NCBI RefSeq assembly: GCF_000975155.1
Contig: NZ_BBRG01000003.1
Span: forward strand, 62,001-126,000
Source: Demequina globuliformis
Lineage (GTDB): Bacteria > Actinomycetota > Actinomycetes > Actinomycetales > Demequinaceae
Length of the DNA stretch: 64,000 nt
Direction: 5' to 3'
Positions within the stretch are counted from its first letter, which is position 1. Every line of letters begins with the position of its first letter. The translations under genes and the position numbers were made by a program. The notes under the pieces were generated by a model. That model saw only the letters and a list, made by a program, of their open reading frames with translations, searched no databases and had not been told where the DNA came from. Below, piece by piece: positions 1 to 64,000 of the stretch.

Positions 1-145
1 CTGGGAAGACGGTCACGAGTACCCCGTCATTGACGTGGAGATCTCGGCCGCCAGCCACCCCTTCTACACGGGCCAGACTCGCGTGGTCGACACGGCAGGG
101 CGTGTTGAACGCTTCCGCCGCCGCTACAACAAGGAGTCACAGTGA
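1..145 (+). CDS. rpmE2: 50S ribosomal protein L31 type B (5' part missing)
   Basis: This is the C-terminal 47 codons of a type B L31, a large-subunit ribosomal protein. The frame begins at base 2 and reads into the family signature [10 protein letters not shown] followed by DTAGRVERF and a basic tail. The visible part has no cysteine, as expected of the zinc-independent (type B) form, but the N-terminal region where type A carries its Cys residues lies outside the window. The stop overlaps the GTG start of the following L36 gene, so the two are translationally coupled. In actinobacteria such Cys-free paralogues are usually repressed by Zur; the promoter would lie upstream of the window, so this regulation is inferred. 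Confidence 0.92.
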
Positions 146-264
146 AGGTCCGCGCCTCGCTCAAGTCTCTTGCCCGCAAGGAAGGGTCGATTGTGGTCCG
201 CCGGCGCGGCAAGACCTACGTCATCAATAAGCGCAATCCGCGCTTCAAGGGACGTCAGGGGTAG
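142..264 (+). CDS. rpmJ2: 50S ribosomal protein L36, zinc-free paralogue
   Basis: A 40-residue L36 starting [16 protein letters not shown] and ending NPRFKGRQG, the conserved ends of the family. Canonical L36 binds one zinc with a C-C-C-H set; here there is no cysteine at all, which marks it as the zinc-independent paralogue. The GTG start overlaps the L31 stop, so expression is coupled. It is too short for a routine ORF cutoff and is easy to miss. Together with L31B upstream and L32 downstream it forms the set of spare ribosomal proteins that replace zinc-containing copies when zinc is scarce. Confidence 0.93.
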
Positions 265-268
265 CGCT

Positions 269-451
269 GTGGCAGTTCCTAAGCGCAAGATGTCGCGCGC
301 CAACACGCGCGCCAGGAGGTCGCAGTGGAAGGCCAAGGCGCCCCGCCTAGTGCCCGTCACTGTCAACGGGGAGGTCCACATGGTCCCCCGGCCGCTCGGC
401 CGCGCCCTCCAGCGCGGCCTCATTGAGCCCGACGGCACCCGTCGGGCATGA
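269..451 (+). CDS. rpmF: 50S ribosomal protein L32, zinc-free form
   Basis: A 60-residue L32. It begins [20 protein letters not shown], the conserved family start, and then diverges into [20 protein letters not shown] with no Cys-x2-Cys zinc knuckle. The GTG start at 269 lies 4 nt after the L36 stop and was chosen because the family signature begins exactly there; an in-frame upstream extension has no homology. The lack of cysteines fits the zinc-starvation set of ribosomal proteins. A Zn-binding second copy elsewhere in the genome is expected but cannot be seen here. Confidence 0.9.
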
Positions 452-461
452 AAGGACACGC

Positions 462-746
462 ATGACCCTCACTCGTTCCGACCTCGCTGCCCGGATGGCT
501 GTGGCTGCGAACATCACGCAAGGCCAGGCGGCCGATGCCCTCCGCGCATTCGAGGACACCGTCACTCAGTCACTCGTCGCAGGCACGCCGGTGAAGTTGA
601 CCGGCTTCGCCAAGTTCGACACCACCCAGCGTTCGGCACGCAATGGCCGCAATCCGCGCACCGGAGAGAGCATCGAGATCCCTGCGGCGACAGTCGTCAA
701 GATTGTGCCCGGCGCGGGCCTGAAGACCGCAGTCAAGGGCAGCTAG
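462..746 (+). CDS. hup: HU family DNA-binding protein
   Basis: A 94-residue histone-like protein that bends and compacts DNA as a dimer. It opens MTLTRSDLAARMAVAANITQ (helical dimerisation half), then shows GTPVKLTGFAKFDTTQR and the beta-arm motif RNGRNPRTGESIEIPA, which inserts into the minor groove. It has no Lys-rich C-terminal tail like that of mycobacterial HU. The ATG at 462 is preceded by an AAAGGA ribosome site and lies 10 nt after the L32 stop, so it may be read from the same transcript as the zinc-free ribosomal genes. A GC-rich hairpin follows as a probable terminator. Confidence 0.93.
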   Translation: MTLTRSDLAARMAVAANITQGQAADALRAFEDTVTQSLVAGTPVKLTGFAKFDTTQRSARNGRNPRTGESIEIPAATVVKIVPGAGLKTAVKGS

Positions 747-755
747 GCCGCGCAC

Positions 756-793
756 TGCGCGGGGCGGGGCGCCAACCGAACCTGCCCCGCGCA
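756..793 (+). terminator. Probable terminator after hup
   Basis: A 10-bp perfect stem (tgcgcggggc with gccccgcgca) encloses an 18-nt loop directly behind the HU stop codon. There is no U-tract, which is common in high-GC actinobacteria. It would end the ribosomal-protein/HU transcript before tRNA-Asn. Confidence 0.6.
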
Positions 794-873
794 CTGGCCC
801 TCATGCGTGACTCGCGATGACCTCCAAGGTGTCACCACAGGGCCGGAACATCATGTAGAGTTTCTTCTCGCAA

Positions 874-946
874 TCCTCCATAGCTCAATTGGCAGAGCAG
901 CCGACTGTTAATCGGCAGGTTGTTGGTTCGAGTCCAACTGGAGGAG
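874..946 (+). tRNA. tRNA-Asn (anticodon GTT)
   Basis: A 73-nt cloverleaf. The acceptor arms tcctcca (874-880) and tggagga (939-945) pair fully with discriminator g946. The anticodon stem is gccga/tcggc around loop ctgttaa, with anticodon GTT at 907-909. The T arm contains the invariant gttcgagtc. CCA is not encoded. A strong palindromic terminator follows 6 nt later, so this is a single-gene transcript. Confidence 0.97.
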
Positions 947-952
947 CGGAAG

Positions 953-978
953 AAAGCCGGTCCCGCGGGACCGGCTTT
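953..978 (+). terminator. Rho-independent terminator of tRNA-Asn
   Basis: A perfect 26-nt palindrome (13-nt arms, aaagccggtcccg and its complement) sits just after the tRNA and is followed by gtgtttt. The downstream gene runs on the opposite strand, so the site may act in both directions. Confidence 0.85.
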
Positions 979-1009
979 CGTGTTTTGTAGGGCCGATGCC
1001 GCGTGTCAG

Positions 1010-1447
1010 CTACGACGTTGGCAAGTCGTCAGGGATGACCGTGCCGTGCTCCCCTGTCACCCAAAATGGATTCACGGCAAGTTCCCACACGTGGCCATCG
1101 GGATCGCAGACATAGCCGCTATAGCCACCCCACTGCATTGACTCGGGCCGCTTGAGTGCGCGACCTCCAACTGCCAGTGCCGCGGCAAACCTCTCTTCGA
1201 CCTCCTCCGTGCTCGCATAGTTCTGCGCCAAGGTGATCGCCCCCGTCCCCAGCGCAGCGCCGGCACGGCCCTGGTCCTGCGCGAGATCCTCAGCACCAAA
1301 CAGGGCCAGCACCAGCCCATCCATCTGGAAGAACACAATCTGAGGTGACTCCTGACGGACGGTCCACCCCCACCCCTCATAGAACGCGCGCGATCGCGCA
1401 AGATCGGAGACGCCGAGAGTGACCAAAGACACGCGCTGAACAGTCAT
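1010..1447 (-). CDS. VOC (glyoxalase/bleomycin resistance) superfamily protein
   Basis: A 145-residue single-domain protein of the vicinal oxygen chelate fold. It opens MTVQRVSLVTLGVSDLARSR, a typical first beta strand and helix (TLGVSDLARSRAFYE), and the second half has the classic YVCDPDGHVWELAVNPFW strand with its metal-ligand Glu. Such proteins act on small molecules as glyoxalases, dioxygenases or drug-binding proteins; the substrate here cannot be inferred. The ATG at 1447 was chosen because the fold begins there, and the longer upstream frame only shadows dnaG. It is transcribed after dnaG on the same strand with a 37-nt gap. Confidence 0.85.
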   Translation of the reverse strand: MTVQRVSLVTLGVSDLARSRAFYEGWGWTVRQESPQIVFFQMDGLVLALFGAEDLAQDQGRAGAALGTGAITLAQNYASTEEVEERFAAALAVGGRALKRPESMQWGGYSGYVCDPDGHVWELAVNPFWVTGEHGTVIPDDLPTS

Positions 1448-1484
1448 GCAGTCACCGTAAACCCGGGCTGCGACACGTGGCGCG

Positions 1485-3389
1485 TTATCCGTCGCGCAGG
1501 AGCCGCCGCCTGGTCTCGAGCCTAATGATCTCGGCAAACGCCTCTTGCGCGCCCTCGGTACCCGCTCCGGCACGCTGCATACGCCCCCGCAGCTCCGCGA
1601 TCTGGCGCGTGAGGGACAGATCCAGCACGCGCGCAAGGACAGTCCCTGCGTAGTGCCCAATAGTCTCGGGCCTGTCATGAGGTAGCGGCGACACCGCCAA
1701 TTCCGAAATCGTCGCCGCGAGCGCGTCGCTGGCCTGCTCGGCCACGTCGTTGGCCCAGTCAGGGCCGGCCTGCGCGGGCCCGCCGGCGGCGAGAATCGCC
1801 TCGAAGACGGCGCGGTATTGCGGCACCGAGTAGGTCTGCGGCGCCATCTCCTGCACCACCACGGACCCCAAGGGATCCTTAAGGATCTCCCCTGGCGCCT
1901 GCAGCAACGTTCCCAGCGACAGCGCCTCTGCCCTCACCACCGGGTCGCGGCGGTTGGGACGCTCGGGGGCGCCCGGATTGGGGTAGCCCTGAGGAACCGT
2001 CTCCACCGCCCCCGTGACGGGGGCGGGCTCACGGCCGCGGCTCTTCGCGGAATCAGCAACGGCACGGCGTACCACGTCAATGTCCATCCCGAGCCAGCCC
2101 GCCAGGCGGCGCGCGTACTCGGGCTGAATGGCGCGGTCGCGGATGCCGGCAACGACGGGGGCAGCCGCGCGCAAAGCTGCCGCGCGCCCTTCCGGCGTCT
2201 CGAGGTCGTTCGCCCCCAACGCGGTCCGGATGACGAACTCGAACAGGGGCGTGCGGGCCTCCAGCAGAGCCTGGACGGCCTGGTCGCCACCTGCCATGCG
2301 CAGGTCACAAGGGTCCTTGCCGTCTGGGTCAACGGCCACGAATGTCTGGGCGAGGAACTGCTGGTCGAGCTGGAAGGACTTCAAGGCGGCGTTCTGACCT
2401 GCCTCGTCACCATCGAAAGTGAAAATCACCTTCGCACCCGTTGACCCCACCTTCATGGCGGAGCCGCCCACATCTCCCATCAGGCGGCGCACCACCTTCA
2501 CGTGCTCTTCCCCGAACGCGGTGCCGCAGGTCGCGACGGCGTTGGTGATGCCCGCGAGGTGGCACGCCATCACATCGGTGTATCCCTCGACCACCACGGC
2601 GCTGCGCTCCGACCGGATGGCACCCTTGGCAAGATCGATGCCATAGAGGACCTGGTTCTTCTTGTACAACGGGGTCTCGGGCGTATTGAGGTACTTGGGG
2701 CCCTGATCCTCGTCGTGAAGACGCCTCGCACCGAACCCGATCACGTCCCCTGTGACGTCCCTGATGGGCCACACCAAGCGCCCACGGAAGCGGTCATAGA
2801 CGCCCCGCGACCCTTCGGAGACCAATCCCGATGTACGCAGTTCCGCCTCGGTGAAGGCCTTGCCGCGCAGGTGATCAGTGAGGTGCGACCACCCCTGCGG
2901 CGCGTAGCCCACCCCAAAGTGTTCGGCAGCGGCCCGGTCAAACCCGCGATCGCGCAGGAAGTCCCGGCCAATGCGGGCCTCGGGGCTGTGCAGTTGCTCA
3001 GCGAAGTACTCCTGTGCGACGCGATGCGCCTCGAGCAGGCGCTTGCGCTGCCCCGCGGTTCCTTCACGCTTGGGGCCACCGCCGGCCTCGTACCGCAACG
3101 TGACGCCGGCCCTGTCGGCGAGATACTCCACGGCTTCCGCGAAGGGCAGCCCATCGATCCGCATGACGAACTCGATGACGTCGCCGCCCTCGCCACAGCC
3201 AAAGCAATGCCAGCGCCCCGCGGCAGGTCGCACGTGGAAAGACGGCGAACGCTCATCGTGGAATGGACACAGGCCTTTCACAGAACCCACGCCAGCGGGC
3301 TTGAGCGCCACATGCTGGCCGATGATGTCCTCGATGGGGGCCTTTTCACGCACGGACGCGATGTCGTCCCTGTTGATTGTCCCGGCCAC
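1485..3389 (-). CDS. dnaG: DNA primase
   Basis: A 634-residue primase that makes RNA primers for the lagging strand and binds DnaB helicase through its C-terminal domain. The N-terminal zinc ribbon has Cys41-x2-His44 and Cys62-x2-Cys65 within CPFHDERS and WHCFGCGEGGDV. A catalytic core follows, with the Toprim motifs VVEGYTDVMA (about 266-275) and FTFDGDEAGQ (about 323-332). There is a short Gly/Ser-containing insertion (about 306-319) just before the second Toprim motif. Length is normal for actinobacteria. It is divergent from the DUF6941-like gene upstream. Confidence 0.97.
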   Translation of the reverse strand: MAGTINRDDIASVREKAPIEDIIGQHVALKPAGVGSVKGLCPFHDERSPSFHVRPAAGRWHCFGCGEGGDVIEFVMRIDGLPFAEAVEYLADRAGVTLRYEAGGGPKREGTAGQRKRLLEAHRVAQEYFAEQLHSPEARIGRDFLRDRGFDRAAAEHFGVGYAPQGWSHLTDHLRGKAFTEAELRTSGLVSEGSRGVYDRFRGRLVWPIRDVTGDVIGFGARRLHDEDQGPKYLNTPETPLYKKNQVLYGIDLAKGAIRSERSAVVVEGYTDVMACHLAGITNAVATCGTAFGEEHVKVVRRLMGDVGGSAMKVGSTGAKVIFTFDGDEAGQNAALKSFQLDQQFLAQTFVAVDPDGKDPCDLRMAGGDQAVQALLEARTPLFEFVIRTALGANDLETPEGRAAALRAAAPVVAGIRDRAIQPEYARRLAGWLGMDIDVVRRAVADSAKSRGREPAPVTGAVETVPQGYPNPGAPERPNRRDPVVRAEALSLGTLLQAPGEILKDPLGSVVVQEMAPQTYSVPQYRAVFEAILAAGGPAQAGPDWANDVAEQASDALAATISELAVSPLPHDRPETIGHYAGTVLARVLDLSLTRQIAELRGRMQRAGAGTEGAQEAFAEIIRLETRRRLLRDG

Positions 3390-3532
3390 GTCTGCATGGT
3401 ACTCGGCACTCGGACCCCTACCGGTGCTCGTCGGTACGCGCTCGCGTCTTCTTCCCTCAGCGAAGGGTGCCGCGAGCAGCGGCCTCGGTGGGTACTCTGG
3501 TGGAGGTCCACGCCCATCGAAAGGAATCCCCC

Positions 3533-3991
3533 GTGAGAATCGACGCCTTCCTCGCCGACTCGGCTGAGGTCGTCAACGGCAAGATCTACTCGCTCGGTGC
3601 GGGATGGAACACCATCTTCGTCCGGCAGTTCCCGGCGGCGCACCGACGCCTCGCCGTCGCTGCCACCGTGCACGTGCCCTTCACCGCCACCAACGCCTCC
3701 CACCAGCTCGAGCTGAAGTTGCTCACGGAGGACGGCAAGGAGTACCCGATCGGCATGCGTGCTGACGCCGAGGGCAAGGCACAGCCTGTGCGCGGCATGG
3801 GCGGCGAGTTCACGCTCGGTCGCCCCGCGCATCTGGTCGACGGCGACGAGCAGGTCGCCTGCTTCGCCTTCACGATCGATGGCATCCGGTTTGTGCAGCC
3901 TGGCATGTTCTCGTGGGTCATCTCCGTCGACGGCGAAGAGCTCGGCCGCCTGCCCATGCGTGTGCAGCAGGTTCAGCAGCAGCAGCAGTAA
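3533..3991 (+). CDS. DUF6941-like conserved actinobacterial protein
   Basis: A 152-residue soluble protein with no signal peptide or membrane segment. It begins MRIDAFLADSAEVVNGKIYS and continues with LGAGWNTIFVRQFP. It resembles a family of small actinobacterial proteins of unknown function (I believe DUF6941) predicted to form a beta sandwich; that assignment is from memory of the motif and should be treated as likely rather than certain. The tail is QQVQQQQQ, encoded by a run of CAG. The GTG at 3533 is preceded by AAAGGAA. It starts a same-strand run with two small membrane proteins and a DUF368 transporter. Confidence 0.6.
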   Translation: MRIDAFLADSAEVVNGKIYSLGAGWNTIFVRQFPAAHRRLAVAATVHVPFTATNASHQLELKLLTEDGKEYPIGMRADAEGKAQPVRGMGGEFTLGRPAHLVDGDEQVACFAFTIDGIRFVQPGMFSWVISVDGEELGRLPMRVQQVQQQQQ

Positions 3992-3994
3992 CAC

Positions 3995-4417
3995 ATGACC
4001 GGTGTGTACACCGGGGTCGTGTTCCCCGCGTATATCGCGGTGTGCGCGGCCCTCGTTGTGGTCGGAATCGCGACCATGGTGTGGCCGCGTCTGCACGCGT
4101 GGCTCAAACGCGTCGTGACGGCGATGTGGATCGTCACGGCCGTCCACGCCCTCGCGGTGGTCGTCGTGCTGTTCAGCGACTCGGATGCGGGACTCGTCCT
4201 AACACTCGGCTATCTGCTGGCTTCCGTGATTCTGGTGCCCTTCCTTGGCATCGGCCGCCTGGGTGAGCCCGATGCCGTCGCACTTGACCCCGACCCCCAC
4301 CGACCTGTGCTGCAACCGGACCAGATCGCACGAGTGGATGGCGGCGCGGCCGTCATCATTGGCATTGCCGGCGCCGTGCTTGCGTGGCGCGTATTCCAGA
4401 TCCTGGGAGCGTCATGA
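3995..4417 (+). CDS. Small membrane protein, unknown function
   Basis: A 140-residue protein I do not recognise. Hydrophobic segments lie near residues 8-28, 41-61, 66-88 and 115-135, giving about four transmembrane helices. The loop before the last helix is Asp/Pro-rich (DPDPHRPVLQPDQ). The ATG is 3 nt after the upstream stop, and its own stop overlaps the next ATG (ATGA), so it is translated in a coupled series. The neighbours suggest an envelope role, but nothing in the protein shows one. Confidence 0.75.
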   Translation: MTGVYTGVVFPAYIAVCAALVVVGIATMVWPRLHAWLKRVVTAMWIVTAVHALAVVVVLFSDSDAGLVLTLGYLLASVILVPFLGIGRLGEPDAVALDPDPHRPVLQPDQIARVDGGAAVIIGIAGAVLAWRVFQILGAS

Positions 4418-4803
4418 ACCCCATCGGTCGCATTGTGCTGATCGTCGCCTACGCGGTGCTGGGAATCGCGTCGACGGGCAGGTCCGTCTACCAAATCTCT
4501 ACGAAGTTCGCGGACGCGCCCTTGCCGTACAGCGTGTCTGCGGTGAGCGCCGTGCTCTACATCGTCATCGCCGTCGCCCTGTGGCGCGGCTGGCGTCGGA
4601 CCGCGCTGTGGGGAACGTGCATCGAATTGGCAGGCGTCCTCACTGTGGGCACGCTGGGATACATCGAGCCGCAGTGGTGGGCCGATGAAACGGTGTGGAC
4701 CGGTTACGGTTCCGCCTATGGCTGGGTCCCGCTCCTGTTGCCCTTGGCTGCGTTGTGGGTGCTCCTCAGCAAACGCCGCCCTCACAAGGAAGTAGCCGCA
4801 TGA
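4414..4803 (+). CDS. Small membrane protein, unknown function
   Basis: A 129-residue protein with about four hydrophobic helices (near 6-24, 41-60, 66-86 and 105-123) and a basic C-terminus, KRRPHKEVAA. I do not recognise a family. It overlaps the preceding gene by ATGA and the following DUF368 gene by ATGA, so three or four proteins are made from one coupled message. The ATG at 4414 was preferred to the longer upstream frame because of this overlap and because the first helix begins within a few residues. Confidence 0.75.
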   Translation: MNPIGRIVLIVAYAVLGIASTGRSVYQISTKFADAPLPYSVSAVSAVLYIVIAVALWRGWRRTALWGTCIELAGVLTVGTLGYIEPQWWADETVWTGYGSAYGWVPLLLPLAALWVLLSKRRPHKEVAA

Positions 4804-5795
4804 CCGAGCCCACCGAGTCGGACACGTCCCGCACGACCCCGAATCAGCCGGCTCGGCGATCTGTCGGCACCGGTGCCCTGAATGTGGTGCGCGGCGCTCT
4901 GATCGGCACCGCCGAGACTGTGCCGGGAGTCTCCGGCGGCACCGTGGCGCTCATGACTGGCGTCTACGAGACGCTGCTGACCTCCGCCGGCCACTTCATC
5001 TCGGGCACCCGCATCGCGATCTCCGACGGAGTGCGCGGGCGAGGGGTGTCCCGTTCCAAGCCGGAGTGGGCACGCGTGAGCTGGGGCGTTTTGCTACCGC
5101 TCGGCGTGGGCATGGTCATCGCGCTCCTTGTCATGGCCTCCGTCATGGAGGATCTGGTGCACGACCATCCCGTCACCATGCGCGCCTTGTTCTTTGGCCT
5201 GGTTCTCGCATCCTTGGCCGTGCCGTTCAGGTTGGCGGCGCACGCGCCGCTCAGGACTCGTCCGGTGGGCCGATGGTCGGCCACAGACTGGCTGATCGCG
5301 GCAGTGGGCGCGGTGGCGGCCGCGGTGATCGTGTCGCTGCCTGGAGGGAACCTGGAGCCCACTCCCCTGGTGCTGATCCCTGCTGGAGCCATCGCCGTGT
5401 CGGCACTCGTCCTGCCGGGCCTGTCAGGGTCGTTCCTCCTGCTCACGATGGGCCTGTACGAGCCGACCCTCGCGGCGGTCAACGACCGCGATCTGGGATA
5501 TCTGGCCTTTTTCTCGATCGGCCTCGCGATTGGCCTGGTGTCGATCGTGAAGTTGCTGCAGTGGCTCCTGGAACACCACCGCCGCACCACGCTTGTAGTC
5601 CTGACCGGCGTCATGGCCGGGTCACTGGTGGCACTGTGGCCGTGGCAAGACGACGACCGTCACCTCGAGGCGCCTTCCGGCGACATCGTGGGCCCCATCC
5701 TCGCCTTCCTGCTCGGGTTTGGTGTGGTGGTGGCGTTGCTCGTCATCGAGGCGCGGCTTGTGCGCCGGCGCGACGCGCTCCTCGCCTCTGACTAG
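4800..5795 (+). CDS. DUF368 membrane protein (PopT-like undecaprenyl-phosphate translocase)
   Basis: A 331-residue polytopic membrane protein. Both halves carry the DUF368 hallmark: ALIGTAETVPGVSGGTVALM near residue 32 and LVLPGLSGSFLLLTMGLYE near residue 205. Members of this family (PopT) have been shown in other bacteria to return undecaprenyl phosphate across the membrane, recycling the lipid carrier for wall synthesis; that role is known for the family and inferred here. The start at 4800 overlaps the previous stop. The stop overlaps the stop of the convergent methyltransferase gene by four bases. Confidence 0.85.
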   Translation: MTEPTESDTSRTTPNQPARRSVGTGALNVVRGALIGTAETVPGVSGGTVALMTGVYETLLTSAGHFISGTRIAISDGVRGRGVSRSKPEWARVSWGVLLPLGVGMVIALLVMASVMEDLVHDHPVTMRALFFGLVLASLAVPFRLAAHAPLRTRPVGRWSATDWLIAAVGAVAAAVIVSLPGGNLEPTPLVLIPAGAIAVSALVLPGLSGSFLLLTMGLYEPTLAAVNDRDLGYLAFFSIGLAIGLVSIVKLLQWLLEHHRRTTLVVLTGVMAGSLVALWPWQDDDRHLEAPSGDIVGPILAFLLGFGVVVALLVIEARLVRRRDALLASD

Positions 5796-6556
5796 CGCCC
5801 GGCTCGAGGCCGGCGCGCCTCGATGAGGTGGCGCGTGGAGTGAGCGACAAAGCTCCCGCGCAGCTCAATGACGTCGTAAAGATCGCGCAACCGGTCGCGG
5901 TAGCGCTCCACGGTGAAGTCGGGCACCCACCAGATGACTTTCCGGAGCAGGTATACGACCGCCGCAATGTCGAAGATCTCGATGCGCAATCGCGCGGTCT
6001 CGAGGCGCTCAACCTCGAGCCCCGCGGCGCGCGCCGCCGCCGCCTCATCGTGCGGGTCACGTCCGCGCCGTGCCTGAGGCTGCGGACCCACAAAGAACTC
6101 GATAAGTTCAAAGGCGCTCGCCGGACCCACATGCTGAGCGAAGTATGTCCCGCCGGGCTCCAGCACACGGGCAATCTCTGACCACCAAATGGTGGCGGGG
6201 TGACGGCTCGTGACCAGGTCGAAGGAGCCGTCGGCGAACGGCAGTGGTGGCTCGTCGGGGTCAGCGACCACGACCACGCCGCGCGGGTGGAGGAGCTGGC
6301 TCGCGTGTGCGACGTTGGGCGGCCACGACTCGGTCGCGACGGCGGTGGGCGGGAAGCGCTTAGCCTCAGCGAGGACCTCGCCGCCGCCAGTCTGAATGTC
6401 CAGTGAGGCCCGCGCCGTCCCGAGCCGCTGCGACAGCTGCCGCCCATACCCCCACGGCGGACGCTCCTCCGTGGCGCGGCCCTCAAGCCACGCGAAGTCC
6501 CATCCGGACACGTCTGCTGAAGCGCCAGCTTCGAGTTGACTCTCGAAGGTGTCCAC
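5792..6556 (-). CDS. SAM-dependent methyltransferase (class I)
   Basis: A protein of about 254 residues with a Rossmann-like methyltransferase core: SLDIQTGGGEVLAE (motif I, SAM-binding), an acidic end of strand two (ATESWPPN), and PLPFADGSFDLVTSRHP (motif IV), followed by WWSEIARVLEPGGTYFAQHVG. The fold is the UbiE/Trm-like group acting on small molecules or lipids; the substrate is not evident. The GTG at 6556 was chosen because GAAGGGAG lies 7-8 nt upstream; an alternative GTG lies 21 nt further out. The gene is convergent with the DUF368 gene. Confidence 0.8.
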   Translation of the reverse strand: MDTFESQLEAGASADVSGWDFAWLEGRATEERPPWGYGRQLSQRLGTARASLDIQTGGGEVLAEAKRFPPTAVATESWPPNVAHASQLLHPRGVVVVADPDEPPLPFADGSFDLVTSRHPATIWWSEIARVLEPGGTYFAQHVGPASAFELIEFFVGPQPQARRGRDPHDEAAAARAAGLEVERLETARLRIEIFDIAAVVYLLRKVIWWVPDFTVERYRDRLRDLYDVIELRGSFVAHSTRHLIEARRPRAGR

Positions 6557-6634
6557 CCGGGGGCTCCCTTCCCTCACTGTGCCGGTGCGGCCCGTGCACG
6601 CCATCGAGCGCCAGCCGGCGCATCGGCCCGTGCG

Positions 6635-7924
6635 CTATTGCCCGCCGCAGTACTTGTGGTGCCAGTTGTACGCCGACGTGTCTGTCAGCGACGCCACCTG
6701 GTCAACGGCGACGCGAAGCCGTTCGTCGTCGCCAGACGCGGCGCGGTAGTCGGCCGCGAACTGAGGCTCCATCACGTCCGCGCCGCGCTCGGCCAGCGCC
6801 TTGACCAGCTCTCGCAATACCCGGCGCTGCTTGGTGTACGTGGGGCTCGTCTCACGCGGCGCCATCAAGAAATGCACCGCGATGCCTTTGAGGATCAAAA
6901 TCTCATCGAGGGTGTCCTGGGGGACCACCAAGGTTGCATGATGACGGGTGTGAGGACCCGTGCCGTACTCGGCCTGCGTTGCGGCGATGGTCGCCGAGGC
7001 AAACCGCCCAATCAATTGACTGGTCATGTCCTTGAGCGCAGCGAGTGCTTGGCGGGACCCATCGAAACTATCCGCCCACCACCGGAACTGGCGCAGTCGC
7101 TCGAGTGCCGCCAACAGCGCTGCCTCGTCGCCCCGGCCGTACCACTCGCGCGCGTGGTCAACAATCTCGCGGGCGTGACCGGGATCGCGCAAGACTGACA
7201 ACGACACTTGGCGGTAGACCACCGAGTCCTCGACGTCATGGACGGAGTACGAGATGTCGTCGGCCAAATCCATGATCTGCGCTTCAAAGCTCTGCGCACG
7301 CTCGGGGGCACCCGTACGCAGCCACTCGTAGACCTCGCGGTCATCCGCGTAGACGCCGAACTTGCGGCTGGGCTTACCGTCGGCACGCGCGGGAGCGCCT
7401 TCCTCCCCCCACGGGTACTTCACGGCCGCGTCGAGGCTCGCGCGCGTCAGGTTCAAACCAATCGGGCGGCCCGTGTCCGGGTGCACGGACTTGGGCTCGA
7501 GCCGCGTCAACAGGCGTAGCGTTTGCGCGTTGCCTTCAAAGCCGCCAATGTGGCGCGTGACCTTGTCCAAGGCGCGCTCTCCATTGTGGCCAAACGGGGG
7601 GTGTCCCAGGTCGTGCGCAAGGCATGCCGCATCCACGACGTCTGGCGAGCATCCCAGCGCCTTCGCGAGCTCGCGCCCCACCTGCGCGACTTCCAGCGAG
7701 TGGGTGAGCCGCGTGCGCACAAAGTCACCGCTTCCCAGGCCCAGCACCTGCGTCTTCGCTCCCAGCCTCCGCAAGGCGCTGGAATGGAGAATGCGCGCGC
7801 GGTCCCGCTCAAATGGCGTGCGGTTGGGGCTTTTCGACGGTTCGTGGACCCAGCGCTCCGCGTCGGCCTCGGTGTAGCCCTCGGGCACGGTGCCGCTGGC
7901 GGCTGCATCGCTGTTGTCGTTCAC
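6635..7924 (-). CDS. dgt: Deoxyguanosinetriphosphate triphosphohydrolase-like protein
   Basis: A 429-residue HD-domain enzyme that splits dNTPs to nucleosides and triphosphate. The N-terminus has RTPFERDRARILHSSALRRL, the family entry motif. The HD metal site follows: THSLEVAQVGREL for the first histidine and HDLGHPPFGHNGERAL for the HD pair and downstream His, with a further Asp in DLADDISYSVHDVED. Length fits the non-allosteric actinobacterial group. It starts with GTG and ends near the promoter side of the methyltransferase gene, which lies on the same strand. In many actinobacteria dgt lies next to dnaG, as here within a few genes. Confidence 0.92.
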   Translation of the reverse strand: MNDNSDAAASGTVPEGYTEADAERWVHEPSKSPNRTPFERDRARILHSSALRRLGAKTQVLGLGSGDFVRTRLTHSLEVAQVGRELAKALGCSPDVVDAACLAHDLGHPPFGHNGERALDKVTRHIGGFEGNAQTLRLLTRLEPKSVHPDTGRPIGLNLTRASLDAAVKYPWGEEGAPARADGKPSRKFGVYADDREVYEWLRTGAPERAQSFEAQIMDLADDISYSVHDVEDSVVYRQVSLSVLRDPGHAREIVDHAREWYGRGDEAALLAALERLRQFRWWADSFDGSRQALAALKDMTSQLIGRFASATIAATQAEYGTGPHTRHHATLVVPQDTLDEILILKGIAVHFLMAPRETSPTYTKQRRVLRELVKALAERGADVMEPQFAADYRAASGDDERLRVAVDQVASLTDTSAYNWHHKYCGGQ

Positions 7925-7959
7925 GGTCCCAACCTAGCGCGCTCCCCGCCGCCCTCCGG

Positions 7960-8013
7960 GACCCCACCGCCCTGCGGGACCCCACCGCCCTGCGGGACCC
8001 CACCGCCCTGCGG
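7960..8013. repeat. 18-bp tandem repeat, three perfect copies
   Basis: The unit gaccccaccgccctgcgg occurs three times head to tail with no mismatch, and a degraded half unit (gccgccctccgg) precedes it. It lies in the gap between divergent dgt and the DUF559 gene and encodes nothing obvious. The pattern suggests replication slippage. Confidence 0.95.
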
Positions 8014-8021
8014 ACCTGAGA

Positions 8022-8069
8022 TGGAGCATCGGCCGCCAAGGAACCCCCAAAATGGCGGCTCGTGCTCCA
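8022..8069. repeat. REP-like hairpin, copy 1
   Basis: Arms tggagcatcggccgcca (8022-8038) and tggcggctcgtgctcca (8053-8069) pair at 15 of 17 positions around a 14-nt loop. The complement of the right arm occurs exactly as the left arm of a second hairpin at 9814, so this is a dispersed palindromic element rather than a gene-specific terminator. Confidence 0.8.
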
Positions 8070-8187
8070 CTTCGAGGTTGAGGTCAGCCTTGCCGGGGTC
8101 GTCCCCAGGGCGCTACATCAGCACCGGTGTCCACGGATCAGGGCCTCTTGCACCCCTCAGATCCCATGCGCACCTAACGTCGCCTCC

Positions 8188-9111
8188 ATGACACCCGGAC
8201 GCTCGCCAGCTCTGACGCGGCTCCAGCGCGTGCTCGCGAACGCGGAGGTGCCGGTAGCGCGGTCGGACCTCCTAAGTCACTGCTCAGCTCGGACGATCGA
8301 GCGAGCAGTTCACTTGGGACTTGCCGTCCCCACCGGCCCCGGCCTGATTACCGCGCCGCACAATCGCGACACGGTCCTCACACGCGTGACACAAGCACAG
8401 GCATGGATGCCGACCGACGCGCTCATCGCTGGGCCGGCCGCGGCATGGGTGTGGGGCATGCGGCACCTGGACATTCGTGAGATCGACGTCTGCGCACGCC
8501 CCTCTGCACGCCTACGACCGCCGCAGGGGGTCAGAGTGTGGCGCACGTCCGCGTCGATTCACCCCACACGAGTGGGTGCGTTCACGACCGTTCCCAAAGC
8601 ACACGTGCCCGTGCAGGTCTGGGCACGGAGCAGCGCCTTCCGCGATCCCGGTTCCATGCTTGGCGTTGTCCGTGACCTGCGTATCCGTGCCGACTTGTCG
8701 CTGAAGGCACTCGCCCGCTATCCCCGAGTCCCGGACCGCGCCGAGCTGACTACCCTGCTCACCGTCGCGAGCGATGGTGTCACGAGTGCACTCGAGTACA
8801 TCGCGAAGACTCAGGTCTTCACAGGCCCGGAGTGGGAAGCCTGGGTGTGGCAAGGACGCGTCAATGTGCCCGGTCGCGCCGCGGTTGTCGACATGCTGCA
8901 CCGTCAGGCAAGAGTCGCCGTGGAGTTCGATGGAGCGCAATTCCACTCCAGCGATCGCGCGCGCCGTCGTGACCTCGAGCGCGATGCCCTGCTCTCCGCC
9001 GCGGGGTTTATGACGATTCGTTTCACGTACGAAGACGTCACACAGCGACCCGAGTGGTGCCGACAACAAGTCCGCGACAGCCTACGTTCGCGCCGGCGCG
9101 ACTATCCATGA
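8188..9111 (+). CDS. DUF559-type nuclease-fold protein with N-terminal winged helix
   Basis: A 307-residue protein. Residues 1-60 look like a winged-helix segment (LQRVLANAEVPVARSDLL...TIERAVHLG), followed by a middle region resembling AbiEi-like antitoxin C-terminal domains. The last third has VAVEFDGAQFHSSDRARRRD and LERDALLSAAGFMTIRFTYED, the Vsr/DUF559 endonuclease-like core with its acidic E-x-D pattern. Such proteins are widespread in actinobacteria and unproven; some are labelled type IV antitoxin-like, but no partner toxin is adjacent. The ATG at 8188 was preferred to the longer frame, whose first residues overlap the hairpin repeat. Confidence 0.7.
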   Translation: MTPGRSPALTRLQRVLANAEVPVARSDLLSHCSARTIERAVHLGLAVPTGPGLITAPHNRDTVLTRVTQAQAWMPTDALIAGPAAAWVWGMRHLDIREIDVCARPSARLRPPQGVRVWRTSASIHPTRVGAFTTVPKAHVPVQVWARSSAFRDPGSMLGVVRDLRIRADLSLKALARYPRVPDRAELTTLLTVASDGVTSALEYIAKTQVFTGPEWEAWVWQGRVNVPGRAAVVDMLHRQARVAVEFDGAQFHSSDRARRRDLERDALLSAAGFMTIRFTYEDVTQRPEWCRQQVRDSLRSRRRDYP

Positions 9112-9156
9112 TCGGATGCCACGCACGACGACGAGTCGGGGCGTAGCGTGGGTGGC

Positions 9157-9792
9157 ATGGGTGAGGTCAAGGTGTATTGCGCAATGTCCGTCGACGGGTT
9201 CCTCGCGGGGCCGGGAGACGACATCTCGTGGCTCGAGGCGGACCGCCCCTCCTGGGCGCCGATGGCGGCCGGCGAGTGGGCTGCGGTGGATGCCGATGCC
9301 ATCACGTTCGCTGACTTCTACGCTGGCGTGGGCGCGATTCTCATGGGCCGGCGCACCTTTGACGTGGTTCACGGCATGAATGAGTGGTTCTACGGCGACA
9401 TGCCCATCCTGATCGCCACCGGCCGCCCTCTGGCGCAAGCACGCTCGACGGTGAGCTCAGCGTCGGCCCCCATTGCGAATCTCGTTGCGGAGGCTCAGGA
9501 ACTTGCGGGCGACAAGCACGTCTACATCGACGGTGGCTCCGTTATTCGCCAGGCCCTCGACGCCAAGCTGATCGACGAGATGATCGTCACCATCCATCCC
9601 ACCATTCTCGGGGCGGGCCACCCCCTGTTCGCGGGCGCGGAGCAACGCCATGCTGTCACGGTCACCGATGTGCGCCGGTACGGCGATGGCATGGTCCAGG
9701 TGACGATGCGGGCCGCGCGCGAACCCGAGGACCGGTCACCGATTCCGGAGGACGGCGGACCCGCCGAGGAAACGCCCTACGGCCTCGCGTAG
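9157..9792 (+). CDS. Dihydrofolate reductase-like protein (RibD C-terminal domain)
   Basis: A 211-residue protein of the RibD C-terminal/DHFR-like fold. It opens with VKVYCAMSVDGFLAGPGDDI, then GVGAILMGRRTFDVV. The nucleotide-binding stretch is HVYIDGGSVIRQALDAKLID, followed by IVTIHPTILGAGHPLF. Such stand-alone domains bind NADPH and reduce uncharacterised substrates; they are not true folate reductases. The start is either the ATG at 9157 or a GTG three codons upstream. The C-terminus is Pro/Glu-rich (PEDRSPIPEDGGPAEE). It follows the DUF559 gene on the same strand. Confidence 0.85.
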   Translation: MGEVKVYCAMSVDGFLAGPGDDISWLEADRPSWAPMAAGEWAAVDADAITFADFYAGVGAILMGRRTFDVVHGMNEWFYGDMPILIATGRPLAQARSTVSSASAPIANLVAEAQELAGDKHVYIDGGSVIRQALDAKLIDEMIVTIHPTILGAGHPLFAGAEQRHAVTVTDVRRYGDGMVQVTMRAAREPEDRSPIPEDGGPAEETPYGLA

Positions 9793-9813
9793 AGCCGCAG
9801 TGCGCACTGGAAC

Positions 9814-9860
9814 TGGAGCACGAGCCGCCAAACACGCGCGAAGTTGGCGGCCAGAGCTCC
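9814..9860. repeat. REP-like hairpin, copy 2
   Basis: The left arm tggagcacgagccgcca (9814-9830) is the exact complement of the right arm of the hairpin at 8022-8069. The right arm tggcggccagagctcc (9845-9860) is partly decayed. It lies 22 nt after the stop of the RibD-like gene, where it could also stop transcription. Confidence 0.75.
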
Positions 9861-9870
9861 GATTCGCAGC

Positions 9871-9946
9871 GTGGGTGGGGACGCACAGGGTGGGGGTCGC
9901 ACAGGGTGGTGTGGCACAGGGTGGGGACGCACTGGGTGGGGAGTAC
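9871..9946. repeat. G-rich degenerate tandem repeat
   Basis: About five units of 15-17 bp, each of the form gggtgggg plus a spacer like acgcaca. The + strand carries at least eight runs of three or more G separated by 1-8 nt, the pattern expected of a G-quadruplex. It lies between two convergent genes (RibD-like and dusB) and is not coding in any convincing frame. Confidence 0.85.
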
Positions 9947-9984
9947 GGGGCCTAACGGAGGCGCGAGCACAGCGAGCCCGGGAA

Positions 9985-11172
9985 CTAGCCGCCTGACACG
10001 CTCAGTTCCGCTTCGCGGAGCCGTGCCTCGATATCCGGGGTGATGTCCTGAGTGTCGAGCCACCCGTCCGGGCACGATGGGCTCTTGGGAGTCCCCTGGC
10101 GCCCGCGCGGCCCCTCGGCCGCCTCTCCCGGATACGGGGTGTCCAATGGCAGCGTGTTGAGCAGAGCCCGCAACTGCGGCAGCGTCTCGACCAAGCCCAG
10201 GCTCTTGCGGATCTCGCCGCCGACCGGATACCCCTTGAAGTACCACGCCACGTGCTTGCGGATCTCGCGCATTGCCTTGAGCTCGTCGTCGTCGAAAAAG
10301 CTGATCATGAGTTCGCCGTGGCGGTAGATGGTGTCCGCGACCATCCGTAGGTCTGGACGTACTCGCTCCTCGCGGCCCTCGAACGCGGCTTGCAGGTCCG
10401 CGAACAGCCACGGCCGGCCCTGGCATCCACGCCCGACGACTACGCCATCGACGCCGGTGCGCTCCACCATCTCCAGCGCATCCTCGGCCGACCAAATGTC
10501 ACCGTTGCCGAGCACGGGGATCGTGGTGACGGCCTCCTTGAGGCGCGCGATCGCCTCCCAATCAGCGTTGCCCGAGTAGTAGTCGGCAGCAGTGCGGCCG
10601 TGGAGCGCGACCGCTGCCACGCCCTCCGCCTCCGCCATGCGCCCAGCCTCGAGGTACGTGAGGTGGTCGTCATCGACACCCTTGCGCATCTTCACGGTCA
10701 CGGGAACGTCGTAGGGCGCCGCTTCGCGCACGGCGGCACGCACGATGTCGCGGAAGAGGTCCTTCTTCCACGGCAGCACTGCTCCCCCGCCCTTCTTGGT
10801 GACCTTGGGTACGGGGCAACCAAAGTTCATGTCGATGTGGTCGGCGCGGTCCTCAGAGACAAGCATTTTCACTGCGGCGCCAATGGTCGCGGGATCCACG
10901 CCGTACAACTGGACGGACCGGGGCGTTTCATCAGGATCGTGGTGGATGATCCGCATGGACTCGCGGGTGCGCTCCACCAGCGCGCGGCTGGTGACCATCT
11001 CCGCAACATAGATGCCGCCTCCGTGCTCGCGGCACAGGCGACGGAAGGCAGCATTGGTGATGCCGGCCATGGGGGCCAGCACCACGGGGGTGTCGATCGT
11101 GAGGGGCCCAATGTGCAGCGGCGGCAGCACGCGCGCGCCTGCTGCGGGCAGGGCCGATGCGTCAGTCGTCAT
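9985..11172 (-). CDS. dusB: tRNA-dihydrouridine synthase
   Basis: A 395-residue FMN enzyme that reduces uridine to dihydrouridine in tRNA D-loops. It has LAPMAGITNAAFRRLCREHG near the start, the substrate-recognition stretch IDMNFGCPVPKVTKKGGGA with the catalytic Cys, VTVKMRKG, and phosphate-binding VLGNGDIWSAEDA and GVVVGRGCQGRPWLF. The C-terminal helical domain (MREIRKHVAWYFKGYP) binds tRNA. The ATG at 11172 was chosen because homology begins a few residues later and the longer frame adds only Arg-rich shadow sequence. Actinobacteria usually have this single Dus. Confidence 0.95.
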   Translation of the reverse strand: MTTDASALPAAGARVLPPLHIGPLTIDTPVVLAPMAGITNAAFRRLCREHGGGIYVAEMVTSRALVERTRESMRIIHHDPDETPRSVQLYGVDPATIGAAVKMLVSEDRADHIDMNFGCPVPKVTKKGGGAVLPWKKDLFRDIVRAAVREAAPYDVPVTVKMRKGVDDDHLTYLEAGRMAEAEGVAAVALHGRTAADYYSGNADWEAIARLKEAVTTIPVLGNGDIWSAEDALEMVERTGVDGVVVGRGCQGRPWLFADLQAAFEGREERVRPDLRMVADTIYRHGELMISFFDDDELKAMREIRKHVAWYFKGYPVGGEIRKSLGLVETLPQLRALLNTLPLDTPYPGEAAEGPRGRQGTPKSPSCPDGWLDTQDITPDIEARLREAELSVSGG

Positions 11173-11224
11173 GCCTCTATTGTCGCCGATGCGTGGCGCG
11201 GCGCCCGCAAGCGGCCACTGGGCG

Positions 11225-12451
11225 TTACTGCGGACCGTCTCCAGGGGCCTCGGCGTCACGCGAGCCCGGCTCTGTGGGGGTCGCGTTCCCATGCGCGTGC
11301 GCCACGTCCGTGGTCTCTTCTCCGGCGATGGCCCCGTCATGGCCGACCACCAGCGCCGCGATGCCGGTCGTGAGCGGCACCGCGAGCACCAGGCCGATGG
11401 AACCCACGAGGGTGCGTACGACCTCTTCTGCAATCTGCGCACTGGTCAGTGACACCCCGATGGACTGGTCGTACAGCGACACCAGCATGATGGTCGGCAA
11501 CGCGGCTCCGACATACGCAAACGCAATGGTGTAAACCGTCGAGGCGATGTGGTCGCGGCCAATGCGCATGCCGCGTGCGAACAGGTTCCAGCGCGTGATG
11601 TCGGGCCGTGCAGCGCGCAGTTCCCAGACGGCGGACGCCTGCGTCACCGTCACGTCGTTGAGCACGCCGAGCCCCGCGATGATGATGCCGCACAGGACCA
11701 AGCCTTGAAGGTCGACCGCACGGCCAGCCAGCTCGAGGTGCGTGCCCTCTTCCGACCAGATCCCTGTCAGACGGGACGCTCCCACGGCCCACCATGCAAG
11801 GACTGCGGTAATCATGAGGCCAGCGAGCGTTCCGAGGTACGCGGTTGTGGTGCGCGCGTTGGGGCCGTGCGCCATGTACAACAGCAAGAACAGTGCACCG
11901 GACCCGGTGACGAGTCCCACGATCAGGGGGTCGCCGCCTTCAAATAGCGCGGGAACCGTGAAGAAGATCACGACACCAAACGCCGCGACGAGGCCGAGCA
12001 GTGCCCCCAAACCACGCCACCAGGCGACGGCCAGCACAAGCACCACGTAGACCACGAGAAGCAGGAGCATGGGGGGACCACGGTTGAAGTCCCCGAAGAT
12101 GAGCGTGCCGTCCTCGATCTGCAGGGCTCGCACGGAGTCGCCCACGGCGTAGGTGAAGTCCGCGAGTTCAAGCGGCAGCAGCGTCTGCAGGCCTACATCC
12201 TCCTGCCCGTCGACGATCACCTGCGCCTCACCCGTGGCCTCGTCCACAGACTCCACAGTGACGTCAACCCAGGTCGCATCCTCATATGACGTCGGGACCG
12301 ACCGCAGGAACGACCAGTCCGACGGCCACACCACCATGGCACCCACCACCGTCAAAAAGACGACCACGCCCACCGCACTGGTGAGCACCGTGGTGGTGCG
12401 CTCGGAGGCGCGTGGGCGCTCCTCAAGCACGTGCGAATGCCCCGCACCCAT
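11225..12451 (-). CDS. YibE/F family membrane protein
   Basis: A 408-residue protein with one N-terminal helix (about 22-42), an extracytoplasmic beta-rich segment (about 55-120), then about seven helices. The first of these are VVYVVLVLAVAWWRG and ALLGLVAAFGVVIFFTVPAL; the later ones include GLGVLNDVTVTQASAVWEL, the most conserved stretch of the family. Function is unknown; transport has been suggested. The C-terminus is a charged Gly/Pro/Ala tail. It lies between dusB and the glycyl-tRNA synthetase gene on the same strand. Confidence 0.85.
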   Translation of the reverse strand: MGAGHSHVLEERPRASERTTTVLTSAVGVVVFLTVVGAMVVWPSDWSFLRSVPTSYEDATWVDVTVESVDEATGEAQVIVDGQEDVGLQTLLPLELADFTYAVGDSVRALQIEDGTLIFGDFNRGPPMLLLLVVYVVLVLAVAWWRGLGALLGLVAAFGVVIFFTVPALFEGGDPLIVGLVTGSGALFLLLYMAHGPNARTTTAYLGTLAGLMITAVLAWWAVGASRLTGIWSEEGTHLELAGRAVDLQGLVLCGIIIAGLGVLNDVTVTQASAVWELRAARPDITRWNLFARGMRIGRDHIASTVYTIAFAYVGAALPTIMLVSLYDQSIGVSLTSAQIAEEVVRTLVGSIGLVLAVPLTTGIAALVVGHDGAIAGEETTDVAHAHGNATPTEPGSRDAEAPGDGPQ

Positions 12452-12492
12452 CAGCGCGCACCCAGCCCGAGCATCGGCCCTCTCAAGGAGCG

Positions 12493-13875
12493 TTAGGCGC
12501 CGATGAGGCGAGTCGCGAGGTACGCCTGCACCTGAGACAGCGCCACGCGCTCCTGCTGCATGGTGTCGCGGTCGCGAATGGTGACGGCCTGGTCGTCCTT
12601 GGTGTCGAAGTCGACCGTGATGCAGTACGGCGTGCCAATCTCATCCTGGCGGCGGTAGCGCTTGCCAATGGCCTGCGTCACGTCGAGATCCACGTTCCAC
12701 GCTGCGCGCAGTTCCTTCGCGAGTGCCTCAGCGGTCGGCAGCAGTTCCTCCGACTTGGACAGCGGCAGGACAGCGGCCTTGACCGGCGCAATGCGCGGGT
12801 CAAGGTGCAGCACGGTGCGCTTGTCCACGCCGCCCTTGGTGTTGGGCGCCTCGTCCTCGTCGTAAGCCTCGACAAGGAAGGCCATCAAGGAACGCGTCAG
12901 GCCCGCCGCAGGCTCGATCACATACGGCGTGTAGCGCTCGTTGGTGGCCGGGTCCAGATAGCTCAAATCCTTGCCGGAGTGCTCGCTGTGGGTGCTGAGG
13001 TCAAAGTCCGTGCGGTTCGCGATGCCCTCAAGCTCGCCCCACTCGCTGCCCTGGAAACCAAAGCGGTACTCGATGTCAGTGGTGCCCTTCGAGTAGTGCG
13101 AGAGCTTCTCTTGCGGGTGCTCGTACAGGCGCAGGTTGTCCGCGGCAATACCCAAATCCTTGTACCACTGCAGGCGGGTGTCGATCCAGTACTGGTGCCA
13201 CTCGTCGTCCGTGCCGGGCTTGACGAAGAACTCCATCTCCATCTGCTCGAACTCGCGCGTGCGGAAGATGAAGTTTCCTGGCGTGATCTCGTTGCGGAAG
13301 GACTTTCCGATCTGGCCGATGCCGAAGGGAACCTTCATCCGCGACGTGCGCTGCACGTTGTCGTAGTTGACGAAGATGCCCTGCGCGGTCTCGGGACGCA
13401 GATAGTGCAGGCCTGACTCGTCCTGGCTGACGCCAAGGTAGGTCTTGAGGAGGCCGTTAAACATCTTGGGCTCGGTCCACTCGCCGCGCGTTCCGCAGTG
13501 CGGGCAGGGCACCTCGGCGAGGCCGCCTTCAGGGGCGCGGCCCTTCTTCTCTTCGAAGGCCTCGAGAAGATGGTCCTCGCGGTCGCGCTTGTGGCAGCTG
13601 AGGCACTCGACCAGCGGGTCGACGAACGCCTTGAGGTGGCCCGAGGCCTCCCACACTGCTGGCGGCAGGATGACCGACGAGTCCAGGCCAACGATGTCGT
13701 CGCGGCTCGAGACCATCGCACGCCACCACTGGCGCTTGATGTTCTCCTTGAGCTCCACTCCGAGCGGGCCGTAATCCCACGCGGACCGCGTACCGCCGTA
13801 GATCTCCCCACACGGGAAGACAAAGCCGCGACGCTTTGCCAGCGAGATCACGTTGTCCAGGCGAGACGGTGCCAC
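12493..13875 (-). CDS. glyQS: Glycyl-tRNA synthetase (single-chain, alpha2)
   Basis: A 460-residue class II synthetase that charges tRNA-Gly. It opens with [20 protein letters not shown] and [12 protein letters not shown], then a Cys-rich zinc insert (CLSCHKRD at about 90 and [10 protein letters not shown] at about 124). Motif 2 follows in [21 protein letters not shown], and motif 3 in [14 protein letters not shown]. The C-terminal anticodon-binding domain is complete and ends ATRLIGA. It starts with GTG behind AAGGAG. It is the homodimeric form, typical of Gram-positive actinobacteria. It is divergent from znuA, with the Zur box in between. Confidence 0.96.
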
Positions 13876-14007
13876 TGAATACTCCTTGGGATTCGGATGG
13901 AAGTGCGGGCCTAGTCTATCGGCGCGCGGACAGTCGCGGCGCGAGCGCGCCGTGCACTGGCGGCGCCGATGCTGGGGTTGAGCACGGATCCAGCATCCCC
14001 TCGCTTA

Positions 14008-14026
14008 ATTGACAATGATTATCAAT
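14008..14026 (+). promoter_or_regulatory. Zur operator
   Basis: The 19-mer attgacaatgattatcaat is a near-perfect 9-1-9 palindrome (one mismatched pair), matching the AT-rich inverted repeat bound by Zur repressors. It overlaps the -35 hexamer ttgaca (14009-14014) and the spacer of the znuA promoter, so a bound repressor would block RNA polymerase. The repressor itself is the last regulatory gene of the operon. Confidence 0.88.
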
Positions 14027-14038
14027 AAAGCGTATTGT
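14009..14038 (+). promoter_or_regulatory. znuA promoter, probably giving a leaderless mRNA
   Basis: The -35 is ttgaca (14009-14014) and the -10 is tattgt (14033-14038), with an 18-nt spacer. The ATG of znuA begins 7 nt after the -10 and no Shine-Dalgarno sequence is present, so transcription likely starts at or within a base or two of the start codon. Confidence 0.7.
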
Positions 14039-14044
14039 GGTCGC

Positions 14045-15088
14045 ATGAAATCTCGCCCCTTCATCATTGCCGGCATCGCTGGTGCCCTCGTGCTCGCAGG
14101 CTGCTCGTCGGCCTCGCCCGAGGACTCGTCGGACTCCGCCGCAGCCGACAGCACCGACGCCACCCTGACCGTTGGCTCCGCCTTCTATCCCCTGCAGTTT
14201 GTCGCCGAGCGGGTCGGTGGCGAACTCGTAGCGGTTGAGCCCCTCATCGGCTCCGGCGTGGAACCGCACGACGCGGAACTATCCCCCAAGACGGTGCGCG
14301 ACATGCAAAACATGGACACTGTCCTGTTCCAAAGCGACTTCCAGCCAGCGATTGACGATGCCGTTGACACCACCGGCGTGCGTAGCCTCGACTCACACCA
14401 CATCATCGACGAGCATGGCGCGGACGTCGCCGAGCACGCTGAGGGCTCGCACGAAGGCCATGACCACGCTGACGACGAGTCCGGCGAGGACGACCACGAC
14501 CACGCGGATGAATCCGCGGAGGCTGAGGACGCACACTCCGACGAGGCTGACTCGCACGACGGCCACGATCACGGCAGCCTCGATCCTCACTTCTGGCTTG
14601 ACCCCACGTTGCTGGCCGAGTACACCGAGGACGTCATTGCCGAGTTCAGCGACCTCGATCCCGCCAACGCCGACACGTACGCCGCGAACGGGCAACAGTT
14701 GCTGACCGATCTCGATGCGCTCGACGCCTCGTACACCGACGGGCTGGCCACGTGCGAACGCGACGACATCTTCGTGGGGCATGAGGCGTTCGGCTACCTG
14801 ACGCTTCGCTACGACCTCACCCAAGAGGGACTGGCGGGGATTGACCCTGAGAGCGAGCCGTCCCCGGCGCGTGTGCGCGAGATTCGCGACATGGTCGAGG
14901 CGAGCGGGGCCACCACCATTTTCACCGAGGACGAGGTCTCGGCCGATGTCGCGGAGTCGATCGCGGAAGACGTCGGCGTCGAGGTCCTGGTCCTCAGTCC
15001 CATCGAGACAGTGGCCGACGGCGAAGACTACCTTGGCGTCATGGAGACCAACCTAGAAAACCTGAGGACCGGCCTTGGCTGCCAGTAG
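14045..15088 (+). CDS. znuA: Zinc ABC transporter substrate-binding lipoprotein
   Basis: A 347-residue lipoprotein that captures zinc outside the membrane. The signal peptide ends in lipobox LAGC, so Cys22 or so is lipidated. Zinc ligands of the cluster 9 binding proteins are visible: His in SGVEPHDAEL, His in SLDPHFWLDP, His in VGHEAFGYL, and Asp/Glu in IFTEDEVS. Between the first two lies a long His/Asp/Glu-rich loop (about 125-180: HEGHDHADD, DDHDHADE, SHDGHDHGS), the zinc-gathering loop of true ZnuA proteins, which separates it from manganese binders. The start is set by the leaderless promoter. The 3' end overlaps znuC by 14 nt. Confidence 0.95.
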   Translation: MKSRPFIIAGIAGALVLAGCSSASPEDSSDSAAADSTDATLTVGSAFYPLQFVAERVGGELVAVEPLIGSGVEPHDAELSPKTVRDMQNMDTVLFQSDFQPAIDDAVDTTGVRSLDSHHIIDEHGADVAEHAEGSHEGHDHADDESGEDDHDHADESAEAEDAHSDEADSHDGHDHGSLDPHFWLDPTLLAEYTEDVIAEFSDLDPANADTYAANGQQLLTDLDALDASYTDGLATCERDDIFVGHEAFGYLTLRYDLTQEGLAGIDPESEPSPARVREIRDMVEASGATTIFTEDEVSADVAESIAEDVGVEVLVLSPIETVADGEDYLGVMETNLENLRTGLGCQ

Positions 15089-15872
15089 CCCTGACCGCAC
15101 CGCCACCCCGCCTGCCATCGAGGCACGCGGGGTGCGCGTGCGCTTGGGAGGGCACGAGATCCTCCACGATGTCCATGTAGACGCACACGCCGGAGCGCCG
15201 GTCGCCATCATGGGCGGCAACGGCTCCGGAAAGTCGACTCTGGTACGTGCTCTCGTGGGAGCCCTTCCGCTGAGCGGCGGCTCCGTCAAGATCTTCGGCA
15301 AGGAGCGCTCACGGGCGACATCACGTCGCGTCGGGTACGTTCCGCAGCGCGTCAGCGCAGGTTCGGGTGTCTCAGCGACCGCAATTGAGGTCGTCACTTC
15401 TGGGCTCCTCGGCGCTGGCCGCCTTGTCCCTCCACGAGACGCCAAGGCGCGTGCCATTGCCGCGCTCGACGATCTAGGCGTCGGCGAACTGGCACACCGC
15501 GACGTCAGCCACCTCTCCGGTGGTCAGCAGCAACGAGTCCTCATCGCGCGCGCGCTCGTGCGCAAACCCGACCTGTTGATCCTCGACGAGCCCATGGCCG
15601 GCGTGGATGTCCCGAGCCAGGAGGCGCTCGCCGCCACGCTGCAGCGCCACAGTGACAGCGGCGGCTCGGTGGTCATCGTCCTCCACGAGCTCGGCGCACT
15701 GACGCCCCTCATCGACCACGCAGTCGTGCTCGAACAGGGCTGCGTCACCCACGTGGGCGAGCCGCCGCGTGGCCTGGGCGTGCACGCGCTGCCAGGACAC
15801 GATCACGAACACGCACACGCGGATGTGCCCGAGCCCACCGCGTCGCCCTTCGCATGGGAGGTGCGCAAGTGA
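15075..15872 (+). CDS. znuC: Zinc ABC transporter ATP-binding protein
   Basis: A 265-residue ABC ATPase powering zinc import. Walker A is GGNGSGKST near residue 48, the Q-loop is in VGYVPQRVS, the signature is LSGGQQQRVLIARAL, Walker B is LLILDEP, and the switch His lies in IVLHEL. The C-terminus holds a short His cluster (PGHDHEHAHAD), probably another zinc-buffering stretch. It starts at TTG inside the end of znuA, with GAGGACC upstream; no better start is available. The stop overlaps the GTG of znuB. Confidence 0.94.
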   Translation: MAASSPDRTATPPAIEARGVRVRLGGHEILHDVHVDAHAGAPVAIMGGNGSGKSTLVRALVGALPLSGGSVKIFGKERSRATSRRVGYVPQRVSAGSGVSATAIEVVTSGLLGAGRLVPPRDAKARAIAALDDLGVGELAHRDVSHLSGGQQQRVLIARALVRKPDLLILDEPMAGVDVPSQEALAATLQRHSDSGGSVVIVLHELGALTPLIDHAVVLEQGCVTHVGEPPRGLGVHALPGHDHEHAHADVPEPTASPFAWEVRK

Positions 15873-16732
15873 GCGTACTCACTGACCCCCTCGTTCAGCG
15901 CATGATGCTGGTCGCGATCATGGTGGGCGTCACCGCGCCTATCGTGGGCACCTACCTTGTCCATCGCCGCATGGCGCTGCTGGGCGATGGCATCGGCCAC
16001 GTCGCCCTTGCAGGTGTTGCCGCCGGATGGCTCGCGGGATCGTGGGCAGGCCTCGCGGACCAGGACGCGCTCGCGATTCCAGGAGCCATCGTCTTCGCAA
16101 TCGCGGGCGCGGTGGTCATCGAGCGCATGCGCGCCCGTGGAATCGCGGCCGCTGACGTGATCATGGCAGTGATGTTCTACGGCGGCATCGCGTCCGGTGT
16201 GCTGCTCATTTCCGCAGCCGGCGGGTCAAACGCCAACCTCATGGGCTACCTGTTTGGCTCCATATCGACGGTCAGCTGGAACGATGTGTGGGTCACCGTG
16301 ATCTTGTCGATCGCGATCCTCGCGATCGGTCTGGGATTGCGCCGGTCGTTGTTCGCTGTGACGCACGATCAAGAGTTTGCTCACTCCACCGGCCTGCCGG
16401 TCAACGCTCTGAACATGGTCGTCGCTGTGCTCGCCGCCGTCACGATCACTGCGTCGATGCGCGTCGTAGGTGTCCTGCTTGTCTCGGGGCTCATGATCTT
16501 GCCCGTCGCGATCTCGCAAATGGTGACCGGATCGTTCAACCGCACCATGAACATCGCCATGGTCATCGGCGTCGTGCTGTGCGTGTCAGGCGTCGGCATC
16601 ACGCTCTTCTACAACCTTCAGCCGGGCGCACTCATCGTGGTTCTGGGCGTACTCCTGTATGTTGTCGTCGCGTCCGGGGCAAGCCTGCGACATCGAGCCC
16701 GGCAGCGCCGTGAGAAGGTGGAGACAGCATGA
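15869..16732 (+). CDS. znuB: Zinc ABC transporter permease
   Basis: A 287-residue membrane permease of the ABC-3 family that forms the zinc channel as a dimer. About eight or nine helices are visible, with family motifs MALLGDGIGHVALAGVAAGW near the N-terminus and VTITASMRVVGVLLVSGLMI with PVAISQMVTGS in the second half. The GTG at 15869 overlaps the znuC stop; the longer frame adds five residues of the znuC C-terminus in another frame. The stop overlaps the zur start, so all four genes are coupled. Confidence 0.94.
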   Translation: MSVLTDPLVQRMMLVAIMVGVTAPIVGTYLVHRRMALLGDGIGHVALAGVAAGWLAGSWAGLADQDALAIPGAIVFAIAGAVVIERMRARGIAAADVIMAVMFYGGIASGVLLISAAGGSNANLMGYLFGSISTVSWNDVWVTVILSIAILAIGLGLRRSLFAVTHDQEFAHSTGLPVNALNMVVAVLAAVTITASMRVVGVLLVSGLMILPVAISQMVTGSFNRTMNIAMVIGVVLCVSGVGITLFYNLQPGALIVVLGVLLYVVVASGASLRHRARQRREKVETA

Positions 16733-17139
16733 GCACATCACCCGCCCCGCGCATGACCAAGCAGCGCGCCGCCATCATGGACGTCCTGTCCAAATCCGAG
16801 GAGTTCCGCTCCGCGCAGGCCTGGCATGACACGCTCCGCCACGACGGTTCTTCCGTAGGTCTCGCGACGGTTTATCGGTCGCTGCAGTCTCTCGCGGAAG
16901 CCGGTCAGGTAGATGCCGTCGTCACTGACAGCGGCGAGACGCTCTACCGTCGGTGCGGCGCTGAAGACACGCACCACCATCACCTGCGGTGCCGGTCGTG
17001 CGGCGCAGCGCACGACATCGAGGTTCCCGAATTCGAACGGTGGGCTGAGCAGCTCGGTGTGAAGCTCGGCTTCACCGGGATCGACCACACCGTAGAGATC
17101 ACAGGAATCTGCCGGGACTGTGCCGCGCAAGGCCGCTAA
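16729..17139 (+). CDS. zur: Zinc uptake regulator (Fur family)
   Basis: A 136-residue Fur-family repressor. The N-terminal winged helix is MTKQRAAIMDVLSKSEEFRS through VGLATVYRSLQSLAEAGQVD. The regulatory part has HHHHLRCRSCGAAHDIEVPE and a final Cys pair in TGICRDCAAQGR, together the structural zinc site (Cys-x2-Cys twice); the His-rich run serves the sensing site. Placement as the fourth gene of znuACB, plus a Zur box at the operon start, identifies it as Zur rather than Fur and suggests autorepression. Its targets probably include the zinc-free ribosomal protein genes at the left edge. Confidence 0.93.
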   Translation: MSTSPAPRMTKQRAAIMDVLSKSEEFRSAQAWHDTLRHDGSSVGLATVYRSLQSLAEAGQVDAVVTDSGETLYRRCGAEDTHHHHLRCRSCGAAHDIEVPEFERWAEQLGVKLGFTGIDHTVEITGICRDCAAQGR

Positions 17140-17723
17140 TGCCCGGCGTTCCCTCATTCATCTCTGACATTGGGATCTGGGCGATAGTCCCGTTCCTGTT
17201 CGCCGTGGTGTTTTTCCGCTCGCAAGGCACCTACTGGGTGGGGCGGTGGCTACGCCGAGGGACCGACGCCCTCGCCACCGCCGGTGAGTCTCTCGAGGTC
17301 AACGCGACCGCGCCGACAGCCTCCGAGGCACCAGCGGCGCCACGTCCGACTCCCCCGCCGGCGAACCGCCGCAGCCGCATGGCCCGCCGCCTGTCCGGGC
17401 CTGCCATGGACCGCGCTCAGCTGTTCCTGGAGAAATGGGGATTTGTCGGTATCCCCCTGTGCTTTCTCACCATCGGCTTTCAGACGGTCGTGCTCGGCAC
17501 CGCCGGCTACACCCGTATGCGTTGGGACATGTTCACGGTGGCCATGCTGCCGGGCTGTGCCGCCTGGGCGATGATCTACGGCTCGGTCTCCGTGACGCTC
17601 ATCGAACTGTGGAAGCGGTCGCCGTGGTTGTTCACCGCGGGTCTTGTGGGCGTGATCGCGGTCGCCTTTGTCGCGACTACGCTGCGCCGAACCGCCGGTT
17701 CCGCCGCGCGTACTCCTCAATAG
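17139..17723 (+). CDS. Divergent DedA/VTT-like membrane protein
   Basis: A 194-residue protein. One helix lies near residues 10-27, followed by a Pro/Ala-rich linker (about 48-75). The part most like the VTT (DedA) fold is [20 protein letters not shown], then [20 protein letters not shown] and a last helix near 165-185. DedA proteins move undecaprenyl phosphate or exchange protons, but the conserved Arg-x-Pro-x3-Arg motif is replaced here (FLTIGFQT), so activity is doubtful. ATG 17139 overlaps the zur stop as TAATG, so it is cotranslated with the zinc operon. Its last 47 nt overlap uppS on the other strand. Confidence 0.65.
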
Positions 17724-18435
17724 CCGCCCACAGGTGCGTGCGGTCGACGTCAGGCCATAGCGTGTCTGAGAACACGTACTCCGCGTAGGCGGCCTGCCAC
17801 GGCAAGAAGTTGGAGCTGCGCTGCTCGCCGCTGGAGCGCCAGAACAAGTCGACGTCCGGCATGTCCGGCTCATCCATGTGTGCGGCGAGGGTCGCCTCCG
17901 TGACCTTCTCTGGGTTCAACGTCCCTGCGGCCACCTTGCGCGCGATTTCCCGGGCAGCGTCAGCAATCTCTGCGCGGCCGCCGTAATTCACACACATGGT
18001 GAGGGTCAGCCCGGTGTTGTGCTGCGTGAGTTCTTCCGCCTTCTCCAATTCCTTGATGACGGACGTCCACAGCTTGGGGCGACGCCCCGCCCACCTCACG
18101 CGCACGCCCCACGAGTGCATCTCGTCGCGCCGGCGCCGGATCACGTCGCGGTTGAACCCCATGAGGAAGCGCACCTCTTCAGGGCTTCGCTTCCAGTTCT
18201 CGGTGGAGAACGCGTACGCACTGAGGTGGGTGACCCCGACCTCCACAGCTCCGGCAACGACGTCCAGCAGGGATGACTCGCCTTGCTCGTGCCCGGCCGT
18301 GCGCGGCAGTCCTCGATCCTTTGCCCACCGACCGTTGCCGTCCATCACGACAGCTACGTGGCGCGGGACGGCCGCGGCGGGCAGTGCGGGTGGGGTGGCA
18401 CCACCGGGGTGCGGGAAGGGGCGCTCGTACGTCAC
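17677..18435 (-). CDS. uppS: Isoprenyl diphosphate synthase (cis-prenyltransferase)
   Basis: A 252-residue cis-prenyltransferase making the long lipid carrier of wall synthesis from isopentenyl diphosphate. Motifs: [20 protein letters not shown] with the catalytic Asp, [31 protein letters not shown], and [20 protein letters not shown] with AYAEYVF. The [11 protein letters not shown] motif differs from the common DLLIRTSGEQR but keeps the phosphate-binding Arg. Many actinobacteria have two such enzymes (a short and a long product form), so the exact chain length is not certain. Its 3' end overlaps the convergent DedA-like gene by 47 nt. Confidence 0.92.
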
Positions 18436-18504
18436 ACCGCCAGCCTAACGGCGCAACAGGCCGATGCTCGGGTACCGCCCGCACCGCCGTCGGGATCGGG
18501 CGTG

Positions 18505-19245
18505 TTACGTGTGTCCGGACCGGTCGACGTGGTTGAGGGAGCGCACCTTGCGCTCCAGGTGGAACTGCGCGTAGGCCGCGATAAGCCCGGCCGCGTCCTT
18601 GCGCGCACGCTCGTCCGACGAGTCCGCCCTGTCCCAATCTCCGCTCAGCAACGACTGGAGCAAGAGGAATGTCTCTGGGCTTGGGGCCGCCGCCCCTGGC
18701 GGACGGCAGCTCTCGCAGACTGCCCCACCTCCTGCGACGGCGAACGCGCGGTGAGGCCCTGGCCGCCCGCACGAGGCGCAGTCACCGAAGCTCGGCTCGT
18801 AGCCGGCCAGCGCTAACGATCGCAACAAGAAACTGTCGAGGACCAGCCCGGGCGCATGGGCGCGCCGTGCGAGCGACCCCAAACCCCCGTGCAACAACCG
18901 GAACTGGTCGTTCGCGGGTTCCTTCTCGTGGTCCACGAGTTTGTCTGCGGTCTCCACCATCGCGGTCGCCGCGGTCCACAAGCCGTAGTCCTCCGCGATG
19001 CGTCGTGCGTACGGCTCGCGCGTCTCCACTTGGCTCACGATGTCGAGATTGCGCCCCTCGTAGAGCTGGACGTCGATGAGCATGAAGGGCTCCACCCTGG
19101 AGCCAATGCGACTGGTCGTTCGCCGTACGCCCTTGGCAACGGCGCGCACCTTGCCGTGGCGCCGCGTCAGGAGCGTGATGATGCGGTCGGCCTCGCCCAA
19201 CTTGTGGGTGCGCAGGACGATCGCGTCGTCTCGATACAGGGGCAC
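18505..19245 (-). CDS. recO: DNA repair protein RecO
   Basis: A 246-residue protein that helps RecR load RecA onto gaps. The N-terminal OB fold starts [20 protein letters not shown] and continues [20 protein letters not shown]. The C-terminal half has a zinc finger with Cys-x2-Cys in [10 protein letters not shown] and [10 protein letters not shown]. Length and layout are typical. It lies immediately downstream of a GNAT gene (3-nt gap) and upstream of uppS, an order found in many actinobacteria. Confidence 0.95.
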
Positions 19246-19248
19246 TGG

Positions 19249-19680
19249 CTATCCGCCCGAGCCCGGCATCAGGTAGCCGTAAGAGGCGACCTCGTCGAGG
19301 GTGAATCCGAGTGCCTCGTAAAACGCCGCCACGTCACGGTTGGAGGCACGGACCTGGAGGTTGACCTTGGGGCATCCGATCGCCTCGAACTCGGCAAGCG
19401 CCCGCGAGACCAGGGCTCGGCCAATGCCTTCGTGACGTCGGTCAGGACTGACTGCCACGTGATAGAGCCAGCCGCGAACGCCGTCGTACCCGCCCATGGC
19501 TGCGCCAACCACGTCCATGCCGTCGGTGGCGACCCAGAACAGGTCAGGATCGCGTGCGAGCTTGCGCGCGATCAGATCCTCGGGGTTATTGCGCGCGGGG
19601 TCGCTAGGAAAGCAGGTACGCCACAGATGAGCGACCGCTTCCCCATCTCGCGGGGCGAACCTGCGCACGCGAACCGTCAT
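19249..19680 (-). CDS. GNAT family N-acetyltransferase
   Basis: A 143-residue acetyltransferase. The acetyl-CoA site is VSPDRRHEGIGRALVSRAL near residues 74-92. A second conserved part is VNLQVRASNRDVAAFYEALGF, which matches RimI/YpeA-like members. It starts MTVRVRRFAPRDGEAVAHLW, a clean family start. The acceptor is unknown. The gene overlaps the lipoprotein gene by four bases and is followed by recO after 3 nt, so the three are probably one operon. Confidence 0.88.
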   Translation of the reverse strand: MTVRVRRFAPRDGEAVAHLWRTCFPSDPARNNPEDLIARKLARDPDLFWVATDGMDVVGAAMGGYDGVRGWLYHVAVSPDRRHEGIGRALVSRALAEFEAIGCPKVNLQVRASNRDVAAFYEALGFTLDEVASYGYLMPGSGG

Positions 19681-20210
19681 GTCGTGGCCTCCGGAACCTC
19701 TTGCGTCGCGACAAGGACTTCCACCTGTGCTCCCGCCAGCGCGTCATCGATCTGCTCATCGGTTGGCTCGTCTGGCAGTGTGCCCACCACGGTCGCGGGA
19801 TCCGTGAGCGCCACGACCACGCGATAGAGAACATCGCCCTCGTTTGCGGCCCGGCACGCCACTGCCGCGGAGGCGTACAGCGCGTCCTGAGGGCACACCG
19901 CGTCAGTCACATCAACGGCATCGGTCGCGGCGAGGATCGAGTACATGATGTCGTCGGCCTCCTCGTCGAAGGGCAGTTCTGGCGCGCCACGCCAACACTC
20001 CTGCACATAGGGGCCGCGCGTGGGCTCGAGGTCGCCGCCCCACACCGTGGAGTCAGCGCAGTCGATCCTTGCCAAGCCTTGCACCTCGAGGTTGGGAAGA
20101 TTGTCAGCGGCGTCCTGCGCCTGGCCGGAGCCGGAACAGCCCGCGAGAGCGAAGAGACCAAAGCCGCCGAGGCTCACCACCAGCGCGCGTTTCACAGCGG
20201 TCTCCTTCAT
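19677..20210 (-). CDS. Putative lipoprotein, unknown function
   Basis: A 177-residue secreted lipoprotein. The signal peptide VKRALVVSLGGFGLFALAGC ends in a lipobox with Cys25. The mature part is acidic and has three further cysteines (near DCADST, QECWRG and AVCPQDA) plus one in VACRAANE, so two disulfides are possible. I recognise no family. It begins the lipoprotein-GNAT-recO-uppS run and its stop overlaps the GNAT start. Confidence 0.75.
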   Translation of the reverse strand: MKETAVKRALVVSLGGFGLFALAGCSGSGQAQDAADNLPNLEVQGLARIDCADSTVWGGDLEPTRGPYVQECWRGAPELPFDEEADDIMYSILAATDAVDVTDAVCPQDALYASAAVACRAANEGDVLYRVVVALTDPATVVGTLPDEPTDEQIDDALAGAQVEVLVATQEVPEATT

Positions 20211-20236
20211 CCCTGCATTCTAGTTCGCGACATGCG

Positions 20237-20275
20237 TGCGCCCTCGGATCTCACTTGCGCAGATCCGAGGGCGCA
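20237..20275 (-). terminator. Terminator after the TM2 protein gene
   Basis: A perfect 15-bp stem (tgcgccctcggatct and its complement) with a 9-nt loop, located between the TM2 stop at 20292 and the lipoprotein start at 20210. It separates the two transcripts on the minus strand. No U-tract is present. Confidence 0.8.
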
Positions 20276-20291
20276 GCGTGGAGCTGAGGGC

Positions 20292-21479
20292 TTACTCGAC
20301 CGTCAGCGTCCAGTCGTCGTCAGTGTTGACAGCGATGACGGAAGGTCCGGCGGACATCGCCACCTGGCCCTCATACGCGCCAAACTCGAGCACCAGGACT
20401 CCAAACAGGATGTCGTCGCCGTACTCGATTACCGAGAATGCGCTCTCCCCTGCGTAGGAGGCGTTGAGCGTGGCTGCCGCACCGTCGTAGAGGTACACGC
20501 CAGCGCCGGTACCGTTCTCGACCAGTGCCGGCGCGGAGGCCACGGGCGCGATCTCTAGCGTCCAGTCGGCGTCTGCCTGGATCTCGATCTTGGTTCCGGG
20601 CTCGCCGATCCACCCGTCGAGCCCGAATGGCACGGTGCCGTCGTAGGCACCGAAGGACAGCACCGTTCCTTCAATGGTGGCCTCGTTGTTGGCGTCGAGA
20701 ATCTGCATGGTGAATGCGCCGCTACCGCCGTAGGACGCGGTCAGCAGACCGGCGTCCACGCCCTCGGGCAAGGTAATGATCGTGTCTCCTGTGCCGGACT
20801 CCTCTACGACGTCAAACGTGCCGTAGGTCTCCTCTGCCCATGCAACGACGTCGGCGTCCGACGAGCCAGCCGTTTCCGTAGCCTCGGGGCTCGCCGACTG
20901 CTCGGGCTCGGCGCTGGGAGAGTCGCTCGGCTCAGCCGAGGCCTCCGCAGTCGCGTCCGACGCCTCCGGCGTCGCGCTCGACTCCACGCTTGCGGTGGGT
21001 GCGGCGTCATCAGCACCGCCAGCGGCAGCCCCACTCACGGCGCCCACGACAATGCCAAGCAGGACGAATGCACCGGTCACAATCCACGCGACAAGCTTGT
21101 TCTTCTGGTAGCCCTGCAGCGCGAATCCCTGCTTGTCTCGCTGAGCGCCGGCGAGTACCAGGATGAGGTCCACGAGGTACCAGATGCCGAGGCCACCGAT
21201 GGTGAAAAACTTCAGGAGGCCGGTACCGACCTTGCCGAGGTAGAAACGGTCGGCGCCAAAGTAGCCAAGGATCCAGGCCAGGAGCCACGTCACGATGAAG
21301 CTGCGCGACCCCTCGGCCGCGGGACCAGCGCCGCCGGCACCAGGCGTCGGAGGCTGCGCGTAGCCGGCAGCGGGAGCCGATGCCGGCTGCTGCGCGGGCA
21401 CGGGCGCGCCGGGCGGCGGCGGCGGAACGGCAGAGCCGTTGCCCGGAGGCGTGGGCGGGACAGACGAATTGTCGGTCAT
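20292..21479 (-). CDS. TM2-domain membrane protein with duplicated C-terminal extracellular domain
   Basis: A 395-residue protein. Residues 1-57 are Pro/Ala/Gly-rich; about 58-135 form a TM2 domain (LLAWILGYFGADRFYLGKVG, then FTIGGLGIWYLVDLIL). A third helix (about 130-150) leads to a Ser/Ala/Glu/Thr linker. The last 170 residues hold two similar units: LTASYGGSGAFTMQI...LSFGAYDGTV...DADWTLEIAPV and LNASYAGESAFSVIE...LEFGAYEGQV...DDDWTLTVE. Each looks like a beta-sandwich wall domain. Function unknown; location is probably the membrane with the repeats outside. A perfect terminator follows. Confidence 0.8.
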   Translation of the reverse strand: MTDNSSVPPTPPGNGSAVPPPPPGAPVPAQQPASAPAAGYAQPPTPGAGGAGPAAEGSRSFIVTWLLAWILGYFGADRFYLGKVGTGLLKFFTIGGLGIWYLVDLILVLAGAQRDKQGFALQGYQKNKLVAWIVTGAFVLLGIVVGAVSGAAAGGADDAAPTASVESSATPEASDATAEASAEPSDSPSAEPEQSASPEATETAGSSDADVVAWAEETYGTFDVVEESGTGDTIITLPEGVDAGLLTASYGGSGAFTMQILDANNEATIEGTVLSFGAYDGTVPFGLDGWIGEPGTKIEIQADADWTLEIAPVASAPALVENGTGAGVYLYDGAAATLNASYAGESAFSVIEYGDDILFGVLVLEFGAYEGQVAMSAGPSVIAVNTDDDWTLTVE

Positions 21480-21563
21480 GAAAACTTTCCCCTCAGTGGT
21501 GAATCACATACGTGCCGGAGAGAACCCCCAGCACCTGCCAGTATGGCAGTCACCACCGACACC

Positions 21564-21599
21564 CTGACCGCCGGGGGCAAAGACGCCCCCGGCGGTCAG
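21564..21599 (-). terminator. Terminator after leuA
   Basis: A perfect 15-bp GC-rich stem (ctgaccgccgggggc and its complement) with a 6-nt loop starts 8 nt after the leuA stop codon. It ends the leuA message before the TM2 gene. Confidence 0.85.
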
Positions 21600-21606
21600 G
21601 AATGCA

Positions 21607-23430
<1,824 letters not shown>

Positions 23431-23446
<16 letters not shown>

Positions 23447-23475
23447 CAACGAAGGAGCAGCGAGCGTGCACGCAT
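23431..23475 (-). CDS. leuL: leuA leader peptide
   Basis: A 14-residue ORF, MRARSLLLRCRDEA, with three consecutive leucine codons (ctg ctc ctt) and a GGTGGAC ribosome site before its ATG. It ends 81 nt upstream of leuA and its last codons form one arm of a perfect 11-bp hairpin. This is the classic layout of leucine-controlled leader attenuation, known for leuA in actinobacteria. It is far too short for standard gene finders. Confidence 0.8.
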
Positions 23476-23521
23476 GCGTCCACCATAGCGAATGATGACG
23501 GCTTCGCGCACAGACCTGACG

Positions 23522-24049
23522 CTATGCCCGGAGGCGTCGCCCCTGGCTGTCCGTCGTTACCGTGCAGACCTCGATGATGATCCAGATCATCACGGCGAGG
23601 GCCACCACGCCGGTCCATCCCAGAAAGACGATCAACAACAGTTGTGCGACGGCCGGCCCCACCCGCCCCACATAGAAGTTGTGAATCCCGAGGCCGCCCA
23701 GGAACAGTCCTAGGAGGATGTAGGCCACGCGCGATTTCGACGACATCATGACGGCGGCATACCCGCCGTAGGGCTGTTGCGGCACCGAATACATCTGTGC
23801 GTGGGGCTGGGCGTGCGCCCACGACGGCGCGGGTGGCGCGGGTGGCAAGACGTCGCTCATGGGAGCCGGGCTGTACGGCGCAGGCGGAGGGATGGAGGGG
23901 GCCGATGCCCCGGTTGCCGTGGCCACGGGCGGTGGGGGCGGCGCTCCCCACTGCTGGGTTGCTCCCGCGCGGGCACGACCGCAGCCCGGGCAGTACGGTC
24001 CCGCGTCCGTCAACGGTTGAGCGCAGGCGTCGCAGTGCGTCGTGGCCAT
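23522..24049 (-). CDS. Zinc-ribbon and TM2-domain membrane protein
   Basis: A 175-residue protein. The N-terminus is a zinc ribbon with Cys-x2-Cys twice (THCDACAQ and YCPGCGRA). A Pro/Ala linker (about 36-95) follows, then a TM2 domain: VAYILLGLFLGGLGIHNFYV with GWTGVVALAVMIWIIIEVCT. TM2 proteins of this kind are small membrane proteins of unknown role. It lies upstream of the leuA leader on the same strand and is separated from era by 94 nt of plain sequence. Confidence 0.85.
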   Translation of the reverse strand: MATTHCDACAQPLTDAGPYCPGCGRARAGATQQWGAPPPPPVATATGASAPSIPPPAPYSPAPMSDVLPPAPPAPSWAHAQPHAQMYSVPQQPYGGYAAVMMSSKSRVAYILLGLFLGGLGIHNFYVGRVGPAVAQLLLIVFLGWTGVVALAVMIWIIIEVCTVTTDSQGRRLRA

Positions 24050-24143
24050 GGAGTGTCCCCTCAGTGACGCGCGGTCCCCTCACGGCCGCGCTCGTCGCCA
24101 CCGAAACTACACCAGCGCGCCGACACTGCCGACGACGACCTCG

Positions 24144-25052
24144 TCAGAAGCCGAGCCGTCCCAGCTGCTTGGGATCGCGCTGCCATTCCTTCGCGACCTT
24201 CACGTGCAAGTCAAGGAAGACCTTGCGTCCCAGCAGGCGTTGGATGCCCTCGCGAGCCGTGGCGCCCACCTCCTTGAGGCGCGAGCCGCCCTTGCCGATG
24301 ATGATCCCCTTTTGGGAGTCGCGCTCCACGAACAGGTGCGCCCGGATCTCAAGGATTTCCCGCCGCGACGTCTCCTCGCCTGGCTCGATCATCTCCTCGA
24401 TCACGACCGCGATGGAGTGCGGGAGTTCATCACGCACCCCCTCCAACGCCGCTTCCCGGATCAGTTCTGCAATGCGAATCTCCTCGGGCTCGTCAGTGAC
24501 CTCGCCCTCCGGATACAGGGGCGGCCCCTCAGGCAGGTGCTGGACGAGCACGTCCCACACCACGTCCACTTGGATGTCCTTGACGGAGGACACGGGCACG
24601 ATGTCCGACCATTCGCCCAGTTGCTGGACCGCGAGCAGATGCTCAGCTAGTTTGTCCCGCGGCACGGTGTCGACTTTGGTCACGATCGCGACGACGGGGG
24701 CGCGGGCCTCGGATAGTTCCCGAGCGATCCACTGGTCACCGGGCCCGATCTTCTCGTTCGCGGGCAGGCAGAACCCGATCACATCGACCTCGGCGAAGGT
24801 CTCACGCACCAGGTCGTTGAGCCGCTCCCCGAGCAATGTCCGCGGGCGGTGCAGCCCGGGCGTATCGACAATCACGATCTGCGAATCCTCGCGGTTGAGG
24901 ATTCCGCGGATCGCGCGGCGCGTGGTCTGGGGACGCGAGGACATGATGGCGACCTTCTCCCCTACCAGCGCGTTCATCAGCGTGGACTTTCCCACGTTGG
25001 GTCGCCCCACAAAACAGGCGAATCCTGAACGGTGCTCAGCGCTGTCCGTCAT
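24144..25052 (-). CDS. era: GTPase Era
   Basis: A 302-residue GTPase needed for 30S subunit maturation. G1 is GRPNVGKST near residue 16, G2 lies in RPQTTRRAIRG, G3 is DTPGLH and G4 is TKVD. The C-terminal KH domain carries GKGGSRLKEVGATAREGIQR, which binds the 3' end of 16S rRNA. Length is normal. The start overlaps the end of the corC-like gene by 17 nt; era is the last gene of the long hrcA operon. Confidence 0.96.
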   Translation of the reverse strand: MTDSAEHRSGFACFVGRPNVGKSTLMNALVGEKVAIMSSRPQTTRRAIRGILNREDSQIVIVDTPGLHRPRTLLGERLNDLVRETFAEVDVIGFCLPANEKIGPGDQWIARELSEARAPVVAIVTKVDTVPRDKLAEHLLAVQQLGEWSDIVPVSSVKDIQVDVVWDVLVQHLPEGPPLYPEGEVTDEPEEIRIAELIREAALEGVRDELPHSIAVVIEEMIEPGEETSRREILEIRAHLFVERDSQKGIIIGKGGSRLKEVGATAREGIQRLLGRKVFLDLHVKVAKEWQRDPKQLGRLGF

Positions 25053-26301
25053 CTGTGTCCTCCTCGGGAGCTTTCTCCACTAGTAGCGTCGTCAGCCGGC
25101 GACGCCGACCCTCCATTGTCTCTGCAATGAGGGTCAGCCCATGCGCAGTGGCACGCGCACCCCGGATCGGCACCTTGCCGAGCGCCTTCGCGAGCACACC
25201 CGCTGCCGTCTCGACGTCCTCGTCTTCGATGTCGACGCCACACAGTTCCGCCAAGTCATCCAGCGGCATGCGGGCCGGAATTCGGTACCTCCCAGGCGAC
25301 ACCTCGGTCACCTCAGGCGCGCTGCGGTCGTGCTCGTCGACCACTTCCCCGACAATCTCCTCAAGCGCGTCCTCAATCGTCACCAGCCCAGCCACGCCAC
25401 CGTATTCGTCCACCACGATCCCCATGTGGAAAACCTCGCTTTGCATGCGCCGCAAGAGGTCGTCTGCAGGTACCGACTCCGGCACGAACACTGGCTCGCG
25501 CAGCAACGCGTCCACGGATTCTTCGAGCGCGTCGGGATCGTCCCACGTAGCGTCGACCACATCCTTGAGGTAGATGACGCCCAAGATGTCGTCGACGTCG
25601 TCGCCAATGACGGGGATGCGCGAGAATCCTGATCGCATGAACAGCACCATCGCCTTGCGGGCCGTAGTCCCGGAGCGGATGGTGATCATGTCGGTGCGCG
25701 GCACCATGACTTCTCGCGTGAGCGTGTCACCGAGGGAGACAACGGAGCGCAAGAGTTCGGCGTCTTCAGCTTCGAGCGCATCCTGTGCCTGCTCGACGAG
25801 GTCCTCGGGCTCCGCCAATGGCGGCGCCTTGAGTGCTGGCACCACGGCGCGCAGGGGCTGCACCAGCTGCGTCAGGGACCACCCGGTGCTCGACAGCACG
25901 CGGATCGCGCCCTCGGGGCTTTGGCGGGCGACCTGGCGCGGAAGCGCACGGATCACCACGAGCGACAGGGTGGTCGCGGCGATCGCGCCCGCGAGCACGA
26001 CCACGCCGACATGCCAGTCCATCTCCATCCCGAGCGCCACCATCAAGACCGTGAGGCAGACGATGGCGATTGCCTCGAACGTGGCATACGCCACCGATGC
26101 TCGGTCGTCTTGCGTACCGGGGAGCGAGGCCCATCGCGCGGCACGCGTGGGCTTGCCATCCGGCCTGCGGGCCTGCGCGAGATCCCGCTCGGCGGCATGG
26201 GGCACCTGCTCGAACGCTGCGACGAGGGCGTGCAACACGGCCGCACCCACCAGACAAAACCCGCCAATGAGGGCAAGGGTGGCGACTGCGGTGGCGCTCA
26301 C
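25036..26301 (-). CDS. Hemolysin C/CorC family protein with CBS domains
   Basis: A 421-residue membrane protein. Two or three N-terminal helices (near 8-28, 77-95 and 98-118) form a reduced DUF21/CNNM-like part. Two CBS domains follow (about 200-320: MVPRTDMITIRSGTTARKAM and VPADDLLRRM), then DEYGGVAGLVTIEDALEEIV and a C-terminal CorC/HlyC transporter-associated domain. The family is linked to magnesium or cobalt efflux. It begins with GTG and sits between ybeY and era, the common actinobacterial order. Confidence 0.9.
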   Translation of the reverse strand: MSATAVATLALIGGFCLVGAAVLHALVAAFEQVPHAAERDLAQARRPDGKPTRAARWASLPGTQDDRASVAYATFEAIAIVCLTVLMVALGMEMDWHVGVVVLAGAIAATTLSLVVIRALPRQVARQSPEGAIRVLSSTGWSLTQLVQPLRAVVPALKAPPLAEPEDLVEQAQDALEAEDAELLRSVVSLGDTLTREVMVPRTDMITIRSGTTARKAMVLFMRSGFSRIPVIGDDVDDILGVIYLKDVVDATWDDPDALEESVDALLREPVFVPESVPADDLLRRMQSEVFHMGIVVDEYGGVAGLVTIEDALEEIVGEVVDEHDRSAPEVTEVSPGRYRIPARMPLDDLAELCGVDIEDEDVETAAGVLAKALGKVPIRGARATAHGLTLIAETMEGRRRRLTTLLVEKAPEEDTDDGQR

Positions 26302-26308
26302 TGAACCT

Positions 26309-26761
26309 CTAGCCTCGCTGGGCGAGGAAGGTCAGCAAGAGGCGTCGCTGCAGGGCGAACATCTCCTTCTCTTCCTCCGGCTCTACGTGGTCGTACCCCA
26401 GAAGGTGCAGGATGCCGTGCGTCGTGAGCAGCAGCATCTCCTCTTCCGCTGTGTGACCGGCAGCCTTGGCCTGCGTCGCGGCGACCGTCGGACACACCAC
26501 GATGTCACCCAGCAGGCCCGCTGGGGTGGGCTCGGCCGCCGTGCCAGGACGCAGCTCATCCATCGGAAAACTCAGCACATCCGTAGGACCGGGTTCATCC
26601 ATCCACTTGATGTGGAGGTCCTCCATGGTGCGCTCGTCGACGAACATGATCGCTAGCTCAGTCCCGTCGGCCACATGCATCTCACGCAACACGAAGGACG
26701 CCAGCTCGGAGAACTCGATCTCCTCGATGACGGCGTCCGTCTCGTTGTTGACCTCGATCAT
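26309..26761 (-). CDS. ybeY: rRNA maturation RNase YbeY
   Basis: A 150-residue zinc endoribonuclease for 16S rRNA 3' end processing. The metal motif H-x3-H-x5-H is clear in [18 protein letters not shown] near the C-terminus, and [13 protein letters not shown]-type sequence ([12 protein letters not shown]) precedes it. The start overlaps the stop of phoH by ATGA, which couples the two genes. A short gap of 7 nt leads to the corC-like gene. Confidence 0.95.
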
Positions 26762-27807
26762 CGTCCGCTCTCCTTGAATCGCCGCTGCTGGCCACCGCCG
26801 CGCGGCGCGTGTGCCTCATCCGCCTTCGCATATGCGGTCACGATGTCCGACACCAACCGGTGACGCACCACGTCCTGCGCACCCAACTCGCAAAACGCAA
26901 TGTCCTCCACTCCGTCGAGGATCTCGCGGGACGCGCGCAGGCCCGACTGAGTGCCGCCGGGCAGGTCCACCTGGGTCACGTCGCCCGTGACCACCATCGT
27001 GGTGCCAAAACCCAAGCGCGTGAGGAACATCTTCATCTGTTCGCGCGTCGTGTTCTGAGCCTCGTCCAGGATCACGAACGCGTCGTTGAGCGTGCGCCCG
27101 CGCATGTACGCCAGCGGCGCCACCTCAATGGTCCCCGCCTCCATGAGTCGAGGGATCGACTCCGGGTCCACCATGTCATGCAGCGCGTCGTACAGCGGTC
27201 GCAGGTACGGGTCGATCTTGTCGTTCAGCGACCCCGGCAGGAATCCGAGCCGCTCGCCGGCCTCAACCGCCGGGCGCGTCAGGACAATGCGATTGACCTT
27301 CTTTGCCTGCAACGCCGCGACCGCTTGGGCCATCGCGAGGTAGGTCTTGCCGGTGCCGGCAGGGCCGATGCCGAACGTCACGGTGTGCGACTCGATTGCC
27401 TTGACGTAGTCGGCCTGGCCATGCGTCTTGGGGCGAATAGTGCGTCCCCGCGTGGACAGGATCGAGCGGCTCAAGACACCCGCGGGCCGCTCAGCAGCCT
27501 CTCCGGCCTTGCCAGCGTCCGCTGCCGCCGCGGCCACTCCGCGCGCAGCCGACAGCATGCGAACAGACTCCCGCGCGATCTCCGGCGTGAGGGGCACCCC
27601 GGCAGCCATGACCGATCGCAGCTCCTCCACTGCAGTGGTGGCCGCTGCAACCGCCTCATCCGTGCCGCGCAAGGTGATGACGTTGCCGCGCACAAAGATG
27701 TCGACGTCAGGGTGTGCGCGTTCCACTTCCTTCATGACGGCGTCCGCGCTGCCCATCAGCTCGGGCATCCGATCAGCGTCGTCAATGGTGACAATGCGTT
27801 CAGCCAT
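26758..27807 (-). CDS. phoH: PhoH-like ATPase
   Basis: A protein of 349 residues, a cytoplasmic P-loop ATPase usually found beside ybeY and thought to act on RNA. Residues 1-75 look like a KH-like RNA-binding part ([20 protein letters not shown]). The ATPase part has Walker [29 protein letters not shown] and Walker [21 protein letters not shown], then [12 protein letters not shown]. The ATG at 27807 overlaps the stop of the HIT gene by one base (TAATG), a better start than an in-frame ATG 15 nt upstream. Confidence 0.94.
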
Positions 27808-28148
27808 TAAGCAGGATTCCAATCCAAGTTGCCGCCACCAATGACGTGGCCGTGCGCGTGAAACACGGACTGACCAGCACGCTCCCCCGTGTTAAAGATC
27901 CATCGGAATTGACCATCGCACTCGGCGTCCGCAATCTCCTGCGCCGCCGCCGCCATGGCCGCGAGCTGCTCGGGCACCTCGTGTGCCGCCTGCGCGACGT
28001 TCTCGACGTGAGCGCGTGGGACCACGAGCACGTGCACGGGCGCTTTGGGGGCGATGTCACGGAACGCCACCACGTGGTCGTTTTCCAGCACTACGTCCGC
28101 CGGGATTTCCCGCGCGGCGATCTTGCAAAACAGGCAGTCGTCGCTCAT
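27807..28148 (-). CDS. HIT family nucleotide hydrolase
   Basis: A 113-residue histidine triad protein that hydrolyses phosphoramidate nucleotides. The triad is [12 protein letters not shown] near the C-terminus. The N-terminus has [20 protein letters not shown], with the Cys-x2-Cys pair of HinT-type members, and [15 protein letters not shown]. The start at 28148 was chosen at MSDDCLFC; a longer frame adds an Arg-rich shadow. The stop overlaps phoH, and rsmE lies 4 nt upstream. Confidence 0.93.
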
Positions 28149-28152
28149 ACAG

Positions 28153-28983
28153 CTAGCGTAGTTCCCCGCCGGTCGGCGCGTCTGCCTGGCCCGTTGCGCC
28201 CTGCGCAAAACCCGCAGGGTTGTCCCAGGTGCCCCTCACGGCCGCGAGTGCGGCCATGGCGGCAGGTCCGGCACTGGACGCCCGCAAGACGTGGGGACCC
28301 AAGCGCACCGCGGTCGCGCCTGCGCGTTGAAACTGTTCAAGTTCCTCAGCCGCGATGCCGCCCTCGGGACCCACAATCAGCCACACTGCACGTGCCGGCT
28401 CGGGAGTCGCCGGGCCCGCGAACGAGAGGGACGTGAGCGGCACGGTGGCATCCTCGTGCAGGACCAGCACCGTGTCGCCTGCGGCGACTGCAGGGCCGAT
28501 GCTGTGGCACAGGTCTCTCGTCGAGGCGACAGCGTCCACGGGCGCAACGAAGGCACGCCGCGACTGCTTCGAGGCCGCCACCACCAGGGATTCCCACTTG
28601 GCACGGCCCTTGTCGGCCTTGGGTCCTCGCCACTGAACAATGGAGCGCGCGGCTGCCCACGGCACCACGCGCGTCACGCCCAGTTCTACCGCCGCCTCCA
28701 CCGCCTGCTCGTCACGCCCGCCCTTGGCGAGCGCCTGAACCAAGGTCACCGGGGCATCGGCCTCATGCGCTACCGTCCCGACCCGCACCTGAAGCAGGTC
28801 GCCTGCAGCGCCCTCAATCACACCCCTGGCGCGCGTGCCGTGGCCATCGACAATGTCGACGGTCTCCCCGACCTCACGCCGTTGCACCGTCACCGCGTGC
28901 CGCGCTTCGCTACCGCGCACATCGATCAGTGCGCCTGGAACCGCGTTCGCGGCGGCGGGGTCAACGAAGACGGGAGCGGACAC
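28153..28983 (-). CDS. rsmE: 16S rRNA m3U1498 methyltransferase
   Basis: A 276-residue SPOUT methyltransferase acting on 16S rRNA. An N-terminal PUA-like domain (RGSEARHAVTVQRREVGETV) is followed by the knot, with ALAKGGRDEQAVEAAVELGV, VGPEGGIAAEELEQF and VRLGPHVLRASSAGPAAMAA. The usual LRTETA is LRASSA here, a conservative change. A Gly-rich tail follows. It sits between dnaJ and the HIT gene with gaps of 4-5 nt, as in most actinobacteria. Confidence 0.93.
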   Translation of the reverse strand: MSAPVFVDPAAANAVPGALIDVRGSEARHAVTVQRREVGETVDIVDGHGTRARGVIEGAAGDLLQVRVGTVAHEADAPVTLVQALAKGGRDEQAVEAAVELGVTRVVPWAAARSIVQWRGPKADKGRAKWESLVVAASKQSRRAFVAPVDAVASTRDLCHSIGPAVAAGDTVLVLHEDATVPLTSLSFAGPATPEPARAVWLIVGPEGGIAAEELEQFQRAGATAVRLGPHVLRASSAGPAAMAALAAVRGTWDNPAGFAQGATGQADAPTGGELR

Positions 28984-28988
28984 GACGG

Positions 28989-30131
28989 TTAGCGTCCCTT
29001 GAACGCGCCACGCAGACGGGAGAAGACCCCGCCGCCCATAGGCGCGAGGTTCGCCTCCGGCAACTCCTCGCCGCGCAGCGTCGCGAGCTGACGCATCAGC
29101 TCGGCCTGCTCGTCAGTGAGGTCGGTAGGCGTGTGCACGTCGAGGTGAACGTAGAGATCGCCGCGACTGTTGCGTTGCAGTCGGCCCACGCCCAGGCCCT
29201 TGAGTTTCACGGACGTCCCGGCATGCGTACCAGGGCGGATGTCCACCACCTGGTCGCCGTCAAATGTGTCGACCGTCATCTGCGCGCCCAACGCTGCCGC
29301 TGTCATGGGCACCTCGAGCGTGCAGTGGAGGTCGTCGCCGCGACGTTCGAAGACCTCGTCGCCCTTCTCCCGGATTTCCACGTAGAGGTCGCCCTTGGGG
29401 CCTCCTGCCACGCCAGCGTCGCCGCGTCCCGCCAATCGGATCCGCGTGCCCGTTTCCACGCCGGCGGGAATGTCGACCTTCACCGTGTGACGCGAGTGGT
29501 TGCGGCCCTGACCCGAGCAGTCACCGCATGGCGACGGGATCGTGGTGCCGTAGCCACCACATGCGGGGCACGGCGAGGTCGTCATCACATTTCCAAGCAG
29601 CGACCGCGCCATGCGCTGCACCACGCCCTGACCGTTGCACTGCAAGCACTGCTGCGGCTGCGTTCCCGGCGCGCAGCACGAACCCGAGCACGTCTTGCAC
29701 ACGTCCGCGAGGTCCACCTGAATCTCGCGGCTCACGCCAAAGACGGCTTCCTTAAGCGAGATCGACGCCTGGACGAGCGTGTCGCCTCCACGCTGCGTCC
29801 GTGACGCGGGACCACGTTGCTGCGCACCACCGAATGGGCTCTGTCCCCCGCCGCCAAAGAACTGCTCAAAGATGTCCTCGAAACCGAAGCCCTGCGGCCC
29901 ACCCTGCGCACCGCCGTGGCCGCCGCGCGGGTCCACGCCCCGGTCGTATTGGGCGCGCTTGTCCGCATTGCCCAGCACCTCATACGCGGCCGCGACGTCC
30001 TTGAACTTATCCGCGGAGTCGGGCCCCGCGACATCGGGGTGCAGCTCACGCGCCAGTTTGCGATAGGCCTTCTTGATCTCGGCTTCCGAGGCGGTGCGCT
30101 CGACGCCAAGGGTGGCGTAATAGTCGTTCAC
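28989..30131 (-). CDS. dnaJ: Chaperone DnaJ (HrcA-linked copy)
   Basis: A 380-residue co-chaperone that delivers clients to DnaK. The J domain carries the HPD motif (LARELHPDVAGP). A Gly/Phe region follows (GGHGGAQGGPQGFGFEDIFE). The zinc part has four Cys-x2-Cys units near residues 144-205: CKTCSGSC, CLQCNGQG, CPACGGYG and CGDCSGQG. The first deviates from Cys-x2-Cys-x-Gly-x-Gly by ending in Cys, a pattern I associate with actinobacterial DnaJ2. It overlaps hrcA by ATGA and so shares the CIRCE control. Confidence 0.95.
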   Translation of the reverse strand: MNDYYATLGVERTASEAEIKKAYRKLARELHPDVAGPDSADKFKDVAAAYEVLGNADKRAQYDRGVDPRGGHGGAQGGPQGFGFEDIFEQFFGGGGQSPFGGAQQRGPASRTQRGGDTLVQASISLKEAVFGVSREIQVDLADVCKTCSGSCCAPGTQPQQCLQCNGQGVVQRMARSLLGNVMTTSPCPACGGYGTTIPSPCGDCSGQGRNHSRHTVKVDIPAGVETGTRIRLAGRGDAGVAGGPKGDLYVEIREKGDEVFERRGDDLHCTLEVPMTAAALGAQMTVDTFDGDQVVDIRPGTHAGTSVKLKGLGVGRLQRNSRGDLYVHLDVHTPTDLTDEQAELMRQLATLRGEELPEANLAPMGGGVFSRLRGAFKGR

Positions 30132-31150
30132 TCAGTCTCCACAATTCTTGACAGATAGCGGGCAACGGCACGTACAGCGGCCATCGTCCCTGGATAGTCC
30201 ATGCGGGTGGGGCCCAACGCACCCAACAAGGAGACGTTTTCTCCCTGGGATCCGTAGCCCGCCGCCACAATTGATGTGCGAGCGAAGGCATCGGCACCGT
30301 TTTCCATCCCGATGCGCACGCTCACGTCCCGACCTTCACCGGCCATCTCGTGCAACAACCGCAACAGCACCACTTGTTCCTCGAGCGCATCGAGGACCGG
30401 GCCAATGGCGTCTGTTTCGAAGTCGTTCGCCGCTCGCGCCAGGTTCGAGGTCCCGGCGAAAACGACGCGCTCCACGGTACCGCCCTTGGCCTGCGCCACC
30501 ACGGCGTCGACAACCGCAGCGGCCCATGAGGCGTGCGAGTTGCGCTGCAGCCATGCGGCGAGCGCGGGGCCGAGCTCACTGGGCGTGCGCCCCACACACA
30601 CATCGTTGATGGCCCGTGCGGCCGTCTCAAACTCATCCTCTGGCACATCGTGCCCCAAGCCCACCGTGCCCTGCTCCACCCGTGCATCGGCCGACACCAC
30701 CACCACCAAAGCGCGATCCACGCCGATCCGCACCAGCTCGACCCGCCGCACCGCAGATTCTCGCGGCGACGGATACTGCACCACCGCGACCTGGCGGGTC
30801 AGCTGGCTCAGCAGGCGAACGGAGCGCTCGACGACGTCGTTGAGATCAACCGCGTCGGACAGGAAAGTGGTGATGGCGCGTTTGTGCGGCTCGTGCAGCG
30901 CGGCAGACGCCACCTGGTCCACAAAGCGGCGGTAGCCGGCATCAGTGGGAATGCGCCCGGCGCTCGTGTGGGGCTGGGCGATGAGGCCCTCCTCCTCCAA
31001 CGCCGCCATGTCGTTGCGAATCGTGGCAGAGGACACGCCCAGGTGGGAGGTTTCCGCCAGCGCCTTCGAGCCCACCGGCTCCGACGTCGAGACGTATCCC
31101 TCCACGATGGCGTGCAGCACCGCGCGGCGACGATCTTCGCTCACCGGCAC
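30128..31150 (-). CDS. hrcA: Heat-inducible transcription repressor HrcA
   Basis: A 340-residue repressor that binds CIRCE and is reset by GroEL. The N-terminal winged helix is RRRAVLHAIVEGYVSTSEPV and VSSATIRNDMAALEEEGLI. The rest is the GAF-like and dimerisation parts, with a C-terminal stretch IVAAGYGSQGENVSLLGALG. Its own CIRCE lies 20 nt upstream of the ATG, so it is autoregulated. It heads an operon of eight genes reaching to era at 24144. Confidence 0.95.
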   Translation of the reverse strand: MPVSEDRRRAVLHAIVEGYVSTSEPVGSKALAETSHLGVSSATIRNDMAALEEEGLIAQPHTSAGRIPTDAGYRRFVDQVASAALHEPHKRAITTFLSDAVDLNDVVERSVRLLSQLTRQVAVVQYPSPRESAVRRVELVRIGVDRALVVVVSADARVEQGTVGLGHDVPEDEFETAARAINDVCVGRTPSELGPALAAWLQRNSHASWAAAVVDAVVAQAKGGTVERVVFAGTSNLARAANDFETDAIGPVLDALEEQVVLLRLLHEMAGEGRDVSVRIGMENGADAFARTSIVAAGYGSQGENVSLLGALGPTRMDYPGTMAAVRAVARYLSRIVETE

Positions 31151-31169
31151 CTCCTGACTACCTCACGTT

Positions 31170-31196
31170 CTGGCACTCGCAACCTACGAGTGCTAA
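31170..31196 (-). promoter_or_regulatory. CIRCE operator upstream of hrcA
   Basis: On the minus strand this reads ttagcactc, 9 nt spacer, gagtgccag, against the consensus ttagcactc-N9-gagtgctaa; only two positions at the outer edge of the right arm differ. A -10-like tagaat (minus strand, 31196-31201) abuts it, so HrcA would cover the start of transcription. Confidence 0.92.
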
Positions 31197-31416
31197 TTCT
31201 AACGTTTCTCGCGGCCGTGCGTTCCTGGCTCGCGCACTGGGCCACCGTGCGCGGCGCGCCAGCACGCGGTAGCGTCGAAAGCGCACTGGTGACGTGCGCG
31301 GCGAATACCGCTACGGTGTCACCGCTGGTACGCGATAAGACTGAGGGATGTTTCTCGCGACACTCGAGGTACGCCAGCGCCGTCCAGACCCATCAACATC
31401 AAAGTGGTGAGAGAAC

Positions 31417-31803
31417 ATGACTGACAACAACGGGACTCCCCCGCCGCCTCCGCAGCAGCCGGCACCAAGCACTTCCGGGTCAAACCCGAACCTGCTGCCC
31501 GCGCTGGCCCACCTGACCGTCTTCACCGGATTCCTGCTGCCGCTGATTTTCTGGCTTGTCGGCAAGGACCAGTCGGAGTTCGCCGACCGTGAGGGCAAGA
31601 ACGCGCTCAACTTCGGCATCCTGGTCACGATCGGATACGTCGCGTCGAGCGTGATCGGCGTCATTCCGCTGATCGGGATCCTCTCGTTGCTGATCTGGCT
31701 CGCCGTCCTCATCATTGGCCTCGTCTTTGGCATCCAGGCCTTCCAGGCAGTGAACAAGGGAAACACCTACAAGTACCCCTTCACGCTGGAACTCGTGAAG
31801 TAA
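31417..31803 (+). CDS. DUF4870 membrane protein
   Basis: A 128-residue membrane protein with a Pro-rich N-terminus (about 1-25) and the DUF4870 core: LPALAHLTVFTGFLLPLIFW, then the conserved ADREGKNALNFGILV and two further helices ending in FQAVNKGNTYKYPF. The family is of unknown function and common in Gram-positive bacteria. An AGTGGTGAGAG-like ribosome site precedes the ATG. The terminator at 31856 follows. A second DUF4870 protein is encoded directly downstream. Confidence 0.87.
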   Translation: MTDNNGTPPPPPQQPAPSTSGSNPNLLPALAHLTVFTGFLLPLIFWLVGKDQSEFADREGKNALNFGILVTIGYVASSVIGVIPLIGILSLLIWLAVLIIGLVFGIQAFQAVNKGNTYKYPFTLELVK

Positions 31804-31855
31804 CCCAGAGTCTTCACCCGCGGTCACTCACTCAGGGTTGACCCCGAAGGCAGTC

Positions 31856-31893
31856 AGGGCCCCGGATCGGCTTAGTGGCCGATGCGGGGCCCT
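31856..31893 (+). terminator. Rho-independent terminator between the two DUF4870 genes
   Basis: A 16-bp stem with one mismatch (agggccccggatcggc with gccgatgcggggccct) and a 6-nt loop, followed by gcgtttt. It ends the first DUF4870 transcript 25 nt before the second gene's ATG. Confidence 0.85.
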
Positions 31894-31917
31894 GCGTTTT
31901 CGTGGCACCGTGGGGGT

Positions 31918-32616
31918 ATGAGCACATCAACTCCAGAGCCTGACGACGCTACCGAGCAGTCAGCCGGCGCATCCGACACTCCGGACAGCGGCGCGAACCA
32001 CGAAGCCGAGACGACCCCCGAGGCCGGCGCGGTTCACGAAGCGGCCTTCGCCGCCGACGCGCAGGACCCGCGCGACCCAGCGCAGACCGACCCAGCGCAG
32101 ACCAATCCAGTACAGCCCGAGCAAGCGGCTGACGGGCAAACAGACAACCCGGATCCCCAGCCCGGCCAGTCACAGTACGGGCAGTCGCAATACGGCCACG
32201 CACAGTACGGCCAGTCCAATGGCCACTACCCGCACGGCGCGCCCGCTCCCATGCTGGAGTCCGACGCGCGCATGTGGGCCATGTTCACGCACGTGGGTGC
32301 GCTCATTGCTGCCGCGATCTCCGCGAGCGTCCTGGGCTTCGCGGTCCCCCTCGTGATCTGGTTGATCTACCGCGAGCGCAGCGCCTTGGTGGCGCACCAC
32401 GGTCGTCAGCAGTTGAACCTGCAGCTCACTGCCTTGTGCGTGGGGCTGGGCGCCGTGATCATTGGGCTCGCCACGCTGCTGTTCGGCTTCATTGTCACGC
32501 TGCCCCTGTTCATTGCCTACTGGATCTACTCGATCGTCGTGTCGATCATTGCGGCGGTGAAGGCCAACAACGGCGACTACTACCGAATCAAGCTGGTCAT
32601 ACCGTTCTTCAAGTAG
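31918..32616 (+). CDS. DUF4870 membrane protein with long acidic, Gln/Tyr-rich N-terminus
   Basis: A 232-residue protein. The first 110 residues are an acidic, Ala/Thr/Pro-rich stretch with a short tandem repeat (GQSQYGQSQYGHAQYGQS) and two DPAQT units. The rest is a DUF4870 core: DARMWAMFTHVGALIAAAIS, LIYRERSALVAHHGRQQLNL and two C-terminal helices. Function unknown. The ATG at 31918 was taken over a longer frame that enters the terminator. It shares only the core with its neighbour at 31417, so it is an old duplication or separate recruitment. Confidence 0.85.
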   Translation: MSTSTPEPDDATEQSAGASDTPDSGANHEAETTPEAGAVHEAAFAADAQDPRDPAQTDPAQTNPVQPEQAADGQTDNPDPQPGQSQYGQSQYGHAQYGQSNGHYPHGAPAPMLESDARMWAMFTHVGALIAAAISASVLGFAVPLVIWLIYRERSALVAHHGRQQLNLQLTALCVGLGAVIIGLATLLFGFIVTLPLFIAYWIYSIVVSIIAAVKANNGDYYRIKLVIPFFK

Positions 32617-32651
32617 GACGCCCGCGAGACCGCTTGAACGCTCGCGTTCCA

Positions 32652-32726
32652 AACTGACTGAGATTCTGCAGACACGCCGGCTGGCGTGCACGACACGCCA
32701 TGTCCGGGGCGGAATCTCAGTCAGTT
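32652..32726. repeat. 15-bp perfect inverted repeat with 45-nt centre
   Basis: aactgactgagattc (32652-32666) and gaatctcagtcagtt (32712-32726) are exact complements. The centre is GC-rich (gacacgccggctggcgtgc) and may fold itself. It lies between the convergent DUF4870 and hemW genes, so a two-way terminator is the simplest reading. A small stem (gaacg/cgttc, 32637-32650) precedes it. Confidence 0.75.
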
Positions 32727-32752
32727 GCGTACCAGGCGCCCACGACGGAACG

Positions 32753-33955
32753 CTAGGTCAGTGCACGCACTGCGGCGTCGGCGAGCAACCGGCCCCTCAG
32801 CGTGAGCGCCAGCGTGCCCCGCAGCGCCGCGCGACCGTCGAGGACGCCGTCGGCCACGAGCGCCGCGATCTGGTCGGGTCGTCGCTCGGGCAACTCCCCC
32901 ACAGGCATGCCGTCGGCGAGTCGCAAGCGCAGCATGACCGACTCGAGCGCCAGGTCCGCCTCGTCGAGCGGCTCCACCTCGGCCACTGGCGACTCGCCCC
33001 CGTCGATGCGTGCCGCGTAAGCGCGCGGCAACTTCACGTTCCACCAGCGCTGCGCGGGAACGCTCTCGCCTGCCGGCGCCACCCGCGGGCCTAGGTAGGA
33101 GTGCGCTCCAGGGCCCACGCCCCACCAGTCCTGGCTGGTCCAGTAGGCCACATTGTGACGACAGCGCTGTTCGGGCGAGCGCGCCCAGTTCGACACCTCG
33201 TACCAGTCATAACCCGCGCGCGCCAGGCGTGCCTCCGCTGCCTCATACATATCCGCCTGGGTATCGAGATCGACCGCCTGGATCTGTCCGCGTCGCAACT
33301 GCGCACCCATGCGCGTACCGGGCTCGATCACCAGTGCGTAGGCACTGACGTGGTCGGGTTCAAGCGCGATCGCGGCGTCTAAGGACGCAGTCCAGTCCTC
33401 GAGCGATTCGCCAGGTGTCCCGTAGATCAGGTCCAGGCTGACGGCGAGGCCAGCCGCGCGCGCCCACGCAACAGCGCGCGCAACGTTCTCGGGTTGGTGC
33501 GTGCGCTCCAGCGTCGCCAGCACGTGCGGGACTGCCGACTGCATACCGAAGCTCACCCTCGTAAAGCCCGCCCCCGCAAGCTGCTCAAGGGACTCTCGAG
33601 TGACCGAGTCAGGGTTGGCCTCCGTGGTGACCTCGGCATCGGCCGCAAGCCCCCAGGTGTCGCGCACCCCGTCGAGCAGCGCCGTCAGCGCGCCCGCGTC
33701 CAGCATGGTCGGCGTGCCACCTCCCACGAACACCGTGCGCGCGGGGCGCGTGTCGCCCGCCATGGTGTCGCGCGCCTGCCGCATCTCGCCCAGTGCCGCC
33801 TGCACATAGTCCGAGCGGGAGGAAAACTCGCTTTCGCCCGGGGCGTAGGTGTTGAAGTCGCAGTAGCCACATCGCACCGAGCAAAACGGCACGTGAATGT
33901 AGACCCCGAAGTCGCGCTCCGTGGCAGCGCCCACGGTCACGGTCGCGGCGGACAC
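32753..33955 (-). CDS. hemW: Radical SAM heme chaperone HemW
   Basis: A 400-residue radical SAM protein. The Fe-S motif Cys-x3-Cys-x2-Cys is in PFCSVRCGYCDFNTY near residue 25. It continues with RTVFVGGGTPTMLDAGAL, TTEANPDSVTRESLEQL, RVSFGMQSAVPHVLATLERTH and LDLIYGTPGESLEDW, all conserved in HemW. It was formerly annotated as coproporphyrinogen oxidase; the extra Cys after the cluster marks HemW. The GTG at 33955 lies 2 nt after the lepA stop. Confidence 0.93.
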   Translation of the reverse strand: MSAATVTVGAATERDFGVYIHVPFCSVRCGYCDFNTYAPGESEFSSRSDYVQAALGEMRQARDTMAGDTRPARTVFVGGGTPTMLDAGALTALLDGVRDTWGLAADAEVTTEANPDSVTRESLEQLAGAGFTRVSFGMQSAVPHVLATLERTHQPENVARAVAWARAAGLAVSLDLIYGTPGESLEDWTASLDAAIALEPDHVSAYALVIEPGTRMGAQLRRGQIQAVDLDTQADMYEAAEARLARAGYDWYEVSNWARSPEQRCRHNVAYWTSQDWWGVGPGAHSYLGPRVAPAGESVPAQRWWNVKLPRAYAARIDGGESPVAEVEPLDEADLALESVMLRLRLADGMPVGELPERRPDQIAALVADGVLDGRAALRGTLALTLRGRLLADAAVRALT

Positions 33956-33957
33956 CG

Positions 33958-35811
33958 CTACTTCTTCTTGCCCTTGTCCGAACCGTCGTCGGACGTGGAC
34001 AGCGCGGCGATGAAGGCCTCCGGCGGCACCTCGACCGAGCCGATGTTCTTCATGCGCTTCTTGCCGGCCTTCTGCTTCTCAAGCAGCTTTCGCTTACGAG
34101 AAATGTCGCCGCCGTAACACTTGGCGAGCACGTCCTTGCGAATCGCGCGAATGGTCTCGCGAGCGATAATGCGCGCGCCGATCGCAGCCTGAATAGGCAC
34201 CTCAAACTGCTGACGATCAATCAGGTCCTTGAGTTTGGTGACCATCTGCAGACCGTATTGGTAAGCGGCGTCGCGGTGCACCACGGCGCTAAACGCATCG
34301 ACGGCCTCGCCTTGCAGCAAAATGTCGACCTTGACCAGGTCTGCAGTCTGGTCCCCGGCGGGTTCGTAGTCGAGCGAGCCGTAGCCGCGGGTGCGGGACT
34401 TCAACTGGTCAAAGAAGTCGAAGACCACTTCCGCAAGCGGCAGCGTGTAGTGCATCTCGACGCGTGTCTCGGACAGGTAGTTCATGGTGCCCATCTGCCC
34501 ACGGCGTTCCTGGCACAGCTCCATGACGGTCCCGATGAACTCGCTGGGCACCAGGATCGAGGCCTCGACGACGGGCTCACGCACCTGGGCGATCTTGCCG
34601 CCGGGGAACTCCGACGGGTTGGTGACCGTGACGACCTTGCCGTCCTCCATCTCCACCTCGTAGACCACGTTGGGCGCGGTGGAAATCAGGTCGATGCCGA
34701 ACTCGCGCTCAAGGCGGTCGCGGACAATCTCCAGGTGAAGCAGACCCAAGTATCCACAGCGGAACCCGAATCCGAGCGCGACGGAACTCTCCGGCTCGTA
34801 CACGAGCGAGGCGTCGTTCAGCTGAAGCTTGTCGAGCGCATCTCGAAGGATCGGGAAGTCCGAGCCATCCAGCGGGAACAGGCCCGAGTAGACCATGGGC
34901 TTGGGGTCCCGGTAGCCGCCCAGCGACTCGGTCGCGCGGTTGTTTGCCTGGGTCACCGTGTCACCCACCTTGGACAGGCGCACGTCCTTCACGCCCGTGA
35001 TGAGGTAGCCCACCTCGCCCACGCCCAATCCCTTCGTCGGCTTGGGTTCGGGGCTGATGACGCCAATCTCCAACAAGTCGTGAGTGGCCAATGTCGACAT
35101 CATCGCGATCTTCTCGCGCGGCTTGAGCGAGCCATCAACCACCCGCACGTACGTGACGACGCCGCGGTACGTGTCGTACACGGAGTCGAAGATCATGGCG
35201 CGCGTGGGGGCGTCAGCCACGCCCACCGGTGCCGGAATGTCACGCACGACGCGGTCCAGCAAGGCCTCGACGCCCTCCCCCGTCTTGCCAGACACCCGGA
35301 GCACCTCGTCCTCCTCGCAACCGATCAGCTGCGCGAGTTCCGCGGCATAGCGGTCCGGGTCGGCGGATGGAAGGTCAATCTTGTTCAGCACGGGGATGAT
35401 GACGAGATCGTTCTCCATGGCCAAGTACAGGTTCGCAAGCGTCTGCGCCTCAATACCTTGTGCGGCGTCGACGAGCAGGATCGCGCCCTCGCACGCGGCC
35501 AGCGAGCGGGATACCTCGTAGGAGAAGTCGACGTGCCCGGGAGTGTCGATCATGTTCAGCGCGTGCGGCGTGCCCTCGACGTCCCACGGCATGCGGACGG
35601 CCTGCGACTTGATCGTGATGCCCCGCTCGCGCTCAATGTCCATGCGGTCCAGGTATTGCGCCTTTTGCAGGCGGGCCTCCAGGACGCCCGTAATACCGAG
35701 CATGCGGTCCGCGAGAGTCGACTTGCCGTGGTCGATGTGCGCGATGATGCAGAAGTTGCGGATGAGCTCGGGCGCAGTGGCGGCGGGCTCGATGCTGGGG
35801 GCGAAATTCAC
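33958..35811 (-). CDS. lepA: Elongation factor 4
   Basis: A 617-residue ribosomal GTPase that moves ribosomes backwards or helps initiation. G1 is [15 protein letters not shown]2 lies in [16 protein letters not shown]3 is [12 protein letters not shown], and G4 is NKIDLPSAD. Domains continue to the LepA-specific C-terminal basic domain ending [23 protein letters not shown] start is used. A long opposite-strand frame over it is a coding shadow. hemW follows immediately, so the two are one operon. Confidence 0.97.
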
Positions 35812-35888
35812 GATGGCCTTGGAATCCTTGTGGTGTGCCGGACAGGTCTGGCGTCATTTTCCCACGTTTATGCCGAACGAGGGCCCAC

Positions 35889-35917
35889 TTGACTTTGTAA
35901 GGAAACCTGCCGATAGT
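35889..35917 (+). promoter_or_regulatory. Sigma-70-type promoter of the GGDEF-EAL gene
   Basis: -35 ttgact (35889-35894) and -10 gatagt (35912-35917) with a 17-nt spacer lie 51 nt upstream of the GTG. This is one of the closest matches to the consensus in the window. Confidence 0.7.
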
Positions 35918-35967
35918 CCCGGTGGTGGCGGGAGAGTCCTCAGTCACCCAGGCGAGGAGTCGAACCG

Positions 35968-37659
35968 GTGGCAGGCGACGAACTTTTCCGCGCGGCATAC
36001 GCCAGCGCAGCGATAGGCATGGCTGTGCTCGATGCTGATGCGCGAATCCACGAGTCCAACAGTGCCCTTGAGGCGCTGTTGGGCTACGACTCCGGGGCCC
36101 TAGAAAAAGTGGCGCTCGCCTCCATCACCCACCCTGACGACGCCACGCGCGATGGGCGCGTGTGGGAGCGGCTGCAGCGCGGCGTCAGTCACCTGCAGGC
36201 ACAGCGTCGCTTGGTTCACGTCAGTGGTGACGTGGTGTGGGCTCGAGTGACGTTTTCTCGCGTGGACGGCGGGCCGATGCGGGTGCTGGCTCAGGTGGAG
36301 GACGTCACCGAAACGCGGCGCGCCCAGGCATTGCTCGAGCACCGCGCGTTGCACGACACCCTGACCGGGCTGCCGAACCGTGCGTTGGTGGTTGACCGGC
36401 TCGACGTGGTGCTCGAAGCGCCCGAACCGCAGGTTGCATGCCTTTTCTTGGACCTCGACGACTTCACCGTCGTCAACGATTCCCTGGGCCACGAAGCCGG
36501 TGACCGCCTCCTCACCGAGGCTGCTCGGCGGCTACGCGCGACGGTACGCAGCCAGGACACCGTCGCCCGCTTGGGCGGCGACGAGTTTGTGATCGTCGCG
36601 CCGGGGCTGACGTCGCTGGCCGAGGCCGAGGGCCTCGCTGACGATGTCCGAGCGGCGCTGCGAGTGCCCTTCTCCGTGGGCGGTCACGAGGTCGAGCCCA
36701 CCGCCTGCGTGGGAGTCGCGCTCGGCGGTCCCGACATGAGTGCACAGGCACTCATTCGTGACGCGGATGTCGCCATGTCGCACGCCAAGCGGGCCGGCCG
36801 CGATCACGCGCAGTCGTTCTCGGAGGGGATGCGCCACCACGCGCAGATGCGGCTGTCAGTCGAGTCGGAACTTCGCGCCGCGTTGCGCGAGGGCCAGCTT
36901 GAGGTGCACTTTCAACCCATCGTGGAACTCGCCACGGGCGAGGTGCGCGCTTACGAGGCCCTGGTGCGTTGGCGCCACCCCCATCGCGGCCTGTTGCTCC
37001 CCCACGAGTTCCTCGACATCTGCGAGGAAGCGAACCTTGTGGTGCCGCTAGGCGAGGTGGTGTTGCGCGACGCATGCCAGTTCATCGCGGAGCGCCCGGC
37101 GTTCCCAGGGCGGGTGCTGGTCAATATCTCAACTCAACACATCGGCGGCGCCGGTCTGGTTGACACGGTGCGCGAGGCGCTCGCTGAGGCCGGGGTTGCG
37201 CCGTCTCGCCTTGCGCTGGAAATCACCGAGTCGGGGATGCTGATCTCTACCTCGTCCACCCGCACTGAATTGGAACAGCTCACCGATATGGGCGTGGACC
37301 TCTTGCTCGACGACTTTGGAACGGGATACTCCGCACTGTCATCGGTCCTACGCTCCCCCGTGACCGGCATCAAGCTCGCGCGCGAATTCACGCTACGCCT
37401 CGGCGACGGCTCTACGGGCGACCGCATCTCGACCGCCATCTCCTCCCTTGTCGCGAGCCTGGGAATGGTGGGAATCATCGAGGGCGTGGAGACCGAGACG
37501 CAGCGACGCACCGCGATTGCCCACGGCTGGCAGCTCGCCCAAGGGTTCCTCTTCGACCACCCCCGACCGGCCAGCGACATTCCTGATGCCCCGGCATCGG
37601 CCCCACTGGCCTCGCCCTCCCCCACACCCCAGCGCGTGGCGTCCGTCCCTCTACGCTGA
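35968..37659 (+). CDS. PAS-GGDEF-EAL cyclic-di-GMP enzyme
   Basis: A 563-residue cytoplasmic signalling protein with no membrane segment. Residues 5-120 are a PAS domain (AVLDADARIHESNSALEALL). A GGDEF domain (about 125-290) has the intact motif RLGGDEFVIV, with LTGLPNRALVVDRL at its start. An EAL domain (about 300-545) shows YEALVRWRHP, NISTQH, LEITESG, LLDDFGTGYSALS and IIEGVETE, so the catalytic residues are present. It could make or break c-di-GMP. The GTG start is preceded by GAGGAG. Its ribosome site and promoter are both strong. Confidence 0.93.
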   Translation: MAGDELFRAAYASAAIGMAVLDADARIHESNSALEALLGYDSGALEKVALASITHPDDATRDGRVWERLQRGVSHLQAQRRLVHVSGDVVWARVTFSRVDGGPMRVLAQVEDVTETRRAQALLEHRALHDTLTGLPNRALVVDRLDVVLEAPEPQVACLFLDLDDFTVVNDSLGHEAGDRLLTEAARRLRATVRSQDTVARLGGDEFVIVAPGLTSLAEAEGLADDVRAALRVPFSVGGHEVEPTACVGVALGGPDMSAQALIRDADVAMSHAKRAGRDHAQSFSEGMRHHAQMRLSVESELRAALREGQLEVHFQPIVELATGEVRAYEALVRWRHPHRGLLLPHEFLDICEEANLVVPLGEVVLRDACQFIAERPAFPGRVLVNISTQHIGGAGLVDTVREALAEAGVAPSRLALEITESGMLISTSSTRTELEQLTDMGVDLLLDDFGTGYSALSSVLRSPVTGIKLAREFTLRLGDGSTGDRISTAISSLVASLGMVGIIEGVETETQRRTAIAHGWQLAQGFLFDHPRPASDIPDAPASAPLASPSPTPQRVASVPLR

Positions 37660-37663
37660 CCCC

Positions 37664-38263
37664 ATGGAGCAGTTCCTTCTCATCGTGGCCGTGCTGGCCG
37701 TTGTGGGGTTGTCAGCGTGGGCCACTCGCGAAGACAAGCGTCGACGCAACGCTCGCGCGCGCACACGCGCCACCAAGCGACCGCCGGGGCGCCCATCGCG
37801 GGCAACGCGGTCGGGATCCCGGCACCGCCCCACCTCGGCGCCAACACGGCACCGTCCCTACCCGGGCGACTACACCGGACGCGTGGCAGTGCGGTACGCG
37901 CCGCACGCCGACGGACTGCCAGATCCCGGGGAAATTGTGTGGACCTGGGTGCCGTTCGAGGAAGACCACTCGCAGGGGAAGGACCGGCCGGTGTTGCTCA
38001 TCGGGCACGACGGCCCGTGGCTGTTGGCGCTCCAGCTCACGAGCAAGGACCACGACCTCGACTCCGCCCAAGAGGCGCGTTGGGGCAGGTACTGGGTGGA
38101 TATTGGGACCGGCGCATGGGACCGCCAGCGCCGCCCAAGCGAGGTGAGGATCGACCGCATCATCCGTGTGGACCCGCGGGCCGTTCGCCGCGAAGGCGCT
38201 ATCCTGGATAGGCACCGGTTCGATGCGGTGGCGAGTTCGCTTTCCGACCACCATCACTGGTAG
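37664..38263 (+). CDS. PemK/MazF-like protein, membrane-anchored
   Basis: A 199-residue protein. A single helix (about 3-20) precedes a strongly basic linker (Arg/Lys/Thr-rich, about 22-65). The remainder resembles the PemK/MazF fold: [20 protein letters not shown], then [20 protein letters not shown]. MazF toxins are ribonucleases, but this actinobacterial branch has no antitoxin next to it and is tied to the membrane, so toxin action is unproven. The ATG at 37664 lies 2 nt after the stop of the GGDEF-EAL gene, followed by rpsT. Confidence 0.65.
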
Positions 38264-38280
38264 CATTGACGTTTGTGTGT

Positions 38281-38298
38281 GGGCGCGCGCTCGCGCCC
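38281..38298 (+). promoter_or_regulatory. Leader hairpin upstream of rpsT
   Basis: A perfect 7-bp GC stem (gggcgcg/cgcgccc) with loop cgct, 36 nt before the GTG of S20. It could serve autogenous control by S20, which is known in other bacteria; here it is only inferred from position. Confidence 0.4.
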
Positions 38299-38334
38299 CC
38301 CAAGGAAGATTTCACCTCATCAAGAAGGATCGCT

Positions 38335-38595
38335 GTGGCAAACATTAAGTCGAAGATCAAGCGCATCGGGACCAACGAGAAGGCCCGCCAGCGCAACGTC
38401 GCCGTCAAGTCCGAGCTGAAGACCAATGTCCGCAAGGTGCGCGAGGCAATCGCCGCCGGCGACAAGGACAAGGCTGCGAACGCGCTGAAGGTCGCCTCCG
38501 TCAAGCTGGACAAGGCCGTCTCCAAGGGCGTTATCCACAAGAACCAGGCCGCGAACCGCAAGTCGGCGCTGGCCAAGCAGGTCGCCGCTCTCTAA
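38335..38595 (+). CDS. rpsT: 30S ribosomal protein S20
   Basis: An 86-residue S20, a primary binder of 16S rRNA. It begins [20 protein letters not shown], the conserved start, and ends with [13 protein letters not shown]. The GTG at 38335 lies behind AGAAGGA; the longer frame enters the leader. It is followed by a strong terminator. The protein is basic and Lys/Ala-rich as expected. Confidence 0.96.
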
Positions 38596-38613
38596 GCGCG
38601 CCCATCGCTCGTC

Positions 38614-38653
38614 CCTCGGGCCCTCACTCGCTTCGGCGTGTGGGGGCCCGAGG
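38614..38653 (+). terminator. Terminator of rpsT with TTCG tetraloop
   Basis: An 18-bp stem with one mismatch (cctcgggccctcactcgc with gcgtgtgggggcccgagg) closed by ttcg. It starts 18 nt after the S20 stop. There is no U-tract. Confidence 0.85.
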
Positions 38654-38755
38654 CGTTGTGGGCGCAGCGACCACTTGGGGTTCCTGATCCCCCACCACCG
38701 GGAAGGCTCAGCCCACACCACGTCTGTACCCGCGTAGCGCGTGAGGTGCGCCTTT

Positions 38756-38827
38756 GCGCTACTGAGCGAGCTGCGCCCTCGCGCTACTGAGCAAGCTGCG
38801 CCCTCGCGCTACTGAGCGAGCTGCGCC
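38756..38827. repeat. 25-bp tandem repeat overlapping the 3' end of holA
   Basis: The unit gcgctactgagcgagctgcg plus ccctc occurs twice in full (38756-38780 and 38781-38805, the second with one change) and once truncated (38806-38827). On the minus strand each copy reads as the last three codons and stop of holA (ctc gct cag tag). The first copy met is inside the gene; the other two lie behind it. Confidence 0.9.
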
Positions 38828-39786
38828 ACGACGCGCACGGCGCGCTCCAGACTGAACTCGGGCGCTCGCGCAGCGCCCTTGATCTCCGCATCAGCCTGAG
38901 CGACGGCCTCGATCGCCTCAGCAAGAGTGTCCGCGGTCCACTTGCGCAGTTCACGACGAGCGCGATCCGCCTGCCACGGAGCGATTCCCAGGTCCTTGGT
39001 GGGGTCAAGCCTGCGACCGCGCGCCGCGCCTACCTTCGCGAGAACTCGCAGCTTTGCGGCGAGCGCGGCGTTGAGCGGCACCGGATCGGTACCGGTAGCG
39101 AGCGCGTGGCGCAGGAGCGTGAGCGCCTTCGCCACGTCCCCCGCGACGGCGGCGTCCGCCACTTCGAAGGCGGTCGCGTTCACGCGCGAACCGTAGTAGC
39201 GCGTGACGGTTTCCGGCGAGATGGACCCTTCGACGTCTCGCATCAACTGCTGGGCGGCTGCGGCAAGTTCCGCGATGTCGCCGCCCACGGCATCGACGAG
39301 TGCCCTCACCACCTGTGCGCCGACAGGCCGCTTGGCTCGCTCGAACTCTCCCGCGACAAAGTCCGCGAGCTCGGAGTCCTTCTTGATCGCGGGACACGTG
39401 TACTCGGGGACGCCGCCCTTGCGCATGGTGTCGAGGAGCTTCTTGCCACGAACCCCGCCGCCATGGCGGATGACCACGACGACGTCAGGGTCAGGCGACG
39501 TCACGTACGACAGCGCATCCGATAAGAACTCGTCGTTCATCGCCTCCGCGCCGGCCACAATGACGATTCCGGCCTCGTCAAAGAGGGATGGCGACGCGGC
39601 GGCGAGGAGTGCGCCACGGGTGTACGCGCCGGCGTCGAGACGGGTAATCGCGGCGTCCGGCCGCGCCTGCGTGATCCGCTCGATCGCACGCTGGCCCAGT
39701 ACGCCCTCGGGTCCCGACACGAGGACAACGGGTGCTGGCTTGGCGCGGAACCACGTGGGCTCTGCAGCTCGGGTACGCGGTGGCAT
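38809..39786 (-). CDS. holA: DNA polymerase III subunit delta
   Basis: A 325-residue clamp-loader subunit that opens the beta clamp. It has APVVLVSGPEGVLGQRAIER near the start, the family run SLFDEAGIVIVAGAEAMNDE and VIRHGGGVRGKKLLDTMRKG. The C-terminal helical collar ends LERAVRVVAQLAQ. The ATG at 39786 was taken because the longer frame reads into comEC on the same strand. The stop of comEC is 4 nt upstream. The last codons are part of a tandem repeat. Confidence 0.92.
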   Translation of the reverse strand: MPPRTRAAEPTWFRAKPAPVVLVSGPEGVLGQRAIERITQARPDAAITRLDAGAYTRGALLAAASPSLFDEAGIVIVAGAEAMNDEFLSDALSYVTSPDPDVVVVIRHGGGVRGKKLLDTMRKGGVPEYTCPAIKKDSELADFVAGEFERAKRPVGAQVVRALVDAVGGDIAELAAAAQQLMRDVEGSISPETVTRYYGSRVNATAFEVADAAVAGDVAKALTLLRHALATGTDPVPLNAALAAKLRVLAKVGAARGRRLDPTKDLGIAPWQADRARRELRKWTADTLAEAIEAVAQADAEIKGAARAPEFSLERAVRVVAQLAQ

Positions 39787-39790
39787 GGCA

Positions 39791-42175
39791 CTAGCGTGCC
39801 ACGTCGCTGTGACACTCATGTCCTGTCGCCGGTCCATTCACCGCGAACGCAATGTCTCCGCATTCGGCAGTGACCAGCGGGTGTGCGCCGGCGCCGCTGT
39901 ACATCTCGATGGCGTCAGACGCCGGGTGACCATAGTCGTTGTCGCGCCCCGCGCTGAAGACAGCCCACCGAGCCTGTATCAGGGCAGCAAGGTCGGCATC
40001 CTGGTGACGGGAGCCGTGGTGTGCCACCTTCACCACATCGACCGTGAACACGCGCTGCCCCGCGGCGCGCATGGTCGCCACGAGGCGCCCCTGACCGGCG
40101 GGCTCGAGGTCACCGAGCGCGAGCACAGACGTGCGTGCCCCCGACACCAGCATGGTGATCGAGCCATCGTTGTCTCCCTCAGGCGCCGGGTCACCATCCT
40201 GCGAACCGGGCAAGACCTCCAAGGTGACGGGCCCCAATCTCTGTACCGAGGCATCGGCCGGTACCTCGAGCGCGATGCCCGCAGCACGCAGACCGCGGGC
40301 CGCGTCCCCGCCCTCGCCCGCGCGCGCAATCCACGCCCGCTCAACGTCCACGTGCGTAGCAATGGCGACGGCCGCGCCGTCGTGGTCAAGGTCGGGATGA
40401 GTCAGGATCAACAAGGGCACAGTCGTGACGCCGTAGCGGTCCAAGCAGGCGATCGCGGCCACGTCGTCAGGCCCGGTATCGATCACGACGGCCGACCGGT
40501 CCCCCGTCCTCACAAGCATCATGTCGCCTTGCCCCACATCGCACGCCACCACATCCCAGTCGGATGCCGCCGCGCGCGTCAGCCCCGTCCTTGCTCCCCA
40601 GACGCCTGCACAGATGGCGATCATCACCACGATGGCAACTGCCCGCACCAGCACCATGTGTGTCGCCGTCGCCACGAGTCCGGCCAGTCCCAGCCCCATG
40701 CCCAGCAGCACTCCCGTGGGTCCCGAGGGCCACGGTAACCACGCACCTGGAAGATCCGCCACCCCTGCGCTGATGCGGGCCATTGCCGTGGTCGGCACCG
40801 CCGCGAGGTGGGCGAGTGCCGTGCCGCCCACCGCCCACCACGGCGCGACCAACACAGCGGCCAAGCCCAGTGCCATGACCGGAGCCAAGAACGGCGCGGC
40901 TGCGACGTTCGCGAGGACTGCGTACGGGCCGATGCCGGGCTGAAGAAAAATAAGGAAAGGCACCAGTGCGAGCTGCGCCGCCACCGGTATCGACAACGCG
41001 CTCGCCAACCGTGGGGTCACGGCGGCGGAAAGCCGGCGGGCGATCGCGGGTGCCACGAGAACAATGGCAAGGACGGCCGTCACCGACATCGCGAATCCGA
41101 TCTCCCCCACCACGGCCGGTGCCCCATGCGCCACCACCAGGATCGTGACGGCGAGCGCCGGAAGAGCTCGCGCGCGCCGTCCCCAGGCAACGGCCACCGC
41201 AACAATGAGCGCGAACCCCGTGGCGCGGACGACGGAGGGTTGTGGCCCCACCAGCAGCGCAAATGCTGCCGCCGCGATCGACACGGCCGCCGCCTGGCCC
41301 CACCTGGGCCACTTCATGAGGCGCACCAACGCCATGACCCCGAGTGACACCATCGCGAAGTGGGCGCCGGACACGGCAGTGACATGCGCGATCCCCGCGA
41401 CCCTCATGTCCGCCACCTGAGACTCACTCATGCTGGACGTGTCGCCGGTGATCATTCCTCGGAGCAGCCCCCGTGACTCGTCCGGTACGGCTGCGGAGGC
41501 GTCAATGAACGCTCGCCGCGCTTCATGCACGGGCCCCGTCCCGTGCTGCACAGCGAGGACAGTCGCATCCCAGGCCAAGGCGCCGTTCCCATCCGCGACC
41601 AGATCAGCTCTCAGCTCGAGGGTGTCGCCGGCACGCGGGCACTCCGGAAGCGAGACCGTGGCGGGGCCGCGCAACGGCAGCCAGCGCCCGGCGTCGACGT
41701 TGCTGATCACACGTGAGGCCCCCAGTTCCCCAGGCGGCCCTGGCCCACCGCCATCCACCGGCGGTGCCCACGCCGTCATGGTCACCGGCACCATGCACGC
41801 TCGGCCGCGGGCGCTCGCATATTCGTTGCCGCGCTCCCGTGCGACGACGCGCACGTCAATCTCGTCGGCCGCGATCGCGCTCTCAAACCCACCATCCGCG
41901 GCCGCACGCTCCCACAGATGCGCCGCGAAGGCGGCGGATGAAGCGGCCGCTGCCGCCACCCCTAGGCACGCAACCACGGCTACCACCCGGGCGTGGGCGT
42001 CTCGCCGCGTGGACGCTCGTACGGCAAGCGCCACCACCCCTGCGGCTACGACCCACAGCCCCCACGCTCCCGCGGCGACCGTACCGGGGTCCACCCCGTG
42101 CCAGGCCACAGCGAGGACCGCTGCCCACGCAGCGCCGGCGGCTGGCACCAGGCGCGCATCGTGCACGCGCGTCAC
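39791..42175 (-). CDS. comEC: ComEC/Rec2 DNA internalisation protein
   Basis: A 794-residue membrane protein of natural DNA uptake. An N-terminal helix pair and a DUF4131-like domain (about 30-220) precede the competence channel core, with RGLLRGMITGDTSSMSESQV and AHVTAVSGAHFAMVSLGVMA. The C-terminal part is a metallo-beta-lactamase fold: DVGQGDMMLVRTG, LTHPDLDHDGAAVA and VKVAHHGSRHQD, so the nuclease-like site is present. It overlaps comEA by ATGA and is followed by holA. Full competence would also need pilus genes, not in the window. Confidence 0.93.
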   Translation of the reverse strand: MTRVHDARLVPAAGAAWAAVLAVAWHGVDPGTVAAGAWGLWVVAAGVVALAVRASTRRDAHARVVAVVACLGVAAAAASSAAFAAHLWERAAADGGFESAIAADEIDVRVVARERGNEYASARGRACMVPVTMTAWAPPVDGGGPGPPGELGASRVISNVDAGRWLPLRGPATVSLPECPRAGDTLELRADLVADGNGALAWDATVLAVQHGTGPVHEARRAFIDASAAVPDESRGLLRGMITGDTSSMSESQVADMRVAGIAHVTAVSGAHFAMVSLGVMALVRLMKWPRWGQAAAVSIAAAAFALLVGPQPSVVRATGFALIVAVAVAWGRRARALPALAVTILVVAHGAPAVVGEIGFAMSVTAVLAIVLVAPAIARRLSAAVTPRLASALSIPVAAQLALVPFLIFLQPGIGPYAVLANVAAAPFLAPVMALGLAAVLVAPWWAVGGTALAHLAAVPTTAMARISAGVADLPGAWLPWPSGPTGVLLGMGLGLAGLVATATHMVLVRAVAIVVMIAICAGVWGARTGLTRAAASDWDVVACDVGQGDMMLVRTGDRSAVVIDTGPDDVAAIACLDRYGVTTVPLLILTHPDLDHDGAAVAIATHVDVERAWIARAGEGGDAARGLRAAGIALEVPADASVQRLGPVTLEVLPGSQDGDPAPEGDNDGSITMLVSGARTSVLALGDLEPAGQGRLVATMRAAGQRVFTVDVVKVAHHGSRHQDADLAALIQARWAVFSAGRDNDYGHPASDAIEMYSGAGAHPLVTAECGDIAFAVNGPATGHECHSDVAR

Positions 42176-42951
42176 ACGGTCGCCACTTGTTCCAAGCCCG
42201 CGACCATGGCGTCGCCCACACCGGAAACCCGCGTGAGGTCCGCAAGCGACGCGAAGGGCCCGTTTGCCTCCCTGTCGGCGACGATGCGCGCGGCAATCAC
42301 CGGGCCTATCCCCGGCAACTCTTCCAGTTGATCCGCACTCGCTCGGTTCACACTGATGGGTCCCTCGGCAGCTGACGTGGCGCCCGGTTCGGCGACGTGA
42401 ACCTGTTCAGCATCCGCGACAATCCGGGCAAGGTTGACGCTGCCAAGGTCCGCCTGCGCGGTAGCACCGCCCGCCATGTCAATGGCGTCCGCGACCCGGG
42501 AGCCAGCAGGCACTTCGACGAGTCCGGGTTGTTCAACCGCTCCGGACACGTGCACCCAGACGGTGCCGGCAGTGACGGACGCTGCGGCCGTTGGCACCGG
42601 CGTTGCGGACGCGGTGGCGGCGGCCTCCTCGCCCCATGGCGCCGGAGTGGCGGGCGCGCTCGCGCGCAGGAGTGCCCATGCGACCACTGCGCCGACGGCG
42701 AGCGTCACCACAAGTGCGATCGCGACGCGCGGCTCGACACCGATGCGGAATCCGCGCGCGGTGTCTTCGATCTCGCGGCCGTGGGCGGCTTCGTACGCCC
42801 GGGCGACCCGCCCGGCGGCCGCCTCTCGCCACGGCGCAGGCGAGGCGTGGCTCCCGCCTACGGGCGCAGGCGAGGCGTCCGTCCGGCCCTGCGGGTCTGC
42901 GCCCGCGACTGTGGTGGGCGCCGTCGGCGGTTCTGACGAAGTCGGTGTCAC
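42172..42951 (-). CDS. comEA: ComEA-type DNA-binding protein
   Basis: A 259-residue membrane-anchored DNA receptor. The cytoplasmic N-terminus is long (about 1-75), one helix is near 76-94, and a Pro/Ala linker leads to a SLBB domain (VWVHVSGAVEQPGLVEVPAG). The C-terminus is a pair of helix-hairpin-helix motifs (ISVNRASADQLEELPGIGPV and LTRVSGVGDAMVAGL) that bind double-stranded DNA. It begins with GTG. The start codon of comEC lies inside its stop. Confidence 0.92.
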   Translation of the reverse strand: MTPTSSEPPTAPTTVAGADPQGRTDASPAPVGGSHASPAPWREAAAGRVARAYEAAHGREIEDTARGFRIGVEPRVAIALVVTLAVGAVVAWALLRASAPATPAPWGEEAAATASATPVPTAAASVTAGTVWVHVSGAVEQPGLVEVPAGSRVADAIDMAGGATAQADLGSVNLARIVADAEQVHVAEPGATSAAEGPISVNRASADQLEELPGIGPVIAARIVADREANGPFASLADLTRVSGVGDAMVAGLEQVATV

Positions 42952-43015
42952 GCTTCGACGCTAAGGCGCGCCGGCGGAGACGGCTGATCCGCCCAGAGAA
43001 CTCGTGGAAGGGCCG

Positions 43016-43891
43016 CTAGTCGATGCGGCCTGGGGACGAGGCCGCGACATCCGCGACCACGACGGCAAGGGCTCCTGGACCAGCATGGACCGCCAGCACG
43101 GAGCTAATCGTGGTGTCTACCTGCATCGCGAGATGATCATGGTGGAGCCTGAACGAGCGGGCCGCGTCGTCGCCAAAGGTGCCATCGCCCAGCGTCATCA
43201 CCGCCACCGCTGGGGCGGTTGCCGCCGCAATGGCCTCTTCAGCGCGATCGAGCACCGTGTCGCGGGCCCGCGCCGTGGACCGCACCTTGTGAGTCACCGA
43301 TGCCTCGCCGTCAACAATTTCCAGCACAGGGCGGACGCTCAGGACACGCCCCATGGCTGCCGCCGCTGAGGAGATGCGACCGCCCCGTCGCAGGTACTCG
43401 AGAGTGTCCACCGTAAAAACGCACGTCACGCTCGCCGCCACCACGCGGGCGATCTCACCGACCCGGCCGGCAGGCGCGCCATCGCGGGCGACCTTAGCCG
43501 CCGCTAACGCGGCAAAACCCGTGCCCATCGCCACCGTGCGCGAATCCACGACCGTCACCGGGATGTCGACCGTGGAGGCGGCGGCCCGAGCAGCATCGAC
43601 CGTGCCCGATAATTTGCCGCCAATCAGCACTGCGACAATCGCGCCAGCACCACCGTCCGCGATGCCGCGGAACGCCTCCGAGAAAGCCTGCGGCGCCGGC
43701 TGCGAGGTTGTCACGGTACTGCCGACCGTCAGTGCAGCGAGCACCTGATCGCTCGTGATCGACACACCCTCTTCGAAGGCCTCGTCGTCCACGATCACCG
43801 ACAGCGGCACCACCACTAATCCGAACTCCCGCGCCAGTGCCGTGGGCACCGACGCGGCGGAGTCCGTGACGACTACGGTGGGGCCGGTCAT
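43016..43891 (-). CDS. DegV family fatty-acid-binding protein
   Basis: A 291-residue protein of the DegV fold. The start is TGPTVVVTDSAASVPTALAR, followed by VSITSDQVLAAL, VTTSQPAPQAFSEAFRGIAD and the conserved GKLSGTVDAARAAAS, with DSRTVAMGTGFAALAAAK. FakB members bind a fatty acid for the kinase FakA; whether this one does is unknown, as no fakA is adjacent. It lies downstream of leuS on the same strand with a 33-nt gap. Confidence 0.88.
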   Translation of the reverse strand: MTGPTVVVTDSAASVPTALAREFGLVVVPLSVIVDDEAFEEGVSITSDQVLAALTVGSTVTTSQPAPQAFSEAFRGIADGGAGAIVAVLIGGKLSGTVDAARAAASTVDIPVTVVDSRTVAMGTGFAALAAAKVARDGAPAGRVGEIARVVAASVTCVFTVDTLEYLRRGGRISSAAAAMGRVLSVRPVLEIVDGEASVTHKVRSTARARDTVLDRAEEAIAAATAPAVAVMTLGDGTFGDDAARSFRLHHDHLAMQVDTTISSVLAVHAGPGALAVVVADVAASSPGRID

Positions 43892-43924
43892 GTTCCCAAC
43901 CTAGCGACTGCCGCCGCTCGACCG

Positions 43925-46426
43925 CTACGCAGGGACGATGTTGACCAGTTTGGGGGCGCGCACGATGACGGTACGGATCTGCGCTCCCTCGAGTGCGCGG
44001 ACCACTCCGGGAGCGGCGAGCGCCAATTCCCGCAGGTCGTCCTCGCCGATGCTGGGCGAGACCTCGAGGCGGTCGCGGACCTTGCCCTTGACCTGCACCA
44101 CACACGTGACGGTGTCCTCAACCAGGAGAGCCTCGTCGACCGTGAGCCACCCGCCGCGGGACACGTTGTCGTGGCCGAGCATCGACCACATGTCCTCGGC
44201 ACAGTAGGGGGCGAACATGCTGAGCAGGACCGCGACCTGCTCGGCTGCCTCACGCACGGCGGGGTCGGCCGCGCCGGGGCCGGAGTCGATGGCCTTCCGG
44301 GTCGCGTTGACGAGTTCCATGGTGCGCGCGACGACCACGTTGAAGCGGAATCCCTCAGTGAGCTCCGCGCACTCGTGCATGGTCTTGTGGGTGACCGCAC
44401 GCAACGCCGCGTCACCGGTCGCGGGGTCGACCCCGGGCTCGGACGTCACGTCGCGCGCCAGGCGCCAGGCACGGGCGAGGAACTTCGCCGTCGCGCCGGG
44501 CGACACATCCGACCAGTCGATGTCGTCCTCGGGCGGGCCCGCGAAGCCCATGGTGAGGCGCACTGCGTCCACGCCGTACTCGTCGAGCTGCTCCGACAGG
44601 CGCACGATGTTGCCGCGCGACTTCGACATGGCAGACCCGTCCATCAGCACCATGCCTTGGTTCAGCAAAGACGAGAACGGCTCGTCAAAGTTCACCAGTC
44701 CCATGTCTTTGAGCGCCTTGGTGAAGAACCGCGAGTACAGCAGGTGCAGGATCGCGTGGCTGACGCCGCCAACGTACTGGTCGATGGGCGCCCACTTTTG
44801 CGCGTCGGCCGGGTCAAATGGCCCGTCGGTTTTGCCCGGCGACAGGAACCGCAAGTAGTACCAGGACGAGTCCACGAAGGTGTCCATGGTGTCGGTGTCA
44901 CGCTTGGCAGGCTTTCCGCAGTCCGGGCAGGTCGTGTTGACCCACTCACTCGCGCCACCCAATGGCGAGGTGCCCTTGGGCTTGAGGTCTAGACCCTGCG
45001 CAGGAGGCAGTTCAATCGGCAACTGGTCGTCGGGGACGCGCACTTCGCCGCAGTCGTCGCAGTGCACGATGGGGATGGGAGTGCCCCAATAGCGCTGGCG
45101 GGAGATCAGCCAGTCGCGCAGGCGATAGTTGCGCGACGAGTGGCCCAGGCCCTTGGCCTCGAGGTCAGCCGTAATTGCCGCAATGGCCTCCGCCTTGGAC
45201 TTGCCGTCCAGGTCACCCGAATTGATCAGTTCACCGTCACCCGTGGCCGCCACTCCCGAGACGGCAGGGTCCTCGAGCGGCGTCCCGTCCTCATCCAGGA
45301 CATTCAGCACGACCCGCACTGGCAAGTCCATGGCACGAGCGAAGTCGAGGTCGCGCTGGTCATGCGCGGGGACCGCCATGATCGCGCCGTGACCGTAGTC
45401 GGCCAGGACGTAATCCGAGGCCCAGATAGGCAGGCGCTCGCCGTTGACGGGGTTGACGGCGTAGCGGTTGAGGAACACACCCGTCTTGGGGCGGTCCGTC
45501 GCCAGCCGGTCAATGTCGGAGGCGGCGCGCACGTGCTCCACATACGCCTCAAACGCGGCCGTCACCGAAGCATCGGCCCCCTTCACCAGTTCCGCTGCAA
45601 GGTCGGAGTCCGCGGCAACGACCATGAAGGTCGCGCCGTGAAGCGTGTCAGGGCGGGTGGTGTAGATGTCGATCGGCTCATCGCGGCCCTCGATCTGGAA
45701 GGCGACGTCCGCACCCTCGGAGCGCCCAATCCAGTTTCGCTGCATCGCGATGACCTTGGACGGCCACTTACCTTCGAGGCCGTTCAGGTCATCCAGAAGC
45801 CGGTCCGCGTAGTCCGTGATCTTGAAGTACCACTGGTTCAGCTTCTTCTTCGTGACAGGGGTATCGCACCGCTCGCACAGGCCGCCGACGACCTGCTCAT
45901 TGGCCAGCACTGTCTGGTCCTTGGGGCACCAGTTCACGGCGCTGTGCTTGCGATACGCCAGGCCCCGCTCGTGCATGCGCGTGAACAGCCACTGGTTCCA
46001 GTGGTAGTACTCGGGGCGGTGCGTCGCGAGTACGCGGTCCCAGTCAAAGGAGCACGCGTAGCGCTCCATCGAGGCGCGCTGCTGAGCGATGTTGTCCTCG
46101 GTCCACCCGCGTGGGTCCAGACCACGGTTAATCGCGGCGTTCTCGGCCGGCAGGCCAAACGAGTCCCACCCAATGGGGTGCAGGACGTTGTAACCACGCT
46201 GCACCCAGTACCGCGCAATCACGTCGCCGAGCGCGTACGCCTCAGCGTGGCCCATGTGAAGGTCGCCCGAGGGGTACGGGAACATGTCGAGGACGTACTT
46301 CGTGGGGCGGTCGTCGTCCTCGTTTGAGGAGCGGAACGGCTGGTTTTCGCGCCACACGGGCAGCCAGCGCTCCTCGATTGCGCGGAAGTCGTACCGGTTC
46401 TCGTCAGTTGCGGGCGTATCAGTCAC
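43925..46426 (-). CDS. leuS: Leucyl-tRNA synthetase
   Basis: An 833-residue class I synthetase. The HIGH motif is in [15 protein letters not shown]. An editing (CP1) domain follows, with [18 protein letters not shown] and [20 protein letters not shown]. The KMSKS site reads [12 protein letters not shown], with Ala in place of the first Lys, near residue 600. The anticodon-binding and C-terminal domains are complete. The GTG at 46426 was chosen over a far longer frame (to 47194), which only shadows the secreted protein gene on the other strand. Confidence 0.96.
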
Positions 46427-46583
46427 ACCCCGAATTGTATCGGCGCTGAGCTCAGGGCCGATGCGGCGTCGGGTTGCGCCCGGAAGCGGCACCAATCCCG
46501 ACGAGCAAACCCGAGCGAGCCGAGTCACAATGGGACCTAGGTCGCGCGGGGTCACCACCGCGCGACAACGAAGGGGATCGCCG

Positions 46584-48413
46584 ATGATCGCTTCTGCACG
46601 CCGGACATTCAGCAGCGCGATCCGCGTCACCGCGGCAGCCGTGGCGGGGGTAGCGCTCCTGGTCTGCGCGCCAGCAGCGTACGCCGTGGGCGACGAGCCC
46701 GAGCCGAGCCACTCGCCGCTCCTCGCCAGCGCGGCGTCGACGGCACCCGACGCACCCGCCCCCTCGCCCAGTGCGACCGCGAGCGCGGAGCCGACCGTCT
46801 CTCCCTCCCCATCGCCGGAGGCAACGCCAGCGCCCAGCTCCCCGGCATCGCCACCACCGACTCCAACGGTGTCTGCAACGCCCGAGCCGACCACCACGAT
46901 TGATCCGCAGCCGACCACCACCGCCCGGCCCACCCCGAGCCCGACGCCTCGCCCCACGTCGTCGCCATCGGCCACCCCTCCTACGCCCTCTCCCTCGGCC
47001 ACCGCGTCGCCCACGCCAACCCCGACAAGCAAGCCGCCCGCCCCCACGGGGACGCCATCGGCCGACCCCGCTCCAACGGCCACGTCGTCCTCGACGCCCG
47101 CGCCGCCGTCGTCCTCAGTGGCCGCGCTCGGCCCCCAGTTGGGGCCCGCCCTGCCCACCGTCGTCTTTGCCGACGTCTCTGAGGTCGCGACCACCGCGCA
47201 CTACTCGCCGTTCGCGCAGGCGATTCAATGGGTGGTGCTCGCCGGTGTCATGGACGCCGGCACTGCGCCGTCCGGGGCCCGGCTGTTCTCTCCTGGAGAG
47301 ACTCCTACGCGGGCGCAGATGGCCGCCTATCTCTATCGCCTCGCTGGCGAGCCGCCACACACGCCTGCGGATGCCTCGCCCTATGTCGACGTCGATGCCT
47401 CCTCAGACGACTTCGACAACGTGAGTTGGCTCGCCGCCGCGGAGATTGCGCACGGTTGGAACACCCGCGACGGCGCCGAGTTCCGGCCGGACGCCGACCT
47501 CACGCGTGAACAGGTTGCTTCCTTCCTGTACGCCTTCGCCGGCTCGCCCGAGCTCGAGGCACCTCCGGTCGTGACGTTCGCGGACGTCGACCCAGCGTCA
47601 CCACATTACGAAGCCATCGTGTGGCTCGCTCAGATCGGTGCGGTGCAGGGGTGGCGCGATGGCGATGCTCGGCTCTTTAGGCCCGCCCAGGCCATCTCCC
47701 GCGCCGGCCTCGCCCAGGTGCTCTTCCAGACCCACCAAGCGGGCGTGTGGTTCGGCTCAGATACCGCGGCACGTCCGCTCATGCGCCATGCCGAGGTGCA
47801 GGTGGTTGGAACACCGTCGGTGCCCGTGCGCTCAGGCCCAGGCCTCCTCCACACGACGCTCGCCACTGTCAGCGCCGGTGACGTCATGGCAACGACCGGC
47901 GCGGCAGCGGCCAATGGCTGGGTGCAGGTCACGGTCGGGTCCGAGTCCGGCTGGGTGCCCGGGATCTACCTCGCCGGAGTTGACCGTGACAGCGTCGAAC
48001 GGGCTCGGCTCACTGCGACGAATGGAGCGCTGGCTGACCACGACCTGTGCGGATTGTCCTGGGCGCCAGGCCAGCAGCTTCTATGCCAGGCGGCCGGCGA
48101 CCTCGAGCGGCTCAACCGGGCCTTCAGCGCCCGCTACGGCATCGACATCCCCATCAGTGATTCGTATCGCGACCTGGCGGGCCAGGTGCGCGCCCGCGCG
48201 ACGCACGGCTCGCTCGCTGCCCAGCCGGGGACGTCCTACCACGGCTGGGGTGCCGCCGTGGATCTGTCTGGCGCAGGACTGCCAGGAGCATTCACCGGCG
48301 AGGCGTACGCATGGTTGCGCCAGCAGCTCACCGCGTACAACTGGATGCACCCCACGTGGGCGTGGCCCACGGGCGCGAAGCCCGAAGCGTGGCACCTCGA
48401 GTACACCGGGTAG
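46584..48413 (+). CDS. Secreted SLH-SH3-VanY carboxypeptidase
   Basis: A 609-residue exported wall protein. A signal peptide (1-34, ending AYA) is followed by a long Pro/Ser/Thr linker (about 50-178). Three SLH repeats lie at about 194-250, 265-320 and 330-385 and should bind a wall polymer. An SH3-like domain follows (404-463: [20 protein letters not shown]). The last 105 residues are an M15B D,D-carboxypeptidase (VanY type), with zinc ligands His553 and Asp560 in [11 protein letters not shown] and His604 in EAWHLEYTG, and Glu601 as the acid-base. A strong RBS (AAGGGGA) precedes the ATG. It is divergent from leuS. Confidence 0.9.
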
Positions 48414-48415
48414 TC

Positions 48416-48465
48416 CGGCACTGTGCCCCTAGTGCGGCGCCGGCACTGTGCCCCTAGTGCGGCGC
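48416..48465. repeat. 25-bp tandem repeat, two perfect copies
   Basis: The unit cggcactgtgcccctagtgc plus ggcgc lies at 48416-48440 and 48441-48465, with a fragment (gggcaccagtgcc) behind. Each unit has a small gcact/agtgc stem. It fills the gap between the SLH protein and the convergent transglutaminase gene. Confidence 0.9.
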
Positions 48466-48485
48466 GGGCACCAGTGCCTCTGTCG

Positions 48486-49322
48486 TCAGGCGGTCTGCGT
48501 CACCTTGACGGTGACGTCGAGGTCCTCGGTTGCCCCCGCGACCACGCCTGCCAGGGGCGGGATGTCGCGGTATTCGCGGGCGCGGCCCACAATGACGTGA
48601 TGGTCGCCGACTTCACGATCGTTGGTGGGGTCAAACCCTGTCCACTCGCCGCTCCACCATTCGATCCACGCGTGCGACTCCCCCTCGACTGTCTCGCCGA
48701 TCGAGGCATCGCGTGAGGGATGCAAGTATCCCGACACATACCGCGCGGGGATCCCGATCTCCCGCAAGGCACCAATGGCCAGTTGCGCCATGTCCTGGCA
48801 CACACCGGAACGACCCTCCCACGCGTCTTGGGCCGTCGAGTGCACTGACGTCACCCCCGGCACGTAGCGCACCTCCGAGTGGAGATACTCGCAGATGGCT
48901 CGAGCAGTCGAATCAGGCCCCAGGCGGTGGGAGGCATCACGCGCGAAATCCGCGAGCGCGTCAGGGGGCGCTGTCGCGGCGGAGTTGTCCAAGTACTCGC
49001 ACAACAGGTCACGCAGCTTTGGCCCCTCCAACGCCTCCCAGCCTGCCTTTTCCCCACGCGGCGGAGAGGACGCGACTTCGACGACCGACGATGCGGCGAC
49101 GGTCAGCGACGTGTGCGGCTGAAGCACCTCGAACACGGTGACATCACACTCCCAGTAGTCGCGGTAGGACGAACGCCAGGTCACGGGCGTGATGGACACC
49201 CGTGAGTCGAGGACGCGCTGCCGGGGCAGCCACGCCGGCACCACCCGCGCTTCGTTGTAGGACGAGCCAATCTCTGCTGCGTAGCGGAAGCGTGTGGTGT
49301 GTTCGATGCGCATGGTGGTCAT
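48486..49322 (-). CDS. Transglutaminase-like protein
   Basis: A 278-residue protein. An N-terminal beta domain (MRIEHTTRFRYAAEIGSSYN, with ITPVTWRSSYRDYWECDVTV) precedes the papain-like core. Its triad is Cys in GRSGVCQDMAQLAI, His in EGESHAWIEWWSG and Asp in WTGFDPTND. The cassette of ATP-grasp, alpha-E and transglutaminase is widespread, and peptide bond making or breaking has been suggested; no substrate is known. The ATG overlaps the alpha-E stop (ATGA). An ATG three codons later is also possible. Confidence 0.9.
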   Translation of the reverse strand: MTTMRIEHTTRFRYAAEIGSSYNEARVVPAWLPRQRVLDSRVSITPVTWRSSYRDYWECDVTVFEVLQPHTSLTVAASSVVEVASSPPRGEKAGWEALEGPKLRDLLCEYLDNSAATAPPDALADFARDASHRLGPDSTARAICEYLHSEVRYVPGVTSVHSTAQDAWEGRSGVCQDMAQLAIGALREIGIPARYVSGYLHPSRDASIGETVEGESHAWIEWWSGEWTGFDPTNDREVGDHHVIVGRAREYRDIPPLAGVVAGATEDLDVTVKVTQTA

Positions 49323-50251
49323 AGCGCCTCCTGATTCCATGCGACGGTCGCGTCGGGAAGGAAGTAGCGGTCACGGATGAGGTCCGATGCCGTGGCACAG
49401 GCTTGCTGTACGGCTTGCATTTGGTTGCGGAGGTCGTCCAGCACCTCCCTCACCGGCGAGTACTCGAGGGTGGTGCGGGCACGCCCGAGAGCCAATTGGG
49501 CTCGCCCCGCAAGGGTGCGGTTGCGTTCCTCACCTTCGATGCGTGTGAGGAACTCCTCCGCCATGTTGAGGTTGTAGGCGATGGAGCGTGGGAAGTACCG
49601 GTCGATCAGAATGAACTCTGCGGCGCGTTCTTCGACGACGAGGGCACGCACGGTGCGCAGGTATGCCTCGTGCGCTGAGCAGGTGCGCAGCAGCGTGGTC
49701 CAGTCGGGCCCCGTGGTGCCGTCGAGCGAGCGCGTCATGAGCAGCCGGGCGATCATGTCCGCGCGCTCAAGGGAGCGCCCCAGTTCGAGGAAGTTCCACA
49801 CATCGTCGCGCGACGTGGTGGCACTCGCGAGCCCACGCGTAACAGCGGTCCGCTCACGCACCCAGTCAAAGTACTCGTGCGGCCGACGGTGGCCTCCAGT
49901 CCAGCGGCGCAGCTCCATCCTCGTGGTGTTGAGGCTGTGCCACACCTCGGTGGAGATGACCTCGCGCGCCCGGCGCGCATTCTCGCGCGCGGCCATGAGG
50001 GATCCGGCGATCGATGACAGCTGCTCGGGGTCGTAGGCAAGTGTGGCGAGCACATCCCGCTGAGTCAGCACGGCATCGGGCTCGAACGAGACGTTCATGA
50101 CGTTGAGCAGCGATGCGTTGGCGGACGGCTCGTCCACCCAGGGGTCCTCAAGGAGCACATTCAGGTGGACATCGAGCAGGCGCGCGGTGTTATCTGCACG
50201 CTCGACGTAGCGTCCAATCCAAAACAGCGACTCTGCGATGCGGCTCAGCAT
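49319..50251 (-). CDS. Alpha-E domain protein (DUF403)
   Basis: A 310-residue all-helical protein. It opens MLSRIAESLFWIGRYVERAD, the family signature, and continues with DDVWNFLELGRSLERADMIA, which repeats the same E-R-A-D theme. It always travels with a circularly permuted ATP-grasp enzyme and a transglutaminase and is thought to assist them; no activity is known. The ATG at 50251 lies within the end of the ATP-grasp gene; the longer frame is a shadow of its Gln-rich tail. Confidence 0.92.
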   Translation of the reverse strand: MLSRIAESLFWIGRYVERADNTARLLDVHLNVLLEDPWVDEPSANASLLNVMNVSFEPDAVLTQRDVLATLAYDPEQLSSIAGSLMAARENARRAREVISTEVWHSLNTTRMELRRWTGGHRRPHEYFDWVRERTAVTRGLASATTSRDDVWNFLELGRSLERADMIARLLMTRSLDGTTGPDWTTLLRTCSAHEAYLRTVRALVVEERAAEFILIDRYFPRSIAYNLNMAEEFLTRIEGEERNRTLAGRAQLALGRARTTLEYSPVREVLDDLRNQMQAVQQACATASDLIRDRYFLPDATVAWNQEAL

Positions 50252-51858
50252 GACGTGCCCTCCGTCGCGCCAGGGGCCTGCCGGTGTTGCTGTTGCTGCT
50301 GTTGTTGCTGCTGCTGGCCGGCGGCGACATCCTCTGGGTGACTGGACTGCGGGACTGAAGCCATTCCGGACAACTCGATGCGCCCCTCGACGGGCGCCCG
50401 GTGGCGCCGCCACTGACGCGCGCCGCCCAACACCCACGTGTCCTTTGACCCGCCGCCTTGGGAGGAATTGACAATCAGTTGCCCTCGTTCAAGCGCCACC
50501 CGCGTGAGGCCTCCAGGGAGCACCCATTGCTCCTCACCGTCGTTGATCGCGAATGGGCGCAGGTCGACGTGTCGTGGCTCAAGTCCGTCCTCCGTCAGGG
50601 TGGGCACCGTGGACAGTTGAATCACCGGTTGCGCAATCCATCCGCGCGGATCGCGCTGGATTGTCGCGCGTGCCTCTGCCAATTGCGCGCGGCTGGCGTT
50701 CGGACCAATCAACACGCCCTTGCCGCCCGCACCGTCAACGGGCTTGACGACGAGTTCCTCCAGCCGGTCGAGCACCTCTTCGCGCGCCTCGGGTTCCTCC
50801 AGGCGCCAGGTATCAACATTGGGCAAGATCGGCTCTTCTCCCAGGTAGTACCGGGTGAGGTCCGGCATGTAGGTATAGATCAACTTGTCGTCGGCGACGC
50901 CGTTTCCGACAGCGTTCGCGATGGTCACGTTGCCCAGCCGCGCGGCGTTGATGAGACCAGGGGCGCCCAGGGACGAGTTTGGCCTGAACTTCACTGGGTC
51001 GAGGAAGTCGTCATCCACCCGCCTGTAGATGACGTCGACGCGCCGGCGCCCGGCGGTGGTGCGCATGAACACGTGGCCATTGACGGTCTCGAGGTCGCGC
51101 CCTTCCACCAGTTCCACGCCCATGGTGCGCGCAAGCAGGGAATGCTCGTAGTAGGCCGAGTTATAGACACCGGGGGTCAGCACCACCACGGTCGGGTCGT
51201 GCACACCTTCGGGTGCACTCTTGGCGAGAGCCGCCCGCAGCCGGCGCGAGTACTCCAGCACGGGCCGGATGCCCATGGCCCCGTACAGCTCGGGGAACAT
51301 CTGGCTCATCGCGCGGCGGTTGGACAGCACGTAACTCACTCCGGACGGGACCCGCACGTTGTCTTCCAAGACGCGCCAGATGCCTTGACTGTCGCGCACC
51401 AGGTCAATGCCTGACACGTGTACGCGAACTCCGTTGGCGGGTTCGACGCCGGCGACGGCCCGGTAGAAGTACTGGCTCGTCGCAATGAGTTTGCGGGGCA
51501 CCACGCCATCTGTGACGCACCGCTGCGAACCGTAGACGTCCGCCAAGAACGCTTCCAGCGTGCGTACGCGTTGGGCGACTCCGGGCGAGATGATGTCCCA
51601 CTCGTCGCTGCCGATCACGCGGGGAACAATGTCCAGCGGGAACGGACGCTCCTCCCCCGCGTGATCAAAGGTCACCCCCTGCGCGAGGTACGTCGAGGCG
51701 AGAGCCTCTGCGCGGGCGGTGAGGTCCTCGCGTGACATCCGCTCAAGCTCGTCGTACACGCGGCGGTACGGTTCGCGCACCTCACCGTGCACGTCCATCG
51801 CCTCGTCCCACGCCGCCACCGGCGCGTATCCACTCCACGGGGTCGCAGCATCGGTCAT
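50245..51858 (-). CDS. Circularly permuted ATP-grasp protein (DUF404/407)
   Basis: A 537-residue protein likely to ligate a carboxylate and an amine at ATP cost. Motifs include GIDLVRDSQGIWRVLEDNVR with PSGVSYVLSNRRAM, IYRRVDDDFLDP, and the nucleotide site VVKPVDGAGGKGVLIG. SQGGGSKDTWVL near the end is family-specific. The C-terminus is unusual: ten consecutive Gln (near 515-524, mixed CAA and CAG) and a short hydrophilic tail. It heads the three-gene cassette, overlapping alpha-E by 7 nt. Confidence 0.92.
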   Translation of the reverse strand: MTDAATPWSGYAPVAAWDEAMDVHGEVREPYRRVYDELERMSREDLTARAEALASTYLAQGVTFDHAGEERPFPLDIVPRVIGSDEWDIISPGVAQRVRTLEAFLADVYGSQRCVTDGVVPRKLIATSQYFYRAVAGVEPANGVRVHVSGIDLVRDSQGIWRVLEDNVRVPSGVSYVLSNRRAMSQMFPELYGAMGIRPVLEYSRRLRAALAKSAPEGVHDPTVVVLTPGVYNSAYYEHSLLARTMGVELVEGRDLETVNGHVFMRTTAGRRRVDVIYRRVDDDFLDPVKFRPNSSLGAPGLINAARLGNVTIANAVGNGVADDKLIYTYMPDLTRYYLGEEPILPNVDTWRLEEPEAREEVLDRLEELVVKPVDGAGGKGVLIGPNASRAQLAEARATIQRDPRGWIAQPVIQLSTVPTLTEDGLEPRHVDLRPFAINDGEEQWVLPGGLTRVALERGQLIVNSSQGGGSKDTWVLGGARQWRRHRAPVEGRIELSGMASVPQSSHPEDVAAGQQQQQQQQQQHRQAPGATEGTSC

Positions 51859-51944
51859 TCCCCCACGTTAACCGGGGATCGTGTCGAGCGCGTGGCGGGC
51901 GTGTATCCGCCGCGTGTCTCCCGTGCGCCGCCCCTGAGCGTGGC

Positions 51945-53306
51945 CTAGCTGGGCTTCTCCGCGCCGCGCCTGGCGTAGTACCACCAGGCCACCACGGTGC
52001 CGACGGCGGACAACGCCGTCCACCACCAGAACAGTGTGTAGCTGGGTGTGGAGGCCAGAATGACGGAGAAGAAGAACGGGCCAAAGGCAGCGACCGCGGA
52101 GGTCCACCCAATGACGCCGCCGGACTCGACGCGGTTGAAGATGTACGGCATCTGCTTAAACGTGGACGCGTTGCCGATTCCTGAGAAGAAGAAGATCGCG
52201 AGCATGCCCCAGAGGAACTTCGGGAAGTCATCGGCAGACTCAGGTGACAGTTGCATGGCGGTGTATGCGCACGAGGCCACGAGCCCTGCGCACGAGAGCA
52301 CCGTCACTTTGCCGCCGCCAAATTTGTCAGCGACGGGACCAAAGAGCACGCGGGCCGCTGAGCCCACGAGGGCGCCCAAAAACGCGTACTGCAGCGGATC
52401 GATTCCCGCGTCCCCGAACACGCCGGTGCCAAACGTCTCATCGATCAACAGGGCGAAGACCGCCGCGAAGCCTGAGAAGGCACCGAAGGTGATGACATAC
52501 AGGAGCGTCATCATCCACGTGTGCTTGTTCTTAAAGATCACGAACTGGTCGGTGACCTTCGACACCTTCATGGGGATCGAACGCAGGTAGAGCCACGAGA
52601 TCACGATGCCAATCACGGTGAGCGACGCCCATGCGTAGCTGGCGTTTTGGTACCACACCTCCTCAGTCGCCCCAGTGGCGTCGTCGACCAGCGTCTGCGA
52701 GGGACCGATCACTCCCGATGCGAATCCGCCCAGCAGCATGAAGCTCACGATCCAGGGAGTCGCCAACTGCACAATGCTGACCCCGAAGTTACCCACGCCT
52801 GCCTGGATGCCGAGCGCTGTTCCGGCCTTCGCCTTGGGAAAGAAGTAGGAGGTAGACGGCATAAAGCCCGCGAAGGCGCCGCCACCAATTCCGGTCGCGA
52901 AACTCAGGACGAGCAACACCCAGTAGGGAGTGTCGGGGTTCTGAATGGCCACCGCCCAGCCGATGATCGGGATCAACAAGAGCGCCATGGTGTAGGTGAC
53001 GAGCTTGCGCGTGCCGAGGACGGGCGGCAGGAACGTCCACACCATCCGCAGGAACCCGCCGGCAAGCCCGGGCATAGCCGTGAGCCAATACAACTGGCTA
53101 CTTGAGATCTCAAAACCGAGATCGTTGAGCACAGGCGCTATCGCGGAGACCAAGAACCAGACGATGAAGCACAGGATGAGGTCAAAGGTCGTGATGGCGA
53201 GCGTGCGCCATGCGCGCCGCTTGTCCCAGGAGGGCCCCTCTGAGTCCCAGTCCTTGAGCCAGTCCTGGCCGGTCCTCGCTGGAACGGCGGCTGCTGCATC
53301 AGACAT
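51945..53306 (-). CDS. narK: Nitrate/nitrite transporter, NarK type
   Basis: A 453-residue major facilitator with 12 helices. The nitrate signature is GIGGGAFAGFMPSTSYFFPK, with a second in LGIQAGVGNFGVSIVQL. It could bring in nitrate or exchange nitrite. The ATG at 53306 was picked because the helices and the homology begin soon after; the longer frame adds Pro-rich shadow. It is divergent from the regulator-narGHJI genes and shares their control region. Length fits NarK rather than a NarK1-NarK2 fusion. Confidence 0.93.
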   Translation of the reverse strand: MSDAAAAVPARTGQDWLKDWDSEGPSWDKRRAWRTLAITTFDLILCFIVWFLVSAIAPVLNDLGFEISSSQLYWLTAMPGLAGGFLRMVWTFLPPVLGTRKLVTYTMALLLIPIIGWAVAIQNPDTPYWVLLVLSFATGIGGGAFAGFMPSTSYFFPKAKAGTALGIQAGVGNFGVSIVQLATPWIVSFMLLGGFASGVIGPSQTLVDDATGATEEVWYQNASYAWASLTVIGIVISWLYLRSIPMKVSKVTDQFVIFKNKHTWMMTLLYVITFGAFSGFAAVFALLIDETFGTGVFGDAGIDPLQYAFLGALVGSAARVLFGPVADKFGGGKVTVLSCAGLVASCAYTAMQLSPESADDFPKFLWGMLAIFFFSGIGNASTFKQMPYIFNRVESGGVIGWTSAVAAFGPFFFSVILASTPSYTLFWWWTALSAVGTVVAWWYYARRGAEKPS

Positions 53307-53429
53307 CGGCGTCTGCCTTTCTGTCGTGGCTTGATTCCTAGCGTGGCCCGGTTTCGAGGGATCTGCCACCGGAACGTCGCCACAAGCCCTCCCGGGAGGT
53401 GATGCCTGCCGTGGACCCTCCGACACATG

Positions 53430-53464
53430 TTTTTTACACCTCCGTCAGAGTTCCTTGTAAAAAA
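53430..53464. promoter_or_regulatory. AT-rich inverted repeat in the narK/regulator gap
   Basis: ttttttaca (53430-53438) and tgtaaaaaa (53456-53464) are exact complements, spaced by 17 nt. They sit 36 nt before the regulator ATG and 124 nt before narK. They may be an operator, or two divergent -10-type elements (tgtaaaa on each strand). This is the most AT-rich spot of the region. Confidence 0.6.
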
Positions 53465-53500
53465 TGCACGGTCCCACTCCCACGTGCTAGGACAGTGGAT

Positions 53501-54238
53501 ATGAGCCCCGACGGCGAGAGCATCGGTCGTGCATTGCGGACAGCGGCGTCCCACAGCAACGCGGCCCCATCACCGGGCATCTCCACGCGCCGCGCCGTCG
53601 CGCAGGGCCTGCGCCACCACGACTCCGCTGTCACCGTCACTGAACTCGCACGCCGCCTCGACCTGCATGCGAACACCGTTCGCAATCACCTCGACTCCCT
53701 CGCAGACGACGGGCTCGTCGAGCGAAGCCAGCGGCGCAGTGGTCGCCGGGGGCGCCCCTCAACGGTCTACGCGCCGCTGTCGACCGGCTTACTCCCGCTC
53801 GAAGAACTGTCTGCCGAACTCACTGCAGCGCTCGACGCGTGCGATGCCTCCGCCATCGCAAAGACCTCCGCGCGCGCATGGAAACCCGCACGTACCCAGG
53901 CGGCAGCCGAGCCCGATGAGGCCGTCGACCACGCGGTCGAGGTCCTCCGAGACATCGGTTTCGACGCCAGCCGCAATCGCGTGGGTGACGAGATCACGAT
54001 GACGAATTGCCCCTACGCAAGCCTCTTTCCGGACCATCCCGAGATCTGCGCGATTCACGCCGAACTGATCCACAACACGCTCAGCGTCAGCGGTCAGCCG
54101 GTCTCGGTCAAAGCCGTCGACGTGTGGGTGCGTCCCGGCATGTGCCGCGCCCGCCTGAACAGGGCCGATGTTTCCCCCCGCTTCACCGTTCCCTCCCATC
54201 CCGTCAACGACGACACGACCGCACGCGAGGAGCCTTGA
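53501..54238 (+). CDS. SufR/ArsR-like (COG2345) regulator with C-terminal cysteines
   Basis: A 245-residue regulator. A winged helix fills residues 40-90 (VTVTELARRLDLHANTVRNH, then GRRGRPSTVY). The C-terminal part holds TNCPYASLFPDHPEICAIHA and VRPGMCRARL, with Cys170, Cys183 and Cys215 likely to ligate an Fe-S cluster, as in SufR relatives; an additional Cys114 lies in the linker. It has no Pfam name I can give with certainty. The stop overlaps the narG start (TGATG), so it is cotranslated with nitrate reductase and probably controls it. Confidence 0.75.
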   Translation: MSPDGESIGRALRTAASHSNAAPSPGISTRRAVAQGLRHHDSAVTVTELARRLDLHANTVRNHLDSLADDGLVERSQRRSGRRGRPSTVYAPLSTGLLPLEELSAELTAALDACDASAIAKTSARAWKPARTQAAAEPDEAVDHAVEVLRDIGFDASRNRVGDEITMTNCPYASLFPDHPEICAIHAELIHNTLSVSGQPVSVKAVDVWVRPGMCRARLNRADVSPRFTVPSHPVNDDTTAREEP

Positions 54239-57200
54239 TGACCACGACAGAACCCACCGATGCCGGCATCGCCGGAAACTTCTTGGTGAGTGCCGGCCGG
54301 TTTCTCCACCGCGGCGAGGTCTCCGACGACTTGCGGACGGTCACGCTTGAGGGCGGCCGAGACGCAGACGTCTTCTACCGCGACCGGTGGAGCCACGACA
54401 AAATTGTGCGCTCGACGCACGGCGTCAATTGCACCGGCTCCTGTTCGTGGAAGGTGTACGTCAAAGACGGCGTCATCACGTGGGAAACGCAGCAGACCGA
54501 CTACCCCACGACCGGGCCCGACAGCCCCGAGTACGAACCGCGGGGGTGCCCACGCGGTGCGGCCTTTAGTTGGTACACGTATTCGCCCACCCGGGTGAAG
54601 TACCCGTACATCCGGTCGGCCCTCCTGGAGGCCTACCGCGCCAAGAAGGTGGACCACCCCGACCCCGTCGACGCCTGGGCGGCCTTGCAAGACGACGACA
54701 TCGCACGCCGGGGATATCAGCGTGCGCGCGGCAAGGGCGGCATGGTGCGCGCCTCGTGGAAGGAAGTAAAAGAGATCGCGGCCGCCGCACACGTCCATAC
54801 GGCCAAGCGACACGGCCCTGACCGCATCTTCGGCTTCTCACCCATCCCTGCAATGTCGATGGCGTCCCACGCCGCGGGAAGTCGCTTCATTTCGCTGATG
54901 GGCGGCTCCATGTTGTCGTTCTACGACTGGTACTGCGATCTCCCCATCGCGTCCCCTCAGGTGTTCGGCGACCAGACCGATGTGCCCGAGTCTGCCGACT
55001 GGTACAACGCGAGCTACCTGATCATGTGGGGAGCCAACGTCCCCGTGACGCGCACCCCCGACGCGCATTTCATGACCGAGGCGCGCTACCGCGGGCAGAA
55101 GGTCGTCACGGTCTCCCCCGACTACGCGGACAACACCAAGTTTGCAGACGAGTGGCTCAATCCCCACCCGGGGACGGATGGCGCCATGGCTATGGCGATG
55201 GGCCACGTCATCCTCAAGGAGTTCTTCGTTGAGCGGCAGGTCCCGCGCTTTGTCGACTACGTCAAGCGCTACTCGGACCTGCCCTTTTTGGTGTCGCTGC
55301 GTGAACACGACGGTGCGTGGGTTCCAGACAAGTTCGTGACTGCCGCGGACCTCGGGGATACCAGCGAAAACGCAGCCTTCAAAACCGTCCTCATTGACGG
55401 GACCACCGGACAACTCACGGTCCCGAACGGCACGCTCGGCGATCGATTTGGGCAGCAGGGCGAGGGCAAGTGGAACCTCGACCTGGAGGGAATCGACCCC
55501 GCCCTTTCGCTGTACGGAGCGACCGGCACCGACACCCTTGAGGTCCTCCTCCCGCGCTTCGACGTCAACCAAGACGAGGGCGAGGGCGGGACCGCGCACC
55601 GCCGCGGCGTCCCCGCGGGTGCCTTGGACACAGCATCGGGACAGCGGCGTGTCACGACGGTCTACGACCTCATGCTCGCGCAATACGGGGTTGGCAGGGA
55701 GGGCCTCCCCGGCGACTGGCCGGAGGGGTACGACGACCCCGCGCCGTACACGCCGGCCTGGCAGGAGGAAGTGACCGGGGTGAAAGCGTCGCTCGTCGAG
55801 CGGGTGGGTCGAGAATTCGCGGAAAACGCGGAGCAGTCAGGCGGGCGGTCAATGATCATTCTGGGTGCCGGCACCAATCACTGGTATCACTCGGACGAGA
55901 CCTATCGCACATTTCTGACCCTTATCACCCTGACCGGCTGCCAAGGTGTGAATGGCGGCGGCTGGGCGCACTACGTTGGCCAAGAGAAGTGCCGACCCGT
56001 GACAGGGTGGGCGACGCTCGCCAATGCGCTTGACTGGTCGCGGCCCCCGCGGCACATGATCACGACGGCATGGGCCTACCAGAACACCAACCAGTGGAAG
56101 TACGACGCGCTGGGCCCGGAGGCCATTGCCTCCCCCCTGGGCAAGGGGATGTTTAAGGGCAAGTCGATGATCGGCACCCTTGCTCAGTCCGCACGGTCCG
56201 GATGGATGCCCTCCTACCCCACGCTCAATGTGAACTCCCTCGACCTCGGGGATGCAATCAAGGCTTCTGGACAAAGTGCCGGCGACTACTTGGGCCCCAA
56301 ACTCAAGTCTGGAGAGATCGCCTTTGCGGTGGAGGACCCTGATGCCGAGCAGAACTGGCCGCGAGTCCTCACGGTCTGGCGCGCCAATCTGCTGGGTAGC
56401 TCTGCGAAGGGAAACGAGTACTTTCTTCGCCACCTTCTAGGAACCGACCACGCCGTCGATGCCGACCACACCGCGCCAGACAAGCGGACCCCAGACGTCG
56501 TGTGGCGCGACGATCCTGACGGAGGCAAACTCGACCTCCTCATTGACATCGACTACCGCATGACGAGCACGGGCGTGTTCTCAGACATCGTGCTGCCCGC
56601 CGCGACGTGGTACGAGAAGCACGACTTGTCGTCGACCGACATGCACCCGTTCGTCCACGCGTTCACACCTGCCATCGCCCCTCCGTGGGAGACCAAGAGC
56701 GACTACGACACTTTCCAAGAACTTGGGCGTGAAGTGAGCCGGCTGGCCGTGGGCCACCTCGACACGCGCACCGACCTCGTGTGTGCGCCTCTCCAGCACG
56801 ACACGCCGGACGCGATGGCCGTACCCGGCGGCGTGGTGCGGGACTGGAAGGACGAGGGCACCGAGGTGATTCCCGGGGTCACAGCCCCCAAGTTCGTGCT
56901 CGTCGAGCGCGACTACACGGCGATCGGGGACAAGATGAGTTCCATCGGCCCCCTCATCGAGAAACTCGGGACCGCGACCAAGGGCGTGAAGTTCAATCAA
57001 GCGCCCGAGGTCGAGCTCCTCGGCCGCATCAACGGCGTCATCGCGGACGGACCCATGGCAGGCCGTCCGTCAATCACCACCGCCCAGGAAGCCTGCGAGA
57101 TGATCCTCGCCTTGTCCGGCACCACCAATGGCCGTGTGGCGGTCGAGGGTTTCCGGGACATGGAAAAGCGCACGGGCCAGCGCCTGGCGGACCTCGCGGA

Positions 57201-57942
57201 GGACCACGAGGGCAAGCGCATTACGTTCGCCGACACCCAGTCGCGACCGGTGCCTGTCATTACGTCGCCCGAATGGTCCGGCTCCGAACACGGTGGGCGC
57301 CGGTACACCGCGTTCGCGATCAACGTTGAGCGACTCAAGCCATGGCATACGCTCACGGGTCGCCAGCAGTTCTTCCTCGATCACGACTGGATCAGCGAGG
57401 TGGGAGAACAACTGCCGACCTACCGGCCGCCACTGAACATGGCGCGCATCTCCCAGGATGGACCACAGGCCGACGGCGCGGCAGTGGCGGTGCGGTACCT
57501 CACTCCTCACTCGAAGTGGTCCATTCACTCGAACTACCAGGACAACCAGTACATGCTGTCGTTGTCGCGCGGCGGACCCGACGTATGGATGAGTCCGCAA
57601 GACGCGGAGGCGATTGGCGTCAAGGACAACGACTGGATCGAGGCCTACAACCGCAACGGCGTGGTTGCGGCACGAGCAGTCGTCTCCCACCGCATGCCCC
57701 AGGGCACTGTGTACATGTACCACGCCAAAGATCGCCTGGTCGACGTGCCGCTCACCGAGCGCAGCGGCAAGCGCGGAGGCATCCACAACTCACTCACTCG
57801 CCTGATCCTCAAGCCCACGCACCTGATCGGCGGCTACGCGCAGTTCTCCTTCGCCTTCAATTACTACGGGCCCACGGGCAATCAGCGGGACGAAGTAACG
57901 CTCATCCGCCGTCGTTCCAACCAGGAGGTGCAGTACCGATGA
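54238..57942 (+). CDS. narG: Respiratory nitrate reductase alpha subunit
   Basis: A 1234-residue molybdopterin enzyme that reduces nitrate to nitrite on the cytoplasmic side. The FS0 cluster ligands are His61, Cys65, Cys69 and Cys104 (HGVNCTGSCSWK, EPRGCPRG). The Mo ligand is Asp234 in FYDWYCDLPIASP. It also has VPVTRTPDAHFMTEARYRGQ, a long conserved stretch. Length equals that of NarG. The ATG overlaps the regulator stop. Its stop overlaps narH (ATGA). Confidence 0.97.
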   Translation: MTTTEPTDAGIAGNFLVSAGRFLHRGEVSDDLRTVTLEGGRDADVFYRDRWSHDKIVRSTHGVNCTGSCSWKVYVKDGVITWETQQTDYPTTGPDSPEYEPRGCPRGAAFSWYTYSPTRVKYPYIRSALLEAYRAKKVDHPDPVDAWAALQDDDIARRGYQRARGKGGMVRASWKEVKEIAAAAHVHTAKRHGPDRIFGFSPIPAMSMASHAAGSRFISLMGGSMLSFYDWYCDLPIASPQVFGDQTDVPESADWYNASYLIMWGANVPVTRTPDAHFMTEARYRGQKVVTVSPDYADNTKFADEWLNPHPGTDGAMAMAMGHVILKEFFVERQVPRFVDYVKRYSDLPFLVSLREHDGAWVPDKFVTAADLGDTSENAAFKTVLIDGTTGQLTVPNGTLGDRFGQQGEGKWNLDLEGIDPALSLYGATGTDTLEVLLPRFDVNQDEGEGGTAHRRGVPAGALDTASGQRRVTTVYDLMLAQYGVGREGLPGDWPEGYDDPAPYTPAWQEEVTGVKASLVERVGREFAENAEQSGGRSMIILGAGTNHWYHSDETYRTFLTLITLTGCQGVNGGGWAHYVGQEKCRPVTGWATLANALDWSRPPRHMITTAWAYQNTNQWKYDALGPEAIASPLGKGMFKGKSMIGTLAQSARSGWMPSYPTLNVNSLDLGDAIKASGQSAGDYLGPKLKSGEIAFAVEDPDAEQNWPRVLTVWRANLLGSSAKGNEYFLRHLLGTDHAVDADHTAPDKRTPDVVWRDDPDGGKLDLLIDIDYRMTSTGVFSDIVLPAATWYEKHDLSSTDMHPFVHAFTPAIAPPWETKSDYDTFQELGREVSRLAVGHLDTRTDLVCAPLQHDTPDAMAVPGGVVRDWKDEGTEVIPGVTAPKFVLVERDYTAIGDKMSSIGPLIEKLGTATKGVKFNQAPEVELLGRINGVIADGPMAGRPSITTAQEACEMILALSGTTNGRVAVEGFRDMEKRTGQRLADLAEDHEGKRITFADTQSRPVPVITSPEWSGSEHGGRRYTAFAINVERLKPWHTLTGRQQFFLDHDWISEVGEQLPTYRPPLNMARISQDGPQADGAAVAVRYLTPHSKWSIHSNYQDNQYMLSLSRGGPDVWMSPQDAEAIGVKDNDWIEAYNRNGVVAARAVVSHRMPQGTVYMYHAKDRLVDVPLTERSGKRGGIHNSLTRLILKPTHLIGGYAQFSFAFNYYGPTGNQRDEVTLIRRRSNQEVQYR

Positions 57943-59582
57943 AGGTCATGGCTCAAGTCGGCATGGTGATGAACCTCGACAAATGCATTGGCTGCCACAC
58001 CTGCTCCGTCACGTGCAAGCAGGCGTGGACCAATCGTGACGGCGTTGAGTACGTCTGGTTCAACAACGTGGAGACGCGCCCTGGCCTGGGGTACCCACGC
58101 GCCTATCAAGATCAAGAAAAGTGGAAGGGCGGCTGGGAGCTCACCAAGCGAGGGAAGCTCAAGCTCAAGCAAGGTGGGCGCATCAAGCGCCTGGCCACCA
58201 TCTTTTCGAACCCCCTCCTGCCGGAGGTCAAGGACTATTACGAGCCTTGGACGTACGACTACGACACGCTCCTGAACTCTCCCTCGACCGAGCACACTCC
58301 CGTCGCGACTCCCCGATCTGCGATCTCCGGCGAATCCATGAAGATCCAGTGGTCGGCGAACTGGGACGACAACCTGGGCGGCGCACCCGAGTACGCCCCG
58401 CAAGACCCGGTCGTGAAGAAAATCAAGGACGATGTCACGGACCGCATCAAGTTCGAGTTCGAGCAGGCGTTCATGTTTTACCTCCCGCGTATCTGCGAAC
58501 ACTGCTTGAACCCCTCCTGTGTGTCGTCGTGCCCGTCGGGAGCGATGTACAAGCGGGAGGAAGACGGCATTGTGCTCGTCGACCAAGACGCGTGCCGCGG
58601 CTGGCGCCAGTGCGTGACCGGGTGTCCGTACAAGAAGGTCTACTTCAATCACAACACCGGAAAGGCCGAGAAGTGCACCATGTGCTACCCGCGCATCGAG
58701 GCCGGCCAGCCAACCGTGTGCTCGGAAACATGCGTGGGGCGCCTTCGGTACCTGGGCCTGTTCCTGTACGACGCTGACAGGGTCACGGCAGCGGCCTCAA
58801 CGCCAAACGAGCAGGATCTCTATGAGGCCCAGCTGGACCTGATCTTGGACCCCCACGACCCGGCCGTGATCGCACAAGCCCGCAGGGACGGGATCCAAGA
58901 GGATTGGCTGGAGGCGGCCAAGAAGTCCCCCGTGTACACGCTCGCGAAGGAGTACCGGGTAGCGCTCCCGTTCCATCCCGAGTACCGCACTATGCCGATG
59001 GTCTGGTACATCCCACCGCTCTCGCCGGTCGTTGACGCATTGCGCGAGACGGGCAACGACGCCGAAGACGCCGACAACCTGTTCGGTGCGTTGCGCTCGC
59101 TTCGCATCCCCGTCGAGTACCTCGCCGAGCTCTTCACTGCAGGCGATGTCGCGCCCGTCTTGCGCAGCCTCGACACGCTGTCGGCCATGCGCGCCTACAT
59201 GCGGGACAAGAACATCGGCAACGACACGGATGACACGATTCCGGCGCGGGTGGGGCTGTCGGAGGCCCAGATGCTTGCGCTGTACCGCCTACTCGCGGTC
59301 GCGAAGTACGAGGACCGCTACGTGATTCCACCCGCGCACGCCGAGGTCGCTGCTGACCTCGACGAGATGGGCTGCGCGCTGGACGGAGAAGGCGGTCCGG
59401 GCCAGTTCGCGGCACCACCTCCGCCGCAGCGCGTGAGTGCCGAGAGTTTCCACATGCTCAAGGCCGTCAGAGACGAGCAGCGGTATGGCGCGGCCGTGAC
59501 CTCTGCGACGACGGATTTGCCCCACTGGAACGGCAAAGGGGTCGCTCTGGGGATGCCAAAGGTGAGGAAGAGCGATGACTGA
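57939..59582 (+). CDS. narH: Respiratory nitrate reductase beta subunit
   Basis: A 547-residue iron-sulfur protein carrying electrons to NarG. Cluster ligands: CIGCHTCSVTCK (Cys16, 19, 22, 26), CEHCLNPSCVSSCP, CRGWRQCVTGCPYKK (the Trp marks the 3Fe-4S site), and CTMCYPRIEAGQPTVCSETC. The C-terminus extends normally. The ATG at 57939 overlaps the narG stop; the longer frame is the shadow of narG. It is followed by narJ with an 8-nt overlap. Confidence 0.97.
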   Translation: MKVMAQVGMVMNLDKCIGCHTCSVTCKQAWTNRDGVEYVWFNNVETRPGLGYPRAYQDQEKWKGGWELTKRGKLKLKQGGRIKRLATIFSNPLLPEVKDYYEPWTYDYDTLLNSPSTEHTPVATPRSAISGESMKIQWSANWDDNLGGAPEYAPQDPVVKKIKDDVTDRIKFEFEQAFMFYLPRICEHCLNPSCVSSCPSGAMYKREEDGIVLVDQDACRGWRQCVTGCPYKKVYFNHNTGKAEKCTMCYPRIEAGQPTVCSETCVGRLRYLGLFLYDADRVTAAASTPNEQDLYEAQLDLILDPHDPAVIAQARRDGIQEDWLEAAKKSPVYTLAKEYRVALPFHPEYRTMPMVWYIPPLSPVVDALRETGNDAEDADNLFGALRSLRIPVEYLAELFTAGDVAPVLRSLDTLSAMRAYMRDKNIGNDTDDTIPARVGLSEAQMLALYRLLAVAKYEDRYVIPPAHAEVAADLDEMGCALDGEGGPGQFAAPPPPQRVSAESFHMLKAVRDEQRYGAAVTSATTDLPHWNGKGVALGMPKVRKSDD

Positions 59583-60204
59583 GAACATTGCAGCGGCACG
59601 GCTCGCAGCAGCGTGGCTCCTGTGCTACCCCGATGACGACCTGTGGGAGCGCCTCGATGAGATCGAGGCCGTGTGCCGCCAGGCGCCCACAGCCGTCAGC
59701 GGTCCCTTGCTCACGTTCATCGCGCACCTGCGGGCCGAGGGCCTTGGGCCAGTTCAACGCCACTACGTGTCCACCATCGACACCAAACGCCGCGCGTGCC
59801 CGTACCTGAGCTATTGGACCGACGGCGATACCCGCAACCGGGGCTTAGCGTTGCTGCGTTTCAAGCAGGCCTACCTCAGACACGGGTGGGAGCTTGGCCC
59901 GGAAGAACTGCCCGATCACCTCGCGGTGGTACTTGAGTTCACCGCACGCGGCGACCAACTGACGGGTGAGGCCCTGCTGGTGGAGCATCGAGTGTCGATC
60001 GGCCTGTTCCGCGAGGCACTCGACAAGTACCACTCGCCCTACGCCTCCGTCGTTGATGCCATGCTCGCCACCCTTCCACCCATCACGGACGAGATCCGCG
60101 AGCGTATGCAGTCTCTCGCCAGGATGGGCGCTCCTCAAGAGACCGTCGGACTCGACCCGTTCTCGCAGACACTGGCGCTCGAACCGTCTGGAGGCCGCCG
60201 ATGA
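59575..60204 (+). CDS. narJ: Nitrate reductase assembly chaperone
   Basis: A 209-residue TorD-like chaperone that holds NarG until its cofactor is in place. It has LAAAWLLCYPDDDLWERLDE, the helical core with VSTIDTKRRACPYLSYWTDG and GDTRNRGLALLRFKQAY, and PDHLAVVLEF. It overlaps narH by 8 nt and narI by ATGA, so the four genes are a single translational block. Confidence 0.95.
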   Translation: MTENIAAARLAAAWLLCYPDDDLWERLDEIEAVCRQAPTAVSGPLLTFIAHLRAEGLGPVQRHYVSTIDTKRRACPYLSYWTDGDTRNRGLALLRFKQAYLRHGWELGPEELPDHLAVVLEFTARGDQLTGEALLVEHRVSIGLFREALDKYHSPYASVVDAMLATLPPITDEIRERMQSLARMGAPQETVGLDPFSQTLALEPSGGRR

Positions 60205-60971
60205 TTCTCGCCGACGTCGCCGCGACCGAACCGTCTGCGGCCATGGAGATTTTGTGGATCGCTCTGCCCTACGTGGTGATGGCGACCATGATTACGGGCC
60301 TGATCTGGCGTTACCGCTACGACAAGTTCGGGTGGACCACTCGGTCAAGCCAGTTGTATGAGAAATCCATTCTGCGCATCGCGTCGCCGCTGTTTCATTA
60401 CGGCATCCTCGCGGTCATCGCAGGGCATTTCCTTGGCCTCATGATTCCCGAGTCGTGGACCGAGGCGCTCGGGATCTCTGAACACACGTATCACACCCTC
60501 ACGGTGCCTCTGTCGTTGACCGCGGGCGCATGCACCATCGTGGGCTTCGCCCTCCTGATCTACAGGCGACGCACCGTCACGCGGGTCCTCGAACGCACCT
60601 CCACCGGCGACAAGATCATGTACGTGTTCCTGGGTCTTGCCATCGTGCTGGGCGTGTTGGTGTCCTGGTACGCGTCCGGCATCTTTGGCGAGGGCCACAA
60701 TTACCGCGAAGACGTCGCGGTGTGGTTCCGATCAGTCCTGGTTTTCCAGCCCAATGGGGCCATCATGGCTGCCGCGCCGTTGCCGTTCCAACTGCACGCC
60801 ATCGCTGGGATGCTGCTGTTCGCGATCTGGCCATTCACGCGTCTGGTCCACGTGTTCTCCGTGCCGCTGCAATACCTTGCGCGTCCATATGTGGTCTATC
60901 GCAAGCGCGAACCGCACCCCACAGGATCGCGCGCACCGCGCCGGGGGTGGGAACCATCGCGGCGCGACTGA
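60201..60971 (+). CDS. narI: Respiratory nitrate reductase gamma subunit
   Basis: A 256-residue membrane cytochrome b that oxidises menaquinol. Five helices are visible (near 17-35, 64-83, 97-117, 135-155 and 185-208). Heme ligand histidines appear in ASPLFHYGILAVIAGHFLGL and FQLHAIAGMLLFAIWPFTRL with VHVFS. The N-terminus is slightly longer than in E. coli. It ends with a basic tail (PRRGWEPSRRD). Confidence 0.95.
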   Translation: MILADVAATEPSAAMEILWIALPYVVMATMITGLIWRYRYDKFGWTTRSSQLYEKSILRIASPLFHYGILAVIAGHFLGLMIPESWTEALGISEHTYHTLTVPLSLTAGACTIVGFALLIYRRRTVTRVLERTSTGDKIMYVFLGLAIVLGVLVSWYASGIFGEGHNYREDVAVWFRSVLVFQPNGAIMAAAPLPFQLHAIAGMLLFAIWPFTRLVHVFSVPLQYLARPYVVYRKREPHPTGSRAPRRGWEPSRRD

Positions 60972-61049
60972 GCGGCGACGCACTCGCGCCGGGGAGGCGA
61001 CGGACGATTCCTCTCGCCCCAGTTGGCGCGCGCCCACTACTGTGGCGCC

Positions 61050-61571
61050 ATGGGCTATCCGCGTTCACTCCTTGCTCCCGACGAAGAGGTCGTCGTCGAC
61101 CGTCATCCTCACTGGAAAGCACTCTTCTGGCCCGTCGTGGTGTCTGTGCTCGCGATCGCCGCCGTGGGCGCGCTGTGGTGGTGGGTCAGCGGCACCGAGT
61201 GGAGCGACGGTACTCGCACGTGGATAGGGGTCGTTGCAGGAGTGCTCTGTGCGGCACTAGTGGGGTGGCTCGCCGTCGCTCCGTGGATCCGCTGGCGCAC
61301 CACGCACTTCGTCATTACCGACCGCCGTGTCATCTTCCGCACGGGCGTCTTCACCAAGACGGGGATCGACATCCCGTTGCAACGCATCAACACCGTGCAG
61401 TTCCGCCACGGACTCGTGGATCGCATGTTCCGCACTGGCACGCTCATCATCGAGTCCGCATCAGACGACCCGCTCGAGTTCGACGACATTCCGAACGTCG
61501 AGAAGGTCCACTCACTGCTGTACAACGAGGTCTTCGATTCGATCGAGGACGACGGCGACCGGAACCGCTGA
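61050..61571 (+). CDS. PH-domain (bPH2) membrane protein
   Basis: A 173-residue membrane protein. Two helices (near 28-48 and 60-85) precede a YdbS-like bPH2 domain: HFVITDRRVIFRTGVFTKTG, PLQRINTVQFRHGLVDRMFR, TLIIESASDDPLEFDDIP. The function is unknown; such proteins are often next to envelope genes. The ATG at 61050 was taken over one nine codons upstream. It is placed between narI and mogA, with a gap on each side, and has no clear link to nitrate. Confidence 0.82.
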   Translation: MGYPRSLLAPDEEVVVDRHPHWKALFWPVVVSVLAIAAVGALWWWVSGTEWSDGTRTWIGVVAGVLCAALVGWLAVAPWIRWRTTHFVITDRRVIFRTGVFTKTGIDIPLQRINTVQFRHGLVDRMFRTGTLIIESASDDPLEFDDIPNVEKVHSLLYNEVFDSIEDDGDRNR

Positions 61572-61672
61572 GCGCCACTTCACAGGGACGCCGCTGCCGC
61601 TGCGAGTTTTGCGCAACACGGCCGGTAGACACCCGTCCTACACTGGCGGCACCGTCGAGGGCAGGAGGGCCG

Positions 61673-62170
61673 ATGCCGGATACACCTCAGTTTGACGTCA
61701 CGGTGATCACGGTGTCGGACAGGCGCGCGGCTGGCGCCGCGGAGGACACCACCGGACCCATGATCGCGGCGGCGATGAGCGAATGGGCGGCTTCGGTCGC
61801 CTCCGTCGTGGTGCCCGACGGCATCGAGTCCGTGCGACGGGCGATCTCCGCTGCGGTGGAGGCAGGTAGCGACGTGGTGATTACGACCGGCGGGACCGGG
61901 GTCAGCCCCCGCGACGTCACGCCGGAGGCCACGGCGCCCCTCTTGGCGCAGCTGCTGGACGGCATCCCCGAACTGATCCGGCGCGAGGGCCACTCGCACT
62001 CCCCGTACGCGGCCCTCAGCCGCGGACTTGCTGGGGTGACCGCTGCCCCTGAGCGCGCAGTCGTCGTCAATCTTCCCGGCTCGGTCGGTGGCGCACGCGA
62101 CGGCATGACCGTGCTTGTGCCGCTGCTGCCGCACCTGGTCGCCCAGGTGCGCGGATCGGATCACCAATGA
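61673..62170 (+). CDS. Molybdenum cofactor protein MogA/MoaB
   Basis: A 165-residue protein that adenylylates molybdopterin before Mo insertion. It has VITVSDRRAAGAAEDTTGPM, VVITTGGTGVSPRDVTPEAT (the nucleotide site) and VVVNLPGSVGGARDGMTVL. The name MogA versus MoaB is not certain from sequence alone. The ATG at 61673 has AGGAGGG upstream. The stop overlaps the start of moaE (ATGA). Confidence 0.9.
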   Translation: MPDTPQFDVTVITVSDRRAAGAAEDTTGPMIAAAMSEWAASVASVVVPDGIESVRRAISAAVEAGSDVVITTGGTGVSPRDVTPEATAPLLAQLLDGIPELIRREGHSHSPYAALSRGLAGVTAAPERAVVVNLPGSVGGARDGMTVLVPLLPHLVAQVRGSDHQ

Positions 62171-62595
62171 GCGGCCCCACAACGACATGGACGAGCGTGA
62201 GCGAGACGCCCCTGAGCCTCGACGCGCACGTGGAGGCGGTGGCCACGCCAGCCGACGGTGCCGTGGCGACGTTCGTGGGCCGCGTGCGCAACCACGATCC
62301 CTCGGTCACCGGCGAGGTCACTGCGTTGGACTACAGCGCACACCCCGACGCAGCCACGGTGATTGACACCATTACGCGCCAACTCACCACCGACACTGTG
62401 CGGGTCGTGGTGACTCACCGCCTTGGCTTATTGCACGTGGGCGACGTCGCGATCATCGCCGCCGCCGCAGCGCCTCACCGTGCCGAGGCCTTCGAGGCGT
62501 GCCGCGACGTGGTCGAGCGAGTCAAAGCGGAAGCCCCCATCTGGAAGCGCGAATTCCTCGCGGACGGCTCCCACACGTGGGTAGGACTGACATGA
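62167..62595 (+). CDS. moaE: Molybdopterin synthase large subunit
   Basis: A 142-residue protein that turns precursor Z to molybdopterin with MoaD. The fold is marked by GAVATFVGRVRNHDPS, VTALDYSAHPDAA, RLGLLHVGDVAIIAAAAAPH, and the active site VKAEAPIWKREFLADGSHTW with the two lysines. moaD is not adjacent. It overlaps mogA and moaA by ATGA. Confidence 0.94.
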   Translation: MSGPTTTWTSVSETPLSLDAHVEAVATPADGAVATFVGRVRNHDPSVTGEVTALDYSAHPDAATVIDTITRQLTTDTVRVVVTHRLGLLHVGDVAIIAAAAAPHRAEAFEACRDVVERVKAEAPIWKREFLADGSHTWVGLT

Positions 62596-63593
62596 CACAT
62601 CCCGGCCTCACCGACCGCTTTGGGCGCGTCCACCGTGACCTGCGTATCTCGCTCACCGACCGGTGTTCGTTGCGGTGCACCTATTGCATGCCGGCGGAGG
62701 GCGTCCCGTGGCTCCAGCGCGACACCATGTTGTCCACCGATGAGATTGTCCGCGTCGCACGCGTCGCGGTCGAGATGGGAATCACCGAGATTCGCCTGAC
62801 AGGCGGCGAGCCCCTGCTCAGGGCCGATGTCGTGGATGTCGTCGACAGGCTCGCGCACCTGGAGGGACCGCTGGGTCGCCCGGAAGTGTCGCTGACGACG
62901 AACGCTCTGCGGCTTCCTGCCCTCGCGGACGCTTTGCACGACGCGGGCCTGGCACGCGTCAACATCTCGCTAGATACGCTGCGCCGCGATCGCTTTCACG
63001 CACTCACCCGGCGCGACAAGCTGACCGAGACACTTGCCGGCATTGCCGCGGCCGACGCCGCCGGCCTGGCGCCAGTGAAGATCAATGCGGTCGCCATGCG
63101 AGGCGTCAACGACGACGAGGTCGTTGACCTCACCCAGTTCTGCGTCGACCGCGGGTACCAGATGCGGTTCATTGAGCAAATGCCGCTGGACGCCGGGCAC
63201 ACGTGGGATCGGCACCAGATGGTGACGGGCGAGGAGATCCTCGCGCAATTGCGCCGGCGATGGCGGCTCACGGAGCGTGGGGACCGCGGCGCAGCCCCGG
63301 CCCAGGTGTGGGACATTGACGACGGACCCTCCTCGGTGGGCGTCATCGCTTCCGTGACCGCACCCTTTTGTGGCACATGTGACCGCGTGCGCCTCACCGC
63401 CGACGGCCAGCTTCGCGCCTGTCTCTTTGCCCGCCAAGAGTCTGACATTCGCGCGCTTGTGCGCGGTGACGCCGACGACGAGGCGATCGCGGCGGCGGTG
63501 GCGGCATGCCTGCAACTCAAACGCCCGGGGCATGACATTGACGATCCCGGCTTTTTGCAGCCCGACCGCCCCATGAGCGCAATCGGAGGATAG
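62592..63593 (+). CDS. moaA: GTP 3',8-cyclase
   Basis: A 333-residue radical SAM enzyme that makes the first intermediate of the molybdenum cofactor from GTP. The N-terminal cluster is in TDRCSLRCTYCMPAEG. Further motifs are EIRLTGGEPLLRADVVD and RVNISLDTL. The C-terminal cluster has CGTCDRVRLTADGQLRACLF, and the essential Gly-Gly tail is present (MSAIGG). ATG 62592 overlaps the moaE stop. It ends the coupled mogA-moaE-moaA run. Confidence 0.96.
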   Translation: MTHPGLTDRFGRVHRDLRISLTDRCSLRCTYCMPAEGVPWLQRDTMLSTDEIVRVARVAVEMGITEIRLTGGEPLLRADVVDVVDRLAHLEGPLGRPEVSLTTNALRLPALADALHDAGLARVNISLDTLRRDRFHALTRRDKLTETLAGIAAADAAGLAPVKINAVAMRGVNDDEVVDLTQFCVDRGYQMRFIEQMPLDAGHTWDRHQMVTGEEILAQLRRRWRLTERGDRGAAPAQVWDIDDGPSSVGVIASVTAPFCGTCDRVRLTADGQLRACLFARQESDIRALVRGDADDEAIAAAVAACLQLKRPGHDIDDPGFLQPDRPMSAIGG

Positions 63594-63603
63594 CCTCGCC
63601 CTC

Positions 63604-63625
63604 GCCGCACATGCGGCGATATGCT
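63604..63625 (+). promoter_or_regulatory. Palindrome and -10 element before the modE-like gene
   Basis: cgccgcacatgcggcg (63604-63619) is a 6-bp palindrome with a 4-nt centre; it is followed at once by tatgct (63620-63625), a -10-like hexamer, 7 nt before the ATG. No ribosome site is visible, so a leaderless message controlled at the palindrome is likely. Confidence 0.5.
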
Positions 63626-63632
63626 TGCGTAC

Positions 63633-64000
63633 ATGCCGCATTTGAGAGTATCCGAAGCCGCTCGGCTCCTCGGAGTTTCCGATGACACGGTCCGGCGGTG
63701 GATCGACTCCACAGCGGTGCCCACGACCAAGGACGCCGCGGGCAGACTGGTAATCGACGGCGTCGACGTCGCGAGGTACGCCACTCAACGGGCCAACGCC
63801 ACCTCCACCGAGGCTCCTGTAGCACGGTCCGCGCGCAATCAATTCGAAGGACTCGTGACGGCAGTCACGATGGACCGGGTCATGGCGCAGGTCGAACTGC
63901 AATGCGGGCCTCACCGGGTGGTCTCCCTCATGAGCGCGGAGGCCGTGCGAGACCTGGGGCTCCAACCAGGAACGGTGGCGACGGCCGTCGTCAAGGCCAC
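63633..64000 (+). CDS. Molybdopterin-binding (MOP) transcriptional regulator (3' end missing)
   Basis: The first 122 codons of a regulator. Residues 1-52 form a MerR/excisionase-like HTH (MPHLRVSEAARLLGVSDDTV, then RLVIDGVDVARYA). After a linker the MOP/TOBE molybdate-binding domain begins (RNQFEGLVTAVTMDRVMAQV) and nearly completes (LMSAEAVRDLGLQPGTVATA). It likely senses molybdate and controls a mod transporter beyond the window. Position directly after moaA supports this. Confidence 0.85.
   Translation, partial: MPHLRVSEAARLLGVSDDTVRRWIDSTAVPTTKDAAGRLVIDGVDVARYATQRANATSTEAPVARSARNQFEGLVTAVTMDRVMAQVELQCGPHRVVSLMSAEAVRDLGLQPGTVATAVVKA

Follow-up and report, generated by a model that had tools for sequence, protein, structure and literature searches.

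FNR/CRP, NsrR, and WhiB proteins are cluster-based regulators that respond to O2 or NO. The closest described counterpart of the regulator reported here is ArnR (Cgl1185) of Corynebacterium glutamicum, which, according to the accessible part of a recent report, combines a winged-helix-turn-helix domain with Cys179, Cys193, and Cys223, binds a [4Fe-4S] cluster, and represses narKGHJI and hmp until nitrosylation abolishes its DNA binding (PMC12343034). Variants with Cys-to-Ala replacements neither retain the cluster nor bind DNA; O2 degrades the cluster-bound protein only slowly, and it is NO to which the protein responds (PMC12343034). The same part of the report describes a TRAPPC3-like sensor domain with a conserved histidine whose role is not known and about 0.5 Zn per ArnR protein, and notes a zinc-bound form of TRAPPC3; FNR/CRP, NsrR (Rrf2), and WhiB proteins likewise sense respiratory gases through clusters (PMC12343034) but belong to other families. 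In the accessible part of PMC10436651, no passage on the ArnR operator site was found. Among the matches listed for ArnR and nitrate, the publications that by title or abstract deal with this regulator concern Corynebacterium, and the others appear unrelated. No publication joining COG2345 with nitrate reductase was found, and the literature searched, mostly without subscription papers and partly in excerpt, yielded no description of a regulator gene placed upstream of narG.

Such a layout is present in the 2.6-Mb genome of Demequina globuliformis. Within the 64,000-nucleotide stretch analyzed here, referred to as the window, an ArnR-type winged-helix regulator of 245 amino acids is encoded at positions 53501 to 54238 (plus strand; stop codon TGA at 54236 to 54238), between a divergent narK-type nitrate/nitrite transporter gene (51945 to 53306, minus strand; TIGR00886, 263.7 bits, under the cutoff of 311.7) and narGHJI on the plus strand. 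The mechanically listed open reading frame of the regulator begins further upstream, at 53399; the start taken here is 53501. The four reductase genes are narG, for the alpha subunit (54238 to 57942; TIGR01580), narH (57939 to 59582; TIGR01660), narJ (59575 to 60204; TIGR00684), and narI (60201 to 60971; TIGR00351). The regulator and narG share one base: in the sequence TGATG, the A of the TGA stop codon is also the A of the narG ATG (54238 to 54240). A GAGGAG hexamer within the final codons of the regulator (54227 to 54232, plus strand), 5 nt from the narG ATG, reads as a Shine-Dalgarno-like element for narG. A first-pass annotation of this DNA had described a three-cysteine winged-helix protein whose gene overlaps the narG start by one base, which the reading frame, the Pfam match given below, and the TGATG sequence confirm; the translational coupling to narG that it proposed is supported by the same overlap.

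Pfam detects the winged helix alone in the regulator (HTH_20, E 1.4e-11), at residues 29 to 74 (53585 to 53722, plus strand). Other helix-turn-helix matches fell below their Pfam cutoffs (Rrf2, 17.3 bits versus 30; HTH_Crp_2, 15.2 bits versus 27), and among the NCBIfam matches listed, no model exceeded its cutoff. The region that follows, approximately residues 95 to 223 (53783 to 54169, plus strand), is predicted to form a TRAPP/Bet3-like sensor domain. In an AlphaFold2 model built from 42 sequences (mean pLDDT 84, pTM 0.64), this domain matched TRAPP chains over 120 to 128 residues, with the highest Z scores for 2cfh (10.8 over 124 residues, rmsd 3.0) and 2bjn (10.7) and values of 9.6 to 10.3 for the others. 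BcsD chains match the same predicted domain too, with Z scores of 9.7 to 10.0. This ranking, TRAPP chains included, covers structures that Foldseek had listed, and Foldseek's own top rows for the model were winged-helix proteins. The predicted TRAPP-like fold agrees with the published ArnR model, as far as that model is described in the accessible text (PMC12343034).

The putative cluster ligands lie within this predicted domain: Cys170 (codon at 54008 to 54010), Cys183 (54047 to 54049), and Cys215 (54143 to 54145), together with His186 (54056 to 54058), all on the plus strand and identified from alignments. His186 is a candidate fourth ligand; a conserved histidine is also noted for ArnR in the accessible text (PMC12343034). 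All four residues are invariant in a 12-row alignment of the window protein and 11 relatives. In a 111-row alignment, collected with a search profile that was itself derived from proteins of this kind and so biased toward this signature, the CCHC combination occurred at the corresponding positions in 12/12 rows of the clade that includes the window protein, in all 31 rows of a clade from a genus labeled g211, in all 21 further narG-adjacent rows, a group formed by choice, and in 39 of the 44 remaining rows. The signature is thus not specific to nar regulators, and the signal sensed could differ among the proteins that carry it. Altogether, 31 of 33 narG-adjacent rows keep CCHC, where the adjacency of one (L006) is presumed because the contig ends there and three (L052, L057, and L127) are divergent from narG. 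The two rows without it, which lack all four residues and are counted among the 44, come from the sister genomes G078 and G121. In both of these genomes, the copy lacking the Cys and His residues (L123 and L125, respectively) lies immediately 5' of narG, and an intact CCHC copy is found a few kilobases away. The expectation of the earlier annotation that relatives keep the Cys170/Cys183/Cys215 pattern was thus borne out in 12/12 clade rows, and the absence of the cysteines from orthologues, which it had named as a refutation, was not seen apart from these two copies.

The same annotation had set this layout apart from that of ArnR, and on this point it was mistaken, since ArnR is itself a winged-helix protein with three cluster cysteines that controls narKGHJI in response to NO, as the accessible part of the report states (PMC12343034). 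For comparison, we used a locus (L107) from g211, a genus presumed to be Corynebacterium from the gene order narKGHJI-regulator; there, the regulator gene lies about 0.7 kb after narI and, if GTG is the start codon, the cysteines are at residues 179, 193, and 223. Since the cysteines of C. glutamicum ArnR bear the same numbers (PMC12343034), L107 served as a stand-in for ArnR. In a BLASTP comparison, the window protein matched the L107 protein with 24% identity over 213 residues (E 5e-15), and a profile-profile comparison of the window group with the g211 group (10 rows) gave an E value of 2.6e-29. The histidine of a CxxH motif that begins with the second cysteine is present in 12/12 rows of the window clade and 31/31 rows of the g211 clade, and we infer that it is the conserved histidine referred to in the accessible ArnR text (PMC12343034). 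ArnR, as far as it is described there, and the window protein thus have in common a winged helix, a three-cysteine sensor domain with a conserved histidine and a TRAPP-like fold, and linkage to nar genes. They differ in the spacing of the cysteines (13/32 in the window protein versus 14/30 in ArnR) and in gene position, as the window regulator comes first in regulator-narGHJI with narK divergent, whereas arnR lies downstream of narI in narKGHJI. The regulons may also differ: hmp belongs to that of ArnR, whereas a globin family search of the source genome (E 0.001; a control search matched 3/14 genomes) gave no globin/hmp match, so that this second ArnR target is not evident here.

In a quick tree, for which identical rows were merged to give 111 and the poorly filled row L021 was kept, the window clade (12 rows; SH-aLRT 98) and the g211 clade (31 rows; SH-aLRT 92) were separate, and SufR stood on its own long branch (SH-aLRT 100). 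A topology that holds the window and g211 clades together was disfavored (AU p 0.028, for a group chosen after inspection of the tree), and hence narrow orthology to corynebacterial ArnR is not claimed. By its separate clade, its position upstream of narG, and the missing globin match, the window regulator falls outside the group of corynebacterial ArnR orthologues; by its winged helix, the three cysteines of its C-terminal domain, the CxxH histidine, the predicted TRAPP-like fold, and the nar linkage, it belongs to the ArnR type. At least eight changes in narG adjacency, as a raw count, are needed on the tree. With regard to the scope of the alignments, alignment A3 included 41 of 76 prepared loci plus the window, with L137 and L145 left out as near-copies and L186 as cut, and one alignment of relatives excludes L041, L006, and L043.

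The linkage to narG recurs beyond Demequina. Of the 394 genomes surveyed in the class, 146 have narG and 370 have a match to the 12-row profile; the wider family is therefore nearly universal, and only its position is informative. A same-strand relative ends 2 to 214 nt 5' of narG at a minimum of 21 narG places in at least 20 of the 146 narG-bearing genomes, with the pairs picked by eye and both cysteine-less copies (G078 and G121) included, and a divergent relative lies 299 to 352 nt from narG in at least three class genomes. Among 47 genomes of the family, narG was found in 8; 6 have a close regulator (E value of 4.8e-44 or lower) and a seventh has a distant one. The close regulator occurred in 5/8 genomes with narG versus 1/39 without it (Fisher p 0.0002, relatedness ignored). 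In one family genome that has narG and no close regulator (G032), a distant relative lies directly before narK-narG. Within the best 80 of 576 relatives in a named collection, narG was directly downstream in 12 of the top 13 (which include the near-copies L137/L138 and L144/L145) and within the fetched stretch in 6 of the other 67, which suggests that most lower-scoring relatives have other partners. Among these six, an ArnR-like position after narI was seen in Actinomadura viridilutea (L164) and Mycobacterium barrassiae (L193), and the g211-clade loci observed beside narI were L089 and L092. Eight plasmid records contained relatives (28.5 to 32.7% identity), and none of five pattern matches in viral contigs was confirmed as a relative.

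Upstream of the regulator, an extended -10-like element, TGCTAGGAC (53485 to 53493, plus strand), ends 7 nt before the ATG and aligns with TGGTAGAAA of relatives. In a scan that also takes in the -10 form TGTGGTAG, 17/17 clade spacers have TG-N-TA, mostly as TGTGGTAGAAA, with its first base 15 or 16 nt upstream of the start codon; in the window, the frequency of this five-letter pattern is 0.0004 per position. A sigma-70 scan of 53280 to 53560 returned two terminator-like sites but nothing resembling a promoter, so the case for the -10 element is its conservation alone. With an extended -10 at this position, transcription would begin at the start codon itself, and the regulator mRNA is thus probably leaderless. 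Leaderless messages are common in actinobacteria. In two congeners that have divergent narK and narG genes with no regulator between them (G003 and G010), TG-N-TA(G/A) occurs 101 and 67 nt, respectively, before narG. Among 12 spacers from other genera, 8 carry ATTAAA(G/C)CA(C/T)A on the opposite strand at 70 to 72 nt, which is readable as a TGTGCTTTAAT-like -10 element directed toward narK.

The narK/regulator spacer also contains the exact 9-bp inverted repeat that had been reported just upstream of the regulator, and we could confirm it: TTTTTTACA (53430 to 53438) and TGTAAAAAA (53456 to 53464), separated by 17 nt, form a repeat that spans 53430 to 53464. In 100 shuffles of the window, no match within three mismatches was obtained, and when the 110-nt spacer was dinucleotide-shuffled 200 times, a T-run dyad of this length arose in 0/200 and any 9-bp repeat in 1/200, so the repeat is more than chance. 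The window has 34 exact repeats of at least 9 bp with a spacer of at most 20 (nested ones counted), of which this one alone has AT-rich arms; the sole T6 and A6 runs of the 64 kb lie in these arms, and at its spacing, the repeat is single copy in the genome, with up to three mismatches allowed. The earlier annotation had asked for conservation of this palindrome and had named its non-conservation, coupled with lack of binding, as a refutation; as to conservation, the outcome was largely negative. T-run dyads with differing spans were found in 5/17 clade spacers (the window, L133, L138, L143, and L102), sequence and span being matched in a single congener (L133), the only spacer of the 17 to share the position and 35-bp span with the window, and we rejected the palindrome as a conserved operator. 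The TG-N-TA element is better conserved across the clade spacers. No T-run dyad was found before narK of an ArnR-bearing g211 genome, where the best inverted-repeat arms were 7 bp and of other sequence. The spacers of G003 and G010, with no regulator between narK and narG, lack the T/A dyad, which speaks for the ArnR-type reading favored below. It is from its position only that we infer an operator. The left arm begins 71 nt before the start codon, where relatives have the -10-like site for narK, and hence may be a narK promoter element as much as an operator half; on the minus strand, a weak terminator-like match takes its T-run from the right arm. Two other spacers contain inverted repeats of their own. 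In G554 (L102, positions 3855 to 3906), two perfectly matching 23-bp arms enclose a 6-nt loop; this inverted repeat is situated between the regulator and the divergent narK side, and its ends abut the two -10-like elements. In G010 (L216, positions 7028 to 7052), a different dyad, TTTACGCA-9-TGCGTAAA, lies between narK and narG; the nar genes of this genome, which is listed as 50% complete, read in several frames.

The layout, the CCHC signature, the predicted fold, the recurrent narG linkage, and the conserved promoter element are seen here directly, and we consider it probable that the window protein is an ArnR-type, NO-responsive repressor of nar that acts on narK and its own operon. The cluster, the dimer, the NO response, and the repression are drawn by analogy with ArnR. 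A dimeric winged-helix repressor would hold a [4Fe-4S] cluster in its C-terminal TRAPP/Bet3-like domain through Cys170, Cys183, Cys215, and probably His186, and its cluster-bound form would bind the narK/regulator spacer and keep both narK and regulator-narGHJI off. Under falling oxygen, NO formed in nitrate reduction would nitrosylate the cluster and the protein would leave the DNA, so that both transcripts rise. Since it heads the operon, the regulator would also control itself; its mRNA is probably leaderless, and translation of narG would be coupled to that of the regulator. The suggestion of the first-pass annotation that the protein may sense NO is plausible, given the NO response of ArnR described in the accessible report (PMC12343034).

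That annotation also named oxygen, and a direct O2 sensor whose cluster is destroyed by O2 in FNR-like chemistry, so that the switch would be O2 and not NO, possibly in an activator, is an alternative that we judge to be unlikely. Nitrate is respired under anoxic conditions, three cysteines with a weak fourth ligand could make the cluster O2 labile, the missing globin match means that NO handling as in C. glutamicum is not evident, and the center of the dyad, some 54 nt upstream of the start codon, would suit an activator; against these points stands the related ArnR, with its slow degradation by O2 and its response to NO, as far as the accessible text describes them (PMC12343034). Somewhat less likely still would be a structural role of the CCHC residues in binding zinc or another metal, with the TRAPP-like pocket sensing a small molecule and the nar coupling serving nitrate, nitrite, or another redox signal. 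The zinc found with ArnR and in TRAPPC3 would fit such a role, as would the presence of narG near no more than 6 of the 67 lower-scoring relatives, but the loss of both cluster and DNA binding in the Cys-to-Ala variants of ArnR, reported in the same accessible text, argues against it (PMC12343034).

The relation to SufR bears on a further alternative, that of a regulator of Fe-S cluster biogenesis that lies beside narG by chance. SufR has the same overall architecture, a winged helix with C-terminal cysteines, and characterized SufR holds a [4Fe-4S] cluster (cited in the accessible part of PMC12343034); the profile-profile match of the window group to SufR (E 6.7e-17) makes for an uneven comparison, as the SufR profile has three rows only. 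The arrangement that the earlier annotation called SufR-like is so in this broad sense. It lacks the extra cysteine of the SufR LCQxHC motif and the CEAE motif: where SufR of the source genome reads LCQxHC...CEAE...C, the window protein reads NC...CxxH...C. The pattern was CCEC in 3/3 SufR rows (one from the source genome and two from g211), next to which SufB was identified from neighboring open reading frames. The model TIGR02702 (SufR_cyano) scores 28.5 bits on the window protein, over the helix-turn-helix portion only, versus a cutoff of 178.8, and the source genome has a separate SufR beside sufB. SufR identity was rejected on the grounds of the motifs and the separate SufR, and a SufR-type function is very improbable.

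The ArnR-type repressor that we favor is ordinary in kind, as ArnR is already known as an iron-sulfur NO sensor. What the locus adds is an extension of ArnR-type control of nitrate respiration, characterized in Corynebacterium in the publications found, to Demequina and other actinobacteria, a candidate fourth cluster ligand in the histidine of CxxH, where SufR has Glu, and, in its compact divergent promoters, test material for how the operator is read. A broader reading, which we offer tentatively and hold to be doubtful as a whole, is that a large actinobacterial family of regulators with a CCHC cluster site, sister in type to SufR with its CCEC, was co-opted on several occasions to provide nar operons with a cis-encoded, self-limiting switch at their head, where the CxxH histidine would be a labile fourth ligand that gives the NO response and the leaderless message coupled to narG would tie the dose of the sensor to that of the reductase.

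Some minor observations concern individual genomes. In the single-contig genome G037 (contig C1, positions 2004774 to 2008452), narG is found in two overlapping frames, owing to a frameshift or an assembly error. Demequina sp. B12 (G038, L139; NZ_JAPEHU010000002.1) has retained a window-clade regulator but has no narG match, which counts against the reading favored here. Its regulator (L139, positions 6827 to 7603) is convergent with nirD/nirB, for nitrite reductase (8023 to 10973), and the flanks of the nar block in the window (the open reading frame at 50245 to 51858 and the one near 61053) adjoin in B12, with the regulator after the second. The former reading frame (minus strand) has a triplet run at 50287 to 50316 that codes for about 10 glutamines near the C terminus, and a similar glutamine run is also found in B12.
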